Shown here: piece by piece, positions 1-64,000 of the stretch
Layout: the number at the start of each line of letters is the position of its first letter
How positions within the stretch are numbered: the stretch's first letter is position 1
IMG/VR virus record: IMGVR_UViG_3300017951_000010
Location: 1-64,000 of that record
Direction: 5' to 3' (one strand)
From: a virus
Length of the DNA: 64,000 nucleotides
Notes under the pieces: model-generated
What the model was told of the DNA's origin: nothing
The model's input: only the letters and a program-made list of their open reading frames with translations
Database searches by the model: none
Made by a program: the position numbers and the translations under genes

Positions 1-1
1 T

Positions 2-1000
2 ATCCTACCAGTAATCAGAAGGGTTATGCCAACTGTGATCGCTAACGAGATCGTAGGTGTACAACCAATGACTGGTCCTGTAGGACAAATCCACACATTA
101 AGAATAAGATATGCAGACACAGTTGCGTCAAACACGACAGCAGGTGAAGAAGCATTATCTCCATTCAAAATCGCGAAAGCATACTCTGGTAACCAGAACA
201 ACTCTACACCTAAAGGTGCATCAACTGCCTCTTTAGAGGGTACACCTGGTAAGAGATTATCAATCCAGATCTTGAAACAACCGGTTGAAGCGAAATCTAG
301 AAAACTTTCTGCTAGATGGACTTTTGAAGCGGCTCAAGATGCTCAAGCACAGCAAGGTATCGATGTAGAAGCAGAAATCATGGCGGCATTAGCTCAAGAG
401 ATTACTGCTGAGATCGACCAAGAGATCATCGGATCATTAAGAACATTAGCCGGTTCGGCAAGTTCAGGTACGTATGATCAATCTGCTGTATCTGGTACTG
501 CTACATTCGTTGGTGATGAACACGCGGCATTGGCTGTGTTGATCAACAGAGCGGCGAATGAAATCGCAACAAGAACAAGAAGAGGCGCTGGAAACTACGC
601 TGTAGTATCTCCAACTGCTTTAACTGTACTTCAATCAGCAACAACTTCAGCGTTCGCAAGATCAACTGAAGGTACATTCGAAGCACCAACAAACACTAAA
701 TTCGTTGGTACTTTAAACGGTGCTATGAGAGTATACGTTGACGCATACGCTTCTGACGGTACAGACGTACTTGTAGGTTACAAAGGTGCAAGTGAGGCAG
801 ACGCTCCAGCGTTCTATTGTCCTTACATTCCTTTAATGTCTTCAGGCGTTGTACTAGATCCTGCTACTTTCGAACCAGTTGTAGGTTTCCTAACTAGATA
901 CGGTTATGTTGAATTAACAAACACTGCATCTTCACTAGGTAACGCGGCTGACTACGTAAACACAGTAGGTGTAACAAACGGAAACTTAAAATTCGCGTAA
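2..1000 (+). CDS. 23: major capsid protein gp23, C-terminal part (5' end outside window)
   Basis: This is the precursor of the main head shell protein, which assembles hexamers of the T4-type prohead. The frame is open from base 2 through the first in-window ATG at 26, and the residues before that ATG (ILPVIRRV) fit gp23, so the gene enters from upstream and the ATG at 26 is internal. The conserved segment IVGVQPMTGPVGQIHTLR follows at once, and the protein ends with the usual gp23 C-terminal region after a stretch rich in Ala and Gln. A strong terminator lies 17 bases after the stop, which fits a highly expressed last gene of a head operon. Confidence 0.93.
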   Translation: MLPVIRRVMPTVIANEIVGVQPMTGPVGQIHTLRIRYADTVASNTTAGEEALSPFKIAKAYSGNQNNSTPKGASTASLEGTPGKRLSIQILKQPVEAKSRKLSARWTFEAAQDAQAQQGIDVEAEIMAALAQEITAEIDQEIIGSLRTLAGSASSGTYDQSAVSGTATFVGDEHAALAVLINRAANEIATRTRRGAGNYAVVSPTALTVLQSATTSAFARSTEGTFEAPTNTKFVGTLNGAMRVYVDAYASDGTDVLVGYKGASEADAPAFYCPYIPLMSSGVVLDPATFEPVVGFLTRYGYVELTNTASSLGNAADYVNTVGVTNGNLKFA

Positions 1001-1016
1001 TCGAATTTTTATCAAG

Positions 1017-1045
1017 AAAGGGCGGCTTTATGTCGCCCTTTTTTT
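1017..1045 (+). terminator. intrinsic terminator after gp23
   Basis: A 10-pair stem (1017-1026 with 1032-1041, one G-U pair) closes a TTTAT loop and is followed by a T run. The arms are AAAGGGCGGC and GTCGCCCTTT. A second, smaller hairpin (GTGCTT/AAGCAC, 1052-1057 with 1063-1068) follows without a T run. Confidence 0.9.
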
Positions 1046-1193
1046 GTGGCTGTGCTTTCAATAAGCACTCACATATAATTTTTTTCCACCTTCATACCGT
1101 TCACAGACCAAATGTTATAGTTTTACTCTTGTTGCACACTTCTAAATAATTCGAAGGTTCATTAGAATCTTTTAACATCAAGGGAGGTCCAAC

Positions 1194-1427
1194 ATGGATA
1201 TCATGATGAAAATAAAAGGATGGGCGAAAGGAATCGCTGACGTGGGAGTTAGTCTTATCGCGTTGGGGATCGTTTTAGAAATCCTTTTCAATGGTCAAGG
1301 TATTCCGTTCTGGCCAAACGTTTCTGTGATAGGAAACGTCCAGGGCGTACTGCAAGGGTTCTCAGATCAAGGTCTGATCGGACTTGTGGCAGTTTGGATT
1401 TTATATCATATCTACAACAGAAAATAA
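1194..1427 (+). CDS. small membrane protein, unknown function
   Basis: This 77-residue protein has a basic N-terminus (KIKGWAKG) followed by two hydrophobic segments, roughly residues 16-32 and 58-73, separated by a loop with Gly, Asn and Pro. It probably sits in the inner membrane as a hairpin with both ends on the same side. A good ribosome site (AGGGAGG at 1181-1187) supports the ATG. It is flanked by terminators on both sides, so it is a single-gene unit between capsid and fibre genes. The size and topology would allow a holin or a superinfection-exclusion protein, but no family was recognised. Confidence 0.7.
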   Translation: MDIMMKIKGWAKGIADVGVSLIALGIVLEILFNGQGIPFWPNVSVIGNVQGVLQGFSDQGLIGLVAVWILYHIYNRK

Positions 1428-1455
1428 TATAAAAATCTAGAAATACTGTAACCTC

Positions 1456-1500
1456 ACGGAGTGGTGTGACTGAATTCTTTTTTTCACACCACTCCGTTTT
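1456..1500 (+). terminator. intrinsic terminator, 14-bp perfect stem
   Basis: The arms 1456-1469 and 1484-1497 (ACGGAGTGGTGTGA and its exact complement) close a 14-base loop rich in T, and a short T run follows. It separates the small membrane protein from the next late unit. Confidence 0.9.
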
Positions 1501-1527
1501 AAGCGCAGATTTTACTTCAAAAAATTT

Positions 1528-1535
1528 GGTAAATA
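1528..1535 (+). promoter_or_regulatory. late promoter GGTAAATA
   Basis: This T4-type late box predicts a start near 1541. The resulting leader is about 97 nt long and highly structured. Confidence 0.6.
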
Positions 1536-1540
1536 CCTCT

Positions 1541-1637
1541 AGTTCAAACGTGCTTTTGCACAAAGCAAAAGACTTATGCGGATAACCACCGCGTAGCCAG
1601 GAGAACTGGCATTGGACTCCTTTAAAGGAGAAAAAAA
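1541..1637 (+). promoter_or_regulatory. structured 5' leader with four consecutive hairpins
   Basis: Four hairpins follow one another: 1553-1559 with 1565-1571, 1575-1581 with 1589-1595, 1596-1600 with 1606-1610, and the palindrome CTCCTTTAAAGGAG at 1617-1630. The last contains the Shine-Dalgarno AAGGAG, so it could mask the ribosome site of the gene at 1638. Helices 2 and 3 are directly adjacent and could stack. Pairings were found by eye and no folding energy was computed. Confidence 0.5.
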
Positions 1638-2060
1638 ATGGGAAGACCAATAAGAAAAGACAAAATGGTTAGCGGAGCGAATGACTTCGGTGGCGACCTT
1701 TCAGGAAAAATAGCAGTGACGGCTTACAGACCATCAGGTGGTGCTAAAGTTGATTCAACTACTGCTTACATTGTTTCACAAAGAGGATCTAAGTTGTTCA
1801 AAATACACTTGGAAGACTCTACTGAAGCAGTATACGAACTGAAAGCGGTTGCTCCAGGTTCATTAGCAAACTCATCTAACCAATTTTGTGTTCAAGTTAT
1901 ATTAGATGACTCAACGGTTGCATATGTTGAAAAGTTTTACAACAGAACGATTCACTATGTGACAGACGCTGGTGTGACAGGAAATGCACCATACACGCTT
2001 AAAGCAGAAGGTACTGACGAAGGTCAAGATTCTGGTAAAGCGAACATTGACGTTAGATAA
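1638..2060 (+). CDS. virion structural protein of the MGRPI family
   Basis: This 140-residue protein starts MGRPIRKDKM, as does a family of small virion proteins common in marine T4-like phages. Those proteins are found in particles but have no assigned biochemical role. The body alternates short beta-type segments (TTAYIVSQRG, KLFKIHLED, FCVQVILDD) and has no catalytic motif. It sits alone between a structured leader and a strong terminator, so it is a separate late unit, probably made in quantity. The family assignment is from memory of the N-terminal signature. Confidence 0.65.
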   Translation: MGRPIRKDKMVSGANDFGGDLSGKIAVTAYRPSGGAKVDSTTAYIVSQRGSKLFKIHLEDSTEAVYELKAVAPGSLANSSNQFCVQVILDDSTVAYVEKFYNRTIHYVTDAGVTGNAPYTLKAEGTDEGQDSGKANIDVR

Positions 2061-2079
2061 TCATAACGATCACGTGCTT

Positions 2080-2113
2080 ATTTGGGGGAGTTACACGCTC
2101 CCCCAAATCTTTT
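2080..2113 (+). terminator. intrinsic terminator abutting a late promoter
   Basis: An 11-bp perfect stem (2080-2090 with 2098-2108, arm ATTTGGGGGAG) has a 7-base loop and a short T run. That run merges into the late promoter of the next gene. Confidence 0.85.
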
Positions 2114-2120
2114 ATAAATA
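2113..2120 (+). promoter_or_regulatory. late promoter TATAAATA
   Basis: This is an exact T4 late consensus. The predicted start near 2126 leaves only a 2-nt leader before the ATG at 2128. Confidence 0.75.
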
Positions 2121-2127
2121 CTAACAA

Positions 2128-2964
2128 ATGGCTAAAACTCTTAGAACTTCAGCGGACTACAACATCAAGGCAGGGTCCGGTGCGGGTGGTACAAACGACA
2201 TTATCCTCGACTCGAGAGCGGTAGTGGTCAAAGGAAACCTGGATATTGAGGGCACACAGACAGTAATCGACACGACCACACTTGCTGTTTCGGATCCTGT
2301 GATAGTGCTCAGCAGAAACAACTCTACACCGAGTGACATAGACGCAGGTATATTAGTGAACAGGGGTGCGGCCAACAATGCGGCCATATATTGGAATGAA
2401 GGCGATGACGTTTTCAAGGCAGTGACTACCACTTCAGATGGCACCGGCTCATCAATCACAGATACGGCACTGGCCAACATAAGGGCGGCGGAACCAAGCA
2501 ACACATCAGATGTCGCGACAAAAAACTATGTTGACAACACAGTTGGTGGTGGTTTCAGTCTTAAAGTGGCAGGTGACGATTCTGCACAGGTAACAGTTGG
2601 TACAGGTAACACTTTGCAATTTTCAGGCGCCAACGGTATTACTACAGCCGCCACGGAACCAGACACCGTTACAGTGACGCTGGACCCAGACTTGACAAAT
2701 ATCACATCTATTACCAGTGATTCCTCTAATGGCGATTTGACCCTGATCACGAACGGTACAGGCGATGTGGTGATAAATGACACATTAACTTTTTCTGGTG
2801 CGGCAAGCACACCAGCGGCATCCACAGTAACAAAATTATACAACAAGACAGCAGGCGGTGGAGGCACTGGCCTGTATTTCATCAACTCAAACATCAGTTC
2901 AGGCACAGAGGGAGAACTGATAAGTAAAAAGAAAGCAACGGCTTTGGCCATTGCATTAGGATAA
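2128..2964 (+). CDS. tail fibre-like protein
   Basis: This 278-residue fibre protein carries the module GNLDIEGTQTVIDTTTL, then D-x-V-I-x-L-S-R-N-N, then G-I-x-V-x-R-G and YWNE, at about residues 35-95. The same module recurs in the fibre genes at 4836, 10567 and 12461. It is followed by DVATKNYVD, a segment common at the base of fibre stalks. The C-terminal half is Ser, Thr and Gly rich, as in elongated trimeric fibres. It probably forms part of the host-contact fibres at the baseplate. The next two genes follow within a few bases, giving a short operon. Confidence 0.75.
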   Translation: MAKTLRTSADYNIKAGSGAGGTNDIILDSRAVVVKGNLDIEGTQTVIDTTTLAVSDPVIVLSRNNSTPSDIDAGILVNRGAANNAAIYWNEGDDVFKAVTTTSDGTGSSITDTALANIRAAEPSNTSDVATKNYVDNTVGGGFSLKVAGDDSAQVTVGTGNTLQFSGANGITTAATEPDTVTVTLDPDLTNITSITSDSSNGDLTLITNGTGDVVINDTLTFSGAASTPAASTVTKLYNKTAGGGGTGLYFINSNISSGTEGELISKKKATALAIALG

Positions 2965-2967
2965 AAT

Positions 2968-3297
2968 ATGGCAATTACACAAAGAACAGCACCAACAACT
3001 ATTACGCCACTGGATCATGCATTTGAAGCCACGGCTGACACGGCTGTGACGTCAATACATCTCTGCAACATCACAAGTTCAGATGCCACAATCGACGTAT
3101 ATCTTTTGCCAAATGACGGTTCAACAACCGTGCCAACAGAGAACAACAAGATTTACAACTCACTGACAATACAGGCGACTGATAGTTACATCATCGACAC
3201 TGAGAAAATGATACTCGGAAACGGTGACAAGATATATGTGCAGAACGCTGACTCAACAGGACAAGTAATAGTAACAGTATCAACGATAGGATTGTAA
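2968..3297 (+). CDS. small virion surface protein
   Basis: This 109-residue protein has the form of a compact beta-sandwich: VTSIHLCNITSSDATIDVYLLP, a turn, then DKIYVQNADSTGQVIVTVS. Such proteins sit beside fibre genes in many phages and are usually fibre-associated. It starts 3 bases after the preceding stop. No catalytic motif is visible. Confidence 0.6.
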   Translation: MAITQRTAPTTITPLDHAFEATADTAVTSIHLCNITSSDATIDVYLLPNDGSTTVPTENNKIYNSLTIQATDSYIIDTEKMILGNGDKIYVQNADSTGQVIVTVSTIGL

Positions 3298-3301
3298 TAC
3301 C

Positions 3302-3769
3302 ATGGGAAGGTTCGTTAAAAACAGAGAACTAGAACACGGTGCTACTTCGGTAGAGATACCACAAGTGTCAACTGCCAACAGACCCACAGGCCAAGACGGT
3401 CAGATAATATTCAACACAACCACATCAACTTATCAAGGTTACATTGGATCGCAATGGTACAACATATCAAGTGCGGCTGGAGAGAAGACTTTGACTGTGG
3501 ACAAGTTCCAGGGAGACGGATCAACGACTGTGTTCGGCAATGGTTCGGGTAACACGCTTGACGGATCGACAGCGGCGACACTGTCAACAACACCAACAGA
3601 TGCCACCGACATGGCAATATTCATTGGCGGAGTGTACCAAGTGCCAGGCACTAACTACACTTACTCGGGAGGCGCTGTGACATTTGGTTCTGCACCACCT
3701 GCCAATAACGGAGTAGACAGTGCCCACATTATCGCAATTATTCACAACCTTCACAAGTTGGGCGAATAA
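3302..3769 (+). CDS. short tail fibre protein with shared fibre modules
   Basis: The 155-residue protein combines two modules found in the larger fibres. One is NRPTGQDGQIIFNTTT (about residues 26-45), matching the T-x-R-P-x-x-x-G-x-I-R-F-N-T-T-T motif in the genes at 8546, 10567 and 13633. The other is a FQGDGSTTVF start followed by FIGGVYQVPGTNYTYSG, matching the G-D-G-S-T-T-x-F and V-D-x-V-x-Q-E-P-x-x-N-Y module at the ends of other fibres. It reads as a minimal fibre or tip protein made only of these two modules. Confidence 0.65.
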   Translation: MGRFVKNRELEHGATSVEIPQVSTANRPTGQDGQIIFNTTTSTYQGYIGSQWYNISSAAGEKTLTVDKFQGDGSTTVFGNGSGNTLDGSTAATLSTTPTDATDMAIFIGGVYQVPGTNYTYSGGAVTFGSAPPANNGVDSAHIIAIIHNLHKLGE

Positions 3770-3917
3770 ATTCTATAAATTCAAAATCAAGATAATCAAA
3801 AGATATCCTGTCCCTTGCGCCATCATTGCTTTACTAGAAGGCATAATAATTGGTATAATCATATACCATTACTTCTTTCAGACCAGATTCAGTTGTTGTT
3901 TTGAATTAGGATATTAG
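3720..3917 (+). CDS. possible small single-pass membrane protein
   Basis: A frame overlapping the end of the preceding gene encodes a Lys-rich segment (KFKIKIIKR) followed by a clear hydrophobic helix at about residues 36-52. The only usual start is a GTG at 3720 inside the upstream gene and no ribosome site is evident, so the start is doubtful. The charge pattern before the helix is the main argument that it is real. Confidence 0.3.
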   Translation: MPTLSQLFTTFTSWANKFYKFKIKIIKRYPVPCAIIALLEGIIIGIIIYHYFFQTRFSCCFELGY

Positions 3918-4772
3918 TCCAAACGGACGCCACGAACCGGGCGTTCCTCCTTTTATACATACCCAACCAACAGGTTGGTTTATTTCTGGCATGTCGTTCC
4001 AGACAACAGATCCAGTTTCCCATCTTCCCTGGCCTGGATAGCTCTTTCCTGATGCGAATGTCTTGTCACCAAACCTAATGTTACCAGACACATGCAGGCT
4101 CTCTTGCGGGTTCTTGACTCCGATACCCACTTGTCCCCACACATTCATCTTTACGTAGCGTCCGTCCTCACTGCCGATTGCCACATCGCCGTTTGATTTA
4201 CAAACAATTCTTGCTGTGTCGTCGGTTCCTATTGCAAACGGCACAGGCGCATGAGTGCCAACGAATGCATTTCTCTCTTGCATTCTAGTGATCACTTCGT
4301 ACCCTCCAACGTTGACTGAAAAATCAGCAGACGGTGCCTCTGTGTTGATTCCTACACGCTGTTGATTTGCAAAAAATGTCTTGTCTACCTGTAATTTTTT
4401 TAAAACTCCAACCTCAGTAAGACTGCTTTTTTGCACACTTTTACCTAGTGTATGCTTCCAAATCACTTCGTTATGATCTATCATTATGGCATCTTTTACA
4501 TTCAGTTTAGGAACCTCCGCCTCAACATACTTGAGGTTTTCTACGGTAACTGTGCCCTTGACAACTAGGTCCTTTTCGATTTCTACCTTGTCATTTCTCA
4601 CTGTGATTTGTACAGAATCTGCCTTGTCCTTTATGCCTTCACTGCTGAAATTCGTAATTTTTCCACCATGGATTGCATCACCGCTGACAGAGTTTTCATA
4701 CACGTCGACCTGTTGCACATCAACACGTTTTTCAGAAATTTTTTCTATTTTACTGATAGGTAATAGTGCCAT
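3906..4772 (-). CDS. minus-strand fibre-like virion protein
   Basis: This 288-residue protein begins MALLPISKIEKIS, reminiscent of the MAI-x-R-I-S-G starts of the large fibres. It continues with D-L-V-V-K-G-T-V-T-V, the repeats R-V-G-I-N-T-E-A-P and V-G-I-G-V-K-N-P-Q-E-S-L-H-V-S-G, and ends GWVCIKGGTPGSWRPFG, a tip-like ending seen in marine phage fibres. I chose the ATG at 4772 because a late promoter on the same strand ends 9 bases before it. It is divergent from the giant fibre at 4836 and may be an accessory fibre. Confidence 0.65.
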   Translation of the reverse strand: MALLPISKIEKISEKRVDVQQVDVYENSVSGDAIHGGKITNFSSEGIKDKADSVQITVRNDKVEIEKDLVVKGTVTVENLKYVEAEVPKLNVKDAIMIDHNEVIWKHTLGKSVQKSSLTEVGVLKKLQVDKTFFANQQRVGINTEAPSADFSVNVGGYEVITRMQERNAFVGTHAPVPFAIGTDDTARIVCKSNGDVAIGSEDGRYVKMNVWGQVGIGVKNPQESLHVSGNIRFGDKTFASGKSYPGQGRWETGSVVWNDMPEINQPVGWVCIKGGTPGSWRPFGLIS

Positions 4773-4780
4773 ATTAAGAA

Positions 4781-4788
4781 TATTTATG
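4781..4788 (-). promoter_or_regulatory. late promoter CATAAATA (minus strand)
   Basis: The predicted start is near 4775, 3 nt before the ATG at 4772. It stands back to back with the plus-strand late promoter at 4815. Confidence 0.65.
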
Positions 4789-4814
4789 GTAGGAAGAGAC
4801 TCGTATGATAATTT

Positions 4815-4822
4815 GGTAAATA
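4815..4822 (+). promoter_or_regulatory. late promoter GGTAAATA
   Basis: The predicted start is near 4828, 8 nt before the ATG at 4836. There is no room for a Shine-Dalgarno sequence in the transcript. Confidence 0.6.
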
Positions 4823-4835
4823 CCATTGTAGTATT

Positions 4836-7800
4836 ATGGCAATAAACAGAATCAGTGGTGATATATTAGAATCGAACCTTTTGCGTTCGACAGACATAGC
4901 ATTTCAGACAGATTTACTCTACATAGATGTAGTAAATGACAGGATTGGTGTAAGCACAAACAGTCCAGGTAATTTTAAACTTGATGTCAACGGCAACATG
5001 CGTGTGCAGGGCAACCAGACCATCACTGGTGACCTAACTGTACAGGGCACAACCACTACCATAGACTCACAGAATTTAGTCGTCGAAGACAACATCATAT
5101 CCATCAACGAGAACAACTCCACTGCCACTGACGCAGGTATAATGATACAACGTGCCGGCGCCGACGAAGCGGTACTTTACTGGGACGAGACGCTGGACAA
5201 GTTCAGATTCGGTACCACGCCCGAGGATGGTTCTACAAAGACAGATTTCACAAACGTGACACTGGCAAACATACAGGCGGCATCACCGGTCGCCAACGAT
5301 GACGTCACCACAAAGCAATATGTGGACAACGAGATTGCTTCTGTTTCGTCAGGCGGTGTTACGGGGGACAACGTTGAACTGCGACTGCCAACAGACTCAA
5401 CGTTCGGTGACGGAGCATACCTAGGACTTGCATCAGACACCACAGTGACCAACGCCATAGATGAACTAAACGAAGTGATAGGAAACGTGCAGGCGGGCAC
5501 CTATATCAAATCGGTTTCATTCGTTTCTGACGCGACATCAATCAGTTTAGGAGACACTGTCACACTCACAATCACAACCACGCCTACCGCAGGTGCCAAC
5601 ACAAGATACACGATCACGTGGGGTGACGGAGATGAGACAACGGCAACAACTGACTCTACACCAAGCCACACATACAACGCAAATTCTGGATCACCATACA
5701 CAGTGGTGGTGAAAGCGTTCGAAAATGACGCGGGCACAACAGATTCGGCTGGCAGTTTCGCTACATCAACGAGATCGAATTACATAACTGTGGCAACGGC
5801 AGAACCGGTGCCATCGTTCGCGATGTACGCCGCGGCATCAGGTGGTTCACCTATAACGACTGCGGACACAGGCGACACTGTGTACCTACAGAATAATACC
5901 ACAAACACTGGCGGAGCAACAGTAACCTATGATGTAGATTGGGGAGATGGTTCGGAAAACGCCATAAGCGGTGATGGTGTCGCGGGAGGCTCCAGTCTCA
6001 ATGGTGGTTCACGTCTGGCACACACCTACACCAACGCATCTGGAGATGACGGGAGTACAGTTGCAGGCACAGGCGCGGGTGACACCAAGTATTCTATCAG
6101 GTTGAGACTGTTGACACACTCAACTGCGGATCCTGCCGTTATACCTGCGACTACATCGAGCAATTTCGAGGTGTACTCAGAACACACTCCTCTATATTCG
6201 GTCGCAGACTCAACCATAAGGGGAGTCAACGAAGAAGCCACAAGCGGATTCCCTGTGACATTCACTAACAACACGGCGACAAATCCAGGAAGCAATACAG
6301 ACTTCTCTGCAACGCAGACTTACACCTGGAACTTCGGCGAAGGTGATTCGAACACGGTCGTAAACATAGGTTCAGGAGGATCTGGCGACACCGGACAGAC
6401 TATTGCAAACACTTTTAACTTGACGTCGGGACAACAGTCAGGCGGTACCACAAGAACATTTACAACCTCATTAACACTGGCAAATGGACATACAAATTCA
6501 ACTTTTTCTACTAATCTCAATATAATTGTTGAACCAGACGTGAGAGCAAACATTGCCGGCACGGCAATCACGGTCTCAACAGGTTCTGGAGACAACAGTC
6601 TGTCATTGTATGATGCCACTGACCTAGATGGCAATGACAGAGCAATCGCAAGATTCACGAACACTTCCCAAAATGCTTCAAGTTATGAGTATGATTTCTT
6701 CGATGACTCCAGCTCTATAACAACAGTGGCAGAAGATGGTTCAACAGCAGGAACGATAGGTGCAACTCTTGACAAGGACTACTCAGGTACATCCGTCGGC
6801 AACATCAATTTCAGATTTAGAGCCTCAGGCACACCAGACACAATAGCACAAGATGATGAAGAAACTATCACTTTTGCTATGAAATCTACACCAAGCGCAC
6901 CAAATGGACTCAGCAGTTTCAGTTTGACAATGGCAGATGCCGCGCAGGGAACTAACCCACACCTGTGTGCGGGTTTCGATGACAACACCTCAACAGCAGA
7001 CACGCTGACAGCGGGCGCAAGCCTAGAATCTACAACTGCAAGAAGATACACAACTACAACTACACTAGACACAAATGTCATAGATGGCTTTTTAGTTAAT
7101 GATTCAAACGGAACAGGTGCAACTGTGAACCAGACAGTGACGGCATCAATCAACGCCAGCGCCAGTGGTGCAAGGACATTCACAACCACGGAAGGTGGCG
7201 CAAACAACGGCACGTTCACCAAACTTGTGACGTCGGATCACAAGGACTATGACGAAGTAGACAGTTCATACCCACAGAGATTATACCTGGTTGCTGATGC
7301 CAAAATTACACAGGCACTTGCAGACTACACAGTGGGAGTCAACGCACAGAGACTAGAAAGCAGTGCTGGCGGTAACACCAACTACGTACACGTGGTCAAA
7401 GATGACATCACCGCAACACCTACAACCACAATTGGTACAATAGCAGAAGGCACAGGCGGAAGTAAACGATATGTGTCTGGAGTTCCGTACTATAACACAG
7501 GTTCACCAACTGTGACAGTCACAGGCACCACAGTTGGCGACTTCACAGGACAGGCATACCAAGACACTGCCTCGCCTCATGAGTACGGTGGTGGTACAAA
7601 CCAAGAATCAACAACAGGAGAGGTTTTAGTATCTGATCCAACAACATTTACATATGCACAGATTGATGGCGCAAGTAGTATGTTGACGGGCGGAATACCT
7701 AACACAGATGTTGGTGTAAGTTCAGCATACACGTTAGGTACATTAACGCTTCCAATTGGGCCAAGTTCAACAAAAACAGTCAAAACAATTGGTGCGAAAA

Positions 7801-8546
7801 GTAGAAACGCCAATGGGGACGAAAGTTCTTATGACGAAGACACAACAAAAATTCAAGTGTATACCGCTACACCAACTTTATTAGATAAAGAAGATGGTGG
7901 TATAACTGTATCAGATTCTTTAGGCGCCGGCTTCGATGACGACGCCGTGAGGATAAGCGGATTTGGTTCGCTGTCAGGTGACACACCGTCACTAAATGAT
8001 TCTTCAAATGCCAACTACTACACGGATCACGCATGGTCAGGTGCAGTCACTGTGGCAGGAACCAATGAAGCGATTTCAAGATTTGGAACGATAAAACACT
8101 TCACAACCGACCTGAGCTCAGGTTACCTACCTGCAGGACCAGACCTAAACACAGGTAGGTCAGGTGCACAGTATTTCAACTTTGCTTTCAGAAGAACCTT
8201 AATGAACACCTTTACAATAAGACTATCTGGAAAAGTGTCAGGCGTGTTCATCGCCGCACCAGGCACTGATATAGACTCTGCATCTGGACTGAATGGTTGG
8301 CTGACTGCAAGTGAAACTTATGCAGGTTCTGGAGTCCCAGGTTCGGACACAGGCAATGGCGGTAATGGCTCCGATGGTTGTGCTTCATCACCTGGTGATA
8401 GGATCGTTGATAACACAACTTATTCGAATCAAACTTTCGAAATGAACCTAGGTACACAAAACGCTTCAAATGCCACAGGCAACAATATATTGATCAGGAT
8501 AAAATTAGAATCAGGGGATAGTGTTACAGCACTGAGTATTGAATAA
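4836..8546 (+). CDS. giant tail fibre / adhesin with PKD-like domains
   Basis: This 1236-residue protein starts MAINRISGDILESNLLRS, the N-terminus shared with the fibres at 10567 and 13633 and probably the attachment domain. It continues with the G-x-T-V-Q-G-T-T-T-T-I-D-S module at about residues 60-110. From about residue 220 come at least three PKD-like immunoglobulin folds, each with W-G-D-G or a variant followed about 20-40 residues later by H-T-Y or N-T-F. The remainder is Thr, Ser and Gly rich and ends in a beta-rich tip. PKD domains bind or present surfaces, so a role in contact with host glycans or outer membrane is likely. Its stop overlaps the next start (TAATG). Confidence 0.8.
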   Translation: MAINRISGDILESNLLRSTDIAFQTDLLYIDVVNDRIGVSTNSPGNFKLDVNGNMRVQGNQTITGDLTVQGTTTTIDSQNLVVEDNIISINENNSTATDAGIMIQRAGADEAVLYWDETLDKFRFGTTPEDGSTKTDFTNVTLANIQAASPVANDDVTTKQYVDNEIASVSSGGVTGDNVELRLPTDSTFGDGAYLGLASDTTVTNAIDELNEVIGNVQAGTYIKSVSFVSDATSISLGDTVTLTITTTPTAGANTRYTITWGDGDETTATTDSTPSHTYNANSGSPYTVVVKAFENDAGTTDSAGSFATSTRSNYITVATAEPVPSFAMYAAASGGSPITTADTGDTVYLQNNTTNTGGATVTYDVDWGDGSENAISGDGVAGGSSLNGGSRLAHTYTNASGDDGSTVAGTGAGDTKYSIRLRLLTHSTADPAVIPATTSSNFEVYSEHTPLYSVADSTIRGVNEEATSGFPVTFTNNTATNPGSNTDFSATQTYTWNFGEGDSNTVVNIGSGGSGDTGQTIANTFNLTSGQQSGGTTRTFTTSLTLANGHTNSTFSTNLNIIVEPDVRANIAGTAITVSTGSGDNSLSLYDATDLDGNDRAIARFTNTSQNASSYEYDFFDDSSSITTVAEDGSTAGTIGATLDKDYSGTSVGNINFRFRASGTPDTIAQDDEETITFAMKSTPSAPNGLSSFSLTMADAAQGTNPHLCAGFDDNTSTADTLTAGASLESTTARRYTTTTTLDTNVIDGFLVNDSNGTGATVNQTVTASINASASGARTFTTTEGGANNGTFTKLVTSDHKDYDEVDSSYPQRLYLVADAKITQALADYTVGVNAQRLESSAGGNTNYVHVVKDDITATPTTTIGTIAEGTGGSKRYVSGVPYYNTGSPTVTVTGTTVGDFTGQAYQDTASPHEYGGGTNQESTTGEVLVSDPTTFTYAQIDGASSMLTGGIPNTDVGVSSAYTLGTLTLPIGPSSTKTVKTIGAKSRNANGDESSYDEDTTKIQVYTATPTLLDKEDGGITVSDSLGAGFDDDAVRISGFGSLSGDTPSLNDSSNANYYTDHAWSGAVTVAGTNEAISRFGTIKHFTTDLSSGYLPAGPDLNTGRSGAQYFNFAFRRTLMNTFTIRLSGKVSGVFIAAPGTDIDSASGLNGWLTASETYAGSGVPGSDTGNGGNGSDGCASSPGDRIVDNTTYSNQTFEMNLGTQNASNATGNNILIRIKLESGDSVTALSIE

Positions 8547-9592
8547 TGGCAATAACAGACGCAAAAAAAGTAGATTATCTTTGGAAGAAACTTGGATATG
8601 GTGTATCAAAAACGGACACGAATGCGGCCAAGAAAGCACCCAACGAAGCCATTGCTTCACCTTTACTGCTAAGGGGTGACAACACATGGAACCAAGCGTC
8701 AAGCATTCCTGGAGTGATGCCGGCATCCAGTGCCGGAGTTGTTACAGTTTATCCAACCACGAACCCAATTGAAACCACAAACGATAACACGGCGGCGGCC
8801 AACAGGACATGGAAAACTGGAGTCACGGACTGGATACCACCCGAGATTGGATCCACGTATCAAGCAAAAGTTTACATACACACTGCCAGTGATGCCGGCA
8901 ATGCCGCTTCAGGTGGTTCACAAGTTTTTGCTGTGGGTTCAAGTGCGTCTAACAACGATGAATGGTTCTTCGACTACCAGTCTGGAGTGCTACACTTCAT
9001 AGGCACTAATCTGCCTAATGGAATCGACTTCACGGGCAAGTCGGTGTACATATCAGGTGCGAGATACACGGGCACTAAAGGACTACAGAACCTATCAACT
9101 ACAACAGGAAACACAGAATTCGTCACTAACAATATAGGAAACATAGTGACCAATGCGGACATGACGTTCACCACACAGGGGACGGGATTGTTCGACTTCA
9201 ACACGACGACGGGTGTGGTCGTTCCGACAGGAACAACTGCGGAGAGACCATCGGCGCAGGAAGGTATCATACGCTTTAATACTACAACAGGCAAATATGA
9301 AGTCTCCCTGGACGGTTCGACCTATACCGCGTTGCGTACAGAGGCCGCGGCATCGAGCATAACGAAAGACGTGTTCACTGGTGATGGATCATCAACGCAG
9401 TTCACAATGACAACCACACCCACAGCGGCCAACAACATAATAGTGTACGTGGATGGCGTGATGCAGGAGCCCACGCAGAACTACACCATCTCAGGTGACA
9501 CCATGAGCTTCACTGGTGGTAGTGATGGATCATCTATCGAGGCTCCACACGATGGTGCACGTATCGTTATCATGCACGGCTTTGCTGATTAA
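8546..9592 (+). CDS. tail fibre protein
   Basis: The 348-residue protein begins MAITDAKKVDYLWKKLGYG, a start I recognise from fibre-region proteins of marine T4-like phages. A middle part with DEWFFDYQSGVLHFIGTNLP precedes the shared GTTAERPSAQEGIIRFNTTT module (about residues 228-248) and the C-terminal G-D-G-S-S-T-Q-F and VDGVMQEPTQNYTISG module. Translation is probably coupled to the giant fibre through the TAATG overlap. The two genes may encode partners of one fibre. Confidence 0.75.
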   Translation: MAITDAKKVDYLWKKLGYGVSKTDTNAAKKAPNEAIASPLLLRGDNTWNQASSIPGVMPASSAGVVTVYPTTNPIETTNDNTAAANRTWKTGVTDWIPPEIGSTYQAKVYIHTASDAGNAASGGSQVFAVGSSASNNDEWFFDYQSGVLHFIGTNLPNGIDFTGKSVYISGARYTGTKGLQNLSTTTGNTEFVTNNIGNIVTNADMTFTTQGTGLFDFNTTTGVVVPTGTTAERPSAQEGIIRFNTTTGKYEVSLDGSTYTALRTEAAASSITKDVFTGDGSSTQFTMTTTPTAANNIIVYVDGVMQEPTQNYTISGDTMSFTGGSDGSSIEAPHDGARIVIMHGFAD

Positions 9593-9945
9593 TCTACTAC
9601 TATACCCTTGGGTGTGTACAACAATCTATGCTTTATGTACTTTTGCGAGAAGATGTTGTAACGGCCGATTGAACGTTCAATTTCGTATCCTATCGTTGCC
9701 TGCTCAAGGATGAAATTGTAGGCGTCTGGTCCCGAAGTGAAGCCAACGTTAAACCCTTGCATGTCATACTCGTCGCTGATCTTAAACAAATCACTGCATG
9801 ACGCTTTACAAAAGTTTTCAATTTTGCTTCTCAATCCGTTCATGGTCTGCACTATGTCCGGCCTGTCCTTGAGTATTTTCAAATCTCTGTTCTTGCAGTG
9901 AGGTGGCCATTTTACTTTGACTATATAATTTAGGTTATCCGTCAT
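9589..9945 (-). CDS. hypothetical protein (minus-strand pair, distal)
   Basis: This 118-residue protein starts with the ATG at 9945, which overlaps the stop of the upstream minus-strand gene by ATGA. It begins MTDNLNYIVKVKWPP, contains two Cys (FCKASC) near the middle, and has no recognised fold. The pair 10472-9589 forms a small late operon inserted between plus-strand fibre genes, so it may have a fibre-related role such as chaperone or modifier. Confidence 0.55.
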   Translation of the reverse strand: MTDNLNYIVKVKWPPHCKNRDLKILKDRPDIVQTMNGLRSKIENFCKASCSDLFKISDEYDMQGFNVGFTSGPDAYNFILEQATIGYEIERSIGRYNIFSQKYIKHRLLYTPKGIVVD

Positions 9946-10472
9946 TGTTTCAATTGCTCCATGTCCTTGAACAGCACACACTCTGCATTTGAACAGTAGT
10001 CCAGTTGCTTGGTCTTTGGTGGATTGCACAGGAAGTAAAATTTTAACGTTGGGTGTAACATTATTATAGATCTAAGATCTTTCAACACCTTGGGATTTTG
10101 GATGTTGTAACCCACTAACATCACGCTCTTGTTAGCCAGTCCGATCGCTGACAGCAACGTCAGTGTTTGATCGTCTGTGTTTACATCTAATGTGAGATTA
10201 AACTGCGGTGATATTGGCGGAAAACTGTGCACCTTGTCATAAAACACATATTTTTTGTAAAGATCTGGCGTTGTCACACATTCTACCGGTGAAGGTCTCT
10301 GTTGCAGAAACCAAAGAAGATCTGGTTCTTGTCTGGTCCAGACGTAGTCGATGTGTTTAAAATTCAGTTTTTTATTAGTGACACTGATAACCGGCCCGTA
10401 TTCGCGCAATTCCTGTGGTGACATTTTTATGGAGTTCGTGCCCAAAATTGTGATATAGTCGTGTTTTTTCAT
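9942..10472 (-). CDS. hypothetical protein with Rossmann-like features
   Basis: The 176-residue protein opens with a beta strand and Gly turn (YITILGTNSIKMSP), has WTRQEPDLLWFLQQRP, and a second strand, SVMLVGYNIQNP. This layout resembles the better-defined protein at 49425 (VIGNGPS and IYLIGFDF), which belongs to a sugar-related group, but similarity is only in pattern. A late promoter lies just upstream on the minus strand. Function unknown. Confidence 0.5.
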   Translation of the reverse strand: MKKHDYITILGTNSIKMSPQELREYGPVISVTNKKLNFKHIDYVWTRQEPDLLWFLQQRPSPVECVTTPDLYKKYVFYDKVHSFPPISPQFNLTLDVNTDDQTLTLLSAIGLANKSVMLVGYNIQNPKVLKDLRSIIMLHPTLKFYFLCNPPKTKQLDYCSNAECVLFKDMEQLKQ

Positions 10473-10484
10473 CGTGATTGTCGG

Positions 10485-10492
10485 TATTTAAC
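10485..10492 (-). promoter_or_regulatory. late promoter GTTAAATA (minus strand)
   Basis: The predicted start near 10479 gives a leader of about 7 nt to the ATG at 10472. Confidence 0.5.
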
Positions 10493-10513
10493 ACCCATTA
10501 TACAGTGTAATGC

Positions 10514-10521
10514 GGTAAATA
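10514..10521 (+). promoter_or_regulatory. late promoter GGTAAATA
   Basis: The predicted start near 10527 gives a 40-nt leader with a good Shine-Dalgarno (AAGGGGA, 10554-10560) before the ATG at 10567. Confidence 0.65.
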
Positions 10522-10566
10522 TCAATAGTTTTGCAAAACAAATATTATCGATAAGGGGAAAACAAA

Positions 10567-12342
10567 ATGGCAATAGGACGTATAACAGGACAAATGTTAA
10601 GTGCCAACCTGGCTAGATCGGGTACAGACTTAACGTTCGAAACAAATTTATTAGCCCTAGACGTTAGTAACTCAAGAGTTGGTGTTGGTACAGCCTCACC
10701 GGCAGTGACTTTACACGTTTCGGCTACAGACGCTTTAAGATTACCGTCAGGAAACACAGCACAGAGACCGGGATCACCGGCAAACGGTGACTTAAGATAC
10801 AACTCGACTACCGCAACCATCGAAGGTTACGCCAGTGGTGCTTGGGCCAACCTGGCATCAGGTTCAGAGCTTAAAGACGCTGACGAGGATACGTCAGTGA
10901 ACGTAGAACCAAGTTCGGATGTGGACGAGATCCACCTAACAACAGAAGGAAACCAGACTGCTATATTCAGGACTGCTTCTACTCAGTTGGGTGTAACACA
11001 ACTTTCAAACACAGCATCAACAATTACAGGTTTGGTCACAAACGGTGACATCACTTTAACTCCAAATGGAACAGGTAAAGTTGCTGTAAGTTCAAACATG
11101 GAAGTGACAGGTAACTTGACTGTAAACGGTACGACAACAACTATCGATTCACAAACATTAGTGATTGAAGATCCGCTTTTAACATTGGCGAAGAACAACT
11201 CAGGTGGAGCGGCCAACACGTTCGACCAAGGTCTATTCTTCAACAGAGGATCAGACGACAACGTGTCATTCTTATGGGATGAATCAGCAGACCAATTCGC
11301 GTTTGCAGTGACATCAGGTGAGGATGGAACAACAGCAGGTAACGTAACAATTGATTCATACGCGAACATTAGAGCAGGTGACATAACTTGTACGGACATC
11401 GACGGTATCTTAGGATCAAACACAGCGGCGGCGGCGACTGTTACAACTTTGACAGCATCAGGCAACGTTGAGTTAGACGGTGGTAACGTTACGATCAACG
11501 AGAGTTCAGCAAGTGTTGACTTCAGAGTTGAATCAAACGGCGACACACACGCACTATTCGTAGACGGTTCTGAGGACCACGTGGGTATCAGAACATCGTC
11601 TCCAGCATATGACCTTGACGCAGGTTCGTCAACTGACGCTATCAGGGTACCAAATGGTACAACTGCTCAGAGACCTACGGCGGCAAACGGTATCATAAGG
11701 TTCAACACAACAACAGGAAAATACGAAGGATGTTCAGATGGTTCAACTTTCGTCGAGTTCGCGATCGCTGGATCAACTCCAACATTCACTAAGGAATCAA
11801 CCACAGGTGACGGATCCACTACAACTTTCTCAGGTTTCTTCAGTTCAGCACCTGAGAGTGCTAACAACGTTTTCGTTTACATCGACAACGTGTACCAGGA
11901 ACCAACTGAGAACTACTCAGTGTCAGGCACTAACATCACATTTACTTCTGCCCCACACAACGGTGCTAGAATATTTGCGATCACAGGTGCAGACGGCACT
12001 TCACTAGTGACAGGTGGTATTGCTAGAACCGAGACAAGTTCGGTGAACTTCACATCGACTGCGACAACTATCATGAGTTTCAACGCCGCTTCTTACAGAG
12101 GTGCGGAGTTATTCATAGGGCTGACTGACACTGCGAACACAGAGTACGCGGTTATCAAGGCCCACGTTGTACATGACGGCTCAACGGCTTATGGTAACGT
12201 ATACGGTGTGACAAACACAGGTTCTACTGACCTGGCTACAATCACTTTCGAGCATGATGGTTCGAACACAGTGAACGTCAAGGCCACATCAACAGGTGGT
12301 CAGACAGCGGCCAAGGTGCAGTATTCACTAATGGCGGTGTAA
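10567..12342 (+). CDS. modular tail fibre protein
   Basis: The 591-residue protein has the shared N-terminus MAIGRITGQMLSANLARSG, followed by SRVGVGTASPAVTLHVS. Two copies of the T-A-Q-R-P-x-x-x-x-G module flank the stalk (about residues 61-80 and 373-395). The G-N-L-T-V-N-G-T-T-T-T-I-D-S module lies near residues 180-230. The end carries G-D-G-S-T-T-T-F with IDNVYQEPTENYSVSG, then one copy of a roughly 90-residue module (YRGAELFIGLTD, HVVHDGSTAYG) that is repeated six times in the fibre at 13633. A strong Shine-Dalgarno and long leader suggest high expression. Confidence 0.8.
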   Translation: MAIGRITGQMLSANLARSGTDLTFETNLLALDVSNSRVGVGTASPAVTLHVSATDALRLPSGNTAQRPGSPANGDLRYNSTTATIEGYASGAWANLASGSELKDADEDTSVNVEPSSDVDEIHLTTEGNQTAIFRTASTQLGVTQLSNTASTITGLVTNGDITLTPNGTGKVAVSSNMEVTGNLTVNGTTTTIDSQTLVIEDPLLTLAKNNSGGAANTFDQGLFFNRGSDDNVSFLWDESADQFAFAVTSGEDGTTAGNVTIDSYANIRAGDITCTDIDGILGSNTAAAATVTTLTASGNVELDGGNVTINESSASVDFRVESNGDTHALFVDGSEDHVGIRTSSPAYDLDAGSSTDAIRVPNGTTAQRPTAANGIIRFNTTTGKYEGCSDGSTFVEFAIAGSTPTFTKESTTGDGSTTTFSGFFSSAPESANNVFVYIDNVYQEPTENYSVSGTNITFTSAPHNGARIFAITGADGTSLVTGGIARTETSSVNFTSTATTIMSFNAASYRGAELFIGLTDTANTEYAVIKAHVVHDGSTAYGNVYGVTNTGSTDLATITFEHDGSNTVNVKATSTGGQTAAKVQYSLMAV

Positions 12343-12374
12343 TAGGCAAAACTAAGACCCTAACGATAATTCTA

Positions 12375-12415
12375 AACGCCCTAATGGTAAATACAACTGT
12401 TAGGGCGTTTTTTTT
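12375..12415 (+). terminator. terminator with a late promoter inside its loop
   Basis: A 10-bp perfect stem (AACGCCCTAA, 12375-12384, with 12400-12409) is followed by a T run. Its 15-base loop contains GGTAAATA. Confidence 0.85.
12386..12393 (+). promoter_or_regulatory. late promoter GGTAAATA in terminator loop
   Basis: The predicted start near 12399 falls at the 3' arm of the hairpin, so transcripts begun here cannot form the terminator. The leader is about 62 nt with AAGGGA before the ATG at 12461. Confidence 0.6.
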
Positions 12416-12460
12416 ACGACTTAATTTTAAAACAACAAATCATAAGGGAAACATGGAACT

Positions 12461-13474
12461 ATGACAACACGTAACTTTAGAGTAAACAACGGTATATCTG
12501 TAGGTGACATCACAATTAGTGCATCCACCAACAAGATCACAGGTATGTCAACCGATGCACCATCAAGTGACGGTGACTCGGCAAACAAAAAATATGTAGA
12601 CGACCAGATAGCGACAGTATCAACAACTGCTATAACATCTGGTACGACCAACGCAACGGTAAACTCAACATCATTGGTTGTAACAGCATCGGGAAACACC
12701 GAATTGACTGTGACAGACGCGGGTGTGAGGGTACACGGAAATTTAACAGTAGACGGTACAGAAACAATCGTTAACACAGCAACACTTTCAGTTGAAGACA
12801 ACATCATAGAGGTCAACAGGAACGTATCATCAAACGCAGGCATGCCTACAATATCAGGTGTAAGAGTTAGTAGGGGTGAAGGTTCAAATGCAACAGAACA
12901 GGCTCTTTATTGGGCATGGGATGAAAGTTTCGCAGATGACGGTACAACTATCCACGGTAACGCAGGCGGTGCCTGGACGGCATTCAAAGCACCAAGAGGT
13001 GATGAATCTGGTCCTGGATCTGATTCACTAGTTGACATCAGGGCCAACGTGATACACGCAACATCAACTTCGGCACAGTACGCGGACGTTGCCGAGCGTT
13101 TCGAAGCAGACGCTCCAATGACAGCAGGCGCAGTTGTGGAAGTGGGCGGCACAGCAGAAATCACAGAAACAACATCAGACCTATCTGAGAACGTTTTTGG
13201 TGTTATCTCTGACATGCCAGCATACGCCATGAACGCGGCGGCAGGTAACAACGAATCACACCCATATGTGGCAATGACTGGTAGAACTCCGGTTAGAGTT
13301 ACAGGTGCTGTGACAAAAGGTCAAAGACTGGTTACTTCAAGCGTAAAAGGTTGTGCTAGAGCAGTAGCGGCAGGGGAGACAATCTCTCCTTTCCACGTTA
13401 TTGGTAGAGCATTAGAAAGTTCAACAGACGCAGGTATCAAATTGGTAAACTGTGCGGTGAGAACCAACAACTAA
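12461..13474 (+). CDS. tail fibre protein with peptidase_G2-like C-terminus
   Basis: The 337-residue protein starts MTTRNFRVNNGISVGD and contains KKYVDDQIA and the fibre module GNLTVDGTETIVNT (about residues 90-140). The C-terminal part, from about residue 205, has QYADVAERFEADAPM, then FGVISDMPAYAMNA, then RTPVRVTGAVTKGQRLV. This pattern is typical of fibre C-terminal domains related to the intramolecular-chaperone/peptidase_G2 group, so self-processing is possible but the catalytic residues cannot be assigned here. An upstream ATG at 12453 runs into a stop at once, so the start at 12461 is preferred. Confidence 0.75.
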   Translation: MTTRNFRVNNGISVGDITISASTNKITGMSTDAPSSDGDSANKKYVDDQIATVSTTAITSGTTNATVNSTSLVVTASGNTELTVTDAGVRVHGNLTVDGTETIVNTATLSVEDNIIEVNRNVSSNAGMPTISGVRVSRGEGSNATEQALYWAWDESFADDGTTIHGNAGGAWTAFKAPRGDESGPGSDSLVDIRANVIHATSTSAQYADVAERFEADAPMTAGAVVEVGGTAEITETTSDLSENVFGVISDMPAYAMNAAAGNNESHPYVAMTGRTPVRVTGAVTKGQRLVTSSVKGCARAVAAGETISPFHVIGRALESSTDAGIKLVNCAVRTNN

Positions 13475-13502
13475 TAAATATTCATACTTTTTAGTAGAAT
13501 AC

Positions 13503-13534
13503 AAAGGGCGGCTTTCGGGTCGCCCTTTTTTTTT
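13503..13534 (+). terminator. intrinsic terminator
   Basis: The stem AAAGGGCGGC (13503-13512) pairs with GTCGCCCTTT (13519-13528) around a TTTCGG loop and is followed by a long T run. The arms are nearly identical to those of the terminator after gp23. Confidence 0.9.
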
Positions 13535-13539
13535 GAACG

Positions 13540-13547
13540 AATAAATA
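13540..13547 (+). promoter_or_regulatory. late promoter AATAAATA
   Basis: It lies 6 bases after the preceding terminator. The predicted start near 13553 gives an 80-nt leader with a hairpin (GTAGGGCAT with ATGCTCTAC, about 13588-13607) and the ribosome site GAAGGAG at 13617-13623. Confidence 0.65.
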
Positions 13548-13632
13548 CTGTTACTGTGGCTCAGCCGGCAATGATATCAGGCTGTGTAGGGCATATGCTC
13601 TACTAACATTATTATAGAAGGAGTACACGAGT

Positions 13633-16600
13633 ATGGCCATTGGTCGTATATCGGGGTCGGTCCTAAAGTCCAATCTGACTAGGAATGGAGTCGACCTTGC
13701 ATTTGAAACAAACCTACTGTATCTCGACGTAACAAACAGTCGCGTGGGTATTGGTACTTCAGAACCATCAACAGCACTACACGTAAACGGCACAATCACA
13801 GCGTCAGGCCTGACAGGTTTGGCGTCACTGGACATAACCAACACATCGACCGATGACAGTTTCCTTATCACTACAACAGAAGCGTCAAGCAGTGCAGGCC
13901 CTGTTATAACACTTAAAAGGAATTCGGGATCACCAGCGGACGCCGACTATCTGGGACAACTTAAATTTAAAGGTGAGAATGACGCGGACCAGGAAGTCGT
14001 GTATGCCAAGATCACAGGTAAGATACAGGACGCATCAGATGGCTCAGAAGACGGTATCATAGAATTCGCCAACAGGAAGGCAGGGTCAAATGTTATCACT
14101 GCGAGACTGAGATCGGATTCCTTACAACTACTAAACAGCACATCATTAACAGTTGCGGGCGATGCCACAATCACAGGATCACTTATAGCGGATGGCTTGA
14201 GTTATCCGACCGCAGACGGAAGCAACGGACAGGTGCTGACAACAGACGGATCGGGCAACCTTTCATTCTCTGAATCATCAGGTGGCGGTGGCGGAAACAA
14301 CACAGCGGTCAAACAATTCAACTACTACAAACTCGGAACAACATCTGCTGTGATAGACGAATTCGACATCACGGAATACAGAGGTGCCATCTATGACGTG
14401 GTCATGGAGGACCAAGACAACGGATTCGTGGGACACCTTAAAGTTTCGATAGTGCATGATGATTCCACTCCTTACGTTTCCACGTACAACATCAATGAGG
14501 ATTCAACCCGCATAGCAGATTTCACGGTGGCCATATCCGGAGACATGGTTCAACTGTCGGCGGCTACGAACACATCATCACACACCAACCTGAGGATATA
14601 CAGGATAGCATTGGGTGATCACCACGAGACTGTTGCCAACACAAATTCAAAAATAATAAGCACAACAACAAGCATCACTTCTAGCGCAACGACATTAGAC
14701 CAATTCACCAAGACAGATATCAGAGGTGCCAAGTACGTGATCCTGATCAAGGATGACACGGCAGGCGACTACCAGATAAGTGAGGCCAGTCTAACACACG
14801 ACGGCACAACAGTTTATCATGATGACTATGCTCTTGTGTCCAGCAGGGGTACGCCGTTACACACACTGAGTGCATCGATATCAGGAGCGACTGTAACATT
14901 AAGTTCAGCGTCAGGTGGTAACACAACAGGTACAGCGATACTGTACAGACAGGATCTCGGATCTAAAACAAAACTTGGAGAGTTTGACAACTTCCTGTAC
15001 GGTGTCAAGGGTGATATAGATTCAACTGTTGAAACAGTTGACTCTTTTGACGTATTCAAATACAAGGCGGCCAGATATTTCATCGCGATGGAGTCTGGAT
15101 CAGAGTATCAGAACTCAGAGGTCACGATGACCGTGAACGATGCCGGCACGGATGCCACAATATCTGAAAGTTTCGTGTTGACAGCAAACAACAATTTGGC
15201 AACATTCACAGCCGATGTATCAAGCGGCAAGGCGAGACTGCGTGCGAGTTGTAACCCAAACACCAAAATATATTTCGCAAGACTGGCGATGGAGGCCGAC
15301 AACATCTACAGGGCCAGCGGACAGACTTCAGATGATCTCTACATCACGCACAACAATCTTAAACTGGAACCGGGTGCTATAACACTACCTAAAGGTACAA
15401 CAGCGGCAAGACCTAGCAGTAGTGTCACTGGTATGATAAGGTACAACACATCAACGGACACATACGAGAGATACGACACAACAGGCTGGACAAACATAGC
15501 CACGCAGGCTTCGGTATCAGAATCAAGTGATACCAGCACAGGAGAGCAAACATCAATAGGAACTTCGGCAACCAACATCGACACATTCACCACAGGTACT
15601 TTTGATAGTGCGTTCTATCTTGGTGTGATGAAAGATGAAATTAACGATGAACTTGCAACAGTGCAAATAAGTTTAGTCCACAACGACTCAGACGCATTCG
15701 TTTCGGCGGGTGGTGGAGTACAACAAGGCACAAACGATCAACTGACGTTCACTGCAGATATCAATTCAGGCACTGTAAGATTAAAAGGTACAGGTACAGC
15801 GGCAGTAAACTCTATTAAATTTTTCAAGATAGGGTTAGGAGACAATACATCTGCATCAAGCTCAGGAAACACTGCTACCATCATCAACACAGATGTTGAC
15901 AGTGCTGTTGAAAATTTGGACACTTGGGCACACGGAACGTACAGAGGTGCGAAATACTACATAAGTGCCAATAACACTGGCAAGACAGAATTGCACAACA
16001 TAGAGTGTTTGGTCGTACACAACGGCAGTGATGCATTCATCACAACATACAACAGTAACTTCACAGGAAGCAATGAACTGATAAGTTTAACAGCAGACAT
16101 CAGTGGTTCTAATGTGAGATTGAGGGCAAGTGCCAATGAACCAAACACTGCAGTCAAGATGTACAGGGTGTTGCTTGGAGATTCAGAATCTGATGCTTCC
16201 AGTACAAACACGAAGACTGTTGGACAGACCACTACTTCAAGCAGTGCTACCACAATGGACACTTTCTCCACAGACAGTGCCAATGGTGCTCACTATGTTG
16301 TTGTAGGAAACAGTTCTTCAGAAAGTGCGGCAAGTATCTCAGAAGTATTTGTGGTGTCAGACGGTTCTGACGCATATGTATCATCAGGACCCATCGTGTC
16401 CACAAAAGGCTCAGACCAACTGACATTCACAGCATCTTTGACCGGATCAACTGTCACAGTGTCGTCGGCAAGCACGTCAGGTGCAAGTACAACTGTCAAT
16501 GCATACAGAGTCAATTTATTAAGGGCATCGGCGGGTGCGTCAACAAGCGAACAAGTTCTAGTGTCTACCACACAGACCATTTCGGGCGCCAAAACTTTTT

Positions 16601-16701
16601 CAAATACTGTTGTGAAAATGACCAACCTACCTACAAGTGATCCGGGGGTTGCAGGGCAACTTTGGAACAGTTCAGGTACCTTGAAAATTAGTGCTGGTTA
16701 A
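13633..16701 (+). CDS. long tail fibre with six tandem ~95-residue repeats
   Basis: The 1022-residue protein has the shared N-terminus MAIGRISGSVLKSNLTRNG and a G-I-G-T-S-E-P-S-T-A-L-H-V motif. Six repeats follow, at roughly 14311-14630, 14641-14965, 14980-15300, 15520-15845, 15850-16185 and 16190-16530. Each has (Y/F)RGA(K)Y(Y/V) near the start, VVH(D/N)GSDA(Y/F) in the middle and V(T/R)LSA or VRLRAS then Y-R-x-x-L-G-D near the end. A GTTAARPSSSVTGMIRYNT module separates repeats 3 and 4. It probably forms a long fibre arm with beads of beta domains. Its stop overlaps that of the convergent NUDIX gene by 4 bases. Confidence 0.8.
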   Translation: MAIGRISGSVLKSNLTRNGVDLAFETNLLYLDVTNSRVGIGTSEPSTALHVNGTITASGLTGLASLDITNTSTDDSFLITTTEASSSAGPVITLKRNSGSPADADYLGQLKFKGENDADQEVVYAKITGKIQDASDGSEDGIIEFANRKAGSNVITARLRSDSLQLLNSTSLTVAGDATITGSLIADGLSYPTADGSNGQVLTTDGSGNLSFSESSGGGGGNNTAVKQFNYYKLGTTSAVIDEFDITEYRGAIYDVVMEDQDNGFVGHLKVSIVHDDSTPYVSTYNINEDSTRIADFTVAISGDMVQLSAATNTSSHTNLRIYRIALGDHHETVANTNSKIISTTTSITSSATTLDQFTKTDIRGAKYVILIKDDTAGDYQISEASLTHDGTTVYHDDYALVSSRGTPLHTLSASISGATVTLSSASGGNTTGTAILYRQDLGSKTKLGEFDNFLYGVKGDIDSTVETVDSFDVFKYKAARYFIAMESGSEYQNSEVTMTVNDAGTDATISESFVLTANNNLATFTADVSSGKARLRASCNPNTKIYFARLAMEADNIYRASGQTSDDLYITHNNLKLEPGAITLPKGTTAARPSSSVTGMIRYNTSTDTYERYDTTGWTNIATQASVSESSDTSTGEQTSIGTSATNIDTFTTGTFDSAFYLGVMKDEINDELATVQISLVHNDSDAFVSAGGGVQQGTNDQLTFTADINSGTVRLKGTGTAAVNSIKFFKIGLGDNTSASSSGNTATIINTDVDSAVENLDTWAHGTYRGAKYYISANNTGKTELHNIECLVVHNGSDAFITTYNSNFTGSNELISLTADISGSNVRLRASANEPNTAVKMYRVLLGDSESDASSTNTKTVGQTTTSSSATTMDTFSTDSANGAHYVVVGNSSSESAASISEVFVVSDGSDAYVSSGPIVSTKGSDQLTFTASLTGSTVTVSSASTSGASTTVNAYRVNLLRASAGASTSEQVLVSTTQTISGAKTFSNTVVKMTNLPTSDPGVAGQLWNSSGTLKISAG

Positions 16702-17126
16702 ACTATAAGATCTAGTATAGTCTGCAACTTACCTTTTATACTTTTATTGTTGAGTGTATTTTTTAGACCCATGTGCAGGTTCTTGGGCCAACATTCAAAC
16801 GCACACCAGCAGTAGCCGGAGTGTTCCGCATTAAGTTTTGGTATGAATTCTGATTCTATGGCAATCAAGTATATGTGGAAGAAAAATTTCTGATCGTTAG
16901 ATGTGAACATTTCTAGAGGGATTATCTTTTTAAATCTGGGTGTGTCGCCCACTTCTTCCGCTATCTCCCGCTTCAACCCTTCAAACGCGGATTCTGTATA
17001 CCTTGCTTGTCCGCCCACTAGTCCCCAAGTGCCCTGTGTCTTCTTGTCAGTTCTCTGTAGGAACAAAAAACGCTTGGTAGCAGTGCTATAGAAAAGTGCT
17101 CCAGAGCAAACAATGTTTTCTTTCAT
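16698..17126 (-). CDS. NUDIX hydrolase
   Basis: This 142-residue protein has a complete Nudix box at residues 39-60: GQARYTE, seven residues, then REIAEEVG. This fits the G-x5-E-x7-R-E-x2-E-E-x-G signature for Mg-dependent cleavage of a nucleoside diphosphate linked to X. It opens with CSGALFYSTATKRFLFLQR, the usual first strands of the fold. Possible substrates are damaged dNTPs or NDP-sugars, and the sequence does not say which. A sigma70-like promoter on the same strand predicts a leaderless early transcript, unlike the late genes around it. Confidence 0.85.
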   Translation of the reverse strand: MKENIVCSGALFYSTATKRFLFLQRTDKKTQGTWGLVGGQARYTESAFEGLKREIAEEVGDTPRFKKIIPLEMFTSNDQKFFFHIYLIAIESEFIPKLNAEHSGYCWCAFECWPKNLHMGLKNTLNNKSIKGKLQTILDLIV

Positions 17127-17131
17127 AATTT

Positions 17132-17160
17132 ATTATAACACTTATGTTTGGAATTATCAA
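17132..17160 (-). promoter_or_regulatory. sigma70-like early promoter for NUDIX gene
   Basis: On the minus strand TTGATA (17155-17160), 17 bases and TATAAT (17132-17137) are present. The predicted start falls within a base of the ATG at 17126. Confidence 0.65.
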
Positions 17161-18671
17161 GGAGTAGTTGCGTCTGTGTCTGAATCATACGCTGTTGCAC
17201 CACCGTCAAGCACGATGGTCCATTTACCAGCAGTATAGATACCTTCATAACTTTTTACCCAGGTGCCATTTGTAAACTTGTACTGGATACCTGTGTTAAG
17301 GTTGGTCACATAGGCCAATGTGGAGTCAGGGTTCGATGCGTCCCATACAACGTCCCACTCATCATTGGTAGAATCATACTCAATGATATCATTTTTACTT
17401 GCTGGAGCATGTTTCCACCTTGCAGAAAAGAAGTAGGATTCGTCAGCGGTTGTGTCTGTATCAGATGCTTGTTCAGTGGTTTCCGCCGCCGTCTTACCAA
17501 CACGTTTTGATGGATCTCCTATGTCTTCCGTTATTAGATACCTAGTGCCGTTTATTGGTGTTGCACCTGGATCAAATGTTAATGGATTAATTATTTTGGT
17601 TACAGAAGGAGTTATAGTGTTTGATGGTATAGTGTCTGAATCTATTGTGTAAAGCAAGATAGTGTCGTCCAAAGATGATGTCGCTATTGTACCTATCACC
17701 TCATTACCGTTTTCTTGAGTTAACCTTATTTGACTAGTTCCGTTGCGTACCTTGCCATACTGGTCTAGTAAAACTTTCCAGTTCACCGGTGGACCAAAAG
17801 TTTGGAATGGATCTGCAAAAGTATCAGCATTCGCACCGGTGTGGAAGCCATCGCCTCCAGACTTGACCGAAGTACCTGTTGTGCCCAATAACCTTAACTG
17901 GTTACCTGTGACCAGTAACCCAAAATTGTTAGGGGTAACAAAACTTTGTGAAAGGAGAGGTCCACTTATTAATCCTTTGTTGATGCCACCGTCGTCATCA
18001 TAAATGCTCATGATTATTTTCTGCACAACACCAAGTTTTTTGACTTTGACAGGAGGTGACAACCAAATTGGCATGCTGAAAGTCATTGTTGCTACGTCTA
18101 TCTCTGTGTCAGCACCTACAGGTATTGTTCTCGAACTAAAAGTAATGCCCGTCAATTCCACGTAACTAAGACTGGTCCAATCGATGTAGTTGTCCGATTT
18201 CTGTATTTCGAAATCTGGATTGAACAGGTACAGAATTTGTTCCAAAATTTGTAATTTTTGATCGGTGTTTGAACTATAGATGTCAGCAGTGACCTCTAAT
18301 CTGAATGGTGATGGCATCACTTTCTCGACAGTGTAGCCAGCACCCAATCTATTACTGTATGTTCCGTCTTCTAAAACATCTCTTTCTTTGAGGTGCTGTT
18401 TTTCCACGTGGTATGGATTTTGCATCCTTTCTCTGTCATAGTTGAGTTCTCTGATGTAACACGCTATTTTTGGTGCATAGTTCAGAGCGTTCTCGCTGTT
18501 ATTTCTAATTAGATTAGCCACTTGCCTTGTAGGGTCTCCGTATACAACCGGAACCGGCCTCAGTGCAACACGATTGTCACTCCCTTTTCCTGTTTCAACA
18601 CTGAAATTGTTCAACACCCTCATGAATTGTGTCAAAAATCTTCTTACCTGTCCTGAATAAAAGTGTAACAT
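17157..18671 (-). CDS. 15: tail sheath stabiliser / tail terminator gp15
   Basis: T4 gp15 caps the tail and joins it to the neck. The first part begins MLHFYSGQVRRFLTQFMRVLNNFSV and continues V-P-V-V-Y-G-D-P-T-R-Q. From about residue 118 come PSPFRLEVTADIYSSN, ILEQILYLFNPDF and MTFSMPIWLSPPV, the order found in T4 gp15. At 504 residues it is nearly twice T4 gp15 (272). The extra C-terminal part carries short W-containing segments (ARWKHAPAS, NGTWVKSYEG, AGKWTIV) similar to inserts in gp14 and gp18. The start codon overlaps the stop of gp14 by one base. Confidence 0.85.
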   Translation of the reverse strand: MLHFYSGQVRRFLTQFMRVLNNFSVETGKGSDNRVALRPVPVVYGDPTRQVANLIRNNSENALNYAPKIACYIRELNYDRERMQNPYHVEKQHLKERDVLEDGTYSNRLGAGYTVEKVMPSPFRLEVTADIYSSNTDQKLQILEQILYLFNPDFEIQKSDNYIDWTSLSYVELTGITFSSRTIPVGADTEIDVATMTFSMPIWLSPPVKVKKLGVVQKIIMSIYDDDGGINKGLISGPLLSQSFVTPNNFGLLVTGNQLRLLGTTGTSVKSGGDGFHTGANADTFADPFQTFGPPVNWKVLLDQYGKVRNGTSQIRLTQENGNEVIGTIATSSLDDTILLYTIDSDTIPSNTITPSVTKIINPLTFDPGATPINGTRYLITEDIGDPSKRVGKTAAETTEQASDTDTTADESYFFSARWKHAPASKNDIIEYDSTNDEWDVVWDASNPDSTLAYVTNLNTGIQYKFTNGTWVKSYEGIYTAGKWTIVLDGGATAYDSDTDATTP

Positions 18672-19840
18672 TAATTGTCAGCCTTTGGTTTAAGTGCTTC
18701 TTCAAGCGATTGCCTTTGATCCACTGTGAGGCCGTTTATGGTATCGCTCTCGGCGTTGTTTACAAATCCAGTTTTTTGCGTTGATCTAGTGTCGGTGTTT
18801 GATGTGGTTATTCGCACAGAATCTTCAATTTTTACCCATCTGTTGCCATCATACCTAAAAAGCCTATTTGGTAGATAATCTGTCCTCAAGAAATAATCTC
18901 CTTTGTCCACACCCGACGTCGGAAATGTTATACCAAAACCCGCAGGATTGCCGTTTGGTGCAACTCCGTCTCCGTCCAGGTAAAATCCGTAGTGTGAACT
19001 AGCGGGCGTGTCAATCACAGCATTCACAGTCTGGTCACTACTTGCTCTGTCCTCTTCGGTGTTTACATTGTCTGTTCGTATATTTCCTCTTTCATCTATA
19101 GGTGCCACATAGTACTGTTTGTAATTGAAACCTGCTTTTGGTGAATCCTCTTCTGCCTGTTTCAGAACTTGGTCCGATATTGTTTTCTCTCTGTTGTAAG
19201 TCGACATATAACTAGCCAAAGATCCCGTGGCTGTTGCATCACCTAGTATGTCTCTGTATTCTTGTGAATCCACTAATGATTTCAATTTTAATCTCAAAAG
19301 ATGAGGCCACCATGTCTGCGAAAATCCTTCCGCGGCCCTGTTGACGTCTTCTATTACGTAATACCTTTTCAACGCAATAGGTATTGATTCGTCTAGGCTA
19401 TAATCTTCCTTCATGTGAGGGAACTCTATGACATCTCCACTCATTGGTTTCCTGCCTAATCTCTCAACACTGTCATTGAGATGCACGGTCAAGAACAATG
19501 TGTCGTTCTGTAAGAACATTCCAAACTGGCTGAGGTTAAAGTCGACATCTTGAACATTGTATATGCCTCTTATCGTGTAAATGTCAGCATCATATTTCCT
19601 GTCTCTGTTTTCTAAAAACAACAAATCCTGTATTGTTCTTTCATTGAGACTATCACCAGAATACTGTGGCTGAGTTGGAGTCGCTGGGCCATCCTTGTTT
19701 GTTGACCCCTGATCGTACGGCCCCAGGTATTTGTGGAAGTGTAGGTCTGTTCCGCCCACCGTGAACATCTCACGGATGTTACGATCGAAAAACTTGTAGT
19801 CGTTGCCCTTTTCTGGCTTGAAAATGGATAATCTTGGCAT
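18671..19840 (-). CDS. 14: neck protein gp14
   Basis: This 389-residue protein begins MPRLSIFKPEKGNDYKFFDR and continues IREMFTVGGTDLHFHKYLGP, LLFLENRDRKYDADIY, NVQDVDFNLSQFG, LGRKPMSGDVIEFPH and ALKRYYVIEDVNRAAEGFSQ, the signature of gp14 in marine T4-like phages. With gp13 it forms the neck collar that seals the filled head. T4 gp14 is 256 residues; the extra C-terminal part includes FYLDGDGVAPNG and FRYDGNRWVKIED, a module-like segment. I chose the ATG at 19840 because a minus-strand late promoter gives a 3-nt leader to it. Confidence 0.9.
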   Translation of the reverse strand: MPRLSIFKPEKGNDYKFFDRNIREMFTVGGTDLHFHKYLGPYDQGSTNKDGPATPTQPQYSGDSLNERTIQDLLFLENRDRKYDADIYTIRGIYNVQDVDFNLSQFGMFLQNDTLFLTVHLNDSVERLGRKPMSGDVIEFPHMKEDYSLDESIPIALKRYYVIEDVNRAAEGFSQTWWPHLLRLKLKSLVDSQEYRDILGDATATGSLASYMSTYNREKTISDQVLKQAEEDSPKAGFNYKQYYVAPIDERGNIRTDNVNTEEDRASSDQTVNAVIDTPASSHYGFYLDGDGVAPNGNPAGFGITFPTSGVDKGDYFLRTDYLPNRLFRYDGNRWVKIEDSVRITTSNTDTRSTQKTGFVNNAESDTINGLTVDQRQSLEEALKPKADN

Positions 19841-19848
19841 ATCACACA

Positions 19849-19856
19849 TATTTATT
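19849..19856 (-). promoter_or_regulatory. late promoter AATAAATA (minus strand)
   Basis: The predicted start is near 19843, 3 nt before the gp14 ATG. It is back to back with the gp13 promoter at 19871. Confidence 0.7.
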
Positions 19857-19870
19857 GTGCAGGCAAAGGC

Positions 19871-19878
19871 AATAAATA
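19871..19878 (+). promoter_or_regulatory. late promoter AATAAATA that decides the gp13 start
   Basis: The predicted start is 19884, exactly the second of two in-frame ATGs (19878 and 19884). The first overlaps the promoter box, so it would lie outside the transcript. Confidence 0.7.
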
Positions 19879-19883
19879 TGAGT

Positions 19884-20645
19884 ATGTCAGAACTTCAAAC
19901 AGGTCAACAAGAGATATTTGATTATGTGAAAAATAACCTCGGTGAGGGCATGATCGATGTTGAATTAGACCCAAAACACTACCAGACGGCCCTAGAAAGA
20001 GCCACAAACAGATACAGACAGAGATCTTCAAACGCAGTTGAAGAATCATATGCTTTCTTGGAACTTAAAAAGAACCAAAATTCCTACATTCTACCAGATG
20101 AAGTAATCAACGTGAGAAACTTGAATCGTAGGACTGTTGGTTCACGTACAGAGGGCGGTGAAGGTGGCACACTTTTCGAGCCATTCAACCTTGCCTACAC
20201 AAACACCTATCTACTGAGAGCAGGAGCCACCGGAGGCCTTGCCACTTACTATGCCTTTGCAAGTTATCAAGAACTTGTTGGAAAATTGTTCGGTAGTTTC
20301 ATACAGTTCCATTATGACAACGCCACTAAAAAATTGACTATCACACAAAGGCCAAGAGCAGACAACGAAACTGTGCTTATGCACACAGACAACTACAGAC
20401 CAGACATAACATTGTTCAAAGACATATACGCAAAGCCTTGGATCAGAGATTACACACTTGCTGTGTGCAAAACCATGCTAGGCGAGGCCAGAGGCAAGTT
20501 CAACACCATAGCAGGTCCACAAGGTGGTACCACCCTGAACGGTGCTGAACTTAAACAGCAGGGCATGACAGAAATGGAAAGACTTGACCAAGAGATAGGC
20601 AACTTCCAAGAGGGCGGAACACCTCACAGTTTTGTTATTGGTTAA
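19884..20645 (+). CDS. 13: neck protein gp13
   Basis: This 253-residue protein starts MSELQTGQQEIFDYVKNNLG and has LDPKHYQTALERATNRYRQRSSN, SYAFLELKKNQNSYILPDEV and NVRNLNRR, typical of gp13, which binds the portal vertex after packaging and joins head to tail with gp14. T4 gp13 is 309 residues. The start at 19884 is preferred over the ATG at 19878 because of the late promoter position. gp13 is divergent from gp14 and gp15 here, whereas T4 has 13, 14 and 15 in one direction. Confidence 0.9.
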   Translation: MSELQTGQQEIFDYVKNNLGEGMIDVELDPKHYQTALERATNRYRQRSSNAVEESYAFLELKKNQNSYILPDEVINVRNLNRRTVGSRTEGGEGGTLFEPFNLAYTNTYLLRAGATGGLATYYAFASYQELVGKLFGSFIQFHYDNATKKLTITQRPRADNETVLMHTDNYRPDITLFKDIYAKPWIRDYTLAVCKTMLGEARGKFNTIAGPQGGTTLNGAELKQQGMTEMERLDQEIGNFQEGGTPHSFVIG

Positions 20646-20661
20646 TACCAACATTCTTAAA

Positions 20662-20669
20662 ATTAAATA
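20662..20669 (+). promoter_or_regulatory. late promoter ATTAAATA
   Basis: The predicted start near 20675 gives a 3-nt leader to the ATG at 20678. Confidence 0.5.
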
Positions 20670-20677
20670 ATAGCGAA

Positions 20678-20860
20678 ATGACAGATTCCAGATATAGAAG
20701 ATACTCTGACCTCAGCATAGACGAACTGGAAGTCGTTGTTACAGACCTTGAAAATATGAGCCTACTCGCTCTCAAAAAAGGTAAAAAAGATTTTCGTAAA
20801 ACAATATTGGCCACTGTACAGGAAGCCAAAAAAGAGATTGAAAGACGTCTAAAAAAATAG
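20678..20860 (+). CDS. small helical protein, conserved type
   Basis: This 60-residue protein (MTDSRYRRYSDLSIDELE start, VQEAKKEIERRLKK end) is almost wholly charged and helical with heptad-like spacing of Leu and Ile, so a short coiled coil is likely. Similar small proteins sit beside gp13 in marine T4-like phages, but no function is known to me. Confidence 0.65.
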   Translation: MTDSRYRRYSDLSIDELEVVVTDLENMSLLALKKGKKDFRKTILATVQEAKKEIERRLKK

Positions 20861-20866
20861 TATAAT
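20838..20866 (+). promoter_or_regulatory. sigma70-like early promoter for dNMP kinase
   Basis: TTGAAA (20838-20843), a 17-base spacer and a perfect TATAAT (20861-20866) are present. The predicted start is 20873, the A of the start codon. Confidence 0.7.
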
Positions 20867-20872
20867 CTAAAT

Positions 20873-21526
20873 ATGCTTATAGGAATTGTAGGACTAATTG
20901 GTTCTGGTAAAGACACCGCCGCACAAAGGCTGGTGGACAAGCATGGCTACAGAAGGGACAGTTTTGCGAAAAGTCTCAAGGACGCTGTCGCGGCCATGTT
21001 CAATTGGAACAGAGAAATGTTGGAAGGAAGTACAAAAGAAAGCAGAGAATGGCGTGAAAAACCTGATGCTTTTTGGAGCCAACAGTTTGGCAAGGACGTG
21101 ACTCCGCGCTGGGTTCTGCAACATTTTGGCACAGAAGTCATGAGAGGTCAGATGTATGACGCAATATGGGTGGACAGTTGCCTGGGCAGATATGACGGCA
21201 AACCCACTGTGATATCTGACACAAGATTTCCTAATGAGATTGATCAGATCAGGGCACGTGGCGGCAAGATAATACGTGTAAAGAAAGGTAACGATCCAGA
21301 ATGGTTCACAAATTACGTGGAAGGCAATATAGTACCACAGGGTGTGCATTCATCTGAGTATGTTTGGGCAAGGTCTGATTTTGATTTCACCATTGAAAAT
21401 AACGGATCATTAGAAGAACTATACAAAAAAGTAGATGACCTAATCGTCAGCAACAAGATCACCCATGCGCCATCCAAGCCTTCGGGTTCCACTCAACCTT
21501 TGGCAATTGGCACAAACTGTTTTTAA
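20873..21526 (+). CDS. 1: deoxynucleoside monophosphate kinase (T4 gp1-like)
   Basis: The 217-residue enzyme has a P-loop GLIGSGKD at residues 7-14, followed by DTAAQRLVDKHGYRR and DSFAKSLKDAV, the pattern of phage dNMP kinases. VLQHFGTEVMR and VISDTRFPNEI match the nucleotide-binding lid and the D-x-R-F-x-N-E motif of that family. It phosphorylates dNMPs, in T4 including those salvaged from host DNA. An early promoter supports expression before the surrounding late genes. The last 87 bases overlap the convergent gene ending at 21440. Confidence 0.85.
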   Translation: MLIGIVGLIGSGKDTAAQRLVDKHGYRRDSFAKSLKDAVAAMFNWNREMLEGSTKESREWREKPDAFWSQQFGKDVTPRWVLQHFGTEVMRGQMYDAIWVDSCLGRYDGKPTVISDTRFPNEIDQIRARGGKIIRVKKGNDPEWFTNYVEGNIVPQGVHSSEYVWARSDFDFTIENNGSLEELYKKVDDLIVSNKITHAPSKPSGSTQPLAIGTNCF

Positions 21527-21799
21527 GTTAGAAGCGTTGGTATTACGCAGATTCCCATCAATAAACAACACATCCAACTGGGTTGATTCTGTGGCCCTGA
21601 AACCACACAACTCACATTTCCTGGCTTTTTTGTAACCAGACCTTTGCAGTGCTGTGATGCCACCAATCCTCTTGCCTGCCTTTTTACGATTGCACGAATC
21701 ACATAGTCTCCTCCAATAAACTTTACCATAACGACGGTACGCATATGCTTTAGGTTTGGACTTGCACTGTTCACACAACGGTCTAAGGTTATCGCTCAT
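21440..21799 (-). CDS. zinc-ribbon protein, HNH-like but without catalytic His
   Basis: This 119-residue protein has four C-x2-C pairs, at about residues 9/12, 33/36, 62/65 and 95/98, enough for two zinc sites. Its C-terminal half reads KCELCGFRA, then VLFIDGNLRNTNASNLKTVCANC, which follows the HNH layout H-H-x-D-G-N-x-x-N-N-x-x-N-L-x-x-x-C-x-x-C. The first His pair is replaced by Leu and Phe and no final His follows. It looks like an HNH-derived DNA-binding protein rather than an active nuclease. A minus-strand late promoter predicts a 1-nt leader. Confidence 0.7.
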   Translation of the reverse strand: MSDNLRPLCEQCKSKPKAYAYRRYGKVYWRRLCDSCNRKKAGKRIGGITALQRSGYKKARKCELCGFRATESTQLDVLFIDGNLRNTNASNLKTVCANCQRLSGTRRLGWRMGDLVADD

Positions 21800-21805
21800 A
21801 TGCTA

Positions 21806-21813
21806 TATTTACG
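21806..21813 (-). promoter_or_regulatory. late promoter CGTAAATA (minus strand)
   Basis: The predicted start near 21800 is one base before the ATG at 21799. Confidence 0.55.
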
Positions 21814-21815
21814 TC

Positions 21816-21827
21816 GCCTATATAGGC
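21816..21827. other. 12-bp perfect palindrome between divergent late promoters
   Basis: GCCTATATAGGC is self-complementary and lies just upstream of the minus-strand box at 21806 and about 43 bases upstream of the plus-strand box at 21870. It could be a binding site for a dimeric regulator, or chance. Confidence 0.35.
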
Positions 21828-21869
21828 ACCTGTTAAATGGTAAATTTTGTCGTAAAAACCGTATGATTG

Positions 21870-21877
21870 AATAAATA
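21870..21877 (+). promoter_or_regulatory. late promoter AATAAATA for tail sheath
   Basis: The predicted start near 21883 gives a 36-nt leader with AAGGAG (21903-21908) before the ATG at 21919. This is an example of the long-leader class on an abundant structural gene. Confidence 0.7.
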
Positions 21878-21918
21878 ACTCTAGTATATACGTAACACTT
21901 GCAAGGAGAATACGAAAA

Positions 21919-24900
21919 ATGGCTTTAACATCACCAGGAGTAGAAGTTTCAGTAATAAACGAAAGTTTCTACGTACCATCAGATGCGGGTACTACACCAC
22001 TATTCATAGTAGCATCATCAAAGGACAAGGCAAACGGTGCAGGAGACGGCACAGCGGCAGGAACACAATCTGCTAACGCCAATACAGCATACCTGATTTC
22101 ATCACAGAGAGAATTGACAGAGACTTTTGGAGATCCAAAATTCTACACAGACGCTTCAGGCAACCCATTACATGGATATGAATTAAATGAGTGGGGACTA
22201 CAAGCGGCATACAGTTTCTTGGGCGTTGCCAACAGAGCATACGTGTTAAGAACAAATGTTGACACGTCGGAATTGATCGGAAGTGCAACGGCTCCAACAG
22301 CGAACCCAACAGATGGCACATACTGGTTTGACCTTGCATCAAGCAATTATGGCATCTTTGAGTGGTCTCAGACAGATCAGAAATTCACGGCAAAAACTCC
22401 AATCTTGATCACATCACGTACTGACCTGGTAGGTAACGCAACGACTGGTGCTCCAAAGACATCAGTGGGATCAATAGGAGACTACGCCATCAACACAACT
22501 CATGTAACAAACAAAATCTATTACAAAAACGCCAGCAACGAATGGAAACAACTCGGAACTCCGGGATGGCACAGTTCTCATCCTATCGTTTCGGTTGCGT
22601 CAGGCACTACAGTAACTAGTGGTAACACTTTCACAATCAACGGGACCACAGTGACACCTGGCGGTGTCGCTCTAACAGACGTGAGAGATGCTATCAACAC
22701 TGCAAACTCTCCGGGAGTTACAGCATCGATCAACAGCACAACAAGTGCTTTAGAAATCTTCCACAATGGTGTAAGGACTGGTGACTCTACAGCAGGCAAC
22801 AACACTATCAGGTTCGAAGAGGGCAACGGTGTACTTGCTGAACTAGGAATCACAGCAGGCACATACAACGGTGCTAAATTTTTTCAAGCGGCTCACACGT
22901 CAAGACCAACTTGGAAAACAGCAGACGAGGACAGACCCAACGGTTCAGTTTGGTTCAAGACAACAAGCGCCAACTCAGGTGCAAACATTGTTGCTAAACT
23001 TTACAGCTCGGCAAGTGCAAGTTTTTCAACTGTAAGTGCGCCACTTTACGCAAACCATCAGACTGCGATCTACAACCTAGATCCTTCAACAGGTGGTACA
23101 GCAATCACAGTGGGTACAGTGTACACACAATTCAACGTGACTGAAAACAATGACCCTGTAAGTGCTCAGGATGACACAAGAGAGCAGGGTGACTTCCAAC
23201 TTTTCAGATACGAGGGCGGAGAAACAGTAATCCAGTCCAAAACTACACAACCAAGTTTCACTCATAACGAGACTTTTGATGTTCAAGAATCAGTTAAGAA
23301 CAGTTCATCGTTAGCGACGGCGAAAAGAGTTACAATACAATCAGGTGATGGATCTACCTTGGCTGACAACGAGGACTTCGTCACTGCATTCACAGCCGCA
23401 GGTTTCACGAATCTTGAAGCATCTATTGTTTCATCAGGAGAGTACAAAGGTGCAATCCAGATAAAACACAAATTGGGTGGTGAATTCAGAATGAACAACA
23501 TATCGGGAGATCCTTTGGGAGATGCTGGTTTGGGTGTATCACAAGCACACGATTACGGTGGATACGAGACTAACAGCACTACAAAGATCGACAACTTGTA
23601 CGTTGCACCAACAGGCGACTCTGAAGATTCAACAACAGGAAATGAAGTTGTTGCTTCCAACTGGAAACGTTTGAGCTACACTGCATCTTCAAGTGCACCA
23701 ACTAATGAGCCAGCAGACGGTACATTATGGTACAGCACCACAATAGACGAAGCAGACATCATGACGCACAACGGAACAACTTGGAAAGGTTACAGAGAAG
23801 TTTACGCTACAACCGATCCAAATGGACCACAGTTCAGTGCAACAGCACCAACTACCCAGTCAGATGGAACAGCACTTGTGAACAACGACTTATGGATTGA
23901 TACAAGTGACTTGGAAAACTATCCAAAACTTTACAAATACAACACTTCTGCAACATTGAGCTCTACAAACACAGCCAACCAAGTTGCAGTGACTACGTCA
24001 GGAGCGGCTTGGGAACTTGTTGACAAGGCAGACCAAACAACAGAAGATGGTGTTGTTTTTGCCGACGCAAGATCACACACTTCAAGCGAGAAGCGGGCAG
24101 AAGGAAACACAGGAGCAGGTGCTTTCAGTTCAATCAAAAATCTTTTGAGTGATGACTTCCTAGATCCAGATGCACCAAATCCGGCTTTATACCCTCAAGG
24201 TATCTTGCTATGGAACACTAGAAGAAGTGGTTACAATGTTAAAGAATACAAAAACAGTTACATCACAACAAGCAAATATCCTGGATCAGGTTCTTCTGGT
24301 TTGGGTAACCCAAGATACAACAACGAGAGCGTATCTAGTTACTACCCAGACAGATGGATAACAAAATCGAACAACAATGCCGACGGATCAGGATCATTTG
24401 GTAGAAAGTCTCAGCGAAAAGTCATAGTTGAACAAATTAAATCTGAGATCGACACAAACCAAGCGATAAGGGAAGACCAAAGAGGTTTCAACGTGATTGC
24501 TTGTCCTGGTTACCCAGAAGCGATTTCAAACATGATTAACCTAAACACAGACAGAAACAACACAGCGTTTGTTGTTGGTGACACACCTTTAAGACTAGAA
24601 GGCACAGCGACGTCTATACAGAGCTGGGCCAACAACACAGCGGGTGCCACAGACAACGGTGAGGACGGACTAGTAAGCGCAAGTGATTACCTTGGAGTAT
24701 TTTATCCATCGGGTCTGACAACAGACAATACAGGTAAATCAATTGTTGTTCCGGCATCACACATGATGATGAGAACACTGGCAAACAACGACAACGTTGC
24801 TTTCCCATGGTTTGCACCAGCAGGTACAAGAAGAGGTGTTGTGGACAACGCAACTTCAGTTGGTTACATTGACTCAGCAAGTGGAGAGTTCGAAACGATC

Positions 24901-25347
24901 TCTGTGACTGAATCTGTAAGAGATTCAATGCACGAAGTGAAGATCAATCCAATAACTTTCTTCTCAGGAGCAGGTATTGTGAACTTTGGAAACTTGACTA
25001 AAACATCGGCTAGTTCTGCCTTAGACAGAATCAACGTATCAAGACTAGCAGTGTATCTAAGAACACAATTGGATTCAATTGCTAAACCGTTTATTTTCGA
25101 ACCAAATGATGAGTTGACAAGGAACGAGATCAAACAATCGATCGAGTCATTCTTGTTAGAACTAGTTGGACAAAGAGCGTTGTATGACTTCCTAGTAGTT
25201 TGTGATGACACAAACAACACACCTACAAGGATAGACAGAAATGAACTTTATGTGGACATAGCGATTGAACCTGTGAAATCGGTTGAATTTATCTACATAC
25301 CATTAAGAATCAAAAACACAGGGGAGATTGCAAATTTAGGGAACTAA
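21919..25347 (+). CDS. 18: tail sheath protein gp18, greatly enlarged
   Basis: The contractile sheath subunit. It starts MALTSPGVEVSVINESFYVPSD, as expected for gp18, and its C-terminal domain contains NVIACPGYPEAISNMINLNTD, FPWFAPAGTRRGVV, INPITFFSGAGIVNFGN, INVSRLAVYLRTQLDSIAK and FEPNDELTRNEIKQSIESFL, all sheath hallmarks. At 1142 residues it is far longer than T4 gp18 (659). The excess lies between about residues 115 and 720 and includes repeated P-x-D-G-T-x-W-Y/F segments (TDGTYWFD, PNGSVWFK, PADGTLWYS, NNDLWIDT). These inserts probably decorate the outside of the sheath. Confidence 0.93.
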   Translation: MALTSPGVEVSVINESFYVPSDAGTTPLFIVASSKDKANGAGDGTAAGTQSANANTAYLISSQRELTETFGDPKFYTDASGNPLHGYELNEWGLQAAYSFLGVANRAYVLRTNVDTSELIGSATAPTANPTDGTYWFDLASSNYGIFEWSQTDQKFTAKTPILITSRTDLVGNATTGAPKTSVGSIGDYAINTTHVTNKIYYKNASNEWKQLGTPGWHSSHPIVSVASGTTVTSGNTFTINGTTVTPGGVALTDVRDAINTANSPGVTASINSTTSALEIFHNGVRTGDSTAGNNTIRFEEGNGVLAELGITAGTYNGAKFFQAAHTSRPTWKTADEDRPNGSVWFKTTSANSGANIVAKLYSSASASFSTVSAPLYANHQTAIYNLDPSTGGTAITVGTVYTQFNVTENNDPVSAQDDTREQGDFQLFRYEGGETVIQSKTTQPSFTHNETFDVQESVKNSSSLATAKRVTIQSGDGSTLADNEDFVTAFTAAGFTNLEASIVSSGEYKGAIQIKHKLGGEFRMNNISGDPLGDAGLGVSQAHDYGGYETNSTTKIDNLYVAPTGDSEDSTTGNEVVASNWKRLSYTASSSAPTNEPADGTLWYSTTIDEADIMTHNGTTWKGYREVYATTDPNGPQFSATAPTTQSDGTALVNNDLWIDTSDLENYPKLYKYNTSATLSSTNTANQVAVTTSGAAWELVDKADQTTEDGVVFADARSHTSSEKRAEGNTGAGAFSSIKNLLSDDFLDPDAPNPALYPQGILLWNTRRSGYNVKEYKNSYITTSKYPGSGSSGLGNPRYNNESVSSYYPDRWITKSNNNADGSGSFGRKSQRKVIVEQIKSEIDTNQAIREDQRGFNVIACPGYPEAISNMINLNTDRNNTAFVVGDTPLRLEGTATSIQSWANNTAGATDNGEDGLVSASDYLGVFYPSGLTTDNTGKSIVVPASHMMMRTLANNDNVAFPWFAPAGTRRGVVDNATSVGYIDSASGEFETISVTESVRDSMHEVKINPITFFSGAGIVNFGNLTKTSASSALDRINVSRLAVYLRTQLDSIAKPFIFEPNDELTRNEIKQSIESFLLELVGQRALYDFLVVCDDTNNTPTRIDRNELYVDIAIEPVKSVEFIYIPLRIKNTGEIANLGN

Positions 25348-25353
25348 TTTTGG

Positions 25354-25361
25354 AATAAATA
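25354..25361 (+). promoter_or_regulatory. late promoter AATAAATA for tail tube
   Basis: The predicted start near 25367 leaves a 5-nt leader. The GGAG ribosome site at 25362-25365 would then be outside the promoter's own transcript and serve only readthrough mRNA from the sheath gene. Confidence 0.6.
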
Positions 25362-25371
25362 GGAGAAACAG

Positions 25372-25992
25372 ATGGCAATATCAACTTTATCAAAATTCAC
25401 AGTACCTTTAGCAAACGATCAGAGTTCAGCATCACAAGGCTTATTGATGCCAAAACTACAGTATCGTTTCAGAGCGATCCTGGAGAATTTTGGAGTATCA
25501 ACACCAAGATCAGAACTTACAAAACAAGTAATTGATATTACAAGACCAAATCTTACTTTTGACAACGTTACATTAGATGTTTACAACTCTAAAGTATATG
25601 TTGCAGGTAAACATACTTGGGAACCAATTACAATTAATTTAAGAGATGATGTAAACAATTCAGTAACTAAATTGGTTGGCGAACAGATCCAGAAACAATT
25701 TGATTTCTTCGAGCAAAGTTCGGCGGCATCAGGTATTGATTACAAATTTACTGCTAGAATTGAAATGCTAGACGGTGGTAACGGCGCAAGTGCACCAAAT
25801 GTGTTAGAAACATTTGAGTTATACGGTGCATACGTAGAGAACGTTAACTACAACACACTAGCATACGCAACTTCAGATCCAGCAACTATCACGATGTCAG
25901 TAAGATACGACAACTGTATCCAAACTCCTCAAGGTACTGGTATAGGTTCAGCGGTGGCGAGAACTGTGGGTACATTGAGTACTGGTGGTTAA
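25372..25992 (+). CDS. 19: tail tube protein gp19
   Basis: This 206-residue protein forms the stacked hexameric tube inside the sheath. It has LLMPKLQYRFRAILENFGV, ELTKQVIDITRPNLTFDNVTLDVYNS and KHTWEPITINLRDDVNN, which fit the gp19 beta-barrel (T4 gp19 is 163 residues). It lies directly after gp18 as in T4. The insert near residues 120-140 (EMLDGGNGASAPNVLETFEL) and QIQKQFDFFEQ are also family features. A terminator follows about 30 bases downstream. Confidence 0.92.
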   Translation: MAISTLSKFTVPLANDQSSASQGLLMPKLQYRFRAILENFGVSTPRSELTKQVIDITRPNLTFDNVTLDVYNSKVYVAGKHTWEPITINLRDDVNNSVTKLVGEQIQKQFDFFEQSSAASGIDYKFTARIEMLDGGNGASAPNVLETFELYGAYVENVNYNTLAYATSDPATITMSVRYDNCIQTPQGTGIGSAVARTVGTLSTGG

Positions 25993-26022
25993 TACAATTT
26001 AGATCAGCAATTATAAACAAAG

Positions 26023-26047
26023 AAAGCGTCTTTAAAGGCGCTTTTTT
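26023..26047 (+). terminator. intrinsic terminator after gp19
   Basis: An almost perfect inverted repeat (AAAGCGTCTTT with AAAGGCGCTTT, one G-U pair) is followed by a T run. The next late promoter begins 7 bases later. Confidence 0.8.
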
Positions 26048-26053
26048 TGTGGC

Positions 26054-26061
26054 CATAAATA
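26054..26061 (+). promoter_or_regulatory. late promoter CATAAATA
   Basis: The predicted start is 26067, exactly the ATG of the next gene. Confidence 0.7.
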
Positions 26062-26066
26062 TCCAT

Positions 26067-27461
26067 ATGCCAAGCATCAATAATTTTTTACAGGGCTTCC
26101 AAGACAACCTTCCCGGAATGAAGGACTACAGGCACGCATCAAGATTGTACATTGATAACAATCATAAATTGATGCCGAAGCAAAAGTTCCTGTTCCACGT
26201 GGTTTTCGACACAGATGAGAGCCTGTTTGCGACAGCATTCAGCCAGAGTGAAAAGTTTGAACTCAACATGCTGGTAAAGGCCTGTGACCTACCAAAGTTC
26301 GACATGAGCGTGGAGGAGAAAACGCAGTACAACAAGAAGATGTACCTGGCAACGAGGATAGCGTACGAACCTGTGAACATCACGTTCCATGACGACCATG
26401 CAGACACAGTCAATGCATTTTGGAAAAAATATTATGAGTACCACATAGCAGACTCTGTGTCAATGAATTCAGATCTGAGCATCGATGCGACCAAAGACGA
26501 TTATTATCTATATGGAAGTGCCAGAAGGACAAACAAATTTGGTATGGATACTCCGGCTCAAAGGAAAAAACCTTACCTGAGGGGCATTGAGATTTTTGTG
26601 TTACACAAACAACGTTTCACATCAATGTCGTTGGTCAATCCAAAGATAGGCTCATTCAGTCACGACAATCTGGATGCCGCTGACGGACAGGGTGTTTTAG
26701 CAAACACTATGCAAATACTTTATGAAACAGTCATATACCAGACAGGCACTATAGGTAAAGGAGAAATTCCAGGATTCGCGACCATACACTATGACAAGGA
26801 ACCGTCACCTTTGACAGTGTTAGGCGGAGGTACAAACAGTATTTTTGGTCCTGGAGGTATCGTGGACGGTGTTGGATCTGTAATCAGAAATGTAAGTGAA
26901 GGAAATGTGCTTGGAGCAATTCTCACAGCATCAAACACATATAGAAACGCCAAAAAAATTAAAAAGAAAGATGCAAAAGAGGAACTAAAAGGGCTGGCCA
27001 AGAAAGGAGTGCTGGAGGTTGGAAAACAGGCAGGCACTATAACGAATCCTGTAGGCAGATTCGCAGTGGGCACTGCGGCCGCGGCGGCGACTGTTGCACT
27101 AGTGGCCTCAGCAAAAGGAACCACAGACAACACAAACAACAGCAACAACAGTGTGGTGACTACGCCAACATTAGACACAGTTAACTTCTTGACAGCGGAC
27201 GAGGCCTTTAACCTAATTTCGAACAACCAAGAAGTTAAAGATGAAATCGCCGCAAGTATATACTTCAAAGACATAGGATCTCGAAAAGACTTATCTGTGG
27301 CAGAATCGGATCTGGAATACGCCGGCAGTTCAAACACCGTCAAGACAGTGTATGAAAACAAGGCAATCACAGACGTAAGAAAGTTAGTGACCGAAGGATA
27401 CATAAAAATTGAAAGATCATCACAAGACGTAGAGATCGCAGTCGAGAAAGCAGGATTATAA
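26067..27461 (+). CDS. tail-tube-like protein (tube initiator candidate)
   Basis: The 464-residue protein has a long N-terminal domain with KFLFHVVFDTDESLF, FELNMLVKACDLPKFDMSVEE, NKKMYLATRIAYEPVNITFHDDHAD, which follow the order of the gp19 fold (in gp19: K-x-x-x-D-I-x-R-P-N-L, then Y-x-x-x-W-E-P-I-T-I-x-L-x-D-D). In T4, gp54 is a tube-like protein that starts tube growth from the baseplate and is a plausible counterpart. The C-terminal third has an Ala/Val-rich helix (FAVGTAAAAATVALVASA) and an Asn/Ser linker. A GTG at 26049 is possible, but the late promoter sits between it and the ATG at 26067. Confidence 0.65.
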   Translation: MPSINNFLQGFQDNLPGMKDYRHASRLYIDNNHKLMPKQKFLFHVVFDTDESLFATAFSQSEKFELNMLVKACDLPKFDMSVEEKTQYNKKMYLATRIAYEPVNITFHDDHADTVNAFWKKYYEYHIADSVSMNSDLSIDATKDDYYLYGSARRTNKFGMDTPAQRKKPYLRGIEIFVLHKQRFTSMSLVNPKIGSFSHDNLDAADGQGVLANTMQILYETVIYQTGTIGKGEIPGFATIHYDKEPSPLTVLGGGTNSIFGPGGIVDGVGSVIRNVSEGNVLGAILTASNTYRNAKKIKKKDAKEELKGLAKKGVLEVGKQAGTITNPVGRFAVGTAAAAATVALVASAKGTTDNTNNSNNSVVTTPTLDTVNFLTADEAFNLISNNQEVKDEIAASIYFKDIGSRKDLSVAESDLEYAGSSNTVKTVYENKAITDVRKLVTEGYIKIERSSQDVEIAVEKAGL

Positions 27462-27838
27462 TGGCAGAATTTTACACAAACTTACCGCCAAAACAACAAA
27501 ACGAGTTAGACAAAACAATCGAAAAACTAACGACAACAAACTACCAAACAGAGTACCAGTTCAACGTTGGTGAGTACGACAGCACTGTGGCCTTCTTCGT
27601 TAAGAGAGGTTTCACAAGAACTTCAGCAGAGTCAACAGCATACGTGATATTATCACAGGCAAAGATTGATAGTGTAAAACCTCAGGAAATTTTAGACAAA
27701 TTGACCTACGCCTCACCTGCAAAGCTCAGTGAACTTATCACAATAATTTTAAATGCCAACAGGTACAAATCCAGTAGGCTGGGAGTAAGACAGACCCTCA
27801 ACACAACAGGAACAGTATCTAGAAATATAATAGATTAA
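27461..27838 (+). CDS. conserved virion-region protein
   Basis: This 125-residue protein starts at TAATG overlapping the previous stop and ends in the same way against gp4, so all three are probably translated together. It has an acidic helical middle (FVKRGFTRTSAESTAYVILSQA) and YASPAKLSELITIILNANRYKSSRLGVR, which I associate with proteins next to gp4 in marine T4-like phages. No function is known; a head or tail assembly role is likely from position. Confidence 0.6.
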   Translation: MAEFYTNLPPKQQNELDKTIEKLTTTNYQTEYQFNVGEYDSTVAFFVKRGFTRTSAESTAYVILSQAKIDSVKPQEILDKLTYASPAKLSELITIILNANRYKSSRLGVRQTLNTTGTVSRNIID

Positions 27839-28278
27839 TGATTCCTAGATTCGCAAATGGAAAGTTCTCACCTAAGAACGGTGAAAAATATGTTGGCATC
27901 AAGACTCCAACATATAGAAGCAGTTGGGAACACGCTTTCATGCGCCTATGCGATGAACATCCAAATGTTTATCAATGGGCATCAGAGTCAATCAAGATTC
28001 CTTACAGGCATCCATTCACAGGCAAGTACACAGTTTACGTGCCCGACTTCTTTGTCGTGTACATTGACAAGACGGGAAAGAAACACGCCGAGATGATAGA
28101 AGTAAAACCAATGTCGCAAACAAACATGGAATCGGCAGGACGGAGCATGGGTAAAAAGAAACAAGTCGTGATTAATCAGGCCAAATGGGAGGCCGCGTCG
28201 GCGTATGCAAAGCAGAGAAGAATAGGTTTCAGAGTGGTGTCAGAAGAGCAGTTGTTCCATCAAGGCAAACGTAAGTAA
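27838..28278 (+). CDS. 4: head completion nuclease-like protein gp4
   Basis: The 146-residue protein matches T4 gp4 (also called gp50), required to finish heads before tail joining. It shows a PD-(D/E)xK nuclease layout: E31 in SSWEHAFMRLCDEHP, PD at 69-70 (VYVPDFFVVY) and E88-x-K90 (MIEVKP). GKYVGIKTPTYRSSWE is typical of the N-terminus. The fold suggests trimming of DNA at the portal. It begins on the last base of the preceding stop codon. Confidence 0.85.
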   Translation: MIPRFANGKFSPKNGEKYVGIKTPTYRSSWEHAFMRLCDEHPNVYQWASESIKIPYRHPFTGKYTVYVPDFFVVYIDKTGKKHAEMIEVKPMSQTNMESAGRSMGKKKQVVINQAKWEAASAYAKQRRIGFRVVSEEQLFHQGKRK

Positions 28279-28281
28279 ATA
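28274..28281 (+). promoter_or_regulatory. late promoter AGTAAATA
   Basis: The predicted start is 28287, the A of the gp16 start codon (leader 0). Confidence 0.6.
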
Positions 28282-28286
28282 TACAC

Positions 28287-28811
28287 ATGACAAAAAAACT
28301 AGAAGATATTCTTAATTTACCAAACGTCAAAGAAGCATTCAAGGAAGTTGATAAAAAAGAAAAACACAGAGCATTAAATGAAACTAACGGTTCGTCCGCA
28401 AACAAAAATTTAGATCCACAAACAAAAGCAAATCTGGAAAAAAGTTATAAAGAGTTTGACAAAGTTGCGGCCGCACTGCCACAGGTCAAAGGACTTGGAG
28501 AATTAAGTGATCTGGAACTAGACAAACTGGCCATAGAGGCAGAAGAAAGTTATAAGAATCTTATGGATTTGGGGATGAATGTGGACTCACGTTATTCAGG
28601 CCGAATCTTTGAAGTTGCCAGCACTATGCTTAGAAACGCCATAGATGCAAAAAGTGGTAAAATTGACAAAAAACTCAAAATGATTGAACTACAACTTAAA
28701 AAGCAAAAACTAGATCAAAACGACAAAGACGGTACAGCAGTGGAAGAATCAGAGGGTTTTGTCATATCTGATCGAAACGAATTGATGAAGAAACTGCTGA
28801 AAAAAGACTAA
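28287..28811 (+). CDS. 16: terminase small subunit gp16
   Basis: This 174-residue protein recognises DNA and stimulates the packaging motor. It is mainly helical, with the T4 gp16-like core DLELDKLAIEAEESYKNLMDLGMN followed by SGRIFEVASTMLRNAIDAKSG and DKKLKMIELQLKKQK, matching the central oligomerisation helices. T4 gp16 is 164 residues. It sits three genes before the large subunit, not directly next to it as in T4. The predicted mRNA is leaderless. Confidence 0.8.
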   Translation: MTKKLEDILNLPNVKEAFKEVDKKEKHRALNETNGSSANKNLDPQTKANLEKSYKEFDKVAAALPQVKGLGELSDLELDKLAIEAEESYKNLMDLGMNVDSRYSGRIFEVASTMLRNAIDAKSGKIDKKLKMIELQLKKQKLDQNDKDGTAVEESEGFVISDRNELMKKLLKKD

Positions 28812-28814
28812 ATA
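28807..28814 (+). promoter_or_regulatory. late promoter ACTAAATA
   Basis: The predicted start near 28820 is one base before the ATG at 28821. It supports that ATG over an in-frame TTG at 28815. Confidence 0.5.
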
Positions 28815-28820
28815 TTGCAT

Positions 28821-29417
28821 ATGAGCACATTCTCACAATACCTTACGGAATCAACAAAGTCATATGACTATAAAATAAAGGTTGCGGGCGCACTGCCAGA
28901 AGGTTTCGCTAACAAGATGGAAACTGCACTTCAAAAATTTGACGTTGCTAACATGTCATCAGGGAAGAAAACACCTATAATGACTGTGCCTCTTGATTTC
29001 CCACAACTGAGCAACGAAGAAGTTACTATCTTTGATGTGACTACAAACTATCCAGTATCAGTAAGAGAATTAAAAGAATATTTAGGGGTGTATATGAACT
29101 TGCCACAGACACACATCGTTGTCAGGAAACCAGGCGAGCCAACAGAGGAATACCAAGATAACATGCAGGTAGCAAAAAATTCAGAATACAAAAATAAATT
29201 ATTGGATTTAGAATACACAGATTCGGCTAAAATTAATGCAGAAGACTTCCATTCAGCCAAGGCCAACATGAGCCTACTAAAAGAATTACTTAAAGACAGA
29301 GAAGAGAACAAAGACCAACCAAAAGAAAAAGCAAACATTCAAAGCAACGAAGAGCAGGGTACTCCCAGTCCGCTTTCTAAATCAACAAATCCACACCCAG
29401 ATCCAAAGAGGAAATAA
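28821..29417 (+). CDS. conserved virion-region protein
   Basis: The 198-residue protein starts MSTFSQYLTES, a type of start common in T4-like accessory proteins. The body has KIKVAGALPEGFANKMETALQKFDV, IMTVPLDFPQL and FDVTTNYPVSVRELKEYLG, followed by an acidic, Lys-rich disordered tail with Pro and Asn. Similar proteins occur between gp16 and gp17 in marine relatives. Its function is unknown; particle or prohead-core association is possible. Confidence 0.6.
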   Translation: MSTFSQYLTESTKSYDYKIKVAGALPEGFANKMETALQKFDVANMSSGKKTPIMTVPLDFPQLSNEEVTIFDVTTNYPVSVRELKEYLGVYMNLPQTHIVVRKPGEPTEEYQDNMQVAKNSEYKNKLLDLEYTDSAKINAEDFHSAKANMSLLKELLKDREENKDQPKEKANIQSNEEQGTPSPLSKSTNPHPDPKRK

Positions 29418-29420
29418 GTT

Positions 29421-30239
29421 ATGGAAATGATCGACGTATTAAAGAAGTTACAAGAAATCGCAGAGACCAAACCAGAATTAGTTAAAGATGCTGTGGAGAA
29501 CGTGGAGAAAACAAATCCCAAAGTTGACGAAAGCAGAATGAAAGACTACCTACATGATGAGGCCGAAAAACTTTCAAGAAAAGAATTTTTAGAAAAGCAC
29601 GGAAGTAGCCTAGCAGGTTTCTACGATGCAATAAATGGTGACCCAGAAGACAATGAAAAGCCAATGGAAGGCAAAAAAGAAATGAAGAAAGAAACAGTTA
29701 AAGAAGCAATACAAATTTCAACAGACACGCCAGAAGAAGCAGGCATGATGATGCAGATTCTTAAACTTGCAGGTGTTAAACCAGTTGACGCTAAAATGAT
29801 CGGTGCGCAGGACGACGAGCCAGAGCATGACCATGACGACGCAACAGGTTCGATGGACATGGCCAGAATGAGAGACATCGTAAAGAAACCAGAGGATGAA
29901 AAAGCAGAAGAAACATTTGCCAACGCACCTGATGGTTACAAAGGTGAGCCAGAAACTCATGACGTTGACACTCTTGTAAATGTACACTCAGGTGGACTGA
30001 ACAGACAGAAATCTCAACACAGAAAAGAGTATCCGGGTGACAACCCAATGGCAGTTGCCAAGGAAGACCAGATCACAGAACAGGATCTAGCAAACAGCCT
30101 GAGAGAACAATACCAAAATTTCAAGAAGGCTTACCAAGAAGCCGCCAAACCTGATTTCCTTGACATGGACAAAGATGGTGACAAGAAAGAGCCAATGAAG
30201 AAGGCCGTCAAGGACAAAGAGGCTAAAGAGAAAAAATAA
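29421..30239 (+). CDS. acidic virion-region protein
   Basis: The 272-residue protein is highly charged and mostly disordered. It starts with MEMIDVLKKLQEIAETKPE, has a helical block around YLHDEAEKLSRKEFLEKHGS, then ISTDTPEEAGMMMQILKLAGV (about residues 97-117), a His/Asp cluster (EPEHDHDDATG) and a Lys-rich end (MDKDGDKKEPMKK). The D-M-D-K-D-G-D segment resembles a Ca-binding loop. The composition suits a prohead core or internal head protein. It starts 4 bases after the preceding stop. Confidence 0.55.
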   Translation: MEMIDVLKKLQEIAETKPELVKDAVENVEKTNPKVDESRMKDYLHDEAEKLSRKEFLEKHGSSLAGFYDAINGDPEDNEKPMEGKKEMKKETVKEAIQISTDTPEEAGMMMQILKLAGVKPVDAKMIGAQDDEPEHDHDDATGSMDMARMRDIVKKPEDEKAEETFANAPDGYKGEPETHDVDTLVNVHSGGLNRQKSQHRKEYPGDNPMAVAKEDQITEQDLANSLREQYQNFKKAYQEAAKPDFLDMDKDGDKKEPMKKAVKDKEAKEKK

Positions 30240-30265
30240 GTTAGTTTTCTACCACACTCTACGAC

Positions 30266-30273
30266 ATTAAATA
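30266..30273 (+). promoter_or_regulatory. late promoter ATTAAATA for terminase
   Basis: The predicted start near 30279 gives a 2-nt leader to the ATG at 30281. Confidence 0.55.
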
Positions 30274-30280
30274 CTACGTT

Positions 30281-31873
30281 ATGGCATACGTAAGTTTAGA
30301 TTCAGACCAAATTAAGAAGGCCAATAAAAGGCACAAATACTCAAAGGAACAAGTAGAACAACTTGAGAAGTGCATGGACGAGAAGACAGGCCCTTTGTAT
30401 TTCATGAAACAGTTCATGAAGATCCAGCATCCTACCAAAGGCGAAATGCCTTTTGAACCTTATCCGTACCAGGAGAGATTGATCGAAGCATACAATTCAC
30501 ATAGATTCAGTATTTCGATGTTGCCCAGACAGACAGGCAAGACAACCTGTGCCTCGGGCTATCTTATATGGTACGCCATGTTCAAGCCAGATTCACAGAT
30601 ACTAATTGCCGCACACAAATACGCAGGAGCATCAGACATCATGTCTAGGGTGCGTTATGCATATGAGATGTTGCCGGCTTGGATCAAAGCCGGAGTCAAC
30701 CAATACAACAGGAACTCGATAGAGTTCGACAACGGATCAAAGATAATGGCAACCACAACAACAGAGAACACAGGACGGGGTATGTCCTTGACAATGATCT
30801 ATTGTGATGAGTTCGCGTTCGTGCAACCACCCGAGAAAGCCAAAGAGTTTTGGACTTCACTGTCGCCAACTTTGAGTACAGGTGGTAAGTGCATGATCAC
30901 AAGCACTCCCAACTCAGACGAAGACCAGTTCGCCATGATATGGAAAGAGGCCAACAAACGATTTGATGAATATGGAAACGACAAGATAGTGGGCACCAAC
31001 GGCTTCTATGCCATGAAGGCGCACTGGAACGAACACCCAGACAGAGACGAGGCATGGGCAGAAGCAGAAAGAGCCAGGATCGGTGAAGAAAGATTTAGAC
31101 GGGAACACGAATGTGAGTTCTTGATTTTTGACGAGACATTAATCAACAGTATAACTTTGGCCGACATGGAGGGCATGCCACCAGTGGAGACCACGGGGCA
31201 AGTGCGTTGGTTCAAAAGGCCAACTCCGGGACACACCTACATGGTTTCCTTAGACCCTAGCATGGGGACGGGTGGAGACTTTGCCGCTATACAGGTGTTC
31301 GAACTGCCCACATTTGAGCAAGTGGGAGAATGGCAACACAACACCACTCCCATGAATCAACAAGTTAGGATTTTACAGGGCATCAACAAGCACATACACG
31401 ACACAATTTTAGAAAAGGACTCCACAGCAACTCCACAAATATTTTATTCAATGGAAAACAACACCATAGGTGAAGCCGCGCTCATGAGAGTTATGGACAT
31501 AGGTGAAGAAAACATACAAGGAATGTTCTTATCTGAACCAATTAGAAAAGGACACAGGAGGAAATTTAGAAGAGGATTCAACACAACTGCAAAGTTTAAA
31601 ATAGACGCTTGTACAAAATTCAAAGAGCTCATTGAGAGTGGAAAGATGAAAATAAACTCACAACTGCTTGTATCCGAACTAAAGGATTTCGTTGCAAGTG
31701 GATTGAGTTACAAGGCCAAACCCGGACAGCACGACGACCTAGTGAGTGCCTGCCTTTTAATGACACGTATGATGAAGGTTTTGGCAGATTTTGATCCAAA
31801 AATATTTGAAAAATGGACTGACAGGACCAGTGAGATCACACCAATGCCAATATTTGGATCGTTCACAGGATAA
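30281..31873 (+). CDS. 17: terminase large subunit gp17
   Basis: This is the motor ATPase and headful nuclease. The ATPase half has YPYQERLIEAYNSHRFSISM before the Walker A PRQTGKTT (residues 82-89), Walker B MIYCDE (172-177) and a coupling motif around MITSTPN (205-211). The nuclease half has MVSLDPSMGTGGD with D325, FYSMENNTIGEAAL with the second acidic residue, and GQHDDLVSACLLM with the third. At 530 residues it is close to other marine gp17 proteins (T4 is 610). Confidence 0.95.
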   Translation: MAYVSLDSDQIKKANKRHKYSKEQVEQLEKCMDEKTGPLYFMKQFMKIQHPTKGEMPFEPYPYQERLIEAYNSHRFSISMLPRQTGKTTCASGYLIWYAMFKPDSQILIAAHKYAGASDIMSRVRYAYEMLPAWIKAGVNQYNRNSIEFDNGSKIMATTTTENTGRGMSLTMIYCDEFAFVQPPEKAKEFWTSLSPTLSTGGKCMITSTPNSDEDQFAMIWKEANKRFDEYGNDKIVGTNGFYAMKAHWNEHPDRDEAWAEAERARIGEERFRREHECEFLIFDETLINSITLADMEGMPPVETTGQVRWFKRPTPGHTYMVSLDPSMGTGGDFAAIQVFELPTFEQVGEWQHNTTPMNQQVRILQGINKHIHDTILEKDSTATPQIFYSMENNTIGEAALMRVMDIGEENIQGMFLSEPIRKGHRRKFRRGFNTTAKFKIDACTKFKELIESGKMKINSQLLVSELKDFVASGLSYKAKPGQHDDLVSACLLMTRMMKVLADFDPKIFEKWTDRTSEITPMPIFGSFTG

Positions 31874-31879
31874 TAAATA
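31872..31879 (+). promoter_or_regulatory. late promoter AATAAATA
   Basis: It overlaps the gp17 stop. The predicted start near 31885 is one base before the ATG at 31886. Confidence 0.65.
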
Positions 31880-31885
31880 CGCTAT

Positions 31886-34315
31886 ATGAATCCAAAAAAC
31901 TCAGTAGACCTATTCAACAAGATTAGATCACAGTTCACTAATGTCCGTTTGGGCGACGGAAATGGCGCGGCAACGGCTGATCCAAAAACCGCTGTATTTT
32001 TTGAGTTTGAATTCCAGGAGGATGCGGACACTTTTGGTTCAGTAAGCATCAGTCTAGCAGATGGTGAGAACATGAAAGTTTACTATAACAGAGATCTTGT
32101 CAACAAAATTGACGAAGATAGCAGGGACGAATGGTACGCATTTCTCAAGGAACTAAAGGACTACGCAGTAGAGCACCAACTAGGGTTTGACGTTAGAGAT
32201 ATCACGAAATCGAACCTAACGAAGCAGGATTATCAAAATCTTGCAGATACGAACAAAACGGTAAATACTGACGAGATGTCAGAAGAACTAGCAAGAATCA
32301 CTAAACTAGCGGGTGTGAACGAAGGCCTCACAGGCACAGCAAAACGTTCATACGAGAACCTAGACAAGACAAAATTAATAATCAGACACAAAGGCAAGGT
32401 TGACGAGACTGTGCCAGGTGCGAGATCAAGACAGATACAATCACTGTACATCGAGAACGAGGACGGTGAGAGGTTCAAGTACCCACTGACACACCTAGCA
32501 GGTGCGAGGGCGATGATGAGACACGTGGCCAACGGTGGAAGACCACACGACGAGTTCGGTGAACACATCATACAGACTTCAGAAGACATAGCGAAACTAC
32601 AATCTTTTTCAAGATACGTTTCGAACAAGGATCAACTGAACGACAACGCAGGTGACATTATCGAAAACACGAAACTACAATTAGAGAATTTAAGAGAGTA
32701 CATGAGAAATTTGTCAAAACAAGGTCACTATGAATCAAGTTGCAAGAGCTACAAGAAAGCAGAAGACCAAGTATTAGATGACGAGACCGTAAACAAACTG
32801 AGAGAGAAGTTCACAATGACCAACCTAGACAAGAGAGTGGAAGACGCTTTCCCACTTATCAACAAAGTAATGGCAGAATTAGAAAACGCAGGCAAAGAAG
32901 AACAAGTGAACGAACTTGACCCAGGCGAGGCACCAAAAGTCAAAGACACACAGCCGACAGTGCTAGGCAAAGATGTTGAGCCAATCGACGCACCGGTGCA
33001 ACCACCAGTTGACCATGGCGCGATAGTGCAATCATTCCTCACAGATCCAGACAGCAAGATGATCCTAAGGAAGGACGCGGCGGCTGACAAGATGCTGAGG
33101 AACACAAAATTCACGAACAAGAACACGATGCTGAGCTCGATACTGGGCGACATCGCCAGCAGGATGCTGACCAAGTCAGGCGAGGAAGACAGGGTGGCCA
33201 ACTTCGCTTCAAGGGTTGCGGATGAGATGGAACAGGAGAACAGTGCAAACTTCAAGCCAACTCCGGACTACATGAAGAACAAAAAGATAGCAATACAACT
33301 CGCAAAGAGATACATCGACGACTACAAGAAGATGGAGAAAGATCCAGAATACGAAAAACAGGTTAGGATGGAACCAGGTGAATTCAATCCCAAGAAAGAT
33401 CTAAAAGGCAAGGCAAAAGAAACTGAAGCGTTTGAGTCATGGGCCGAAAACATAACAGAACAGAAACCCTACGTGTCAATGTACAGAGACGACAACGGCA
33501 AGATGGTGTATGACGTACTGGACAAAGACGGCAAGTCAGCGTTCAAATCATCCGACGAAGAACTTTCAACCAACTTCCTACGTAAGAACTACGACGAGTT
33601 GATGGGTAGAATGGCCGTGACGAAAGCAGACAAAAATTTAAACAATCCTGCATACCAAAAAATGAAGGCGGGAGATGACAGATACGCAGACAAGACCGAG
33701 GGCATGGGCGACAAAATAGCAGACATGGCACAGAGCATGAGCAAAGATGAATTCATGAGTAAAGCAGACGAACTAGGACTCACACCAGAAGAAGCCGCGG
33801 AACACTACGAGAAGATGCAGGGCGGTGCACACGCAGGTAAATTTGAAGGTAATCAATTCGCACAGGCAGTACAGAAAGCCAAAGCGGCGGGCATGAAGGC
33901 GGGAGACAAGTTCAAAGTTGGTGACCAAGAGTACACACTGAAAGATGCTATAGAGTTAGCAGGCCTACAGTTGGAAGAATTCTTCTCAGAAGAAGAAAGC
34001 GACGATTGGACAAAACTTATGAACGCAGTTGCTGAAAGATATGGCAAAGAGAAAGCAAGAGTGATCCACGATTATGCCCAATTAGGCACTGACAGCGGAC
34101 CGGAACTAATGAAAGACCATGGCTTGACACCCGGAGACGGTATGGAGGAGAATCAGCGGGAATGGTTCAAGAAGTTTCCATGGTTGGAAAAATTAGATAA
34201 GACATCATGGATGGACCGTCTTATCAACATCGCTGGCGAAGGGCCGGACTATGGAACTCCAGTCTCAGAAGATCCCGAGTTGGCTCGTATCAAAAACCTA
34301 GCATTTTACCAATAA
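31886..34315 (+). CDS. large virion structural protein
   Basis: The 809-residue protein follows gp17, where marine T4-like phages often have a long virion protein. The N-terminal 120 residues look folded (VFFEFEFQEDADTFGSVSIS, MKVYYNRDLVNKI). After that come charged helices and linkers. The short pattern E-x-x-A-R-I-x-K/N-L-A occurs near residue 135 (EELARITKLAGVNE) and at the extreme C-terminus (PELARIKNLAFY). The region LEEFFSEEESDDWTKLMNAVAERYGKEKA resembles an internal-head or core helix. Enzyme motifs are absent. Confidence 0.6.
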   Translation: MNPKNSVDLFNKIRSQFTNVRLGDGNGAATADPKTAVFFEFEFQEDADTFGSVSISLADGENMKVYYNRDLVNKIDEDSRDEWYAFLKELKDYAVEHQLGFDVRDITKSNLTKQDYQNLADTNKTVNTDEMSEELARITKLAGVNEGLTGTAKRSYENLDKTKLIIRHKGKVDETVPGARSRQIQSLYIENEDGERFKYPLTHLAGARAMMRHVANGGRPHDEFGEHIIQTSEDIAKLQSFSRYVSNKDQLNDNAGDIIENTKLQLENLREYMRNLSKQGHYESSCKSYKKAEDQVLDDETVNKLREKFTMTNLDKRVEDAFPLINKVMAELENAGKEEQVNELDPGEAPKVKDTQPTVLGKDVEPIDAPVQPPVDHGAIVQSFLTDPDSKMILRKDAAADKMLRNTKFTNKNTMLSSILGDIASRMLTKSGEEDRVANFASRVADEMEQENSANFKPTPDYMKNKKIAIQLAKRYIDDYKKMEKDPEYEKQVRMEPGEFNPKKDLKGKAKETEAFESWAENITEQKPYVSMYRDDNGKMVYDVLDKDGKSAFKSSDEELSTNFLRKNYDELMGRMAVTKADKNLNNPAYQKMKAGDDRYADKTEGMGDKIADMAQSMSKDEFMSKADELGLTPEEAAEHYEKMQGGAHAGKFEGNQFAQAVQKAKAAGMKAGDKFKVGDQEYTLKDAIELAGLQLEEFFSEEESDDWTKLMNAVAERYGKEKARVIHDYAQLGTDSGPELMKDHGLTPGDGMEENQREWFKKFPWLEKLDKTSWMDRLINIAGEGPDYGTPVSEDPELARIKNLAFYQ

Positions 34316-34330
34316 TAGTAGTAGACTTTA

Positions 34331-34338
34331 GATAAATA
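34331..34338 (+). promoter_or_regulatory. late-type promoter GATAAATA for gp32
   Basis: The predicted start near 34344 coincides with the 5' base of a stem-loop that opens the gp32 leader. Confidence 0.5.
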
Positions 34339-34343
34339 TAGTT

Positions 34344-34415
34344 GTATATTACGCTATATGTCTAATATACATTTAGGCACAAACAAACATAGGCACAATA
34401 AAGGAGGCTTACATT
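34344..34415 (+). promoter_or_regulatory. gp32 leader: stem-loop plus AGGCACAA repeats (candidate operator)
   Basis: A perfect 8-bp stem (GTATATTA 34344-34351 with TAATATAC 34363-34370) begins at the predicted 5' end. An A/C-rich unpaired stretch follows with two AGGCACAA copies (34375-34382 and 34391-34398), then AAAGGAGG and the ATG at 34416. T4 gp32 represses its own mRNA through a 5' folded element and an unstructured repeat region near the ribosome site; this leader has the same order of parts. Confidence 0.5.
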
Positions 34416-35390
34416 ATGGCATCATTGGCTGAAATAAGAGCGAAGTTAAAATCTCAAGAAGTGAATCGCTCCACTTCATCAGGCGGAGACAACGCCATCT
34501 ACCCACACTGGAACATATCGGAAGGTTCTGAGGCAGTCGTTAGATTTTTACCAGATAAGGATACGAATAACACATTTTTCTGGACCGAAAGGAACATGAT
34601 CAAGTTACCGTTCGCAGGTATCAAAGGTCAGACTGATTCAAGACCGGTGACAGTGCAAGTACCATGCATGGAGATGTATGGGAAGACTTGTCCAGTGCTC
34701 ACAGAGGTGAGACCGTGGTTCAAAGACAAGAGCATGGAAGACATGGGCAGAAAATACTGGAAGAAGAAGAGTTACATCTTCCAGGGATTTGTCACAACGA
34801 ATCCACTAGCGGAAGACTCAACACCTGAGAATCCAATCAGAAGATTTATTATTGGACCTCAGATCTTCAACATAATCAGAAGTGCATTGATGGATCCAGA
34901 GATGGAAGAAATGCCAACTGACTACGTGAAGGGCGTGGACTTCAGAATAACTAAAACCACAAAGGGTGGTTATGCTGACTACTCAACTTCAAAATGGTCG
35001 AGAAGAGAAAGAGCGTTGGACGAGGCGGAGAGAGCCGCGATCGACACACATGGGTTACACAACCTAGGTGACTTCAGACCAAAAGAGCCAACCGAGGCAG
35101 AGGTGAAAATAATCAAGGAATTATTTGAGAAATCTGTTGAAGGTGAGGCTTATGATCTTGAACAGTACGGACAGTACTTCAGACCTGCAGGGATGGCCTA
35201 CAATGCACCGCAAACACCAAAAGCGGAAGCACCAGCGGCTACAACAGCACCAGCGTCTGAACCTGCACCAGCACCAGTGACGGAATCTGCACCAGCACCA
35301 CAACCAGCGGCGACTACGGCTCCTGCAGGCGACAGTGCCAAGAGGGCAGAGGACATACTGAAACTGATCAGATCAAGACAAGCAAAATAA
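34416..35390 (+). CDS. 32: single-stranded DNA-binding protein gp32
   Basis: This 324-residue protein coats ssDNA during replication and recombination. It has the N-terminal cooperative segment (MASLAEIRAKLKSQEVNRS), then the core with YPHWNISEGSEAVVRFLPD, FFWTERNMIKLPF, PCMEMYGKTCPV, GRKYWKKKSYIFQGFV and FIIGPQIFNII. The region VPCMEMYGKTC may hold part of a zinc site. The C-terminal tail, from about 265, is an Ala/Pro/Thr repeat, less acidic than in T4, ending AEDILKLIRSRQAK. The ribosome site AAAGGAGG is one of the strongest in the window. Confidence 0.93.
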   Translation: MASLAEIRAKLKSQEVNRSTSSGGDNAIYPHWNISEGSEAVVRFLPDKDTNNTFFWTERNMIKLPFAGIKGQTDSRPVTVQVPCMEMYGKTCPVLTEVRPWFKDKSMEDMGRKYWKKKSYIFQGFVTTNPLAEDSTPENPIRRFIIGPQIFNIIRSALMDPEMEEMPTDYVKGVDFRITKTTKGGYADYSTSKWSRRERALDEAERAAIDTHGLHNLGDFRPKEPTEAEVKIIKELFEKSVEGEAYDLEQYGQYFRPAGMAYNAPQTPKAEAPAATTAPASEPAPAPVTESAPAPQPAATTAPAGDSAKRAEDILKLIRSRQAK

Positions 35391-35402
35391 TCTGACATTT
35401 AC

Positions 35403-35433
35403 CAAGGCCCAGATATTGACCATTTGGGCCTTG
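35403..35433 (+). terminator. hairpin after gp32 (weak or regulated terminator)
   Basis: The stem CAAGGCCCA (35403-35411) pairs with 35425-35433. No T run follows, so termination may be inefficient. The loop contains the -35 element of the next promoter. Confidence 0.5.
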
Positions 35434-35444
35434 TGTAGTAATAT
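35416..35444 (+). promoter_or_regulatory. sigma70-like early promoter for the uvsX operon
   Basis: TTGACC (35416-35421), 17 bases and TAATAT (35439-35444) predict a start at 35450-35451, the ATG of the small membrane protein. Confidence 0.6.
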
Positions 35445-35449
35445 AGAGT

Positions 35450-35554
35450 ATGGATATAAAAAGAAAAATTGTAAAAGCAGTGGAATGGATATTGATTAAA
35501 CAGATACCTGCATGGGTATTGATAGTGGCAATCATCCTTTGGATACTGCTGTAG
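35450..35554 (+). CDS. 34-residue single-pass membrane peptide
   Basis: A short frame starting MDIKRKIVKAVEWILIK and ending in a hydrophobic run (WVLIVAIILWILL) lies between gp32 and UvsX. The basic N-terminus and C-terminal helix are typical of tiny inner-membrane proteins. An early promoter predicts a leaderless start at exactly this ATG, and uvsX begins 10 bases after the stop, so it leads that operon. No family is recognised. Confidence 0.55.
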   Translation: MDIKRKIVKAVEWILIKQIPAWVLIVAIILWILL

Positions 35555-35564
35555 GAAATAAATT

Positions 35565-36626
35565 ATGACAAAAGTGTTTGACGCGACAAAATTTAGAAAA
35601 AGCATTACGAAATCAATTCAAGGACTAGGCATAGGGTTCAGTGATCCAACAGACTGGATATCGACAGGCAACTATGCACTGAACTACCTAATATCAGGAG
35701 ATTTCAACAGAGGCGTCCCACTGGGCAAGGTCTCTGTACTAGCAGGAGAATCGGGCGCAGGAAAGTCATACATTGCATCGGGTAACATCATAAGGAACGC
35801 ACAGGAACAAGGTATTTTTGTAATCCTAATAGATTCAGAGAACGCACTAGATGAAACCTGGTTACAGGCGCTGAACGTTGACACATCAGAAGACAAATTA
35901 CTAAAATTAAGTTTATCTATGATAGATGACGTAGCGAAAACAGTTTCAGAATTTATGAAATCATACAAAGACGAACACGCAGACAACAAGGAAGGCGCTC
36001 CAAAAGTTTTATTTGTGATAGACTCGTTGGGTATGCTGTTGACACCAACTGATGTGGACCAGTTCGAGAAAGGTGAGATGAAAGGCGACCTAGGTAGGAA
36101 GCCTAAGGCACTTACAGCACTAGTTAGGAACTGTGTGAACATGTTTGGTAGTTGGAACGTTGGACTTATAGCAACCAACCACACATATGCATCACAGGAC
36201 ATGTTTGATCCAGACGACAAGATATCAGGAGGTCAAGGCTTTATATATGCAAGTTCCATTGTGATTGCAATGAAAAAACTTAAACTTAAAGAAGACGAAA
36301 AAGGCAACAAGATATCAGATGTGAGGGGTATAAGAGCGGCATGTAAAGTCATGAAGACCAGGTATGCCAAGCCTTTCGAAAGTGTGCAAGTGAAGATTCC
36401 ATATGACACAGGCATGGATCCTTACAGTGGACTCGTGGATCTTTTTGAGAAAAAAGGTGTGCTGACACAACAAGGAAACAGGTTAAAATACATCGATTCG
36501 AATGGCAAAGAGCACTTAGATTTTAGGAAAGCATGGACAGGTGATAAATTAGATATGCTTATGGCAGACTTCACAAAAATTGCTGGAGAGCCAGATACAA
36601 AAACAGAAGAAAAGAGCAATGATTGA
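35565..36626 (+). CDS. uvsX: RecA-like recombinase UvsX
   Basis: The 353-residue strand-exchange protein has Walker A GESGAGKS (residues 61-68), Walker B VLFVIDSLGML, LIATNHTYASQDMFDPDDKISGGQGFIYASS covering the L2 region, and SVQVKIPYDTGMDPYSGLVDLFEKKGVL near the end, all UvsX features. It works with gp32 and a UvsY-type mediator in recombination-dependent replication. Its stop overlaps the next start by ATGA. Confidence 0.95.
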   Translation: MTKVFDATKFRKSITKSIQGLGIGFSDPTDWISTGNYALNYLISGDFNRGVPLGKVSVLAGESGAGKSYIASGNIIRNAQEQGIFVILIDSENALDETWLQALNVDTSEDKLLKLSLSMIDDVAKTVSEFMKSYKDEHADNKEGAPKVLFVIDSLGMLLTPTDVDQFEKGEMKGDLGRKPKALTALVRNCVNMFGSWNVGLIATNHTYASQDMFDPDDKISGGQGFIYASSIVIAMKKLKLKEDEKGNKISDVRGIRAACKVMKTRYAKPFESVQVKIPYDTGMDPYSGLVDLFEKKGVLTQQGNRLKYIDSNGKEHLDFRKAWTGDKLDMLMADFTKIAGEPDTKTEEKSND

Positions 36627-36855
36627 TTTTACACACGAAGATATTGAACGTCTATGGACATCGATTATACACTACGTACCGGAAAGACAAAAATCAGATA
36701 TGGCAATTGACTTCATAAAAAGTTTAGAAGACATCGGTGTTGAGCACGACGAAATCAAAGCATCAGCAGAATACGACCCTAAACTTGAAGAAGCGATTAG
36801 GACCGTGTTTGTAGAAGACGATGAAGAGTCAGACGGATACGGTGAAGATGACTAA
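36619..36855 (+). CDS. conserved small protein downstream of uvsX
   Basis: This 78-residue acidic protein begins MIDFTHEDIERLWTSIIHYVPE with the ATG overlapping the uvsX stop. The middle is helical (MAIDFIKSLEDIGVEHDEIK) and the tail is Asp/Glu only. I associate this start with proteins next to uvsX in marine T4-like phages. It may be a small partner of recombination proteins, but that is inferred from position. Confidence 0.65.
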   Translation: MIDFTHEDIERLWTSIIHYVPERQKSDMAIDFIKSLEDIGVEHDEIKASAEYDPKLEEAIRTVFVEDDEESDGYGEDD

Positions 36856-37309
36856 TTGGTATTTTGAAGTAAGCAGATCACTAGATAAGATTCCAGATTG
36901 CACAGCATACTTTGACAAAGAATTAATCGAAGCAAAGAAACAATGCAGAATATACGGAAATCTTGAAAAAGCATCAGCGGCATTGCCAGGTATAGTAGAA
37001 GAACGTTTTGGACAACTTCAACAACTAGAGGCTATACTTGAATACCTAAATATAGAACTTAGAAGATTGAGGTCAAAAACTTTTAAAAAGTTCTTAGAGA
37101 ACTACAACCGGGCACTGTCAAGCAGAGACGCAGAAAAATATGTTGACGGCGAGGACGACGTTGTGGACCTAACAAAGATTGTCAACGATTTTGCTTTACT
37201 ACGTAACCAATGGCTGGGCATAACCAAAGGACTTGATCAGAAGCAATGGCAGATCACAAACATTGTAAAACTGAGAGTCGCGGGAATGGAAGATGCCGAC
37301 ATCAAATAA
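36848..37309 (+). CDS. uvsY: UvsY-like recombination mediator
   Basis: The 153-residue helical protein starts MTNWYFEVSRSLDKIPDC at an ATG overlapping the previous gene by 8 bases. It has YNRALSSRDAEKYVDGEDDV and ends with ALLRNQWLGITKGLDQKQWQITNIVKLRVAG, which lines up with the C-terminal helices of T4 UvsY (137 residues) that form the oligomer loading UvsX onto gp32-covered DNA. Position in the uvsX operon agrees. The assignment rests on pattern, so another recombination accessory remains possible. Confidence 0.6.
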   Translation: MTNWYFEVSRSLDKIPDCTAYFDKELIEAKKQCRIYGNLEKASAALPGIVEERFGQLQQLEAILEYLNIELRRLRSKTFKKFLENYNRALSSRDAEKYVDGEDDVVDLTKIVNDFALLRNQWLGITKGLDQKQWQITNIVKLRVAGMEDADIK

Positions 37310-37922
37310 CAGAATCATATTAACGGACGTTGATGGGGTTTTACTAGAATGGGAACATCATTTCACCAAATGGATGTTGCAAAGAACACTTTTTGACGCC
37401 CGAGGAGCAAGATATCATCCATACAGGCTACTACCCGACAAAGAAAACACCTATGAAATGGCCGAACGTTTTGGATTGTCTAAGACAGAAATCCGTAAAT
37501 TAATACGCGAATTCAATAGGAGTGCATGGATGGGCACACAACGTCCAATGCCGGAGTCACAGACATGGGTCAAACTGTTGGCCGCCGAAGGTTGGACATT
37601 CATACCTATTACATCTCAGACATCAGACAAGCCAGCACAGGAATTGCGTAAAAAACGATTGGGAGAACTGTTTGGCGACCACGTGTTCGTGAATTACCAT
37701 ATACTAGGCACCGGAGCCGACAAAGACAGTGCTTTAGCCGAATTCCACGGAACCGGGCTGTATTGGGTCGAGGATAAACCTCACAACGCCTTAGCAGGGC
37801 TCAATTACGGTTTAAACCCCATATTAATCGACCATCAATACAACCGTGACTTCGAACATCCAGACATAGTGCGTGTAAATAATTGGCAAGACATTCACAA
37901 ACTTGTGTCAGGAAGAAAATGA
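37293..37922 (+). CDS. HAD-superfamily phosphatase
   Basis: The 209-residue protein has HAD motif I, LTDVDGVLLEW (D12 and D14), motif II in FIPITSQTSD, and motif IV YWVEDKPHNALAGLNYGLNPILID with the metal-binding E-D. The insert between motifs I and II is helical, as in small nucleotidases and polynucleotide-kinase-type phosphatases. Likely substrates are nucleotides or sugar phosphates. It overlaps the UvsY-like gene by 17 bases and its stop overlaps the next start by ATGA, linking it to both the recombination operon and the glycan block. Confidence 0.7.
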   Translation: MPTSNNRIILTDVDGVLLEWEHHFTKWMLQRTLFDARGARYHPYRLLPDKENTYEMAERFGLSKTEIRKLIREFNRSAWMGTQRPMPESQTWVKLLAAEGWTFIPITSQTSDKPAQELRKKRLGELFGDHVFVNYHILGTGADKDSALAEFHGTGLYWVEDKPHNALAGLNYGLNPILIDHQYNRDFEHPDIVRVNNWQDIHKLVSGRK

Positions 37923-38593
37923 AAATTTACGTAGGTTGGGACAGCAGAGAAGACATAGCATATCAAGTGTGTGAACACTCCATCAAGCGCAGAGACCCCT
38001 CAGCGGAAGTGATACCACTCAAACAGAACGACATGAGGGCGCAAGGAATATACACACGAGAAAAAGACAAACTTGCATCAACCGAATTTACTTTCACAAG
38101 ATTTTTTGTACCTTACCTCAATGATTACAAAGGATGGGCAGTTTTTTGTGACTGTGACTTCTTATGGAAAGTTCCTGCACACAATCTTGTTAAGTTTATG
38201 GACCCCAGCAAAGCAGTTGTTTGTGTTCAGCATGATTACACACCAAAAGAGACTACAAAGATGGACGGACAGGTACAATCCGTGTACCCACGTAAGAATT
38301 GGAGTAGCATGGTTCTGTGGAATTGTGAACACCCAAAAAACAAAATGCTTACCCCCGAATTCCTGAATGAACAGACACCCAAGTTTCTACACAGGTTCTC
38401 ATGGCTCGAGGATTCCGATATAGGGTCACTGCCGCACAACTACAACTGGCTTGTGGGATGGTACAGGGAGCCTGAACAGGGCACTCCCAAGATACTGCAC
38501 TACACGGAAGGTGGCCCGTGGTTCGACGGATATAGAAACTGTGAGTACTCGGACGACTGGAAGAAGGAAGCAATCAATCTATTCAGTGCGTAA
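37919..38593 (+). CDS. GT-A type glycosyltransferase (GT8-like)
   Basis: This 224-residue protein starts MKIYVGWDSREDIAYQVCEHS, the usual first strand of phage and bacterial GT8-like enzymes. It has TRFFVPYLN followed by the metal-binding D-x-D in VFCDCDFLW. Later motifs are SSMVLWNCEHP and an acceptor-side LPHNYNWLVG with HYTEGGPWFDGY. It should transfer a sugar from a nucleotide donor. It is the first of many glycan genes here and overlaps the next start by TAATG. Confidence 0.8.
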   Translation: MKIYVGWDSREDIAYQVCEHSIKRRDPSAEVIPLKQNDMRAQGIYTREKDKLASTEFTFTRFFVPYLNDYKGWAVFCDCDFLWKVPAHNLVKFMDPSKAVVCVQHDYTPKETTKMDGQVQSVYPRKNWSSMVLWNCEHPKNKMLTPEFLNEQTPKFLHRFSWLEDSDIGSLPHNYNWLVGWYREPEQGTPKILHYTEGGPWFDGYRNCEYSDDWKKEAINLFSA

Positions 38594-39027
38594 TGAACTG
38601 GGAAAAAATAAAAACTCAACACTACTTCAAGGAACCTGTAGAACACATCTATACAAGTTCTATCTTTGACTCTAAAGAATATGACAGGTTGTATGAAAAT
38701 CAAAATAACCTAAATCACCAACATTGGCAAGATTTTGACAAACAATACAGGACCGGTTTCACATTTTTTGAGGACGTCAACGACATATCTCTAAACAACG
38801 ACGTGCTGTGTTTATGGTTTTTCAAAGAGCGAAGCGACAGAGGCGTGAGCACAATGATAAATCTGGATGGCAAACTTATTACGTATTTTCCAAACGCTTT
38901 CCTAATCACGACTAGTAAAAAAATCAAGTTCGAAGAAAAACAAGAGCCATACATACGGAGACCTGTTGTGCAACTGGATATGCCATTAGACACATACAAC
39001 AGCATCACAAGTAAGTTTCAAAAGTAA
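38593..39027 (+). CDS. hypothetical protein in glycan block
   Basis: This 144-residue protein starts MNWEKIKTQHYFKEPVEHIYTS and has SLNNDVLCLWFFKERSDRG, LITYFPNAFLITTSKKIKFEEK and RPVVQLDMPL. Alternating strands suggest a beta-sandwich or cupin-like fold, but no HxD motif is present. Coupled to the GT8-like gene by TAATG. Its end overlaps the convergent FkbM gene by 10 bases. Confidence 0.5.
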   Translation: MNWEKIKTQHYFKEPVEHIYTSSIFDSKEYDRLYENQNNLNHQHWQDFDKQYRTGFTFFEDVNDISLNNDVLCLWFFKERSDRGVSTMINLDGKLITYFPNAFLITTSKKIKFEEKQEPYIRRPVVQLDMPLDTYNSITSKFQK

Positions 39028-39623
39028 ATTTTATCAATTTGGTTTATTCCGTCGTGAGTGTCAATTACTTGTGAGTTCTTGAAACCCAAGTTCGTCATAA
39101 AATCATCCATTTGTTTTTCGTGTGGCATGTCTGGAAATTGTTTGTTGGGATGGATGTTAACTTCTTGAATAACATAGGTTGCCCTCTGGAAAATTTTTGG
39201 AGCACCTTGCATTATCATTATTTCTGCTCCTTGTACATCTTGCTTGATTAGATCGTAATCCGCATCTTCGCCGATTACCTGTCCAAGTGTCTTCATCTGG
39301 CGTGTCTCATAGTCTTTGAATATTCCAAACAACGTGGAACCTTTTGTATAGGTTATTTTTTTCCTATTTCCTTTGTCGATCTCTCGTAGATAAATTTTTA
39401 CTTCTTTCTCTTGGTCTCCTAGCACAGCGATATGTACGTCTTCCGTTAGCATTTTTAATCTTCCTTCGTGTTTTTGTCCTGCTTCTATGCAAGTGTAATG
39501 AGCATCCGGCCAAATGCTTTTTACATTCTTGGTCCAGAAACCATTCCATGCTCCTATGTCTAGAATCTTGGATGGTGTGAAATTTTCTTTTATTTTTAAA
39601 TTTCTTAGGTAATCGTACATCAT
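39018..39623 (-). CDS. FkbM-family methyltransferase
   Basis: The 201-residue protein has the SAM motif ILDIGAWNGFWTKNV (about residues 20-34), YTCIEAG as the acidic ribose contact, and DLIKQDVQGAEIMIMQGA, the FkbM hallmark D-V-x-G-A-E. FkbM-type enzymes O-methylate polyketides and, in many surface clusters, sugars. In this setting methylation of a capsule or O-antigen residue is likely. Two adjacent ATGs (39623, 39620) are possible starts. It is the last of three minus-strand genes. Confidence 0.8.
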   Translation of the reverse strand: MMYDYLRNLKIKENFTPSKILDIGAWNGFWTKNVKSIWPDAHYTCIEAGQKHEGRLKMLTEDVHIAVLGDQEKEVKIYLREIDKGNRKKITYTKGSTLFGIFKDYETRQMKTLGQVIGEDADYDLIKQDVQGAEIMIMQGAPKIFQRATYVIQEVNIHPNKQFPDMPHEKQMDDFMTNLGFKNSQVIDTHDGINQIDKIYF

Positions 39624-39626
39624 TCT

Positions 39627-40439
39627 TTATAAAATTCCTTTGTCCATCAATATCTCAACAGCAGTGCCATTTTCAAACTCTTCGGGCGTGAATTGTTGAT
39701 ATGCAAGGCTGTACAACCATGGCTCTGGGTCAGCATAATATGGTTCTTCAATATCCTCGAGGTGCACGTTGCCCATGGGTTCAGCGAAACTTTTTCTATG
39801 GCAAAAAACAGGCACGCCCATACATACTGCCTCCACTGCACTGATACTACAACTAGTCACACACGCCCAAGCGTCCTTCAAATCCTCGGATAGGGGCACC
39901 TTGGCCTCACTTGGTCCTGATGTGCCCCTGCCCCTAGGCTTGTGTCGAAGTCTGATCGGTCTGTCTGTATATCTTTTCAGTGATTCTATGGTATTGGTTG
40001 TCCAATTGACCTGGTCCAAATAATTATGAATTCCTGCCGAGCTAGGGCACACTAAAATGTGTTTGCCTTTAAGTGTGGGAGCGGCAATTTTGATTTTGAA
40101 TTGATCAAATCTATCTGACCTGCAATCTTTGATAAACCTTGCATGTATAGTGTTTTTACATATCCTCCAGAAATGATTATCTGGCCTAAGGTTGCTGTTG
40201 TCAAACCTACCAAAATAGGGGGTATCAGTAAACCAAAAGTTTTGTCTTCTTGCCTCAAGTCTTTTAACCATTTGTAAGTTGTTTGCAACAAATCCCCAAA
40301 ACATAGAATTGTCAGCGGCTTGTGATTGTTTTGCGTTGTCTAAAACCGTCACCTGGTCGGGCCAGGACTTTTGAACTCCTTCAAAAACTTCCCATGCCTT
40401 GCTTTTTTTATTTTTAAATGGAGCGTAAATTGTTAGCAT
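39627..40439 (-). CDS. GT-B-like protein, paralogue A
   Basis: This 270-residue protein shares a C-terminal signature with the genes at 42935, 43740 and 48556: a strand ending in TSCSISAVEAVCMGVPVF, then D-I-E-x-P and LYSLAYQQFTPEEFENGTA. Before it lies DRPIRLRHKPRG, matching the R-P-I-x-V-R-x-K/H-P segment in the others. The layout (Rossmann strand, R-P, S-x4-E-S/A-x3-G-V-P) is that of GT-B glycosyltransferases or capsule-synthesis proteins. It overlaps the SGNH gene by 26 bases on the minus strand. Confidence 0.65.
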   Translation of the reverse strand: MLTIYAPFKNKKSKAWEVFEGVQKSWPDQVTVLDNAKQSQAADNSMFWGFVANNLQMVKRLEARRQNFWFTDTPYFGRFDNSNLRPDNHFWRICKNTIHARFIKDCRSDRFDQFKIKIAAPTLKGKHILVCPSSAGIHNYLDQVNWTTNTIESLKRYTDRPIRLRHKPRGRGTSGPSEAKVPLSEDLKDAWACVTSCSISAVEAVCMGVPVFCHRKSFAEPMGNVHLEDIEEPYYADPEPWLYSLAYQQFTPEEFENGTAVEILMDKGIL

Positions 40440-41076
40440 CTATAAATTCTTTCAGTAAGTTTGCCCATTGTCTATGCCCTTCCGTGGATGGATGTGGATC
40501 ATTGGGACTGACAATCAAGTTCTTTTCTGCGATAAATTCCATTTGACTTATTCCTGGATTAAAAAATCTCTGCATGTTTATCGCTTTCTTTATCACGTCA
40601 AAATCCGACACACCACTTTCGAAATCATTTGGCAGGCTGTTGTACATCACGTACGGAATACGTTTGCGCTCAAAATAATTCTGTAAATCAAACACATTGT
40701 CAAGAAAATTCATAATTAGGTTGTTTTCGATGTCCCATCCTCTGTTGGATCTTAGAAAACTTACGTTGTCTAGGGTTTTCCATGTTCTCCAAGTCAAATC
40801 TGTACCAGGAATCCTGTCTTTTTTCCAACCATCATTTGTCACGTAATCATTTCTATGAGAACTAGACCAACCAATGACTGCAAATTTATCTTTTGTATCA
40901 TTCTGCTCGAACCAAACCTTTGTGCTGAAACTAATACGATCGTTACCCCTACCACCCATGGCCAGGTTGACCAAGTCTGTTTGATACTCTTTGGCTAAAA
41001 TTTTTGCGGTGTGGGTTTCTACTCCATCTTTTGGTCGATCAGTCAAAAAACTGCAACCGTTTGAGAATATTGTCAT
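40414..41076 (-). CDS. SGNH/GDSL-type hydrolase
   Basis: The 220-residue protein has the four SGNH blocks: FSNGCSFLTD with the nucleophile Ser (residues 4-13), MGGRGNDRIS with the Gly, VIGWSSSHRNDY with the Asn, and NDPHPSTEGHRQWA with the Asp-His pair. Such enzymes add or remove acetyl and other acyl groups on lipids and sugars. No signal peptide is visible, so a cytoplasmic role on activated sugars or glycan intermediates is likely. The ATG at 41076 is preferred over one at 41085 because a TATAAT box predicts transcription from 41077. Confidence 0.75.
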   Translation of the reverse strand: MTIFSNGCSFLTDRPKDGVETHTAKILAKEYQTDLVNLAMGGRGNDRISFSTKVWFEQNDTKDKFAVIGWSSSHRNDYVTNDGWKKDRIPGTDLTWRTWKTLDNVSFLRSNRGWDIENNLIMNFLDNVFDLQNYFERKRIPYVMYNSLPNDFESGVSDFDVIKKAINMQRFFNPGISQMEFIAEKNLIVSPNDPHPSTEGHRQWANLLKEFIDANNLRSI

Positions 41077-41083
41077 GTGTGTC

Positions 41084-41089
41084 ATTATA
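41084..41089 (-). promoter_or_regulatory. sigma70-like -10 box for minus-strand glycan genes
   Basis: A perfect TATAAT on the minus strand puts the start near 41077, one base before the ATG. The -35 is weak (CTGGCA with an 18-base spacer). Confidence 0.45.
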
Positions 41090-41106
41090 GCATAATTATT
41101 ATTTGA

Positions 41107-42195
41107 ATGCCAGCAAAAAACATAAATGACATACGATTTTTTACAGATCGTTGGGAAACAATAGACCGAACTTACGAATATGATGTAAACTATCATCCAT
41201 CTGTGCCCTCAAAATTTAAATCTTTACCAACTTTTGTTTCGGAGTTTTATGATTGTAAAGTCAATAGTTGTCCCGTGTTGCTGACCAGAGACAATCAACT
41301 GGTCTCTGACTTTATCTGGGGGCTAAGATCTAATACCAAGCACAAACCCAGTAAGACACATAAACTATGGTCATTCTGGGGCGAGTCGGTCGATATAAAA
41401 CTGCCACAGGTGACCGAAAACTTCAACGAGTCAAACTTGTATGTTTGGTTACCAGTTGACGAATACTGCGTTGGCAATCCATGGCACATTTGGATAGATG
41501 TGATTTCAAAGTTCAGGCTAGTTGAAAAGCGTTGGTCAACTAATTTTGCCAATTACTGTTTTATACTTGCAAACAAAAGTCCTTATCTTGAAAAAATTTG
41601 CAAAGCGTTGTTTCCAGATGTGAAGATTGTTGTCATGCCAAAGGGTGAAACTTGGCATTTCAAACACCTAATTGTTCCTAGCCTCAGCAATTCTGATGAT
41701 GGTGTAATTGTTCCACCATTGGCTCAATGGCTAAGGCATTTCAAAGGACTCCCTAAACTAAAAGAAATCAAACCCGACAAAAAGATTGTTGTTCTGAGGC
41801 CGGGCGCAACGTCTAGAAGAATCACTAATTCGGACGAACTACTATTGAAATTAAAAGGATGGCACACAGTAAGTTTAGAAACAATGTCCATAGAAGACCA
41901 AATGCGTGTGTTTGCGGAATCGACTCATGTACTAGCGGCACACGGTGCAGGACTAACAAATCTTCTGTGGTGTAATCCTGGAACCAAGGTCATAGAGATA
42001 CAGGACAGGAACATGTTACACAAAAAGGTATACCCGTTGTTGTCTTACCACCTGGGTCTGAAACATGAATTGTATATAGCAGACAGTGAACGGATTCATT
42101 TGCAGGGCGGAAAGAGGCCTAAGGGCATAAAAAGATTTAGTGACATGATCGACTTCAAAATCAACATACCGGAAATAATGGAGATATTAGATTGA
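41107..42195 (+). CDS. GT61-family glycosyltransferase
   Basis: This 362-residue protein has the GT61 (DUF563) core: KIVVLRPGATSRRITNSDELL, WHTVSLETMSIEDQMRVFAES, HVLAAHGAGLTNLLWCNPGTKVIEI. The H-G-A-G-L-x-N motif is the family hallmark. The N-terminal half has LPVDEYCVGNPWHIWID, also usual. It is divergent from the SGNH gene with only about 30 bases between start codons, and its TGA shares a base with the next ATG. Confidence 0.85.
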   Translation: MPAKNINDIRFFTDRWETIDRTYEYDVNYHPSVPSKFKSLPTFVSEFYDCKVNSCPVLLTRDNQLVSDFIWGLRSNTKHKPSKTHKLWSFWGESVDIKLPQVTENFNESNLYVWLPVDEYCVGNPWHIWIDVISKFRLVEKRWSTNFANYCFILANKSPYLEKICKALFPDVKIVVMPKGETWHFKHLIVPSLSNSDDGVIVPPLAQWLRHFKGLPKLKEIKPDKKIVVLRPGATSRRITNSDELLLKLKGWHTVSLETMSIEDQMRVFAESTHVLAAHGAGLTNLLWCNPGTKVIEIQDRNMLHKKVYPLLSYHLGLKHELYIADSERIHLQGGKRPKGIKRFSDMIDFKINIPEIMEILD

Positions 42196-42938
42196 TGCAC
42201 TCCATACTTAAAAATTTCAAGGCAGTTGTAACTGATCCATATCCACATTTTATAATAGAAGACGCATTACCTTGGGATCTTTACTCTACACTGGAACATG
42301 AATGGCCTGCTGAACAGATGCTATCTACCAAACCCTATGATAATGGTGTATGCTACAGGTTGAAAGCGGACGTTATGCTGAAACAAGGTGAAGTGTCTGA
42401 GACATGGAGAAATTTCTGTGAGTATCACACATCGGTTGAATTCTTTGATGAGGTTAGAAATATATTCAAAGATTACATAGAACCATTACAAGGCAAACTG
42501 GGAGCTCGGGGTTGGGCAGAAAATGATGCAGAGGTTTGGACTGACTGCCAGACTGTGATGCATAAGCCTATCACCTATACGTCCAGAACCGCCCACATCG
42601 ACAACCCGATGGAGATGTACGCTGGATTGCTTTACATGCCATACCCCGATGATAAAAGTTTAGGAGGTGAATTCCAGATACACAAAGCAATCAACGACAT
42701 AACAAAGGTAGACAAATCTAAAGGTAGACAAATATATGACGAGGACCTAGGTGACGTTGTCACTACTGTTCCCTACAAACCAAACACTTTCGTGATGTTT
42801 TGTAATTCTACCCCAAACGCAATACACAGTGTTACACCGCGTATTCATCCGCAACTACACAGGCGCAGTGTAAACATAATAGGTGAGTACAGCAGACAGA
42901 GTGGCAAGTCTATGTATAAAGTGACAGAATTGAAATGA
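42195..42938 (+). CDS. 2-oxoglutarate/Fe(II) oxygenase
   Basis: The 247-residue protein has the double-stranded beta-helix pattern: HIDNP (H-x-D) followed by LLYMPYPDDKSLGGEFQIH, then VPYKPNTFVMFCNSTPNAIHSV with the distal His and HRRSVN with the 2-oxoglutarate Arg. Many marine T4-like phages carry such oxygenases. Here the position between glycosyltransferases suggests oxidation of a sugar or a linked group, though a protein or nucleotide target is possible. Start and stop codons overlap its neighbours. Confidence 0.85.
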   Translation: MHSILKNFKAVVTDPYPHFIIEDALPWDLYSTLEHEWPAEQMLSTKPYDNGVCYRLKADVMLKQGEVSETWRNFCEYHTSVEFFDEVRNIFKDYIEPLQGKLGARGWAENDAEVWTDCQTVMHKPITYTSRTAHIDNPMEMYAGLLYMPYPDDKSLGGEFQIHKAINDITKVDKSKGRQIYDEDLGDVVTTVPYKPNTFVMFCNSTPNAIHSVTPRIHPQLHRRSVNIIGEYSRQSGKSMYKVTELK

Positions 42939-43750
42939 TAGCAGGCATACACACCACCAAACAACGAACCCAGAGATATGTTGACGCATTCGTTAGAGGC
43001 ACGCCAGGACCCAACACGATATACCAGTTCAGGGACCTGACTAGGTTACCTGAAGAAAAGCTCACAATGTATGGCATACTGGCAGGATCCGGAGAGGTGT
43101 ACAAGTGGTGCCAGAGAGAACAAAAAGATTTCTATTTCATGGACCATGGATACTTCAAAAACTGCCATGATGAACCTCATTGGCTACGCATCACACGAAA
43201 CGCACACTGTCAAAACAAGATCACGACAACAAAGACAGACAGGTATGAGAAATATTTCAAGAAAGATATTAAGCCATGGAACAAAAATGGAAAGAGCATA
43301 CTGGTACTCCCGCCAACAAATGCTATAAGCAATTTCTTCCAGGTCACGGACTGGCTTGACAAAACAATGGCCACCTTGAAGAACAACACAGACAGACCCA
43401 TAGAAGTGCGAGAGAAACCCTACAATCCAACTATAGAAGTAGATCATGTCGGGGCCACTGTCAAAGTGGACAGGCCAACAAATCACCAAGGCAAAATAGA
43501 ATGGAGCAAGTATTTCGCCACTGTCACGTACAATTCCAACACCATGGTGGAGAGCCTTACCAACGGAGTCCCCGTTCTGTGCGATCCGGTCAACTGTGCG
43601 GCGGCACCAATATCAGAAACTGATTTCAGTAAAATAGAATCGCCTAAATACGGTGACAGAGTTGCCTTATTTTCAAATTTGGCCTACAACAATTGGAACA
43701 TGGAAGAAATGGCTAATGGTACAGCATGGAGAATGATTAATGAAAGTTGA
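42935..43750 (+). CDS. GT-B-like protein, paralogue B
   Basis: The 271-residue protein has the shared signature TYNSNTMVESLTNGVPVL, IESPKYGDRVALFSNLAYNNW and EEMANGTAW, and NTDRPIEVREKPYN before it. It is the closest in layout to paralogue A (same length, same NGTA ending). The N-terminal half has GSGEVYKWCQREQKDFYFMDHGYF, comparable with RRQNFWFTDTPYF in paralogue A. The start overlaps the oxygenase stop (ATGA). Confidence 0.65.
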   Translation: MIAGIHTTKQRTQRYVDAFVRGTPGPNTIYQFRDLTRLPEEKLTMYGILAGSGEVYKWCQREQKDFYFMDHGYFKNCHDEPHWLRITRNAHCQNKITTTKTDRYEKYFKKDIKPWNKNGKSILVLPPTNAISNFFQVTDWLDKTMATLKNNTDRPIEVREKPYNPTIEVDHVGATVKVDRPTNHQGKIEWSKYFATVTYNSNTMVESLTNGVPVLCDPVNCAAAPISETDFSKIESPKYGDRVALFSNLAYNNWNMEEMANGTAWRMINES

Positions 43751-44723
43751 AATTTTTAGAAGAACGGTAAAAGATAGGAGAAAAGGCAACAGTTGGGACT
43801 TGTTGTATCACCTAAAGGAAGGCATAGAAGCCGCGGGAGATGAAGCAGTTATAGTCAATGAACACAGGACTGGACCAACAGTTCCAGGAGAAATGACACC
43901 GACTGCACCCATGGCGGCCATGTTTGGTTATGGCGGTGACCGACAAATGCACCACACCAAAGGCAGACGTAGAGAACTTGCAGACAACTGTAGGGCAAAG
44001 AAGATTCCTCTCATAACTTTTGACGGTGGTGTTTTATCGAGTTTTGGTAACGTGTCAACGTCACCAGATCATCATTTCAGGGTATCCTTGTACACCCCGA
44101 TGAATGACGGGAACTTCCTGTCTGACAACAGTCCAGGTGATCGTTGGGAAATGATGCGTAAGAAATTCAAAGTAAAATATGAACCATGGCGTAAATCCAA
44201 TCAAGAAGACCCTATAATATTCGTATTACAGCCAAAAGACAACTGGAGCATGAACGAGCTAGACCCTATCGAATGGTTCAACGGCGTATATGAAAAACTT
44301 AGACCGATAACAGACAGAAAATTTATAGTCAGGCCACATCCAAATAATGTGGCATCAATTGACGACAGGCGAAAAGAATTTCCTGACGATATAGAACTAC
44401 AATTCACACAAAAACATTTTGCCGGAGATGAAAAAAAGCACTATAGATTCAATTTCCAAGATACTATAACTAATTGTCATGCTGTTGTTACTCACAATTC
44501 TACTGCCAGCGTCGACTCTTGCGTTCGTGGGATACCTACCTTTTGTACCTCAGATCTTGCGCTTTGTTGGCCTGTAGCAAACAAAGATCTAAACAGGATC
44601 GAAACGCCCGAATATCCGGACCGGACACAATGGTTGCATGACCTTGGCTATAAGATGTGGAGCATCAAAGAAATCAGAGACGGCACAGTATACAAAAGGT
44701 TCAAAGAAAAACTAGGACTATGA
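43740..44723 (+). CDS. GT-B-like protein, paralogue C
   Basis: This 327-residue member has THNSTASVDSCVRGIPTF, IETPEYPDRTQWLHDLGYKMW and EIRDGTVY. Before these are IIFVLQPKDNWSMNELD and DRKFIVRPHPNN, the R-P-H-P motif of capsule-type GT-B proteins. An N-terminal domain of about 140 residues begins MKVEIFRRTVKDRRKGNSW. It overlaps both neighbours by a few bases, so genes 42195 to 45580 form one translationally coupled run. Confidence 0.65.
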   Translation: MKVEIFRRTVKDRRKGNSWDLLYHLKEGIEAAGDEAVIVNEHRTGPTVPGEMTPTAPMAAMFGYGGDRQMHHTKGRRRELADNCRAKKIPLITFDGGVLSSFGNVSTSPDHHFRVSLYTPMNDGNFLSDNSPGDRWEMMRKKFKVKYEPWRKSNQEDPIIFVLQPKDNWSMNELDPIEWFNGVYEKLRPITDRKFIVRPHPNNVASIDDRRKEFPDDIELQFTQKHFAGDEKKHYRFNFQDTITNCHAVVTHNSTASVDSCVRGIPTFCTSDLALCWPVANKDLNRIETPEYPDRTQWLHDLGYKMWSIKEIRDGTVYKRFKEKLGL

Positions 44724-45580
44724 CGAGTCTTGCAGTAATTACAACTTTTCCACCAAAAAACAACTACGCTGATAGGATGATTCAAAGTCATATCGACAAT
44801 TGGCCCGATGACGTGACACTTTATGCCTACTACGAAAAAAACAAGCCAACACTCGAACACCCAAAAGTCAAATACGTAGACACAGAAGCGGTGAACCCTG
44901 AACTTGTAAGATTCAAAAATCGCCATAAAAATGATCCTGTGGCGAATGGTGAGACCACACCCATACCTGGGGGAGTAAGAAGATTGCCAAATGCAGGAGA
45001 CCTAGACAGAGGCAAAGGTTCCTTTCTTTGGGACGCGGTAAGGTTTTCTCACAAAGTCTTTTGTGTTGCACACGCCATTGAAAACATCGACAACGACTAC
45101 TTGCTTTGGCTTGATGCTGACACCTACACGTTCCGTCCGATAACAAAAAAGTTTGTGACGGATCTATTGCCGAACGACAAACTTGTAAACTACCTAGGGA
45201 GGCCAACATATCCCGAGTGTGGTTGGGTATGCTACAATAGGAGACATCCAAAAATAAAAGAGTTTATCCACCAATGGACAAAACTATATACTAATGACAC
45301 AATATTCAACGAGCTGGAATGGCACGACAGTTATCTGTTTTGGCAGGTATTACAGCGAGTGGCTCCTGACCAAGGCGTGGACATAGGACACGGTGCGGGA
45401 GTACAAGGACTGCATGTTTTCGTGAACAGTGTTCTAGGAGAATATGTCGATCACATGAAAGGAAAAAGGAAATTGAAGGGCAAAAGTTCAAAATCAGACC
45501 TTAGAGTAAAAAGAGATCAACAATATTGGCAGACGGTTGAAGACTACAACCCGTTTGCAAAACAAGGAGACAAAAAATAA
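44720..45580 (+). CDS. GT-A-like glycosyltransferase, paralogue 1
   Basis: The 286-residue protein starts MTSLAVITTFPPKNNYADRM at an ATG overlapping the previous stop. It has a D-x-D motif in LLWLDADTYTF, ahead of LVNYLGRPTYPECGWVCYN, and ends SVLGEYVDHMKGKRK then QYWQTVEDY. The gene at 46735 shares all these landmarks. It is probably a nucleotide-sugar transferase. Confidence 0.75.
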   Translation: MTSLAVITTFPPKNNYADRMIQSHIDNWPDDVTLYAYYEKNKPTLEHPKVKYVDTEAVNPELVRFKNRHKNDPVANGETTPIPGGVRRLPNAGDLDRGKGSFLWDAVRFSHKVFCVAHAIENIDNDYLLWLDADTYTFRPITKKFVTDLLPNDKLVNYLGRPTYPECGWVCYNRRHPKIKEFIHQWTKLYTNDTIFNELEWHDSYLFWQVLQRVAPDQGVDIGHGAGVQGLHVFVNSVLGEYVDHMKGKRKLKGKSSKSDLRVKRDQQYWQTVEDYNPFAKQGDKK

Positions 45581-46738
45581 ATGAAATACCCACTAGCATA
45601 CTCCACTTGGGGCAAAGAAGAATTAGATGCAATACAAAAAGTGATTGACACGGACATGTACACCATGGGCAAACATGTAAAACAATTTGAGAATGAATTT
45701 GCAGAACTTTTCCACTCTCCCAATGCCATCATGGTAAATTCTGGTTCGAGCGCAAACCTTTTGATGCTCAGCCTTTTAAAATGGAAATACAAACTGACAG
45801 GTGACATAATTGTTCCTGTTGTAGGTTGGGCAACTACCTATTTCCCAATAGCACAAAATGGCTTTAAGATAAACTTTGTTGATGTAGATCCAAACACATG
45901 GAACATAGATGTTAACAAAATAGAACAGGCGATTACACCAAACACCTGTGCAATTATGCCAGTAAATTTGTTGGGCAATAGTTGTGACTACCAAGCAATC
46001 AAAAGCATTTGCGATAAACATAACCTTGTTCTTATAGAAGACAACTGCGAGTCGATGGGTGCTAAATTCAACGAGCAACACACGGGCACCTTTGGCCTGG
46101 CCGGCTCATTCAGTTTCTTCTTTAGTCATCACATACAAACAATGGAAGGCGGTATGATATTGTGCCGAGACAAGGAAGACGCGGACTACCTAAGGAGTAT
46201 GAGGGCACACGGTTGGGTAAGAGAATTGCCTGACAATTCTTCATTGTATCAAAAAACAGGAAATGCATTTGATGATAATTTTATATTTGCCACTCCGGGA
46301 TACAATCTACGTCCTCTAGAAATGAGTGGAGCGATTGGCTCTGTCCAACTTACAAAATGGGATTCAATCATGTCCACTAGATTGGCCAACGCCAAACATT
46401 TTTTAAATTTGTTCTCAAACAAATCGTGGTGCAGGATACAACAGGAGACCGGTAAAAGCAGTTGGTTCACATTTGGGATAGTGCTTGATGGAAAACTAAA
46501 AGGAAGGCGGCCAGAAGTGATAGACGCATTGTCTAAGGCAGGCATACAGAACAGACCGTTGGCATCGAGGAATTTTCTTAAACAACCAGTTATGCCAAAC
46601 TTAGACTACATGGTGTCTGGTACAACGGAGTCGGCTGATGACATACACGAAAACGGATTTTTTGTTGGCAACGGAAGTGTTGGTATACAAGAAGAGATCA
46701 GCCAGATGTATGAAATAATCAGTGGTATTGCAAAATGA
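45581..46738 (+). CDS. DegT-fold PLP enzyme, sugar 3-dehydratase type (His replaces Lys)
   Basis: The 385-residue protein has the DegT/DnrJ/EryC1 fold: NSGSSANLLMLSLL, DIIVPVVGWATTYFPI, FVDVDPNTWNID, and LIEDNCESMGAKF with the PLP-contacting Asp. At the position of the catalytic Lys the sequence reads SFSFFFSHHIQTMEGGM, with His at residue 183. In the family, His here marks 3-dehydratases such as ColD and RfbH/AscC, which make 3-deoxy sugars, while aminotransferases keep Lys. It may act on a 4-keto sugar from a host or phage pathway. Confidence 0.75.
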   Translation: MKYPLAYSTWGKEELDAIQKVIDTDMYTMGKHVKQFENEFAELFHSPNAIMVNSGSSANLLMLSLLKWKYKLTGDIIVPVVGWATTYFPIAQNGFKINFVDVDPNTWNIDVNKIEQAITPNTCAIMPVNLLGNSCDYQAIKSICDKHNLVLIEDNCESMGAKFNEQHTGTFGLAGSFSFFFSHHIQTMEGGMILCRDKEDADYLRSMRAHGWVRELPDNSSLYQKTGNAFDDNFIFATPGYNLRPLEMSGAIGSVQLTKWDSIMSTRLANAKHFLNLFSNKSWCRIQQETGKSSWFTFGIVLDGKLKGRRPEVIDALSKAGIQNRPLASRNFLKQPVMPNLDYMVSGTTESADDIHENGFFVGNGSVGIQEEISQMYEIISGIAK

Positions 46739-47607
46739 AAAGTTTAACAATCGCAACAACCTGGGGCACGAAATACCATCCTAACCCTGTGGTTCCGTGT
46801 GTAGAAAGCACTATCAAAAACTGGCCCGAACATGCCAAGATACTTTTATATCCAGACGACATGAACCAATCTATAAAATCACCTCGTGTGCAAAACATAG
46901 ATCTGTTACAGGCACAACCAAAACTGCAAGAATTCATTAACAGGCATAAAGACGACCCGATGTTGAATCCTCGAATACGACAAAATACACAGGAGCAAAA
47001 AGGATTCGACAAAGACACCTCGATATATGTGTACGATGCAGTGCGTTTTAGTTATAAAGTTTTTGCGTGTATAGACGCTTGGCAAAGGACCAAACCTGAT
47101 ATGCTATGGTTCTTGGATGCTGATCTACTGACATTTGAAAAGATCCCAATGTCTTGGCTAGAACACATAATGCCAGATACAGCGTTCACGTCTTATCTGG
47201 GCCGACCAAAAAAAGGTTTTTCTGAGACTGGATACTACGCATTTAACACCGCACACAAATACACAGGCGAATTTTTTGAGAGATGGGAACAGTACTACAC
47301 AGAAGATTTATTTTTCAACATACAAAAGGGTTTTCTAAACCATTTTCCAATATCAGGGTACACAGACTCGTTCACGTTTGATGCTGTCAGGATCGAAATG
47401 GAACAGGCTGGTAAAATAAAAAATGAAGACCTAAATGACGGCAGGTGGGCGGGCGAAAGAAAGGCCAGGCATCCATTTATCAATTCAGAATTGGGACAGT
47501 ACATGGACCACATGAAAGGTTACACAAGAAAGTCTGCAATGAGCTCTAAAAAAAGAGACCTTACCACTAAACAGACACATCCATATTGGCAAACACTAAA
47601 AGATTAG
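46735..47607 (+). CDS. GT-A-like glycosyltransferase, paralogue 2
   Basis: This 290-residue paralogue of the gene at 44720 has MLWFLDADLLTF (D-x-D), TSYLGRPKKGFSETGYYAFN, NSELGQYMDHMKGYTRK and HPYWQTLKD. The two flank the PLP enzyme, and both have the R-H-K-x-D-P segment near residue 70. The start overlaps the preceding stop (ATGA). Confidence 0.75.
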   Translation: MKSLTIATTWGTKYHPNPVVPCVESTIKNWPEHAKILLYPDDMNQSIKSPRVQNIDLLQAQPKLQEFINRHKDDPMLNPRIRQNTQEQKGFDKDTSIYVYDAVRFSYKVFACIDAWQRTKPDMLWFLDADLLTFEKIPMSWLEHIMPDTAFTSYLGRPKKGFSETGYYAFNTAHKYTGEFFERWEQYYTEDLFFNIQKGFLNHFPISGYTDSFTFDAVRIEMEQAGKIKNEDLNDGRWAGERKARHPFINSELGQYMDHMKGYTRKSAMSSKKRDLTTKQTHPYWQTLKD

Positions 47608-47610
47608 GTT

Positions 47611-47618
47611 AGTAAATA
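47611..47618 (+). promoter_or_regulatory. late promoter AGTAAATA inside the glycan block
   Basis: The predicted start is 47624, exactly the second in-frame ATG. The first ATG (47618) overlaps the box. Confidence 0.55.
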
Positions 47619-47623
47619 TGGCT

Positions 47624-48559
47624 ATGAGATCACTTATAACAGGTTGCCAAGGTTTCATAGGCAAAAATCTAGCACAGCATCTAAAAAAACAAGGACATCA
47701 TGTCACTGGAATCGATAAAAAACTAAAAGTGGGTGATCCTGTTTTTGTTGATGATTTTGTAGGACACGACATGGAGTCAAGAATTACAATAGACAACGAC
47801 TTTGACAGGATATATCACCTGAGTGCTGACGTGCCAAATTCAAAAAATGTTGGATCAGCTCAACTTGGCACTGGCAGAAGTAACCCTATTCAGACAATAC
47901 AAGCAATGGATTTTGCGGCTAAAAATAAATCACATTTTATATATGCTGTGTCTGCCATGATATACAACACTAGTTTTCAAGGTCATAACGGACCTGACCT
48001 TAATGAAGATGAACACATATGGCCTGCACAGCCGGCTGGCAATATATACGGAATGGAAAAATTATACAACATGCAATTGGCACAAGAATACGCAAAAAGT
48101 TATGGCATGAAAATTTCGTTACCTATATTCCACGCCATGTACGGTCCACACTGTGATGTGCTTGAAAATTCTAAAGTTGTAGCGGCAACTTGCCTAAAAA
48201 TAATCAAAGCCAATGATCCTGGAGAAATTGAAATTTGGGGTGACGGAACGCAAATTAGATCCTTCTGCTACATTGATGACTTGATGATAGGGCTTGACAA
48301 ATTAATTGAAAATGACGTGCAAATACCAATCAACATGGGATCAGATGAAGCGATCACCATGAACCAATTAGCAGACATGCTGATCGACATATCAGGGAAA
48401 AAAATAAAAAAGACATACCTTCCATCCGGACCGGCTGGTTGTATGCGAAGAAATTCTGACAATACGAAAATTAAAAAATTGACAGGCTGGAAGCCAAACT
48501 ATCCACTCCTAGAAGGACTGAAAAAAACATACGAATACGTACAGACAGTAGTAAAATGA
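47624..48559 (+). CDS. NAD-dependent sugar epimerase/dehydratase (SDR)
   Basis: The 311-residue enzyme starts MRSLITGCQGFIGKNL, an extended-SDR nucleotide-binding turn (T-G-x2-G-F-I-G). Y-x3-K is in NIYGMEKLYNMQ, preceded by FIYAVSAMIYN for the Ser. IRSFCYIDDLMIGLDKL and NTKIKKLTGWKPNYPLLEGL are typical of the GDP-mannose epimerase and related groups. It could supply the activated sugar for the neighbouring transferases. An in-frame ATG at 47618 exists, but the late promoter favours 47624. Confidence 0.8.
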   Translation: MRSLITGCQGFIGKNLAQHLKKQGHHVTGIDKKLKVGDPVFVDDFVGHDMESRITIDNDFDRIYHLSADVPNSKNVGSAQLGTGRSNPIQTIQAMDFAAKNKSHFIYAVSAMIYNTSFQGHNGPDLNEDEHIWPAQPAGNIYGMEKLYNMQLAQEYAKSYGMKISLPIFHAMYGPHCDVLENSKVVAATCLKIIKANDPGEIEIWGDGTQIRSFCYIDDLMIGLDKLIENDVQIPINMGSDEAITMNQLADMLIDISGKKIKKTYLPSGPAGCMRRNSDNTKIKKLTGWKPNYPLLEGLKKTYEYVQTVVK

Positions 48560-49428
48560 AACTAGAAATATGGACGGACTACGGTCCATTGAATTCAAAA
48601 CCAATTTTTCACGCATTCATCCAAAGCGTTCGTGACGCCGGAGACCAAGTTTACGAAAATAGGTCGACCAACGCCGACGTGGCTGTAATATGGAGCGTGT
48701 TATGGCGAGGCAGGATGCAATCTTACAGACCAATCTGGGAAAAGTACAGGACAGAAGGCAAACCGGTCGTTGTCATAGAAGTGGGCGGTCTAAGACGCAA
48801 TCAAAGTTTCAAGATAGGAATCAATGGCATAAACAGAGATGCAGATTTTGCCAATCAAGAGTTTGATGACAAACGTTGGCCATTGTTTAGACACGAATTG
48901 AAGCCGTGGAATCCAACAGGAGAGATGATAGTAATATGTGGACAACATGATCAATCGGAACAATGGAAGGGGTTACCTAGAATGGGCACCTGGATCAAAA
49001 ACCAAATTGCAGAAATCAGAAAATACACATCTCGTCCAATACTAGTGAGGCCACATCCACGAAATCAGATCCCATTTAAGGAAAGTGATTTCAAGAACGT
49101 CAAAGTACGTCTGCCGAGGCGAGACTACAAAACATACGACGACACAGACTTCAAGGCTGTGCTAGGCCGTGCGTGGGCAATCATCAACCATAGTTCTAAT
49201 CCTGCCATAGAGTCAGTGATAAACGGAGTTCCGGTGTTTGTATCGCAATCTAGTTTATGCCATGATGTGGGTAACTTATCAATTTCAGACATAAACACAC
49301 CTGCTATGCCAAATAGAATGCAGTGGGCCAACAGGCTTGCCTACACTGAATGGTTCGAAGACGAGATTAGACAGGGATTGCCATGGCAAAGAATCAAAAA
49401 ACGACTGCAGGAGAAATACCTCAAATGA
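48556..49428 (+). CDS. GT-B-like protein, paralogue D
   Basis: This 290-residue member has IINHSSNPAIESVINGVPVF, INTPAMPNRMQWANRLAYTEW and EIRQGLPW, with RPILVRPHPRNQIP before. The R-P-H-P motif is shared with paralogue C. Its N-terminal half (WSVLWRGRMQSYRPIWEKYR) is unlike the others. The start overlaps the SDR stop. Confidence 0.65.
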   Translation: MKLEIWTDYGPLNSKPIFHAFIQSVRDAGDQVYENRSTNADVAVIWSVLWRGRMQSYRPIWEKYRTEGKPVVVIEVGGLRRNQSFKIGINGINRDADFANQEFDDKRWPLFRHELKPWNPTGEMIVICGQHDQSEQWKGLPRMGTWIKNQIAEIRKYTSRPILVRPHPRNQIPFKESDFKNVKVRLPRRDYKTYDDTDFKAVLGRAWAIINHSSNPAIESVINGVPVFVSQSSLCHDVGNLSISDINTPAMPNRMQWANRLAYTEWFEDEIRQGLPWQRIKKRLQEKYLK

Positions 49429-50186
49429 CAATAATAAACTTAGGAAAAATGAATGAAATACTACCGATAGAATTTGAAACGTACAAAGGCGAGACCATTG
49501 TTGTTAAGACAATCATAAGGGGCGGTAAAAAAATACAGGAAACAGGATACTACGAAGACAAAGTCAAAAACAAGCCGAGAGGCAATGCCTACGTGATAGG
49601 TAACGGTCCATCGAGGAAAGGTTTCGACCTCAACACACTCAAAGCCACAGGACAAACTTACGGATGCAATGCCCTGTACAGAGACTTCTTGCCAGATTTT
49701 ATCTTTAGCGTGGATACAAAAATCACAATGAAAATGGTAGAGGACGAGGTGGGTCTCAAGACAAATCATTATGCACCTGCTCTCGAAGTCAACAGGAAAC
49801 AATCAAAAGGCATGCTACACCTCATACCACACAATCCTCACTGGATATCAGGCAACGCCGCGTTCTGGACTGCATGTGTGCATGGGCACAGAAACATTTA
49901 CCTAATAGGTTTTGATTTCAGAGAATACGGCAAGGGCGAACTGAACAATATCTACCAGGACACGGAAAACTACGGCGAGAGGCATAGTGATGCCATATTT
50001 GAACAGTGGTTGAAACAATTTAGGGATCACCTGAAGATGAGACCTTACTGCCATTTTACTATTGTTCACGACAACCCACCGGATTTCCTTAACTACTTGC
50101 AGACAGGAACAGATCTTGGAAATTCCAGTCTAATGACTTACAAGGAATTTAACGATAAAGTTTTAAAAAAGCAGACTGAAACTTAG
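49425..50186 (+). CDS. DUF115/MAF-like sugar-related protein
   Basis: The 253-residue protein has AYVIGNGPSRKGFDLNTLKA followed by YGCNALYRDFLPDFIFSVD, then NIYLIGFDFREYGKGELNNIY. The G-N-G-P-S motif and the I-G-x-D-F strand are found in proteins of the MptE/MAF-type group, some of which transfer nonulosonic acids and others of which are pterin enzymes. In this position a glycan role is the better guess. The ATG at 49425 overlaps the preceding stop (ATGA). Confidence 0.6.
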   Translation: MTIINLGKMNEILPIEFETYKGETIVVKTIIRGGKKIQETGYYEDKVKNKPRGNAYVIGNGPSRKGFDLNTLKATGQTYGCNALYRDFLPDFIFSVDTKITMKMVEDEVGLKTNHYAPALEVNRKQSKGMLHLIPHNPHWISGNAAFWTACVHGHRNIYLIGFDFREYGKGELNNIYQDTENYGERHSDAIFEQWLKQFRDHLKMRPYCHFTIVHDNPPDFLNYLQTGTDLGNSSLMTYKEFNDKVLKKQTET

Positions 50187-50205
50187 GTCTAAAAGCATAG
50201 AAGTT

Positions 50206-50616
50206 TTAATTGTGATTTGAATAAGGATCCTTCAATACAGTCATCTGATACAGATGCACCATCTCATGAGCAAGTTTTTCGATAAAGTCTTTCCATGTAG
50301 GAAATTTACAATGTAGTTGTATGTAATATCCTTCAACAATATGATGTGGCAATTTGCGTTGATTAAATCTTCCTGCTGGTGCATGTCTGCCATCCCAATG
50401 AGCCACACATCTGCCCCAGTCCTTGTGTAACTTTTTGATTTCAATATGAACACGCCCTAATCTATTACCAAAAAGCACTGTGTTTAATTTGGTAAACCAA
50501 TGTGCAACTGCCATCCCTGTAGGTTTATACTCTCGGACGTCGCCCCTGGTCTCAAGGTTCCGTTGCAGTTGTTTTCTAAAACTTTTTATTCTACTATGTG
50601 TTTTCTTTCTTTGCAT
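50206..50616 (-). CDS. SprT-like metalloprotease
   Basis: The 136-residue protein has the HExxH zinc motif HEMVH at residues 117-121 in FIEKLAHEMVHLYQ, with KLHKDWGRCVAHWDG before it, as in SprT-domain proteins. SprT/Spartan-type proteases act on DNA-bound proteins in cells. Small SprT-like proteins are common in marine T4-like phages, with unproven roles. The ATG at 50616 is used because the only upstream alternative is TTG. Confidence 0.75.
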   Translation of the reverse strand: MQRKKTHSRIKSFRKQLQRNLETRGDVREYKPTGMAVAHWFTKLNTVLFGNRLGRVHIEIKKLHKDWGRCVAHWDGRHAPAGRFNQRKLPHHIVEGYYIQLHCKFPTWKDFIEKLAHEMVHLYQMTVLKDPYSNHN

Positions 50617-50618
50617 GG

Positions 50619-50646
50619 TTGACAAAATTACCAATTATTGTATAAT
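50619..50646 (+). promoter_or_regulatory. consensus sigma70 early promoter
   Basis: TTGACA (50619-50624), 16 bases and TATAAT (50641-50646) are both perfect matches. The predicted start near 50653 gives a 30-nt leader to the ATG at 50683. Confidence 0.75.
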
Positions 50647-50682
50647 GTACTAATAATTATCTAAATTACCAGGTTTATAAAA

Positions 50683-52011
50683 ATGTCAGATATGCCAAAA
50701 ACAATTAACGAAGCCCTTAAAATATTAGCATATAATGATTATCTATGGGGTGACCCCACAAAAAAGGCAATAAATGCCCATCCTAAGGACAGAGCAACTG
50801 TGTCATCATTAGCAGAATCACAATATGCGTGGACTGAAAAACAGGCAAGGCTGGCACTCGTAATACTGAAAAGATATCTCACGAAGTTTCAAGCACATGG
50901 CATGGATATAAAATCTCTGCTTGATGATCCCAAGTATGACGAACAATTCCGTGAAATCAATTTTAAAAAAACAATACAATACATCTCAATAGAAGATGAA
51001 GAATTGATAGAAGTACGATTTCCTTATCACAAAAAAGTCATCCAACTGATACGATGCCTCAAGGATAAAAGAGACCTCCCTGCAGGCTATTCCTCGTATG
51101 ATGGTGAGTCAAAAAAATGGTTGTTCAAAAAAACAGATGTGACAACATACTACCTTACATTAATTGCGGCACGATATGATTTTGAATTTTTAGATAAAAA
51201 AATAATTAAAGACTACGACAACATCAATAAATCTATTAAAAATCATAAAATACCTACTGCCACCATTGTTGGCGAACAAGTTTGCTTGTCCCACGCTCCG
51301 GAATCCATGCTGTCTTACTGGCAAGATACTCAGCAAGACAAACCTTTGTTGCATCAAATAGATGCATTGAAAAATATCCGAGTTGATGCCACACAACTTG
51401 TTTGCAGTGCTGAGAATCAACTGGCCTTAAAAATTGCCAATAACAACCACCATAAGTTATGGATAGATTCGAAAACATACTCCAAACAAGAAGTGGTGAG
51501 GAGTTTGTTTGAATTGGATGCCTTTCCTTTGGTAATGCCTTGCCATAGTGATTTACAGGAAGAAAATGAAGTAGAAGAATTTTGGGAGTGGCTTAACGTA
51601 TTCAAAATAAACGGGATCGACATACTCAAAGATTGTTCTTGGGGATTTGACCTCCGCGAACCTATATACAGGAAAGATGTGGAAAGGAACAATGAAAGAA
51701 CTTATCTGATTGACAGCACAAAGTCGAGACAGTTTTTCGAAAACTTGTATGAACTGCACCAGATGAGCAAACAATTTAAATTTATCGATAAAAAAACCAA
51801 AATACTTTTTGTAAGGAACAGGATACCACGTGCATTAATCAAGAGCAAGATACAACCAAAAACATCTCTAATAGCGTTAGGTGGTGGTTATTATGCTGGT
51901 GGCACAGAGAATCTGAAAAGACTGCTTGAAAATCTTCCAAAAAAGTTGTATTATAGTGATCACCAACCGAGTAGTTGGGACTGGAATGATCGCATTATAC
52001 AAAAAATTTAA
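50683..52011 (+). CDS. HARP-like domain protein partnered with UvsW
   Basis: This 442-residue protein, about 37% GC and helix-rich, is directly followed by uvsW. At about residues 109-160 it has LIEVRFPYHKKVIQLIRCLKD, then GYSSYDGESKKWLFKKTDVTTYYLTLI, which resembles the HARP/SMARCAL1 accessory domain pattern (strand, helix, Y-D-x-x-x-K-x-W-x-F). In eukaryotic SMARCAL1 that domain enables fork regression by the attached helicase. The C-terminal part has ILFVRNRIPRALIKSKIQPK and LIALGGGYYAGG. No polymerase or nuclease motif is seen. The HARP link is inference from a short motif. Confidence 0.5.
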   Translation: MSDMPKTINEALKILAYNDYLWGDPTKKAINAHPKDRATVSSLAESQYAWTEKQARLALVILKRYLTKFQAHGMDIKSLLDDPKYDEQFREINFKKTIQYISIEDEELIEVRFPYHKKVIQLIRCLKDKRDLPAGYSSYDGESKKWLFKKTDVTTYYLTLIAARYDFEFLDKKIIKDYDNINKSIKNHKIPTATIVGEQVCLSHAPESMLSYWQDTQQDKPLLHQIDALKNIRVDATQLVCSAENQLALKIANNNHHKLWIDSKTYSKQEVVRSLFELDAFPLVMPCHSDLQEENEVEEFWEWLNVFKINGIDILKDCSWGFDLREPIYRKDVERNNERTYLIDSTKSRQFFENLYELHQMSKQFKFIDKKTKILFVRNRIPRALIKSKIQPKTSLIALGGGYYAGGTENLKRLLENLPKKLYYSDHQPSSWDWNDRIIQKI

Positions 52012-53475
52012 ATGAGCAGTTGTAAATTAGTAATAAAAGACGAAGTAAATGTGAAGTTTGAGAATCTATCTCTCGAATGGCGCAAAAGACTGTCAAACAA
52101 ATTCAAATATGAGATACCATATGCAAGGCATCTGCCAGCAGTGAAATTGGGCAGATGGGATGGTAAGGTAAGTTTCTTTGGATTGGGAGGCACCACGTAC
52201 CTCAACCTAGTTGACCAAATACTTCCTATACTAGAAGAAGGCGGCGTATATGTGGACTTCGAAGACAGACGTCAACAACACAATTATGAATTTAAAAAAG
52301 TAGACAAGGACTACTTGTCGCACATCACGTGGCCAGACAATCATCCGTGTGCAGGACAGAAATTACAACTTCGTGACTACCAAGTTGAAACCATAAACAA
52401 GTTTATAGAGAATCCTCAGTGCATACAGGAGATTGCCACGGGAGCAGGTAAAACTATAATCACAGCGGCATTGTGTCAATTGGTTGAACCATACGGACGT
52501 ACATTGACTATTGTTCCAAACAAAAGTTTAGTGACTCAGACAGAGGAAGACTTTCTCACCTGTAATTTAGATACTGGCGTGTACTATGGTGACAGGAAGG
52601 AACTTGGTAGGTACAATACAATCGCGACATGGCAGAGCTTGAACGTTCTGGAAAAGAAAGCCAAAGACGAACACACAACAGAGTTCCTTGAAGCAATACA
52701 AGGCATCAACACAATAATAATTGATGAGGTGCACATGGCAAAAGCAGACGTGTTGAAGAGATTATTGACTGGTCCATTTGCACACTGTGGCATACGTTGG
52801 GGTCTCACAGGTACTGTACCAAAGGCAGATTATGAATTCATGGGCCTGAAATGTAGCATCGGTGAGGTTGCAAATAAAATACAGGCCAGTGAACTACAGG
52901 AGAAAGGTGTGTTGGCAAACTGCCACGTGAATGTGTTGCAGACACAGGACCATCCACAGTTCAAAACATATGGAGAAGAATTGAAATGGTTAACCACAGA
53001 CCAAACAAGAATGACTTGGGTAGCACAGACAATACAAAGTATCTCAACATCAGGGAATACTTTGATACTAGTAGATAGAATAAGTGCAGGTGAAATACTA
53101 GAGAAGAAATTAAAGGACTCAGTGTTTGTGTCTGGGTCAACAAAAAACACAGATAGAAAGGAGCAGTACGATGAAGTATCTACTAGCCAAAATAAAATTA
53201 TTATTGCCACATATGGAGTTGCCGCTGTTGGCATTAATATTCCTAGGATTTTTAATCTTGTCCTAATAGAGCCAGGTAAGTCATTTGTGAGGGTGATACA
53301 GAGCATAGGTCGTGGGATCAGAAAAGCAGAGGACAAGGACAGTGTGCAGATCTGGGACATTACCAGCAGTTGCAAGTTTGCAAAAAGACACCTGGGGGCG
53401 AGGAAAAAGTTTTACAAAGAAGCCAATTATCCATACAAGATAGAAAAGATAAATTATGAAAACAATTTTAATTGA
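52012..53475 (+). CDS. uvsW: recombination helicase UvsW
   Basis: The 487-residue SF2 helicase has an N-terminal DNA-contact domain (KLGRWDGKVSFFG), Walker A ATGAGKT (142-148), DEVH (238-241), WGLTGTVPKA as motif III, and QSIGRGIRKAED as motif VI. UvsW unwinds branched DNA and R-loops and ends origin-dependent replication in T4 (T4 UvsW is 503 residues). It starts on the base after the preceding stop, so the two genes are expressed together. The last 20 bases overlap the SGNH-like gene. Confidence 0.93.
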   Translation: MSSCKLVIKDEVNVKFENLSLEWRKRLSNKFKYEIPYARHLPAVKLGRWDGKVSFFGLGGTTYLNLVDQILPILEEGGVYVDFEDRRQQHNYEFKKVDKDYLSHITWPDNHPCAGQKLQLRDYQVETINKFIENPQCIQEIATGAGKTIITAALCQLVEPYGRTLTIVPNKSLVTQTEEDFLTCNLDTGVYYGDRKELGRYNTIATWQSLNVLEKKAKDEHTTEFLEAIQGINTIIIDEVHMAKADVLKRLLTGPFAHCGIRWGLTGTVPKADYEFMGLKCSIGEVANKIQASELQEKGVLANCHVNVLQTQDHPQFKTYGEELKWLTTDQTRMTWVAQTIQSISTSGNTLILVDRISAGEILEKKLKDSVFVSGSTKNTDRKEQYDEVSTSQNKIIIATYGVAAVGINIPRIFNLVLIEPGKSFVRVIQSIGRGIRKAEDKDSVQIWDITSSCKFAKRHLGARKKFYKEANYPYKIEKINYENNFN

Positions 53476-54160
53476 TGGTTGTAGTTATGGTTTAATTTTT
53501 AGCCATCATTTGATAAAGCCTTTTTTCAATGAAAAGTTTGGAGCAAGTAACATCGTTAATATAAGCAAAACAGGTGCTTCGTTTGATACCCAAATCAAAA
53601 ACTTAATAGAAACTTTGTCTGTTGGTGACAGACCAGATTTGATACTTATTCCGGTCACTCATATGACCAGATACGATGAACCTGTTAGTAAGAAATTTGA
53701 TCCTGCTTTGGCCTATGATTGGCCTTTGTGTGTTTCAATGGATCCTTTTAAAGATAAACAAAATCTAAATTCAAGATTTCAATCAAAGTTTAATTTAGAT
53801 TTCATCAATGGCCTGTTGAAAACTAAAACCATGCTATACAACGATGTAACTAGTTTTAACAACCTTTTGGTAAAAATAATCACTTTATCGGCTTTCCTAA
53901 AAAGCAATGGGTACAGGTATGTAATATTCAATATGTGTAATAACTTCAAAAAGTTGCGTGACATAAATTTTAATAAAACCAAATTAATACAAGACGATGT
54001 GAATGTTATGGAACTATTTGACTTTTGTGGTAATGAATATATGCATCAATTTTCAAAGGGTATACCTCAGGAACAAAAGTATTTTCATCATTATGAGGAA
54101 CATGAAAATATTCAATTGTTAAATTATATCAATTCCTATATAATAAAAAACAATATATGA
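53456..54160 (+). CDS. second SGNH-like protein
   Basis: This 234-residue protein opens MKTILIDGCSYGLIFSHH, with G-C-S in the place of the nucleophile block, NISKTGASFDTQI for the Gly block, LILIPVTHMTRYD for the third, and FHHYEEHENIQLLNYI for the His block. The order fits SGNH hydrolases, though the Asn is not clear. The coding sequence is visibly richer in A and T than its neighbours uvsW and 54157. It is coupled to both by overlaps, so it is probably an acquired cargo gene inserted in the recombination operon. Confidence 0.6.
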   Translation: MKTILIDGCSYGLIFSHHLIKPFFNEKFGASNIVNISKTGASFDTQIKNLIETLSVGDRPDLILIPVTHMTRYDEPVSKKFDPALAYDWPLCVSMDPFKDKQNLNSRFQSKFNLDFINGLLKTKTMLYNDVTSFNNLLVKIITLSAFLKSNGYRYVIFNMCNNFKKLRDINFNKTKLIQDDVNVMELFDFCGNEYMHQFSKGIPQEQKYFHHYEEHENIQLLNYINSYIIKNNI

Positions 54161-54660
54161 AAATCCTTACACTTGATGACAGAACCTACAAACTGGAAAA
54201 GATCCCGGAATGGGTAGATGAGAACTTGAGATTTGCAGTTTTGGACAACTCGGATCCAAGCAATCCAGATTTCTTTTACATTCCGTTGATCTTCTTAGAA
54301 AGTTTCAATGCGCCCGCGGCGGTTCTCGAAATTGGCGAACACAGAATCAAAATGCCTCTTGACTGGAAGATGCTGATAGGTGAAGCAGGACAACAGGAAA
54401 TGCATCTCTTACCTATCACGAGTTTGAACGATAGAGGATTCGATGCATTCACGTTCAATCCTTTATCAAGTGCAAAACCAGAATTCCTACCAATAGACAT
54501 AGTTGATATATACACCGAGGTCAAATGGTACTTCCCAAAAATAAAGTCAGGGCAGATGTTGGCCGTGCCACTAACTGATGGTGCAAAACCTCTATGTGCC
54601 TACTTTGTAAAAGATATTTCCAGACAATGTGAACAGGTTGACTATGGCTCGGTATGGTAA
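54157..54660 (+). CDS. conserved marine T4-like protein, unknown function
   Basis: The 167-residue protein starts MKILTLDDRTYKLEKIPEWV. It has FFYIPLIFLESFNAPAAVLEIG, MPLDWKMLIG, LPITSLNDRGFDAFTFNPL, EVKWYFPKIKSGQMLAVPL and CAYFVKDISRQCEQVDYG. I recognise this chain of motifs from cyanomyovirus genomes, where it is annotated only as conserved. The fold looks all-beta. The neighbouring genes are also conserved small replication-region genes. Confidence 0.7.
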   Translation: MKILTLDDRTYKLEKIPEWVDENLRFAVLDNSDPSNPDFFYIPLIFLESFNAPAAVLEIGEHRIKMPLDWKMLIGEAGQQEMHLLPITSLNDRGFDAFTFNPLSSAKPEFLPIDIVDIYTEVKWYFPKIKSGQMLAVPLTDGAKPLCAYFVKDISRQCEQVDYGSVW

Positions 54661-54889
54661 AAAATCAATCCATATAGAAGCACCTATATTAAAAATCCAA
54701 AACAAATATGTGTGGATGGAGGAAGAATGGATAAAAGATTTTATGGGTTGGCTTAACCAAAATAATTTCCGTATTACAGGTTTACAACACATGAACAAGA
54801 AACTAAAATTAACATTTAAAACAGCAAAGGACTGTACAATTTTTGGATTAAAATATGCCGGGAAAGACAAACAAAAAAAAGTTTTTTGA
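54644..54889 (+). CDS. small conserved protein
   Basis: The 81-residue basic protein starts MARYGKKSIHIEAPI within the end of the previous gene. It has WMEEEWIKDFMGWLNQNNF and FKTAKDCTIFGLKYAG, an alpha/beta pattern. An upstream in-frame GTG at 54629 is less likely. Function unknown. Confidence 0.55.
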   Translation: MARYGKKSIHIEAPILKIQNKYVWMEEEWIKDFMGWLNQNNFRITGLQHMNKKLKLTFKTAKDCTIFGLKYAGKDKQKKVF

Positions 54890-55322
54890 CCTAAGGAACG
54901 GCCTTAAGGCTGTTGATTTTAGAAATAAAAACTACTACGACAGGGTCGACGACGAAGAAAAAAATTTGTATTCACCTTTCATGTTAATGAGATACGTGTC
55001 AACGGTGTCGTCAAAGGACAGATTTTATACAGAACACTATGTTGAAATGGTGAATGAATGTGTAAACAAAAACATGAAAAATTTACAATGGTACAAAGCA
55101 CACAAAAAATTAGCATGGATTTTAACTTCTATGTGCGGTGCACTACAACAGCAGTTTCACCCATGGATAAAACCAATGAAACGTGTAACAAATAAAAGCC
55201 TAGATCAATTGAAGTCAATATACCCCACATGGCACACAGATGACCTCGAGGCTTTAGACAAAGTACTGACCGACAAAGAACTAGAGGAGTTGTTGGAGGA
55301 ACATGGCATCGAGTCAAAATAA
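54855..55322 (+). CDS. 62: possible clamp-loader small subunit gp62
   Basis: The 155-residue helical protein has FFDLRNGLKAVDFRNKNYYD, YSPFMLMRYVSTVSSKDRFYTEHYVEM and KAHKKLAWILTSMCGA, then HPWIKPMKR and an acidic end with KELEELLEEHG. The layout (a short N-terminal helix, Y-x-P-F-x-x-x-R-x-x-S, a second helix with Asn and aromatic residues, K-K-L) resembles gp62 of T4-like phages (T4: 187 residues), which works with gp44 to load the clamp gp45. Neither gp44 nor gp45 is in the window, so the call is tentative. Confidence 0.4.
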   Translation: MPGKTNKKKFFDLRNGLKAVDFRNKNYYDRVDDEEKNLYSPFMLMRYVSTVSSKDRFYTEHYVEMVNECVNKNMKNLQWYKAHKKLAWILTSMCGALQQQFHPWIKPMKRVTNKSLDQLKSIYPTWHTDDLEALDKVLTDKELEELLEEHGIESK

Positions 55323-55989
55323 ATGCACGTACTGTGGCAAGAACTTTGCAAAGGCAAGGACACTTCAAGTACACTTATGTGAACCAAAACGCAGATATTT
55401 ACAACGTGATGAAAAATGGGTAGTGAATGCTTTCATGGTATTCCAAAGGTTCTATCAAATTCATCAACACGGTTCAAAACTTAAAACCTATGATGATTTT
55501 GTCAAAAGTGCATACTATAATGCATTTGTAAAATTTGGCAGGTACATCATGCACATAAATCCGTTGTATCCAGAAAAATATATCGACTATGTGCTTCGCT
55601 CAAAAATTAAATTAGATCATTGGGCAAGAGATGATTTATACGAAGTATACTTGATTGAAACATTAAAAACTGAACCAGTTGAAGCGGCCCTCCAAAGGAG
55701 CATCACAACAATGATGGATTGGGCAAACGAACAAAACGCACAATGGTCAGACTATTTCAGATTGGTTAACACTAACAGAGCGGTAGCTCATATACAACAG
55801 GGAAAAATAAGTCCGTGGTTGTTGCTCGGTTGCAATGCAGGCAAAAGGATGTTAAAATCATTCAACGACGAACAATTACAAATGATAGAAAAATTTATAA
55901 ATCCAAGTTTCTGGCCAAGCAAGTTGAAAAGTTATCCAGCAGATCACATGCTGGTGCAAGACACAGCAAGAGAGGCCAAAATTGTCTAA
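55303..55989 (+). CDS. zinc-finger protein, conserved in marine T4-like phages
   Basis: The 228-residue protein has an N-terminal C2H2-like finger, CTYCGKNFAKARTLQVHLC (Cys 8 and 11, His 24, Cys 26). Helical segments follow (VVNAFMVFQRFYQIH, YYNAFVKFGRYIMHI, YIDYVLRSKIKLDHWARDDLYEVYLIE) with SPWLLLGCNAGKRML near residue 172. The finger suggests DNA or RNA binding, but no enzyme motif is present. I recall homologues annotated only as hypothetical or zinc-finger proteins. Confidence 0.65.
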   Translation: MASSQNKCTYCGKNFAKARTLQVHLCEPKRRYLQRDEKWVVNAFMVFQRFYQIHQHGSKLKTYDDFVKSAYYNAFVKFGRYIMHINPLYPEKYIDYVLRSKIKLDHWARDDLYEVYLIETLKTEPVEAALQRSITTMMDWANEQNAQWSDYFRLVNTNRAVAHIQQGKISPWLLLGCNAGKRMLKSFNDEQLQMIEKFINPSFWPSKLKSYPADHMLVQDTAREAKIV

Positions 55990-56215
55990 GATCAAATTAG
56001 AAATAAATGACGATTTGAAATTTGAAGATGGCGACTGTGCTGTGATTATCAAGGATGATGGATCTATAGGAAGAGTGATAATGCCGGATATGGACAAAGA
56101 CTACTTGAATACAGAAGGTTACAGAAAACTGCTTGATGTCATTGAGGTGTTGGATCCAGGAAGCAAAGAACAGTTCATCAAATACAATGAGAAAAACAAA
56201 GGGAGTGTACACTAA
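55982..56215 (+). CDS. small conserved acidic protein (TTG start)
   Basis: This 77-residue protein starts at TTG, overlapping the previous stop. No ATG is available in frame upstream of the conserved part. It reads SKIKLEINDDLKFEDGDCAV, then DGSIGRVIMPDMD, EGYRKLLDVIEVLDPGSKEQFIKYNE. This family is familiar from marine T4-like phages beside the zinc-finger gene. Function unknown. Confidence 0.6.
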   Translation: MSKIKLEINDDLKFEDGDCAVIIKDDGSIGRVIMPDMDKDYLNTEGYRKLLDVIEVLDPGSKEQFIKYNEKNKGSVH

Positions 56216-56805
56216 TGCCTGACGTAGACATAGACTTCTATGACAGAGACGGTGTGCTGAAACTGTTCAAACACACACCAGCAACAATCATAAAAGACAA
56301 CAAGGCAGAAAAACATAAAACAGGTGTTTACTTTCATGCTTGTCCGGAACACCCTGTTACGGGACACAGCACTCTGGACTACAAAAAGGCCGAGGACAGA
56401 GGATATTTTAAAATAGACATGTTGAATGTGAACATCTATAAAGATGTCAAATCTGAACAAGAATTGGTAGAGTTGATGATACAGGAACCAGATTGGGACA
56501 TGCTTAAAAATCCAAAGACTGTTGAGAAACTTTTCCACCTAAACGGCCATTACAACATCGTTTCAAAGTTGGAGCCACGAAATATTGAACAACTTGCGGC
56601 TGTACTAGCAATCATACGTCCTGCAAAAAGGCATCTAATGTACAAGGACTGGAAAGATATATTGAACGAAGTATGGATTCGTCCAACCGATGGATCTTAT
56701 TTTTTCAAGAAGTCCCACGCCATAGCATATGCACAGGCCATAGTTGTCCAAATGAATTTACTGAGCAGAGCTAAATATAGTTTTGATGCAACATCAAAAA
56801 ACTAA
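56215..56805 (+). CDS. miniature DnaE-like protein
   Basis: The 196-residue protein keeps, in order, short motifs of bacterial Pol III alpha: MPDVDIDF at the very N-terminus (catalytic Asp pair at 5 and 7), TGVYF then YFKIDML (third Asp at 68), LFHLNGHYNIVSKLEPRNIEQLAAVLAIIRP (106-136), and FFKKSHAIAYAQAIVVQMNLL (163-183). In DnaE these span palm and fingers over more than 400 residues; here the thumb, PHP and most of the fingers are missing. It may be a polymerase relic, a regulator, or a partner of the DnaE-type protein at 62338. It starts at TAATG and overlaps the next gene. Confidence 0.65.
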   Translation: MPDVDIDFYDRDGVLKLFKHTPATIIKDNKAEKHKTGVYFHACPEHPVTGHSTLDYKKAEDRGYFKIDMLNVNIYKDVKSEQELVELMIQEPDWDMLKNPKTVEKLFHLNGHYNIVSKLEPRNIEQLAAVLAIIRPAKRHLMYKDWKDILNEVWIRPTDGSYFFKKSHAIAYAQAIVVQMNLLSRAKYSFDATSKN

Positions 56806-57064
56806 AAGACTTAGAAAAAAACTTCCAATACAGATCAAAGACCTAGGTGATACCCAAGCAGTGGTCGACTTGTCTGCATTCTTATCGGCTCAAGTAAAGG
56901 CAGGCAACAAGTACAACGTAAAGGTGCTTAACAAAGAAGGACAACTAGATCAACATTTTGTCGATGTTGAACTGCCATACTGGCAGGAAATTTGGGCTCC
57001 GAGGGGAATAAAGATTAGATATGATCGCAGACAGCGATCTTTTTTTTTGACTGTGATTAGGTAG
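56786..57064 (+). CDS. small basic protein
   Basis: This 92-residue protein has a very basic start (MQHQKTKRLRKKLPIQIKD), then VVDLSAFLSAQVKAGNKYN and YWQEIWAPRGIKIRYDRRQRSFFLTVIR. The composition suggests nucleic-acid binding. The ATG at 56786 lies inside the end of the mini-DnaE gene, suggesting coupling. No family recognised. Confidence 0.5.
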   Translation: MQHQKTKRLRKKLPIQIKDLGDTQAVVDLSAFLSAQVKAGNKYNVKVLNKEGQLDQHFVDVELPYWQEIWAPRGIKIRYDRRQRSFFLTVIR

Positions 57065-57431
57065 GTTTACGAACTAGTTGGATTGTCCTTCTCTTCACCC
57101 GTTTCTTTGAAATTTGAGACAGTTTTACGGTAGGTCCATGCACTATCTCTACATCTTTGGAATTTAAACTTACTAACGTCGATCTGAAATACCTAAATTG
57201 TCCTTTCAAAAAGATGTTGATTGGTAATTTTCTATTAGACTCATGCCACCAGGTCTCTCCACACTTTAAAAAACGCATCTTGTCCGCTGGCATCATAAGC
57301 CTTCCATAATCGTAAAAACTTATAACATTTGCATCTTCATTCTGCACAATGCCAACGTATTCCAAATCGCCCTTTCTGATCAGGCTTAAAAAGGGAAATT
57401 TATCCCTTAAGGTGTAAAAAATTTCGTTCAT
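57057..57431 (-). CDS. conserved marine T4-like protein, unknown function
   Basis: The 124-residue protein has EYVGIVQNEDANVISFYDYG, MRFLKCGETWWHESNRKLPINIFLKGQFRYFRS and ends GPTVKLSQISKKRVKRRTIQLVRK. I recognise this order from cyanomyoviruses. The basic tail and aromatic W-W-H-E-S-N core suggest nucleic-acid contact. It is convergent with the previous gene, overlapping by 8 bases. Confidence 0.6.
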   Translation of the reverse strand: MNEIFYTLRDKFPFLSLIRKGDLEYVGIVQNEDANVISFYDYGRLMMPADKMRFLKCGETWWHESNRKLPINIFLKGQFRYFRSTLVSLNSKDVEIVHGPTVKLSQISKKRVKRRTIQLVRKPT

Positions 57432-57439
57432 GCTCTATC

Positions 57440-57457
57440 TATAAATACTGTTAAATA
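57440..57457 (+). promoter_or_regulatory. tandem late promoters TATAAATA and GTTAAATA
   Basis: Two boxes (57440-57447 and 57450-57457) predict starts near 57453 and 57463. The second is one base before the ATG at 57464. Confidence 0.6.
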
Positions 57458-57463
57458 TGTATT

Positions 57464-58258
57464 ATGCAAACAGTATCAAGGTATTTACTCAACAATGTGG
57501 TAATTGTTTACCAAAATGGTTATCATGGAAGGAACTCAAAGGTGTACGATAGAAGACTTACAATTCATAGAGGAGTTACAAATCCACTTACCTTTACGTT
57601 CAAAAATGAGGATCAGAAAGCCCAAGATGTGTCATCGAAGACAGTGGCCAGTGGAAACTACTACCAATTGGTGATTGTTGATACCGAATCAAAGAAAGCG
57701 GTTATCACAAAAAATTTGACTATTTTAGACGACGGAAGCACAATTACAACTAAAGGACAAGCAAAATGTGAGATATCAGACGGAGACCTTTTGGCTTTAG
57801 ATGCAAAATTTTACGAGTATTCAATTCAGGAAATCAAATCAGACGGCAGTACGCTGGTCACTTATGCAGATACAAGTTACGTGGCGGGGGGTAGCATAGA
57901 AATATTAGACACAGCATATCCACAGTTCACACCTAGTTTGACCGTGAGCAGTTTCACGTTGTCCAGCGATATTTTCACATCCGGTGCTGTTAAGGGACGT
58001 CCGGGTATCAACAACAACAAGGCACTACACACTGTTGCCATTTATCCAAATAACTTTTCGGGCACAGTGGAAGTACAAGGTACCATGGAAACTGTTCCGT
58101 CTGCGAATGACTATTTTACAATTACCAGTACTACAATGACCGACTCGTCAAGTGTTACAAGTTTAAACTTCACAGGTGTTTTCCAAAATGTGCGTTTCAA
58201 GGCCACCAGAACATCTGGTAACACTGGTAAGATTGACAAAATACTTTATAGACAGTAA
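57464..58258 (+). CDS. virion structural protein in the replication region
   Basis: This 264-residue protein has RRLTIHRGVTNPLTFTFKNEDQ, AKCEISDGDLLALDAKFYEYSIQEI, and a beta-rich C-terminus (VAIYPNNFSGTVEVQGTME, GVFQNVRFKATRTSGNTGKIDKILYR). The C-terminal form resembles carbohydrate-binding beta-sandwich domains. It has its own late promoters although it lies among early genes. Its 3' end contains the -35 element of the primase promoter. Confidence 0.6.
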   Translation: MQTVSRYLLNNVVIVYQNGYHGRNSKVYDRRLTIHRGVTNPLTFTFKNEDQKAQDVSSKTVASGNYYQLVIVDTESKKAVITKNLTILDDGSTITTKGQAKCEISDGDLLALDAKFYEYSIQEIKSDGSTLVTYADTSYVAGGSIEILDTAYPQFTPSLTVSSFTLSSDIFTSGAVKGRPGINNNKALHTVAIYPNNFSGTVEVQGTMETVPSANDYFTITSTTMTDSSSVTSLNFTGVFQNVRFKATRTSGNTGKIDKILYRQ

Positions 58259-58261
58259 AAT
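58233..58261 (+). promoter_or_regulatory. sigma70-like early promoter for primase
   Basis: TTGACA (58233-58238), 17 bases and TAAAAT (58256-58261) predict a start at 58268, one base before the ATG at 58269. Confidence 0.65.
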
Positions 58262-58268
58262 ATAGGGT

Positions 58269-59282
58269 ATGAACCTGATCCAATCTACTATTCTGACAAG
58301 TCTACCTGCGGCTAGGAAAAAAACTCCCAGTGGCTGGATATCTTTCAATGCGCCTTGTTGCGTACACAACGGCGAGACGGCAGACAAAAAGAAACGTGGT
58401 GGCATAATGACCAGTGCAGACGGAACAGTAAGTTATCACTGCTTCAATTGTGGATTCAAGGCCAGTTACGTGATCGGCAGGAAGCTCACGTACAAGATGA
58501 GGCAGTTCATGGGCTACATCGGCATACCCGACGACACAATAAAGAAGTTGGCCATAGAGGCCATGCGTGAAGAAGAGAACGACATCAAGTATGAGAAAAA
58601 GAAATTTGTAAACTTTAAAAACAAAGCACTGCCAAAAAACACACACAAACTTGATATTTGGCTAGAGAAATATATCGGAAACGACTTGACAGAACCGCAA
58701 TGGAAAAAAATTGATGGACTACTCAAATACCTAGGAGATAGAGGCATTGGCCCTGATTGGTATGATTTCATGTACTCTCCAGACAAGATGTGGGACATAC
58801 ACCAACGTCTGTTAATACCATTCTATTGGAGGGGTGACATTGTTGGTTACACAGGAAGAATATTTGAAGAATCGCGTGGTGTAAAATATTACACCGACGT
58901 ATGGCCGGGGTACGTGTTCAACATGGACGCACAGGATTGGGCAAGGAAATTTGTTATAGTCACTGAGGGACCTTTTGATGCCATTGCCGTTTCTGGAGTC
59001 AGCATACTGGGGTCGGAGATAAATGACACACAAAGAGAGTTGATTAATAATCTTGGAAGAAGAGTTATTGTTGTACCGGACAGAGATGCACCTGGAGAAA
59101 AATTGATTGATCAGGCGACAGAGTTTGGATGGAGCGTGGCCTTTCCTGAATGGGATAACAGTATCAATGATGTTGCAGATGCAGTAAAGAATTATGGGAG
59201 GCTGTACACGATACAATCTATTTTGAAAACAGCAGAAAGTACCAAACTTAAAATTGACCTGAAGAGGAGGATGTATGGTTAG
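58269..59282 (+). CDS. 61: DNA primase gp61
   Basis: The 337-residue primase has a zinc-binding domain (C30, C31, H33 in APCCVHNGE; C58 and C61 in YHCFNCGF) and a TOPRIM core with VTEGPFDAIA (E233) and VVPDRDAPGEK (D271 and D273). SRGVKYYTDVWPG and WDIHQRLLIPFYWRG are typical gp61 segments. It makes lagging-strand primers with helicase gp41, encoded one gene later. Confidence 0.93.
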   Translation: MNLIQSTILTSLPAARKKTPSGWISFNAPCCVHNGETADKKKRGGIMTSADGTVSYHCFNCGFKASYVIGRKLTYKMRQFMGYIGIPDDTIKKLAIEAMREEENDIKYEKKKFVNFKNKALPKNTHKLDIWLEKYIGNDLTEPQWKKIDGLLKYLGDRGIGPDWYDFMYSPDKMWDIHQRLLIPFYWRGDIVGYTGRIFEESRGVKYYTDVWPGYVFNMDAQDWARKFVIVTEGPFDAIAVSGVSILGSEINDTQRELINNLGRRVIVVPDRDAPGEKLIDQATEFGWSVAFPEWDNSINDVADAVKNYGRLYTIQSILKTAESTKLKIDLKRRMYG

Positions 59283-60183
59283 TTTCCACGTTGAACCTAC
59301 AAGTAAATGCACTCTGGCGTGTAGCCTATGTGATAGGACTTGGTTCTATGAAAAGTTCAAGACTCGATCTATACACGAAATTGATGTAGACAATCTTGTA
59401 TCTTTTGTGGGTGCCAATGCTAACATCGAACTGTGTGGCAACAACGGAGATCCTATATATCATTCTAAGTTCTTAGAACTTATTCGTAAATTAAAAGATA
59501 ACAACTGTAGGATAAGCATTATAACAAACGGTTCATCGAGAAGTAAAACTTGGTGGACAAGTTTATCTGTCCTACTGACAGAAAAAGATTCAATTACATT
59601 TAGCATAGACGGTCTAGAGGATACCAATCACATCTATCGTAAAAATTCTAAATGGCACACAATAATAGAGGCTGTAAATGTCATGTCGTCTAGTAAATGT
59701 AAATTGATTTGGAAGTTCATTGTATTCAAACACAATCAACATCAGATAGAACAAGCACAGGGTTTTTCAAAGACTTTGGGTTTTGATCATTTCAGATTAG
59801 AGCAGAGCGATAGATGGTTAGGACAAAAAGATTTGATGCCTGACGAGGAATATGTTGACAAATACTACAAGCATCAGGAGTCAGTTTTGATTGACAAAGA
59901 CTACCAAACCCAAATGAGTCCTGCTTGTTTGGTAAATGACAAACCAAGTTCTGACCTTTATATAGACGCAGAAGGCGACTTTTATCCTTGCTGTTGGATG
60001 GGCACCTATAGATACAAGTACAAGAACATTTTTTCACCAAAACAATCAAATTTCAATATTAGAAACAACACACTACAAGATATTTTGCAAAGGTCGGATG
60101 TGGTTGAATTTTTTAATTCAACAAAACAATTTACATCTGCACACGATTGTTGTAAAATACAATGCGGAGTAAAAAATGGCTGA
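59275..60183 (+). CDS. radical SAM protein with SPASM-like C-terminus
   Basis: The 302-residue protein has the radical SAM motif C-x3-C-x2-C at C12, C16 and C19 (KCTLACSLCDR), IELCGNNGDPIYH as the Gly-rich SAM contact, and SIITNGSSRS and ITFSIDGLED as later strands. Its C-terminal region has PACLV, YPCCWMG and DCCKIQCG, enough Cys for auxiliary Fe-S clusters, as in SPASM proteins that modify peptides or act as dehydrogenases. It is AT-rich relative to its neighbours and inserted between primase and helicase with overlaps at both ends. The substrate is unknown. Confidence 0.75.
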   Translation: MVSFHVEPTSKCTLACSLCDRTWFYEKFKTRSIHEIDVDNLVSFVGANANIELCGNNGDPIYHSKFLELIRKLKDNNCRISIITNGSSRSKTWWTSLSVLLTEKDSITFSIDGLEDTNHIYRKNSKWHTIIEAVNVMSSSKCKLIWKFIVFKHNQHQIEQAQGFSKTLGFDHFRLEQSDRWLGQKDLMPDEEYVDKYYKHQESVLIDKDYQTQMSPACLVNDKPSSDLYIDAEGDFYPCCWMGTYRYKYKNIFSPKQSNFNIRNNTLQDILQRSDVVEFFNSTKQFTSAHDCCKIQCGVKNG

Positions 60184-61615
60184 ATACACATTTGATGTAC
60201 AAAAACTTTATATAGAAATGCTTTTGGCAGATGCGGAATCATTTGCTAGAGCGCAGAATATATTCAAACCGGAATCTTTTGATCGAAAACTGCAACCAAT
60301 TGCCAAGTTCGTCAAAGACTACATGGACGAATACAAAGTCATGCCAGAGGTTGAACAAGTGAACGCAAAGCATGACATAAAGTTGAAATCAGCAAAAGAC
60401 CTAGACCCGAGCCATTTCAATTGGCTACTAGACGAATTTGAAACATTCTCGAGACACAAGGCACTGGAACGTGCGATACTACAGTCAGCAGACTTATTGG
60501 AAAAGGGCGACTATGCTCCTGTGGAGGACATGGTCAAAGACGCAGTGAACGTGGGACTGACACGTGATCTCGGTACAGACTACTTTGAGGACCCTAAAGG
60601 AAGACTAGAGGCACTCAAGGCAAACAACGGGCAGATCAGCACAGGCTGGCAGAACCTCGACAAGAAACTGTTTGGCGGTTTCAACCGTGGAGAACTAAAC
60701 ATCTTTGCAGGTGGATCAGGCGCAGGTAAGAGTTTGTTCTTGCAGAATCTTGCGGTGAACTGGGCACAGGCTGGTCTGAACGTTTGTTACATATCATTTG
60801 AATTGAGTGAACAACTGACTGCTATGAGATTGGACGCTATGATGACAAACATTCCCACTCGTAAGGTGTTTCCAGAGATAGAAAACGTAGAGATGAAGGT
60901 CAAAATGCTTGCCAAGAAATCAGGTACTCTTCAAATCAAATACTTGCCAAGCGGAAGTAACGTGTTGGACGTGAGAACATATCTCAAAGAGCTAGAACTA
61001 AAAAACAAGAAGAAAATTGATTGCATACTGATAGACTATTTGGATCTCATGATGCCAAAAAGCAAAAGGATATCTCCGGCAGACTTGTTTATCAAGGACA
61101 AGTATGTTTCGGAAGAACTGAGGAACTTGGTTGTGGAAAAACAGTGTGTACTTGCAACTGCATCACAGTTGAACAGGGCGTCTGTGGAAGAGATCGAATT
61201 CGATCACAGTCACATATCGGGCGGACTGTCCAAGATACAAACCGCTGACAACGTGATAGGTATATTCACATCGAGGGCTATGAAAGAACGTGGTAGGTAT
61301 CAGATACAGTTCATGAAGACAAGATCAAGTTCTGGTGTTGGACAGAAAGTGGACTTGGAGTTTGACGTGGACAGTTTACGTATCAGGGACCTGGCAGATG
61401 ATCCGGAATACAAACAGTTTGACAAACAAAGAAGCACAATATACGATAACCTCAAGAAGACATCTAAGGTCACGGGCAGTGACACTCCAAAAGATGCGAG
61501 AGATAGTGTACCAGACCCAACAAAAGGTGACACCATAGGTAAGGTGAAAGCAACTGTCGAGGGCGGCAAACTGAGACAACTCTTAAACGAACTGCACTCA
61601 GATGAAGAACAATAA
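60176..61615 (+). CDS. 41: replicative DNA helicase gp41
   Basis: The 479-residue DnaB-type hexameric helicase has STGWQNLDKKLFGGFNRGELNIFAGG followed by Walker A GGSGAGKS (179-186). Walker B is CILIDYLDLM (283-292), and SQLNRA and HISGGLSKIQTADNV follow as later motifs. Length and order match T4 gp41 (475). It unwinds the fork and stimulates gp61. It overlaps the radical SAM stop at its start and the Nth start at its end. Confidence 0.93.
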   Translation: MAEYTFDVQKLYIEMLLADAESFARAQNIFKPESFDRKLQPIAKFVKDYMDEYKVMPEVEQVNAKHDIKLKSAKDLDPSHFNWLLDEFETFSRHKALERAILQSADLLEKGDYAPVEDMVKDAVNVGLTRDLGTDYFEDPKGRLEALKANNGQISTGWQNLDKKLFGGFNRGELNIFAGGSGAGKSLFLQNLAVNWAQAGLNVCYISFELSEQLTAMRLDAMMTNIPTRKVFPEIENVEMKVKMLAKKSGTLQIKYLPSGSNVLDVRTYLKELELKNKKKIDCILIDYLDLMMPKSKRISPADLFIKDKYVSEELRNLVVEKQCVLATASQLNRASVEEIEFDHSHISGGLSKIQTADNVIGIFTSRAMKERGRYQIQFMKTRSSSGVGQKVDLEFDVDSLRIRDLADDPEYKQFDKQRSTIYDNLKKTSKVTGSDTPKDARDSVPDPTKGDTIGKVKATVEGGKLRQLLNELHSDEEQ

Positions 61616-62285
61616 CGACATAGAATTCATCTATGAGAAGTTAAGTTCACTGTACCCAAACTACTCAAACAAGAAACCCAAAGCAAAAATATATTCCAAA
61701 GCATACACTAGCCTGATAGGAGTAATGCTGTCGGCACAGTCACAGGATAAAAGGACCGCTGTTGCTTGTAGACAATTATTTGCTTTGGCCGACACACCCG
61801 AGGAGATGTTAAAACTATCACAGGCGGAAATTATCGAGGCCATAAAACCCGCAGGACTGTTTAACGCAAAGTCTAAAAACATACTAGCCACTAGCAAAAT
61901 GTTACTTGAAAAATTTAACGGGCGTGTGCCAAACACACAGAAAGAACTGATGACACTGCCCGGAGTTGGACGTAAGAGTTCTGATATCGTTATGAGATTT
62001 GTTTTTGGTGAGCCACACATAGCAGTGGACACCCACGTGTTCAGGATGTTGTGGAGGCTAGGTTGGGTGGACTCATTAGACGAAGGCAAGGCATCTATCA
62101 CTGTGAACAATACCACACCCAGCAAGTACAAGTACGGTGCACATATGTGGTTGATAACACACGCCAAGTTGGTGTGTAAATCAAGATCGCCGTTGTGCGA
62201 CTCCTGTGTGATAAGCGCCGCGTGTGACCGGCGGAACATCGACACACCAAAAAATAAATTACGTCAAGAAATCTCCGCAACATAA
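61602..62285 (+). CDS. nth: endonuclease III (Nth-type DNA glycosylase)
   Basis: This 227-residue base-excision enzyme has the helix-hairpin-helix LPGVGRKSSDIVMRF with catalytic K125, catalytic D143 in AVDTHVFRM, and a C-terminal 4Fe-4S cluster, C-x6-C-x2-C-x5-C, at C192, C199, C202 and C208. It removes oxidised pyrimidines and nicks the backbone. All key residues are present, so it should be active. Placement in the replication operon suggests repair of oxidised DNA during phage replication. Confidence 0.92.
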   Translation: MKNNNDIEFIYEKLSSLYPNYSNKKPKAKIYSKAYTSLIGVMLSAQSQDKRTAVACRQLFALADTPEEMLKLSQAEIIEAIKPAGLFNAKSKNILATSKMLLEKFNGRVPNTQKELMTLPGVGRKSSDIVMRFVFGEPHIAVDTHVFRMLWRLGWVDSLDEGKASITVNNTTPSKYKYGAHMWLITHAKLVCKSRSPLCDSCVISAACDRRNIDTPKNKLRQEISAT

Positions 62286-62293
62286 TCTACGCA

Positions 62294-62301
62294 GATAAAT
62301 A
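62294..62301 (+). promoter_or_regulatory. late-type promoter GATAAATA before DnaE gene
   Basis: The predicted start near 62307 gives a 31-nt leader made almost entirely of the AGGCAA repeats. Confidence 0.45.
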
Positions 62302-62311
62302 TGTTTGCTCA

Positions 62312-62337
62312 AGGCAACAACAGGCAAACATAGGCAA
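62312..62337 (+). repeat. three AGGCAA repeats at exact 10-nt spacing before DnaE start
   Basis: AGGCAA occurs at 62312, 62322 and 62332, and the ATG is at 62338. AAACATAGGCA (62326-62336) is also found in the gp32 leader at 34385-34395. It is a candidate site for a translational repressor, or serves as the ribosome site in part (AGG 4 bases before ATG). Confidence 0.5.
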
Positions 62338-64000
62338 ATGAAAGATAAGGAACTAAACGACATAACAAGGCTGTACGATAGATTTATTAGGCAATGCCCA
62401 GGCACAGAAGAATACACGCAAAGGCTCGCTGAGGAAACTCGCATCATCCTTCAACTACGTTTCGTAGATTACTTCATACAAATATGTGACATCATTGCAA
62501 TGACACGAGACATACCACACATGACACGTGGTTCGGCTGGTTCGTCATTGGTCTGTTACCTATTGGGCATAACAGATGTGGACCCAGTGGAGTGGGGCAT
62601 ACCCGTAGCAAGGTTCCTCAATCCCAACAGGGATGACCTACCTGATGTTGATATAGACTTTCCCCATCACAAGCAGGACGAGGTGATGCAAAGAATATTC
62701 AAACGTTGGCCGGGACGCAGTGCTAGAATATCTAACTACGTGCTCTATCAAGATAAGTCGGCAAGGCGTGAAGCGGCGAAACGTTTGGGTGTCAAGGGTA
62801 ACCTACCCCGCAGGTTCACATATGATTCGTTAGGCATCGACGCCAAAGAGGCCAGACGTATCGAGAACAAATTGAAAGGTAAGAAAAGATGCATATCAAA
62901 ACACTGCGGAGGAATACTGATGTTTCAAAGACAACTACCAAAAAGCCTGTTCACGGCGGAGAACCAAATACTACTAGACAAGAACGAAGTGGAGGACCTG
63001 GAACACCTCAAGGTGGACATTTTAGCCAATCGTGGTTTGTCGCAACTCATAGAGATAGATCCCATACGGAAACTGACAGACTATCCCGAAGAGGATTCCG
63101 CTACTTCGGAACTTTTGTGCAGGGGAGATGTACTGGGAGTGACACAGGCAGAGAGTCCGGCCATGAGGAGACTGTTCAGGGCGATACAACCGAAGAGTAG
63201 GAAGGACTGTGTGTTCGCCACGGCACTGATAAGGCCCGTTGCCATATCAGGACGCAAGAAGGCCACCATGTTCCATGACTGGAGCAAGGAACGTATGAGT
63301 GATACTATTGTGTATGAGGATGATGCCATAGACAGGATCGCAGAGGTGCTGGACATAGACAAGTATGAGGCCGACATGTACAGACGTGCATTCGCCAAGA
63401 AGAACGAAGAAAAGATAATGGAGTTCATAACGAGACTGGGCGAGCATCCACGCAAGGACGAGATTATAACAATGCTACAGTCATTGTCAGGGTTTGGCCT
63501 GTGCAGGGCACACGCCGTTAACCTGGGAAGGTTGATATGGGCGTTGGCTTATCAAAAAGCACACAACAAAGAAAAATTTTGGAGATCTTGTTTAAAACAC
63601 TGCCAGGGATCATACAAGCGTTGGGTTTACAGGACAGAAGCCAAGCGTGTGGGCATAGAAGTAGTAACACCTAGCAAGTCCGACAAATGGGACACACCGG
63701 AGTACCAATACAGGAAGTACGGTTGGTGGAGCCAGGATAATTTCATGCCAGGCATGTACGTGAAAGAACTTTATCTGGACAAAGTGGAGTTCGCAGGTAT
63801 GATAGCCAACGGAAGAGTGTTCCGTAGCGACAAAGGTAGTTACGTGACGTTCCTGACGCTGGGCGTTGGTAATGGACAATACATAGATGTCACTATCAAA
63901 CGAGCGTTTGCATACAGTGATCATGATGTGGTGTGGGGACAGGGTACAATAAGGCACAGCAACAACTCGGACTATGTGGAGTGCTATGATTCAAAAGGTT
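62338..64000 (+). CDS. DnaE-type DNA polymerase (Pol III alpha-like), lacks PHP domain; runs off window
   Basis: The frame is open from the ATG at 62338 to the window end (about 554 residues). It follows bacterial Pol III alpha: TRGSAGSSLVCYLLGITDVDP (63-83), LPDVDIDF with catalytic D105 and D107, SKHCGGILMF (187-196), LKVDILANRGLS with D227, LGVTQAESPAMRRLF, then a block ending in RRAFAKKNEE, GFGLCRAHAVNLGRL, and an OB-like strand FAGMIANGRVF. Only about 60 residues precede the GS motif, so the usual 270-residue PHP domain is absent. T4 relatives normally use family B gp43; none is in the window. Confidence 0.85.
   Translation, partial: MKDKELNDITRLYDRFIRQCPGTEEYTQRLAEETRIILQLRFVDYFIQICDIIAMTRDIPHMTRGSAGSSLVCYLLGITDVDPVEWGIPVARFLNPNRDDLPDVDIDFPHHKQDEVMQRIFKRWPGRSARISNYVLYQDKSARREAAKRLGVKGNLPRRFTYDSLGIDAKEARRIENKLKGKKRCISKHCGGILMFQRQLPKSLFTAENQILLDKNEVEDLEHLKVDILANRGLSQLIEIDPIRKLTDYPEEDSATSELLCRGDVLGVTQAESPAMRRLFRAIQPKSRKDCVFATALIRPVAISGRKKATMFHDWSKERMSDTIVYEDDAIDRIAEVLDIDKYEADMYRRAFAKKNEEKIMEFITRLGEHPRKDEIITMLQSLSGFGLCRAHAVNLGRLIWALAYQKAHNKEKFWRSCLKHCQGSYKRWVYRTEAKRVGIEVVTPSKSDKWDTPEYQYRKYGWWSQDNFMPGMYVKELYLDKVEFAGMIANGRVFRSDKGSYVTFLTLGVGNGQYIDVTIKRAFAYSDHDVVWGQGTIRHSNNSDYVECYDSKG

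What the first reader, a model, noticed from the sequence alone, without database searches (positions are those of the whole stretch)
62338..64000. PHP-less DnaE-type polymerase in a T4-like genome
Palm, fingers and OB-like motifs of bacterial Pol III alpha are intact, with the catalytic Asp triad present, but the protein begins at the palm. T4-like phages are known for family B gp43. Placement after primase, helicase and Nth argues for replication or repair use. It could replace gp43 or be a second polymerase. Sequence motifs are seen directly; the role is inferred.
Basis: partly seen in the sequence, partly recalled or inferred. Interest (0 to 1): 0.8.

Follow-up and report, generated by a model that had tools for sequence, protein, structure and literature searches.

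The report
Extra Pol III-type polymerase in phage
A giant marine T4-like virus of bacteria carries, beside its normal T4-type DNA polymerase, a stripped-down but apparently working copy of the bacterial replication enzyme Pol III next to its helicase gene, suggesting that these phages divide DNA synthesis among several polymerases.

Summary
The ORF starts at ATG 62338 and ends 29 bases beyond the window (563 aa). It is a DnaE-type (C-family) polymerase core: palm, thumb, fingers and a C-terminal OB fold, without a PHP domain. It is full length, not truncated: 137 distinct intact relatives in IMG/VR contigs share its size, with the catalytic Asp triad and steric-gate His invariant (one D103H). 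A predicted structure (pLDDT 82.6) matches solved Pol III alpha chains.

The genome is a fragment of a marine relative of T4-like jumbo phages (RaK2, PA5oct, Atu_ph07). The gene does not replace gp43. A same-sample contig that abuts this record inside gp23 (exact 46-b overlap) carries gp43 and gp45. A 484-kb phage encodes a 40% homologue and gp43. The window also holds the C-half of the split 'minimal Pol III' described in 2021 for such phages, and its N-half lies near gp43 in the same population. The lineage thus encodes family B gp43, a split mini-Pol III and this single-chain enzyme.

Best reading: a non-proofreading accessory polymerase of the gp41/gp61 primosome. Primer extension or gap filling/lesion bypass remain open. 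It is a new variant of a known kind; I found no published description of it.

The parts
62338..64000 (+). PHP-less, single-chain DnaE-type DNA polymerase (563 aa; continues 29 b beyond the window to record position 64029)
62641..62664 (+). catalytic motif LPDVDIDF (D103, D105 = E. coli D401, D403), approximate coordinates from residue numbers
   Evidence: alignment; conservation
63010..63027 (+). catalytic motif KVDILA (D227 = E. coli D555), approximate coordinates from residue numbers
   Evidence: alignment; conservation
61602..62285 (+). Nth/endonuclease III-like glycosylase (HhH-GPD + HhH); present next to dnaE in many but not all relatives
   Evidence: Pfam; synteny
60176..61615 (+). gp41-type DnaB helicase; beside dnaE in 77 of 80 close and 52 of 54 distant contigs
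   Evidence: Pfam/PHROG; synteny
58269..59282 (+). gp61-type DNA primase
   Evidence: PHROG; synteny
56215..56805 (+). C-terminal unit of the split 'minimal Pol III alpha' (phrog_11778, 196 aa, starts MPDVDIDF; KIDML)
   Evidence: literature
52012..53475 (+). UvsW-type helicase
   Evidence: position and synteny with RaK2/SCTP-2
35565..36626 (+). UvsX-like recombinase (by synteny)
   Evidence: synteny with PA5oct/RaK2
34416..35390 (+). gp32-like ssDNA-binding protein (by synteny)
   Evidence: synteny with RaK2
30281..31873 (+). terminase large subunit gp17, 55% identical to PA5oct
2..1000 (+). 3' part of the major capsid gene gp23; the neighbouring contig that carries gp43 ends here with an exact 46-b overlap

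Best explanation
The gene encodes a catalytically competent DNA polymerase of the C family, reduced to palm, thumb, fingers and a C-terminal OB fold. It works in addition to the phage's family B replicase gp43, not instead of it. It lacks the PHP domain (the epsilon-binding or intrinsic proofreading site), the beta-clamp motif and the tau-binding end, so it should be non-proofreading and of low processivity on its own. Most likely it acts at the gp61/gp41 primosome: it extends RNA primers or fills short gaps, including opposite damaged bases, and then hands over to gp43/gp45, as B. subtilis DnaE hands over to PolC. Shown: intact conserved polymerase core, missing domains, linkage to the helicase, coexistence with gp43 (one 484-kb record; adjoining contigs for this population). 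Inferred: activity, recruitment and handover.
For: Domains and active site; structure match to Pol III alpha with pLDDT 82.6, best PDB hit 7pu7 E 6e-22, TMq 0.70; purifying selection; 137 distinct intact homologues, none with a PHP extension; helicase neighbour kept even where the gene order is inverted; gp43+gp45 on the abutting same-sample contig and gp44 on a 99.96% identical overlapping contig; gp43, gp45- and gp44-like genes with a 40% homologue in LR756508; no clamp motif conserved in the enzyme, whereas gp43 of relative G001 ends in FNKLFDF. Analogy: B. subtilis DnaE extends primers and hands off to PolC (PMC5627055).
Against: No biochemical or expression data. Linkage to the helicase is also compatible with repair. 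The sometimes adjacent nth gene and the weak affinity to error-prone DnaE2 profiles favour lesion bypass or gap filling over primer extension. In LR756508 the homologue is not beside the helicase. Membership of gp43 in this very genome rests on a 31-46 b overlap between contigs.
Confidence: 0.6

Rival explanations
1. Translesion or repair polymerase: a phage analogue of DnaE2/ImuC that fills gaps opposite damage, for instance with the neighbouring Nth glycosylase and the UvsX/UvsW recombination genes, in sunlit water.
For: Best NCBIfam profile is 'error-prone DNA polymerase' (178 bits against 170 for generic Pol III alpha, both far below cut-off). Shares with ImuC one residue fewer before RGSA and a similar K-[VI]-D-I-L-[AG] motif. 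Kinship with ImuC is not rejected (p 0.27) while grouping with DnaE1-type rows is (p 0.005). nth is adjacent in many relatives.
Against: The tree places it as its own deep clade, not inside DnaE2. No imuA/imuB-like neighbours. nth is absent beside the gene in many relatives, whereas the helicase is constant.
Confidence: 0.25
2. It replaces gp43 as the main replicase.
For: No PolB in the 91-kb record nor in any IMG/VR contig that contains the gene.
Against: All those contigs are fragments, and gp43 lies more than 150 kb away along the map. gp43+gp45 are on the abutting same-sample contig; LR756508 carries both genes. The enzyme lacks clamp and proofreading modules.
Confidence: 0.03
3. It forms one complex with the split mini-Pol III (N- and C-units) or is a fused/unsplit version of it that performs the same job.
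For: The split falls just before the catalytic DxD, and this enzyme spans both halves. Both kinds coexist next to the primosome in 39 close contigs and in 7 of 8 distant records (one of them partial). LR756508 has only the unsplit one. Kinship of the two is not rejected (p 0.51).
Against: The single-chain enzyme has its own complete active site plus thumb and OB, so it needs no partner. The two clades are separated by very long branches.
Confidence: 0.1
4. Degenerate or recently acquired host dnaE without function.
For: Highly reduced compared with DnaE.
Against: dN/dS 0.04-0.06, invariant active site in 138 rows, diversity down to about 61% identity within the family, long stem separating it from sampled bacterial dnaE.
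Confidence: 0.02

Closest known systems
DnaE-type Pol III alpha (C family; E. coli, T. aquaticus, M. tuberculosis DnaE)
   Same: palm, fingers, catalytic Asp triad, steric-gate His, C-terminal OB fold, overall fold
   Different: no PHP, no conserved clamp motif, no beta-binding HhH region, no tau-binding C-terminus, reduced thumb; 563 instead of 1000-1200 aa; about 24-28% identity
Split 'minimal DNA polymerase III alpha' of group 2.2 jumbo phages (Iyer et al. 2021, PMC7824862)
   Same: C-family core without PHP in gp43-bearing T4-like jumbo phages; same replication cluster
   Different: that enzyme is two separate proteins (171- and 197-aa families), much smaller in total; this one is a single 563-aa chain and coexists with it
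DnaE2/ImuC error-prone polymerase
   Same: best NCBIfam profile; shared deletion before RGSA and similar K-[VI]-D-I-L motif
   Different: the ImuC proteins compared are about 1050-1090 aa and mostly lie beside a Y-family polymerase gene; sister relation neither shown nor rejected
LR756508.1 (uncultured 484-kb phage) homologue
   Same: 574 aa, 38.6-40% identity over 98%, PHP-less, coexists with gp43
   Different: not beside helicase/primase; that record has no mini-Pol III units
Other phage DnaE (Streptomyces Lika, Pbunavirus PA8P1, Bacillus Riggi, Mycobacterium HyRo)
   Same: phage-encoded C-family polymerase
   Different: 930-1170 aa, presumably the main replicase of those phages (general knowledge, not tested); separate clades

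Membership tests
C-family (DnaE-type) DNA polymerase | palm domain PF07733 and fingers PF17657 | tested here: met
   147 and 54 bits, above cut-offs
C-family (DnaE-type) DNA polymerase | catalytic Asp triad | tested here: met
   D103, D105, D227; 137-138 of 138 rows
C-family (DnaE-type) DNA polymerase | polymerase fold | tested here: met
   predicted model, Foldseek hits to Pol III alpha/PolC with E 1e-22 to 1e-10
Canonical DnaE1 replicase | N-terminal PHP domain | tested here: not met
   ORF and homologues begin at the palm; no PF02811 match
Canonical DnaE1 replicase | beta-clamp binding motif and tau-binding C-terminus | tested here: not met
   region absent in alignment; only an unconvincing QNLFL in 10 of 138 rows
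Split minimal Pol III alpha of jumbo phages (Iyer et al. 2021) | two separate chains, N and C units | tested here: not met
   single chain; the split pair exists separately (window 56215-56805 and G026)
DnaE2/ImuC | phylogenetic membership | tested here: inconclusive
   own clade; union with ImuC p-AU 0.27
DnaE2/ImuC | imuA/imuB cassette | tested here: not met
   neighbours are gp41 helicase, nth and unrelated genes
gp43-replacing replicase | absence of family B polymerase from the genome | tested here: not met
   gp43 on abutting contig of the same sample and in LR756508
Active DNA polymerase | nucleotidyl transfer in vitro | not testable with these tools
   needs purified protein

The most novel reading that the evidence does not exclude
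These marine T4-like jumbo phages run a three-polymerase system: family B gp43 with its clamp, a two-chain mini-Pol III, and a single-chain PHP-less Pol III in the primosome cluster, each with its own job (bulk synthesis, and priming-strand or damage synthesis). That would be a eukaryote-like or Bacillus-like division of labour inside a phage.
Probability: 0.35. Interest if true: 0.78.

Novelty: new variant of a known kind. Interest (0 to 1): 0.6.

Why it matters
T4 is the textbook one-polymerase phage replisome. Here a widespread marine branch of T4-like phages keeps that replisome and adds two C-family enzymes, one of them a PHP-less single chain tied to the helicase gene and under strong purifying selection. 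It is a natural minimal Pol III alpha, useful for asking what the PHP and clamp modules add, and it makes the question whether phages use separate polymerases for the two strands or for damage directly testable.

Tried and rejected
A first AlphaFold job on 26 close sequences gave pLDDT 53 and was not used; a broader alignment gave 82.6. Placement relative to ImuC and to the split units could not be resolved. PF00929 (DnaQ-like exonuclease) and PHP were sought as separate proofreaders: none in the marine records, which are fragments; DnaQ-like genes exist in several jumbo relatives. Replacement of gp43 was considered and rejected. The downstream ABC-transporter genes were first read as urea (Urt) type; NCBIfam leaves urea and branched-chain amino acids undecided. 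No papers naming this single-chain family were found in the open-access library; subscription papers and preprints are not held.

Full report
What was checked. The window is bases 1-64000 of a 91,411-b virus record classed as linear, that is, probably a fragment. The 563-aa product matches Pfam DNA_pol3_alpha (147 bits) and DNA_pol3_finger (54 bits), with no PHP domain. Alignment with E. coli DnaE puts D103, D105 and D227 on D401, D403 and D555, R64-G65-S66 on R362-G363-S364 and H392 on H760, the residue proposed as steric gate in PMC8485763. PHP (E. coli about 1-300), the region around the beta-clamp motif and the tau-binding end are absent and the thumb is short; the C-terminus is beta-rich.

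It is a real, conserved gene. I extracted 137 distinct intact relatives of at least 520 aa, about 60-96% identical. Among 138 rows D105, D227, K225, H392, R64, R92 and R98 never vary; D103 is H in one row that starts near a contig end. dN/dS against relatives at dS 0.9-2 is 0.04-0.06. None has a PHP extension: their frames open within a few to a few tens of codons of the ATG. Hence the stop just beyond the window is the natural end.

Structure. An AlphaFold2 model from 51 family sequences has mean pLDDT 82.6 and pTM 0.81, with residues 300-324 weak. Foldseek finds M. tuberculosis DnaE (7pu7, E 6e-22, TMq 0.70), Taq and E. coli Pol III alpha, and PolC; SSB-type OB folds follow as weak partial matches. 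Viral structure matches are other phage DnaE proteins.

What genome this is. The terminase is 55% identical to PA5oct and close to Phosso and Atu_ph07. The order gp17, SSB, uvsX, uvsW, small DnaE piece, structural gene, gp61, gp41 matches RaK2 and, in its main elements, PA5oct, Phosso, Atu_ph07, SCTP-2 and Vibrio 2.275.O. So it is a marine relative of T4-like jumbo phages.

The neighbourhood. The gp41 helicase is found beside dnaE in 77 of 80 close relatives; the other three lack upstream sequence. In a wider set it is found in 52 of 54 loci, and there dnaE is often inverted relative to the helicase. The nth gene is present between them in many but not all. LR756508 is an exception without the helicase nearby.

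Is gp43 present? The record itself has no PolB, nor do the contigs that carry dnaE, but all are fragments. G001 (138.7 kb, terminase 94% identical) has gp43 about 125 kb before its terminase, ending in FNKLFDF, followed by a gp45-type clamp. A contig from sample 3300018428 (G022, 100,650 b) carries gp43 and gp45; its right end overlaps the window's left end by exactly 46 b inside gp23. A second contig of that sample (G004), 99.9% identical to the window over the 20 kb compared, overlaps it by exactly 31 b. G026 is 99.96% identical to G022 over 11.9 kb and adds a gp44-type clamp loader and the N-unit of the split Pol III. The joins rest on short overlaps in a conserved gene, so they are strong but not final. 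Independently, LR756508 (484 kb, one record) has both a 40% homologue of this enzyme and gp43, the latter in two frames, with gp45- and gp44-like genes behind it.

A third polymerase gene. Window ORF 56215-56805 begins MPDVDIDF and is phrog_11778. Iyer et al. 2021 (PMC7824862) reported that group 2.2 jumbo phages accompany gp43 with a minimal Pol III alpha split into an NTP-binding and a Mg/template-binding protein. The ORF fits their second unit; phrog_11127 fits the first and occurs in RaK2, PA5oct, Phosso, Atu_ph07, SCTP-2, XacN1, Vibrio 2.275.O and marine G026. The split lies just before the catalytic DxD, and the acidic residues are kept in the aligned representatives. The C-unit and the 563-aa enzyme sit together in 39 close contigs and 7 of 8 distant records, one a partial match. 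The 563-aa enzyme is thus an additional gene that I did not find described. A survey of marine jumbo phages lists PF07733 as the gene distinguishing one cluster (51.9% of members; PMC9123017), without saying which of the two forms it is.

Descent. In maximum-likelihood trees the family and LR756508 form one clade (100/100) on a long stem, outside the sampled bacterial, plasmid and phage DnaE groups. Union with ImuC is not rejected (p 0.27), union with a set of DnaE1-type rows is (p 0.005). Union with the split units is not rejected (p 0.51). The best NCBIfam model is 'error-prone DNA polymerase', below cut-off. Long branches limit all of this.

How it probably works. Shown: a complete polymerase active site, no PHP, no conserved clamp motif, linkage to the helicase, coexistence with gp43. 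Established knowledge: PHP carries the epsilon site or intrinsic proofreading (PMC3919608); B. subtilis DnaE extends primers and hands over to PolC (PMC5627055). Inference: the phage enzyme is a short-range, non-proofreading helper of gp43 at the primosome. Whether its daily job is primer extension or gap filling/lesion bypass cannot be told from sequence; I put about 0.6 on an accessory role at the primosome with primer extension or gap filling, 0.25 on a mainly lesion-repair role, 0.1 on a role joint with the split units and 0.03 on replacing gp43.

Verdict. Observation confirmed; interpretation partly right. It is a new variant of a known kind, of real interest because it gives a T4-type phage two C-family enzymes beside gp43.

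Noticed in passing
window 56215-56805: 196-aa C-unit of the split minimal Pol III (phrog_11778), conserved with both catalytic motifs across the RaK2/PA5oct/Atu_ph07 group; the N-unit ends and the C-unit starts just before the catalytic DxD.
   Followed up: yes
L002:4209-8809 (record 64209-68809): Five-gene ABC transporter cassette of the urea/branched-chain amino acid type directly downstream of dnaE; not seen in the flanks (up to 10 kb) of 80 related contigs. A D-glutamate cyclase-like gene follows at 8813-9655 (-).
   Followed up: partly
L003:12643-13245 (-): FTR1-type iron permease gene near the end of the phage record.
   Followed up: partly
L200:3349-6415 and 9411-11286 (LR756508): gp43 in two separate frames; the second opens with intein-like sequence (CVYTDSCPG), which might mean trans-splicing. 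gp45- and gp44-like genes follow.
   Followed up: partly
window 37293-50186: Large cluster of sugar/glycosyltransferase, epimerase and aminotransferase-like genes between uvsX and uvsW, where RaK2 has only a few genes.
   Followed up: no
G012:16805-16876 (L202): A 24-residue match to the C-terminal end of the DnaE (88%), possibly a remnant of a lost copy.
   Followed up: no
L035:1938-3644: DnaE frame broken into two ORFs in one contig, probably a sequencing or assembly frameshift.
   Followed up: no
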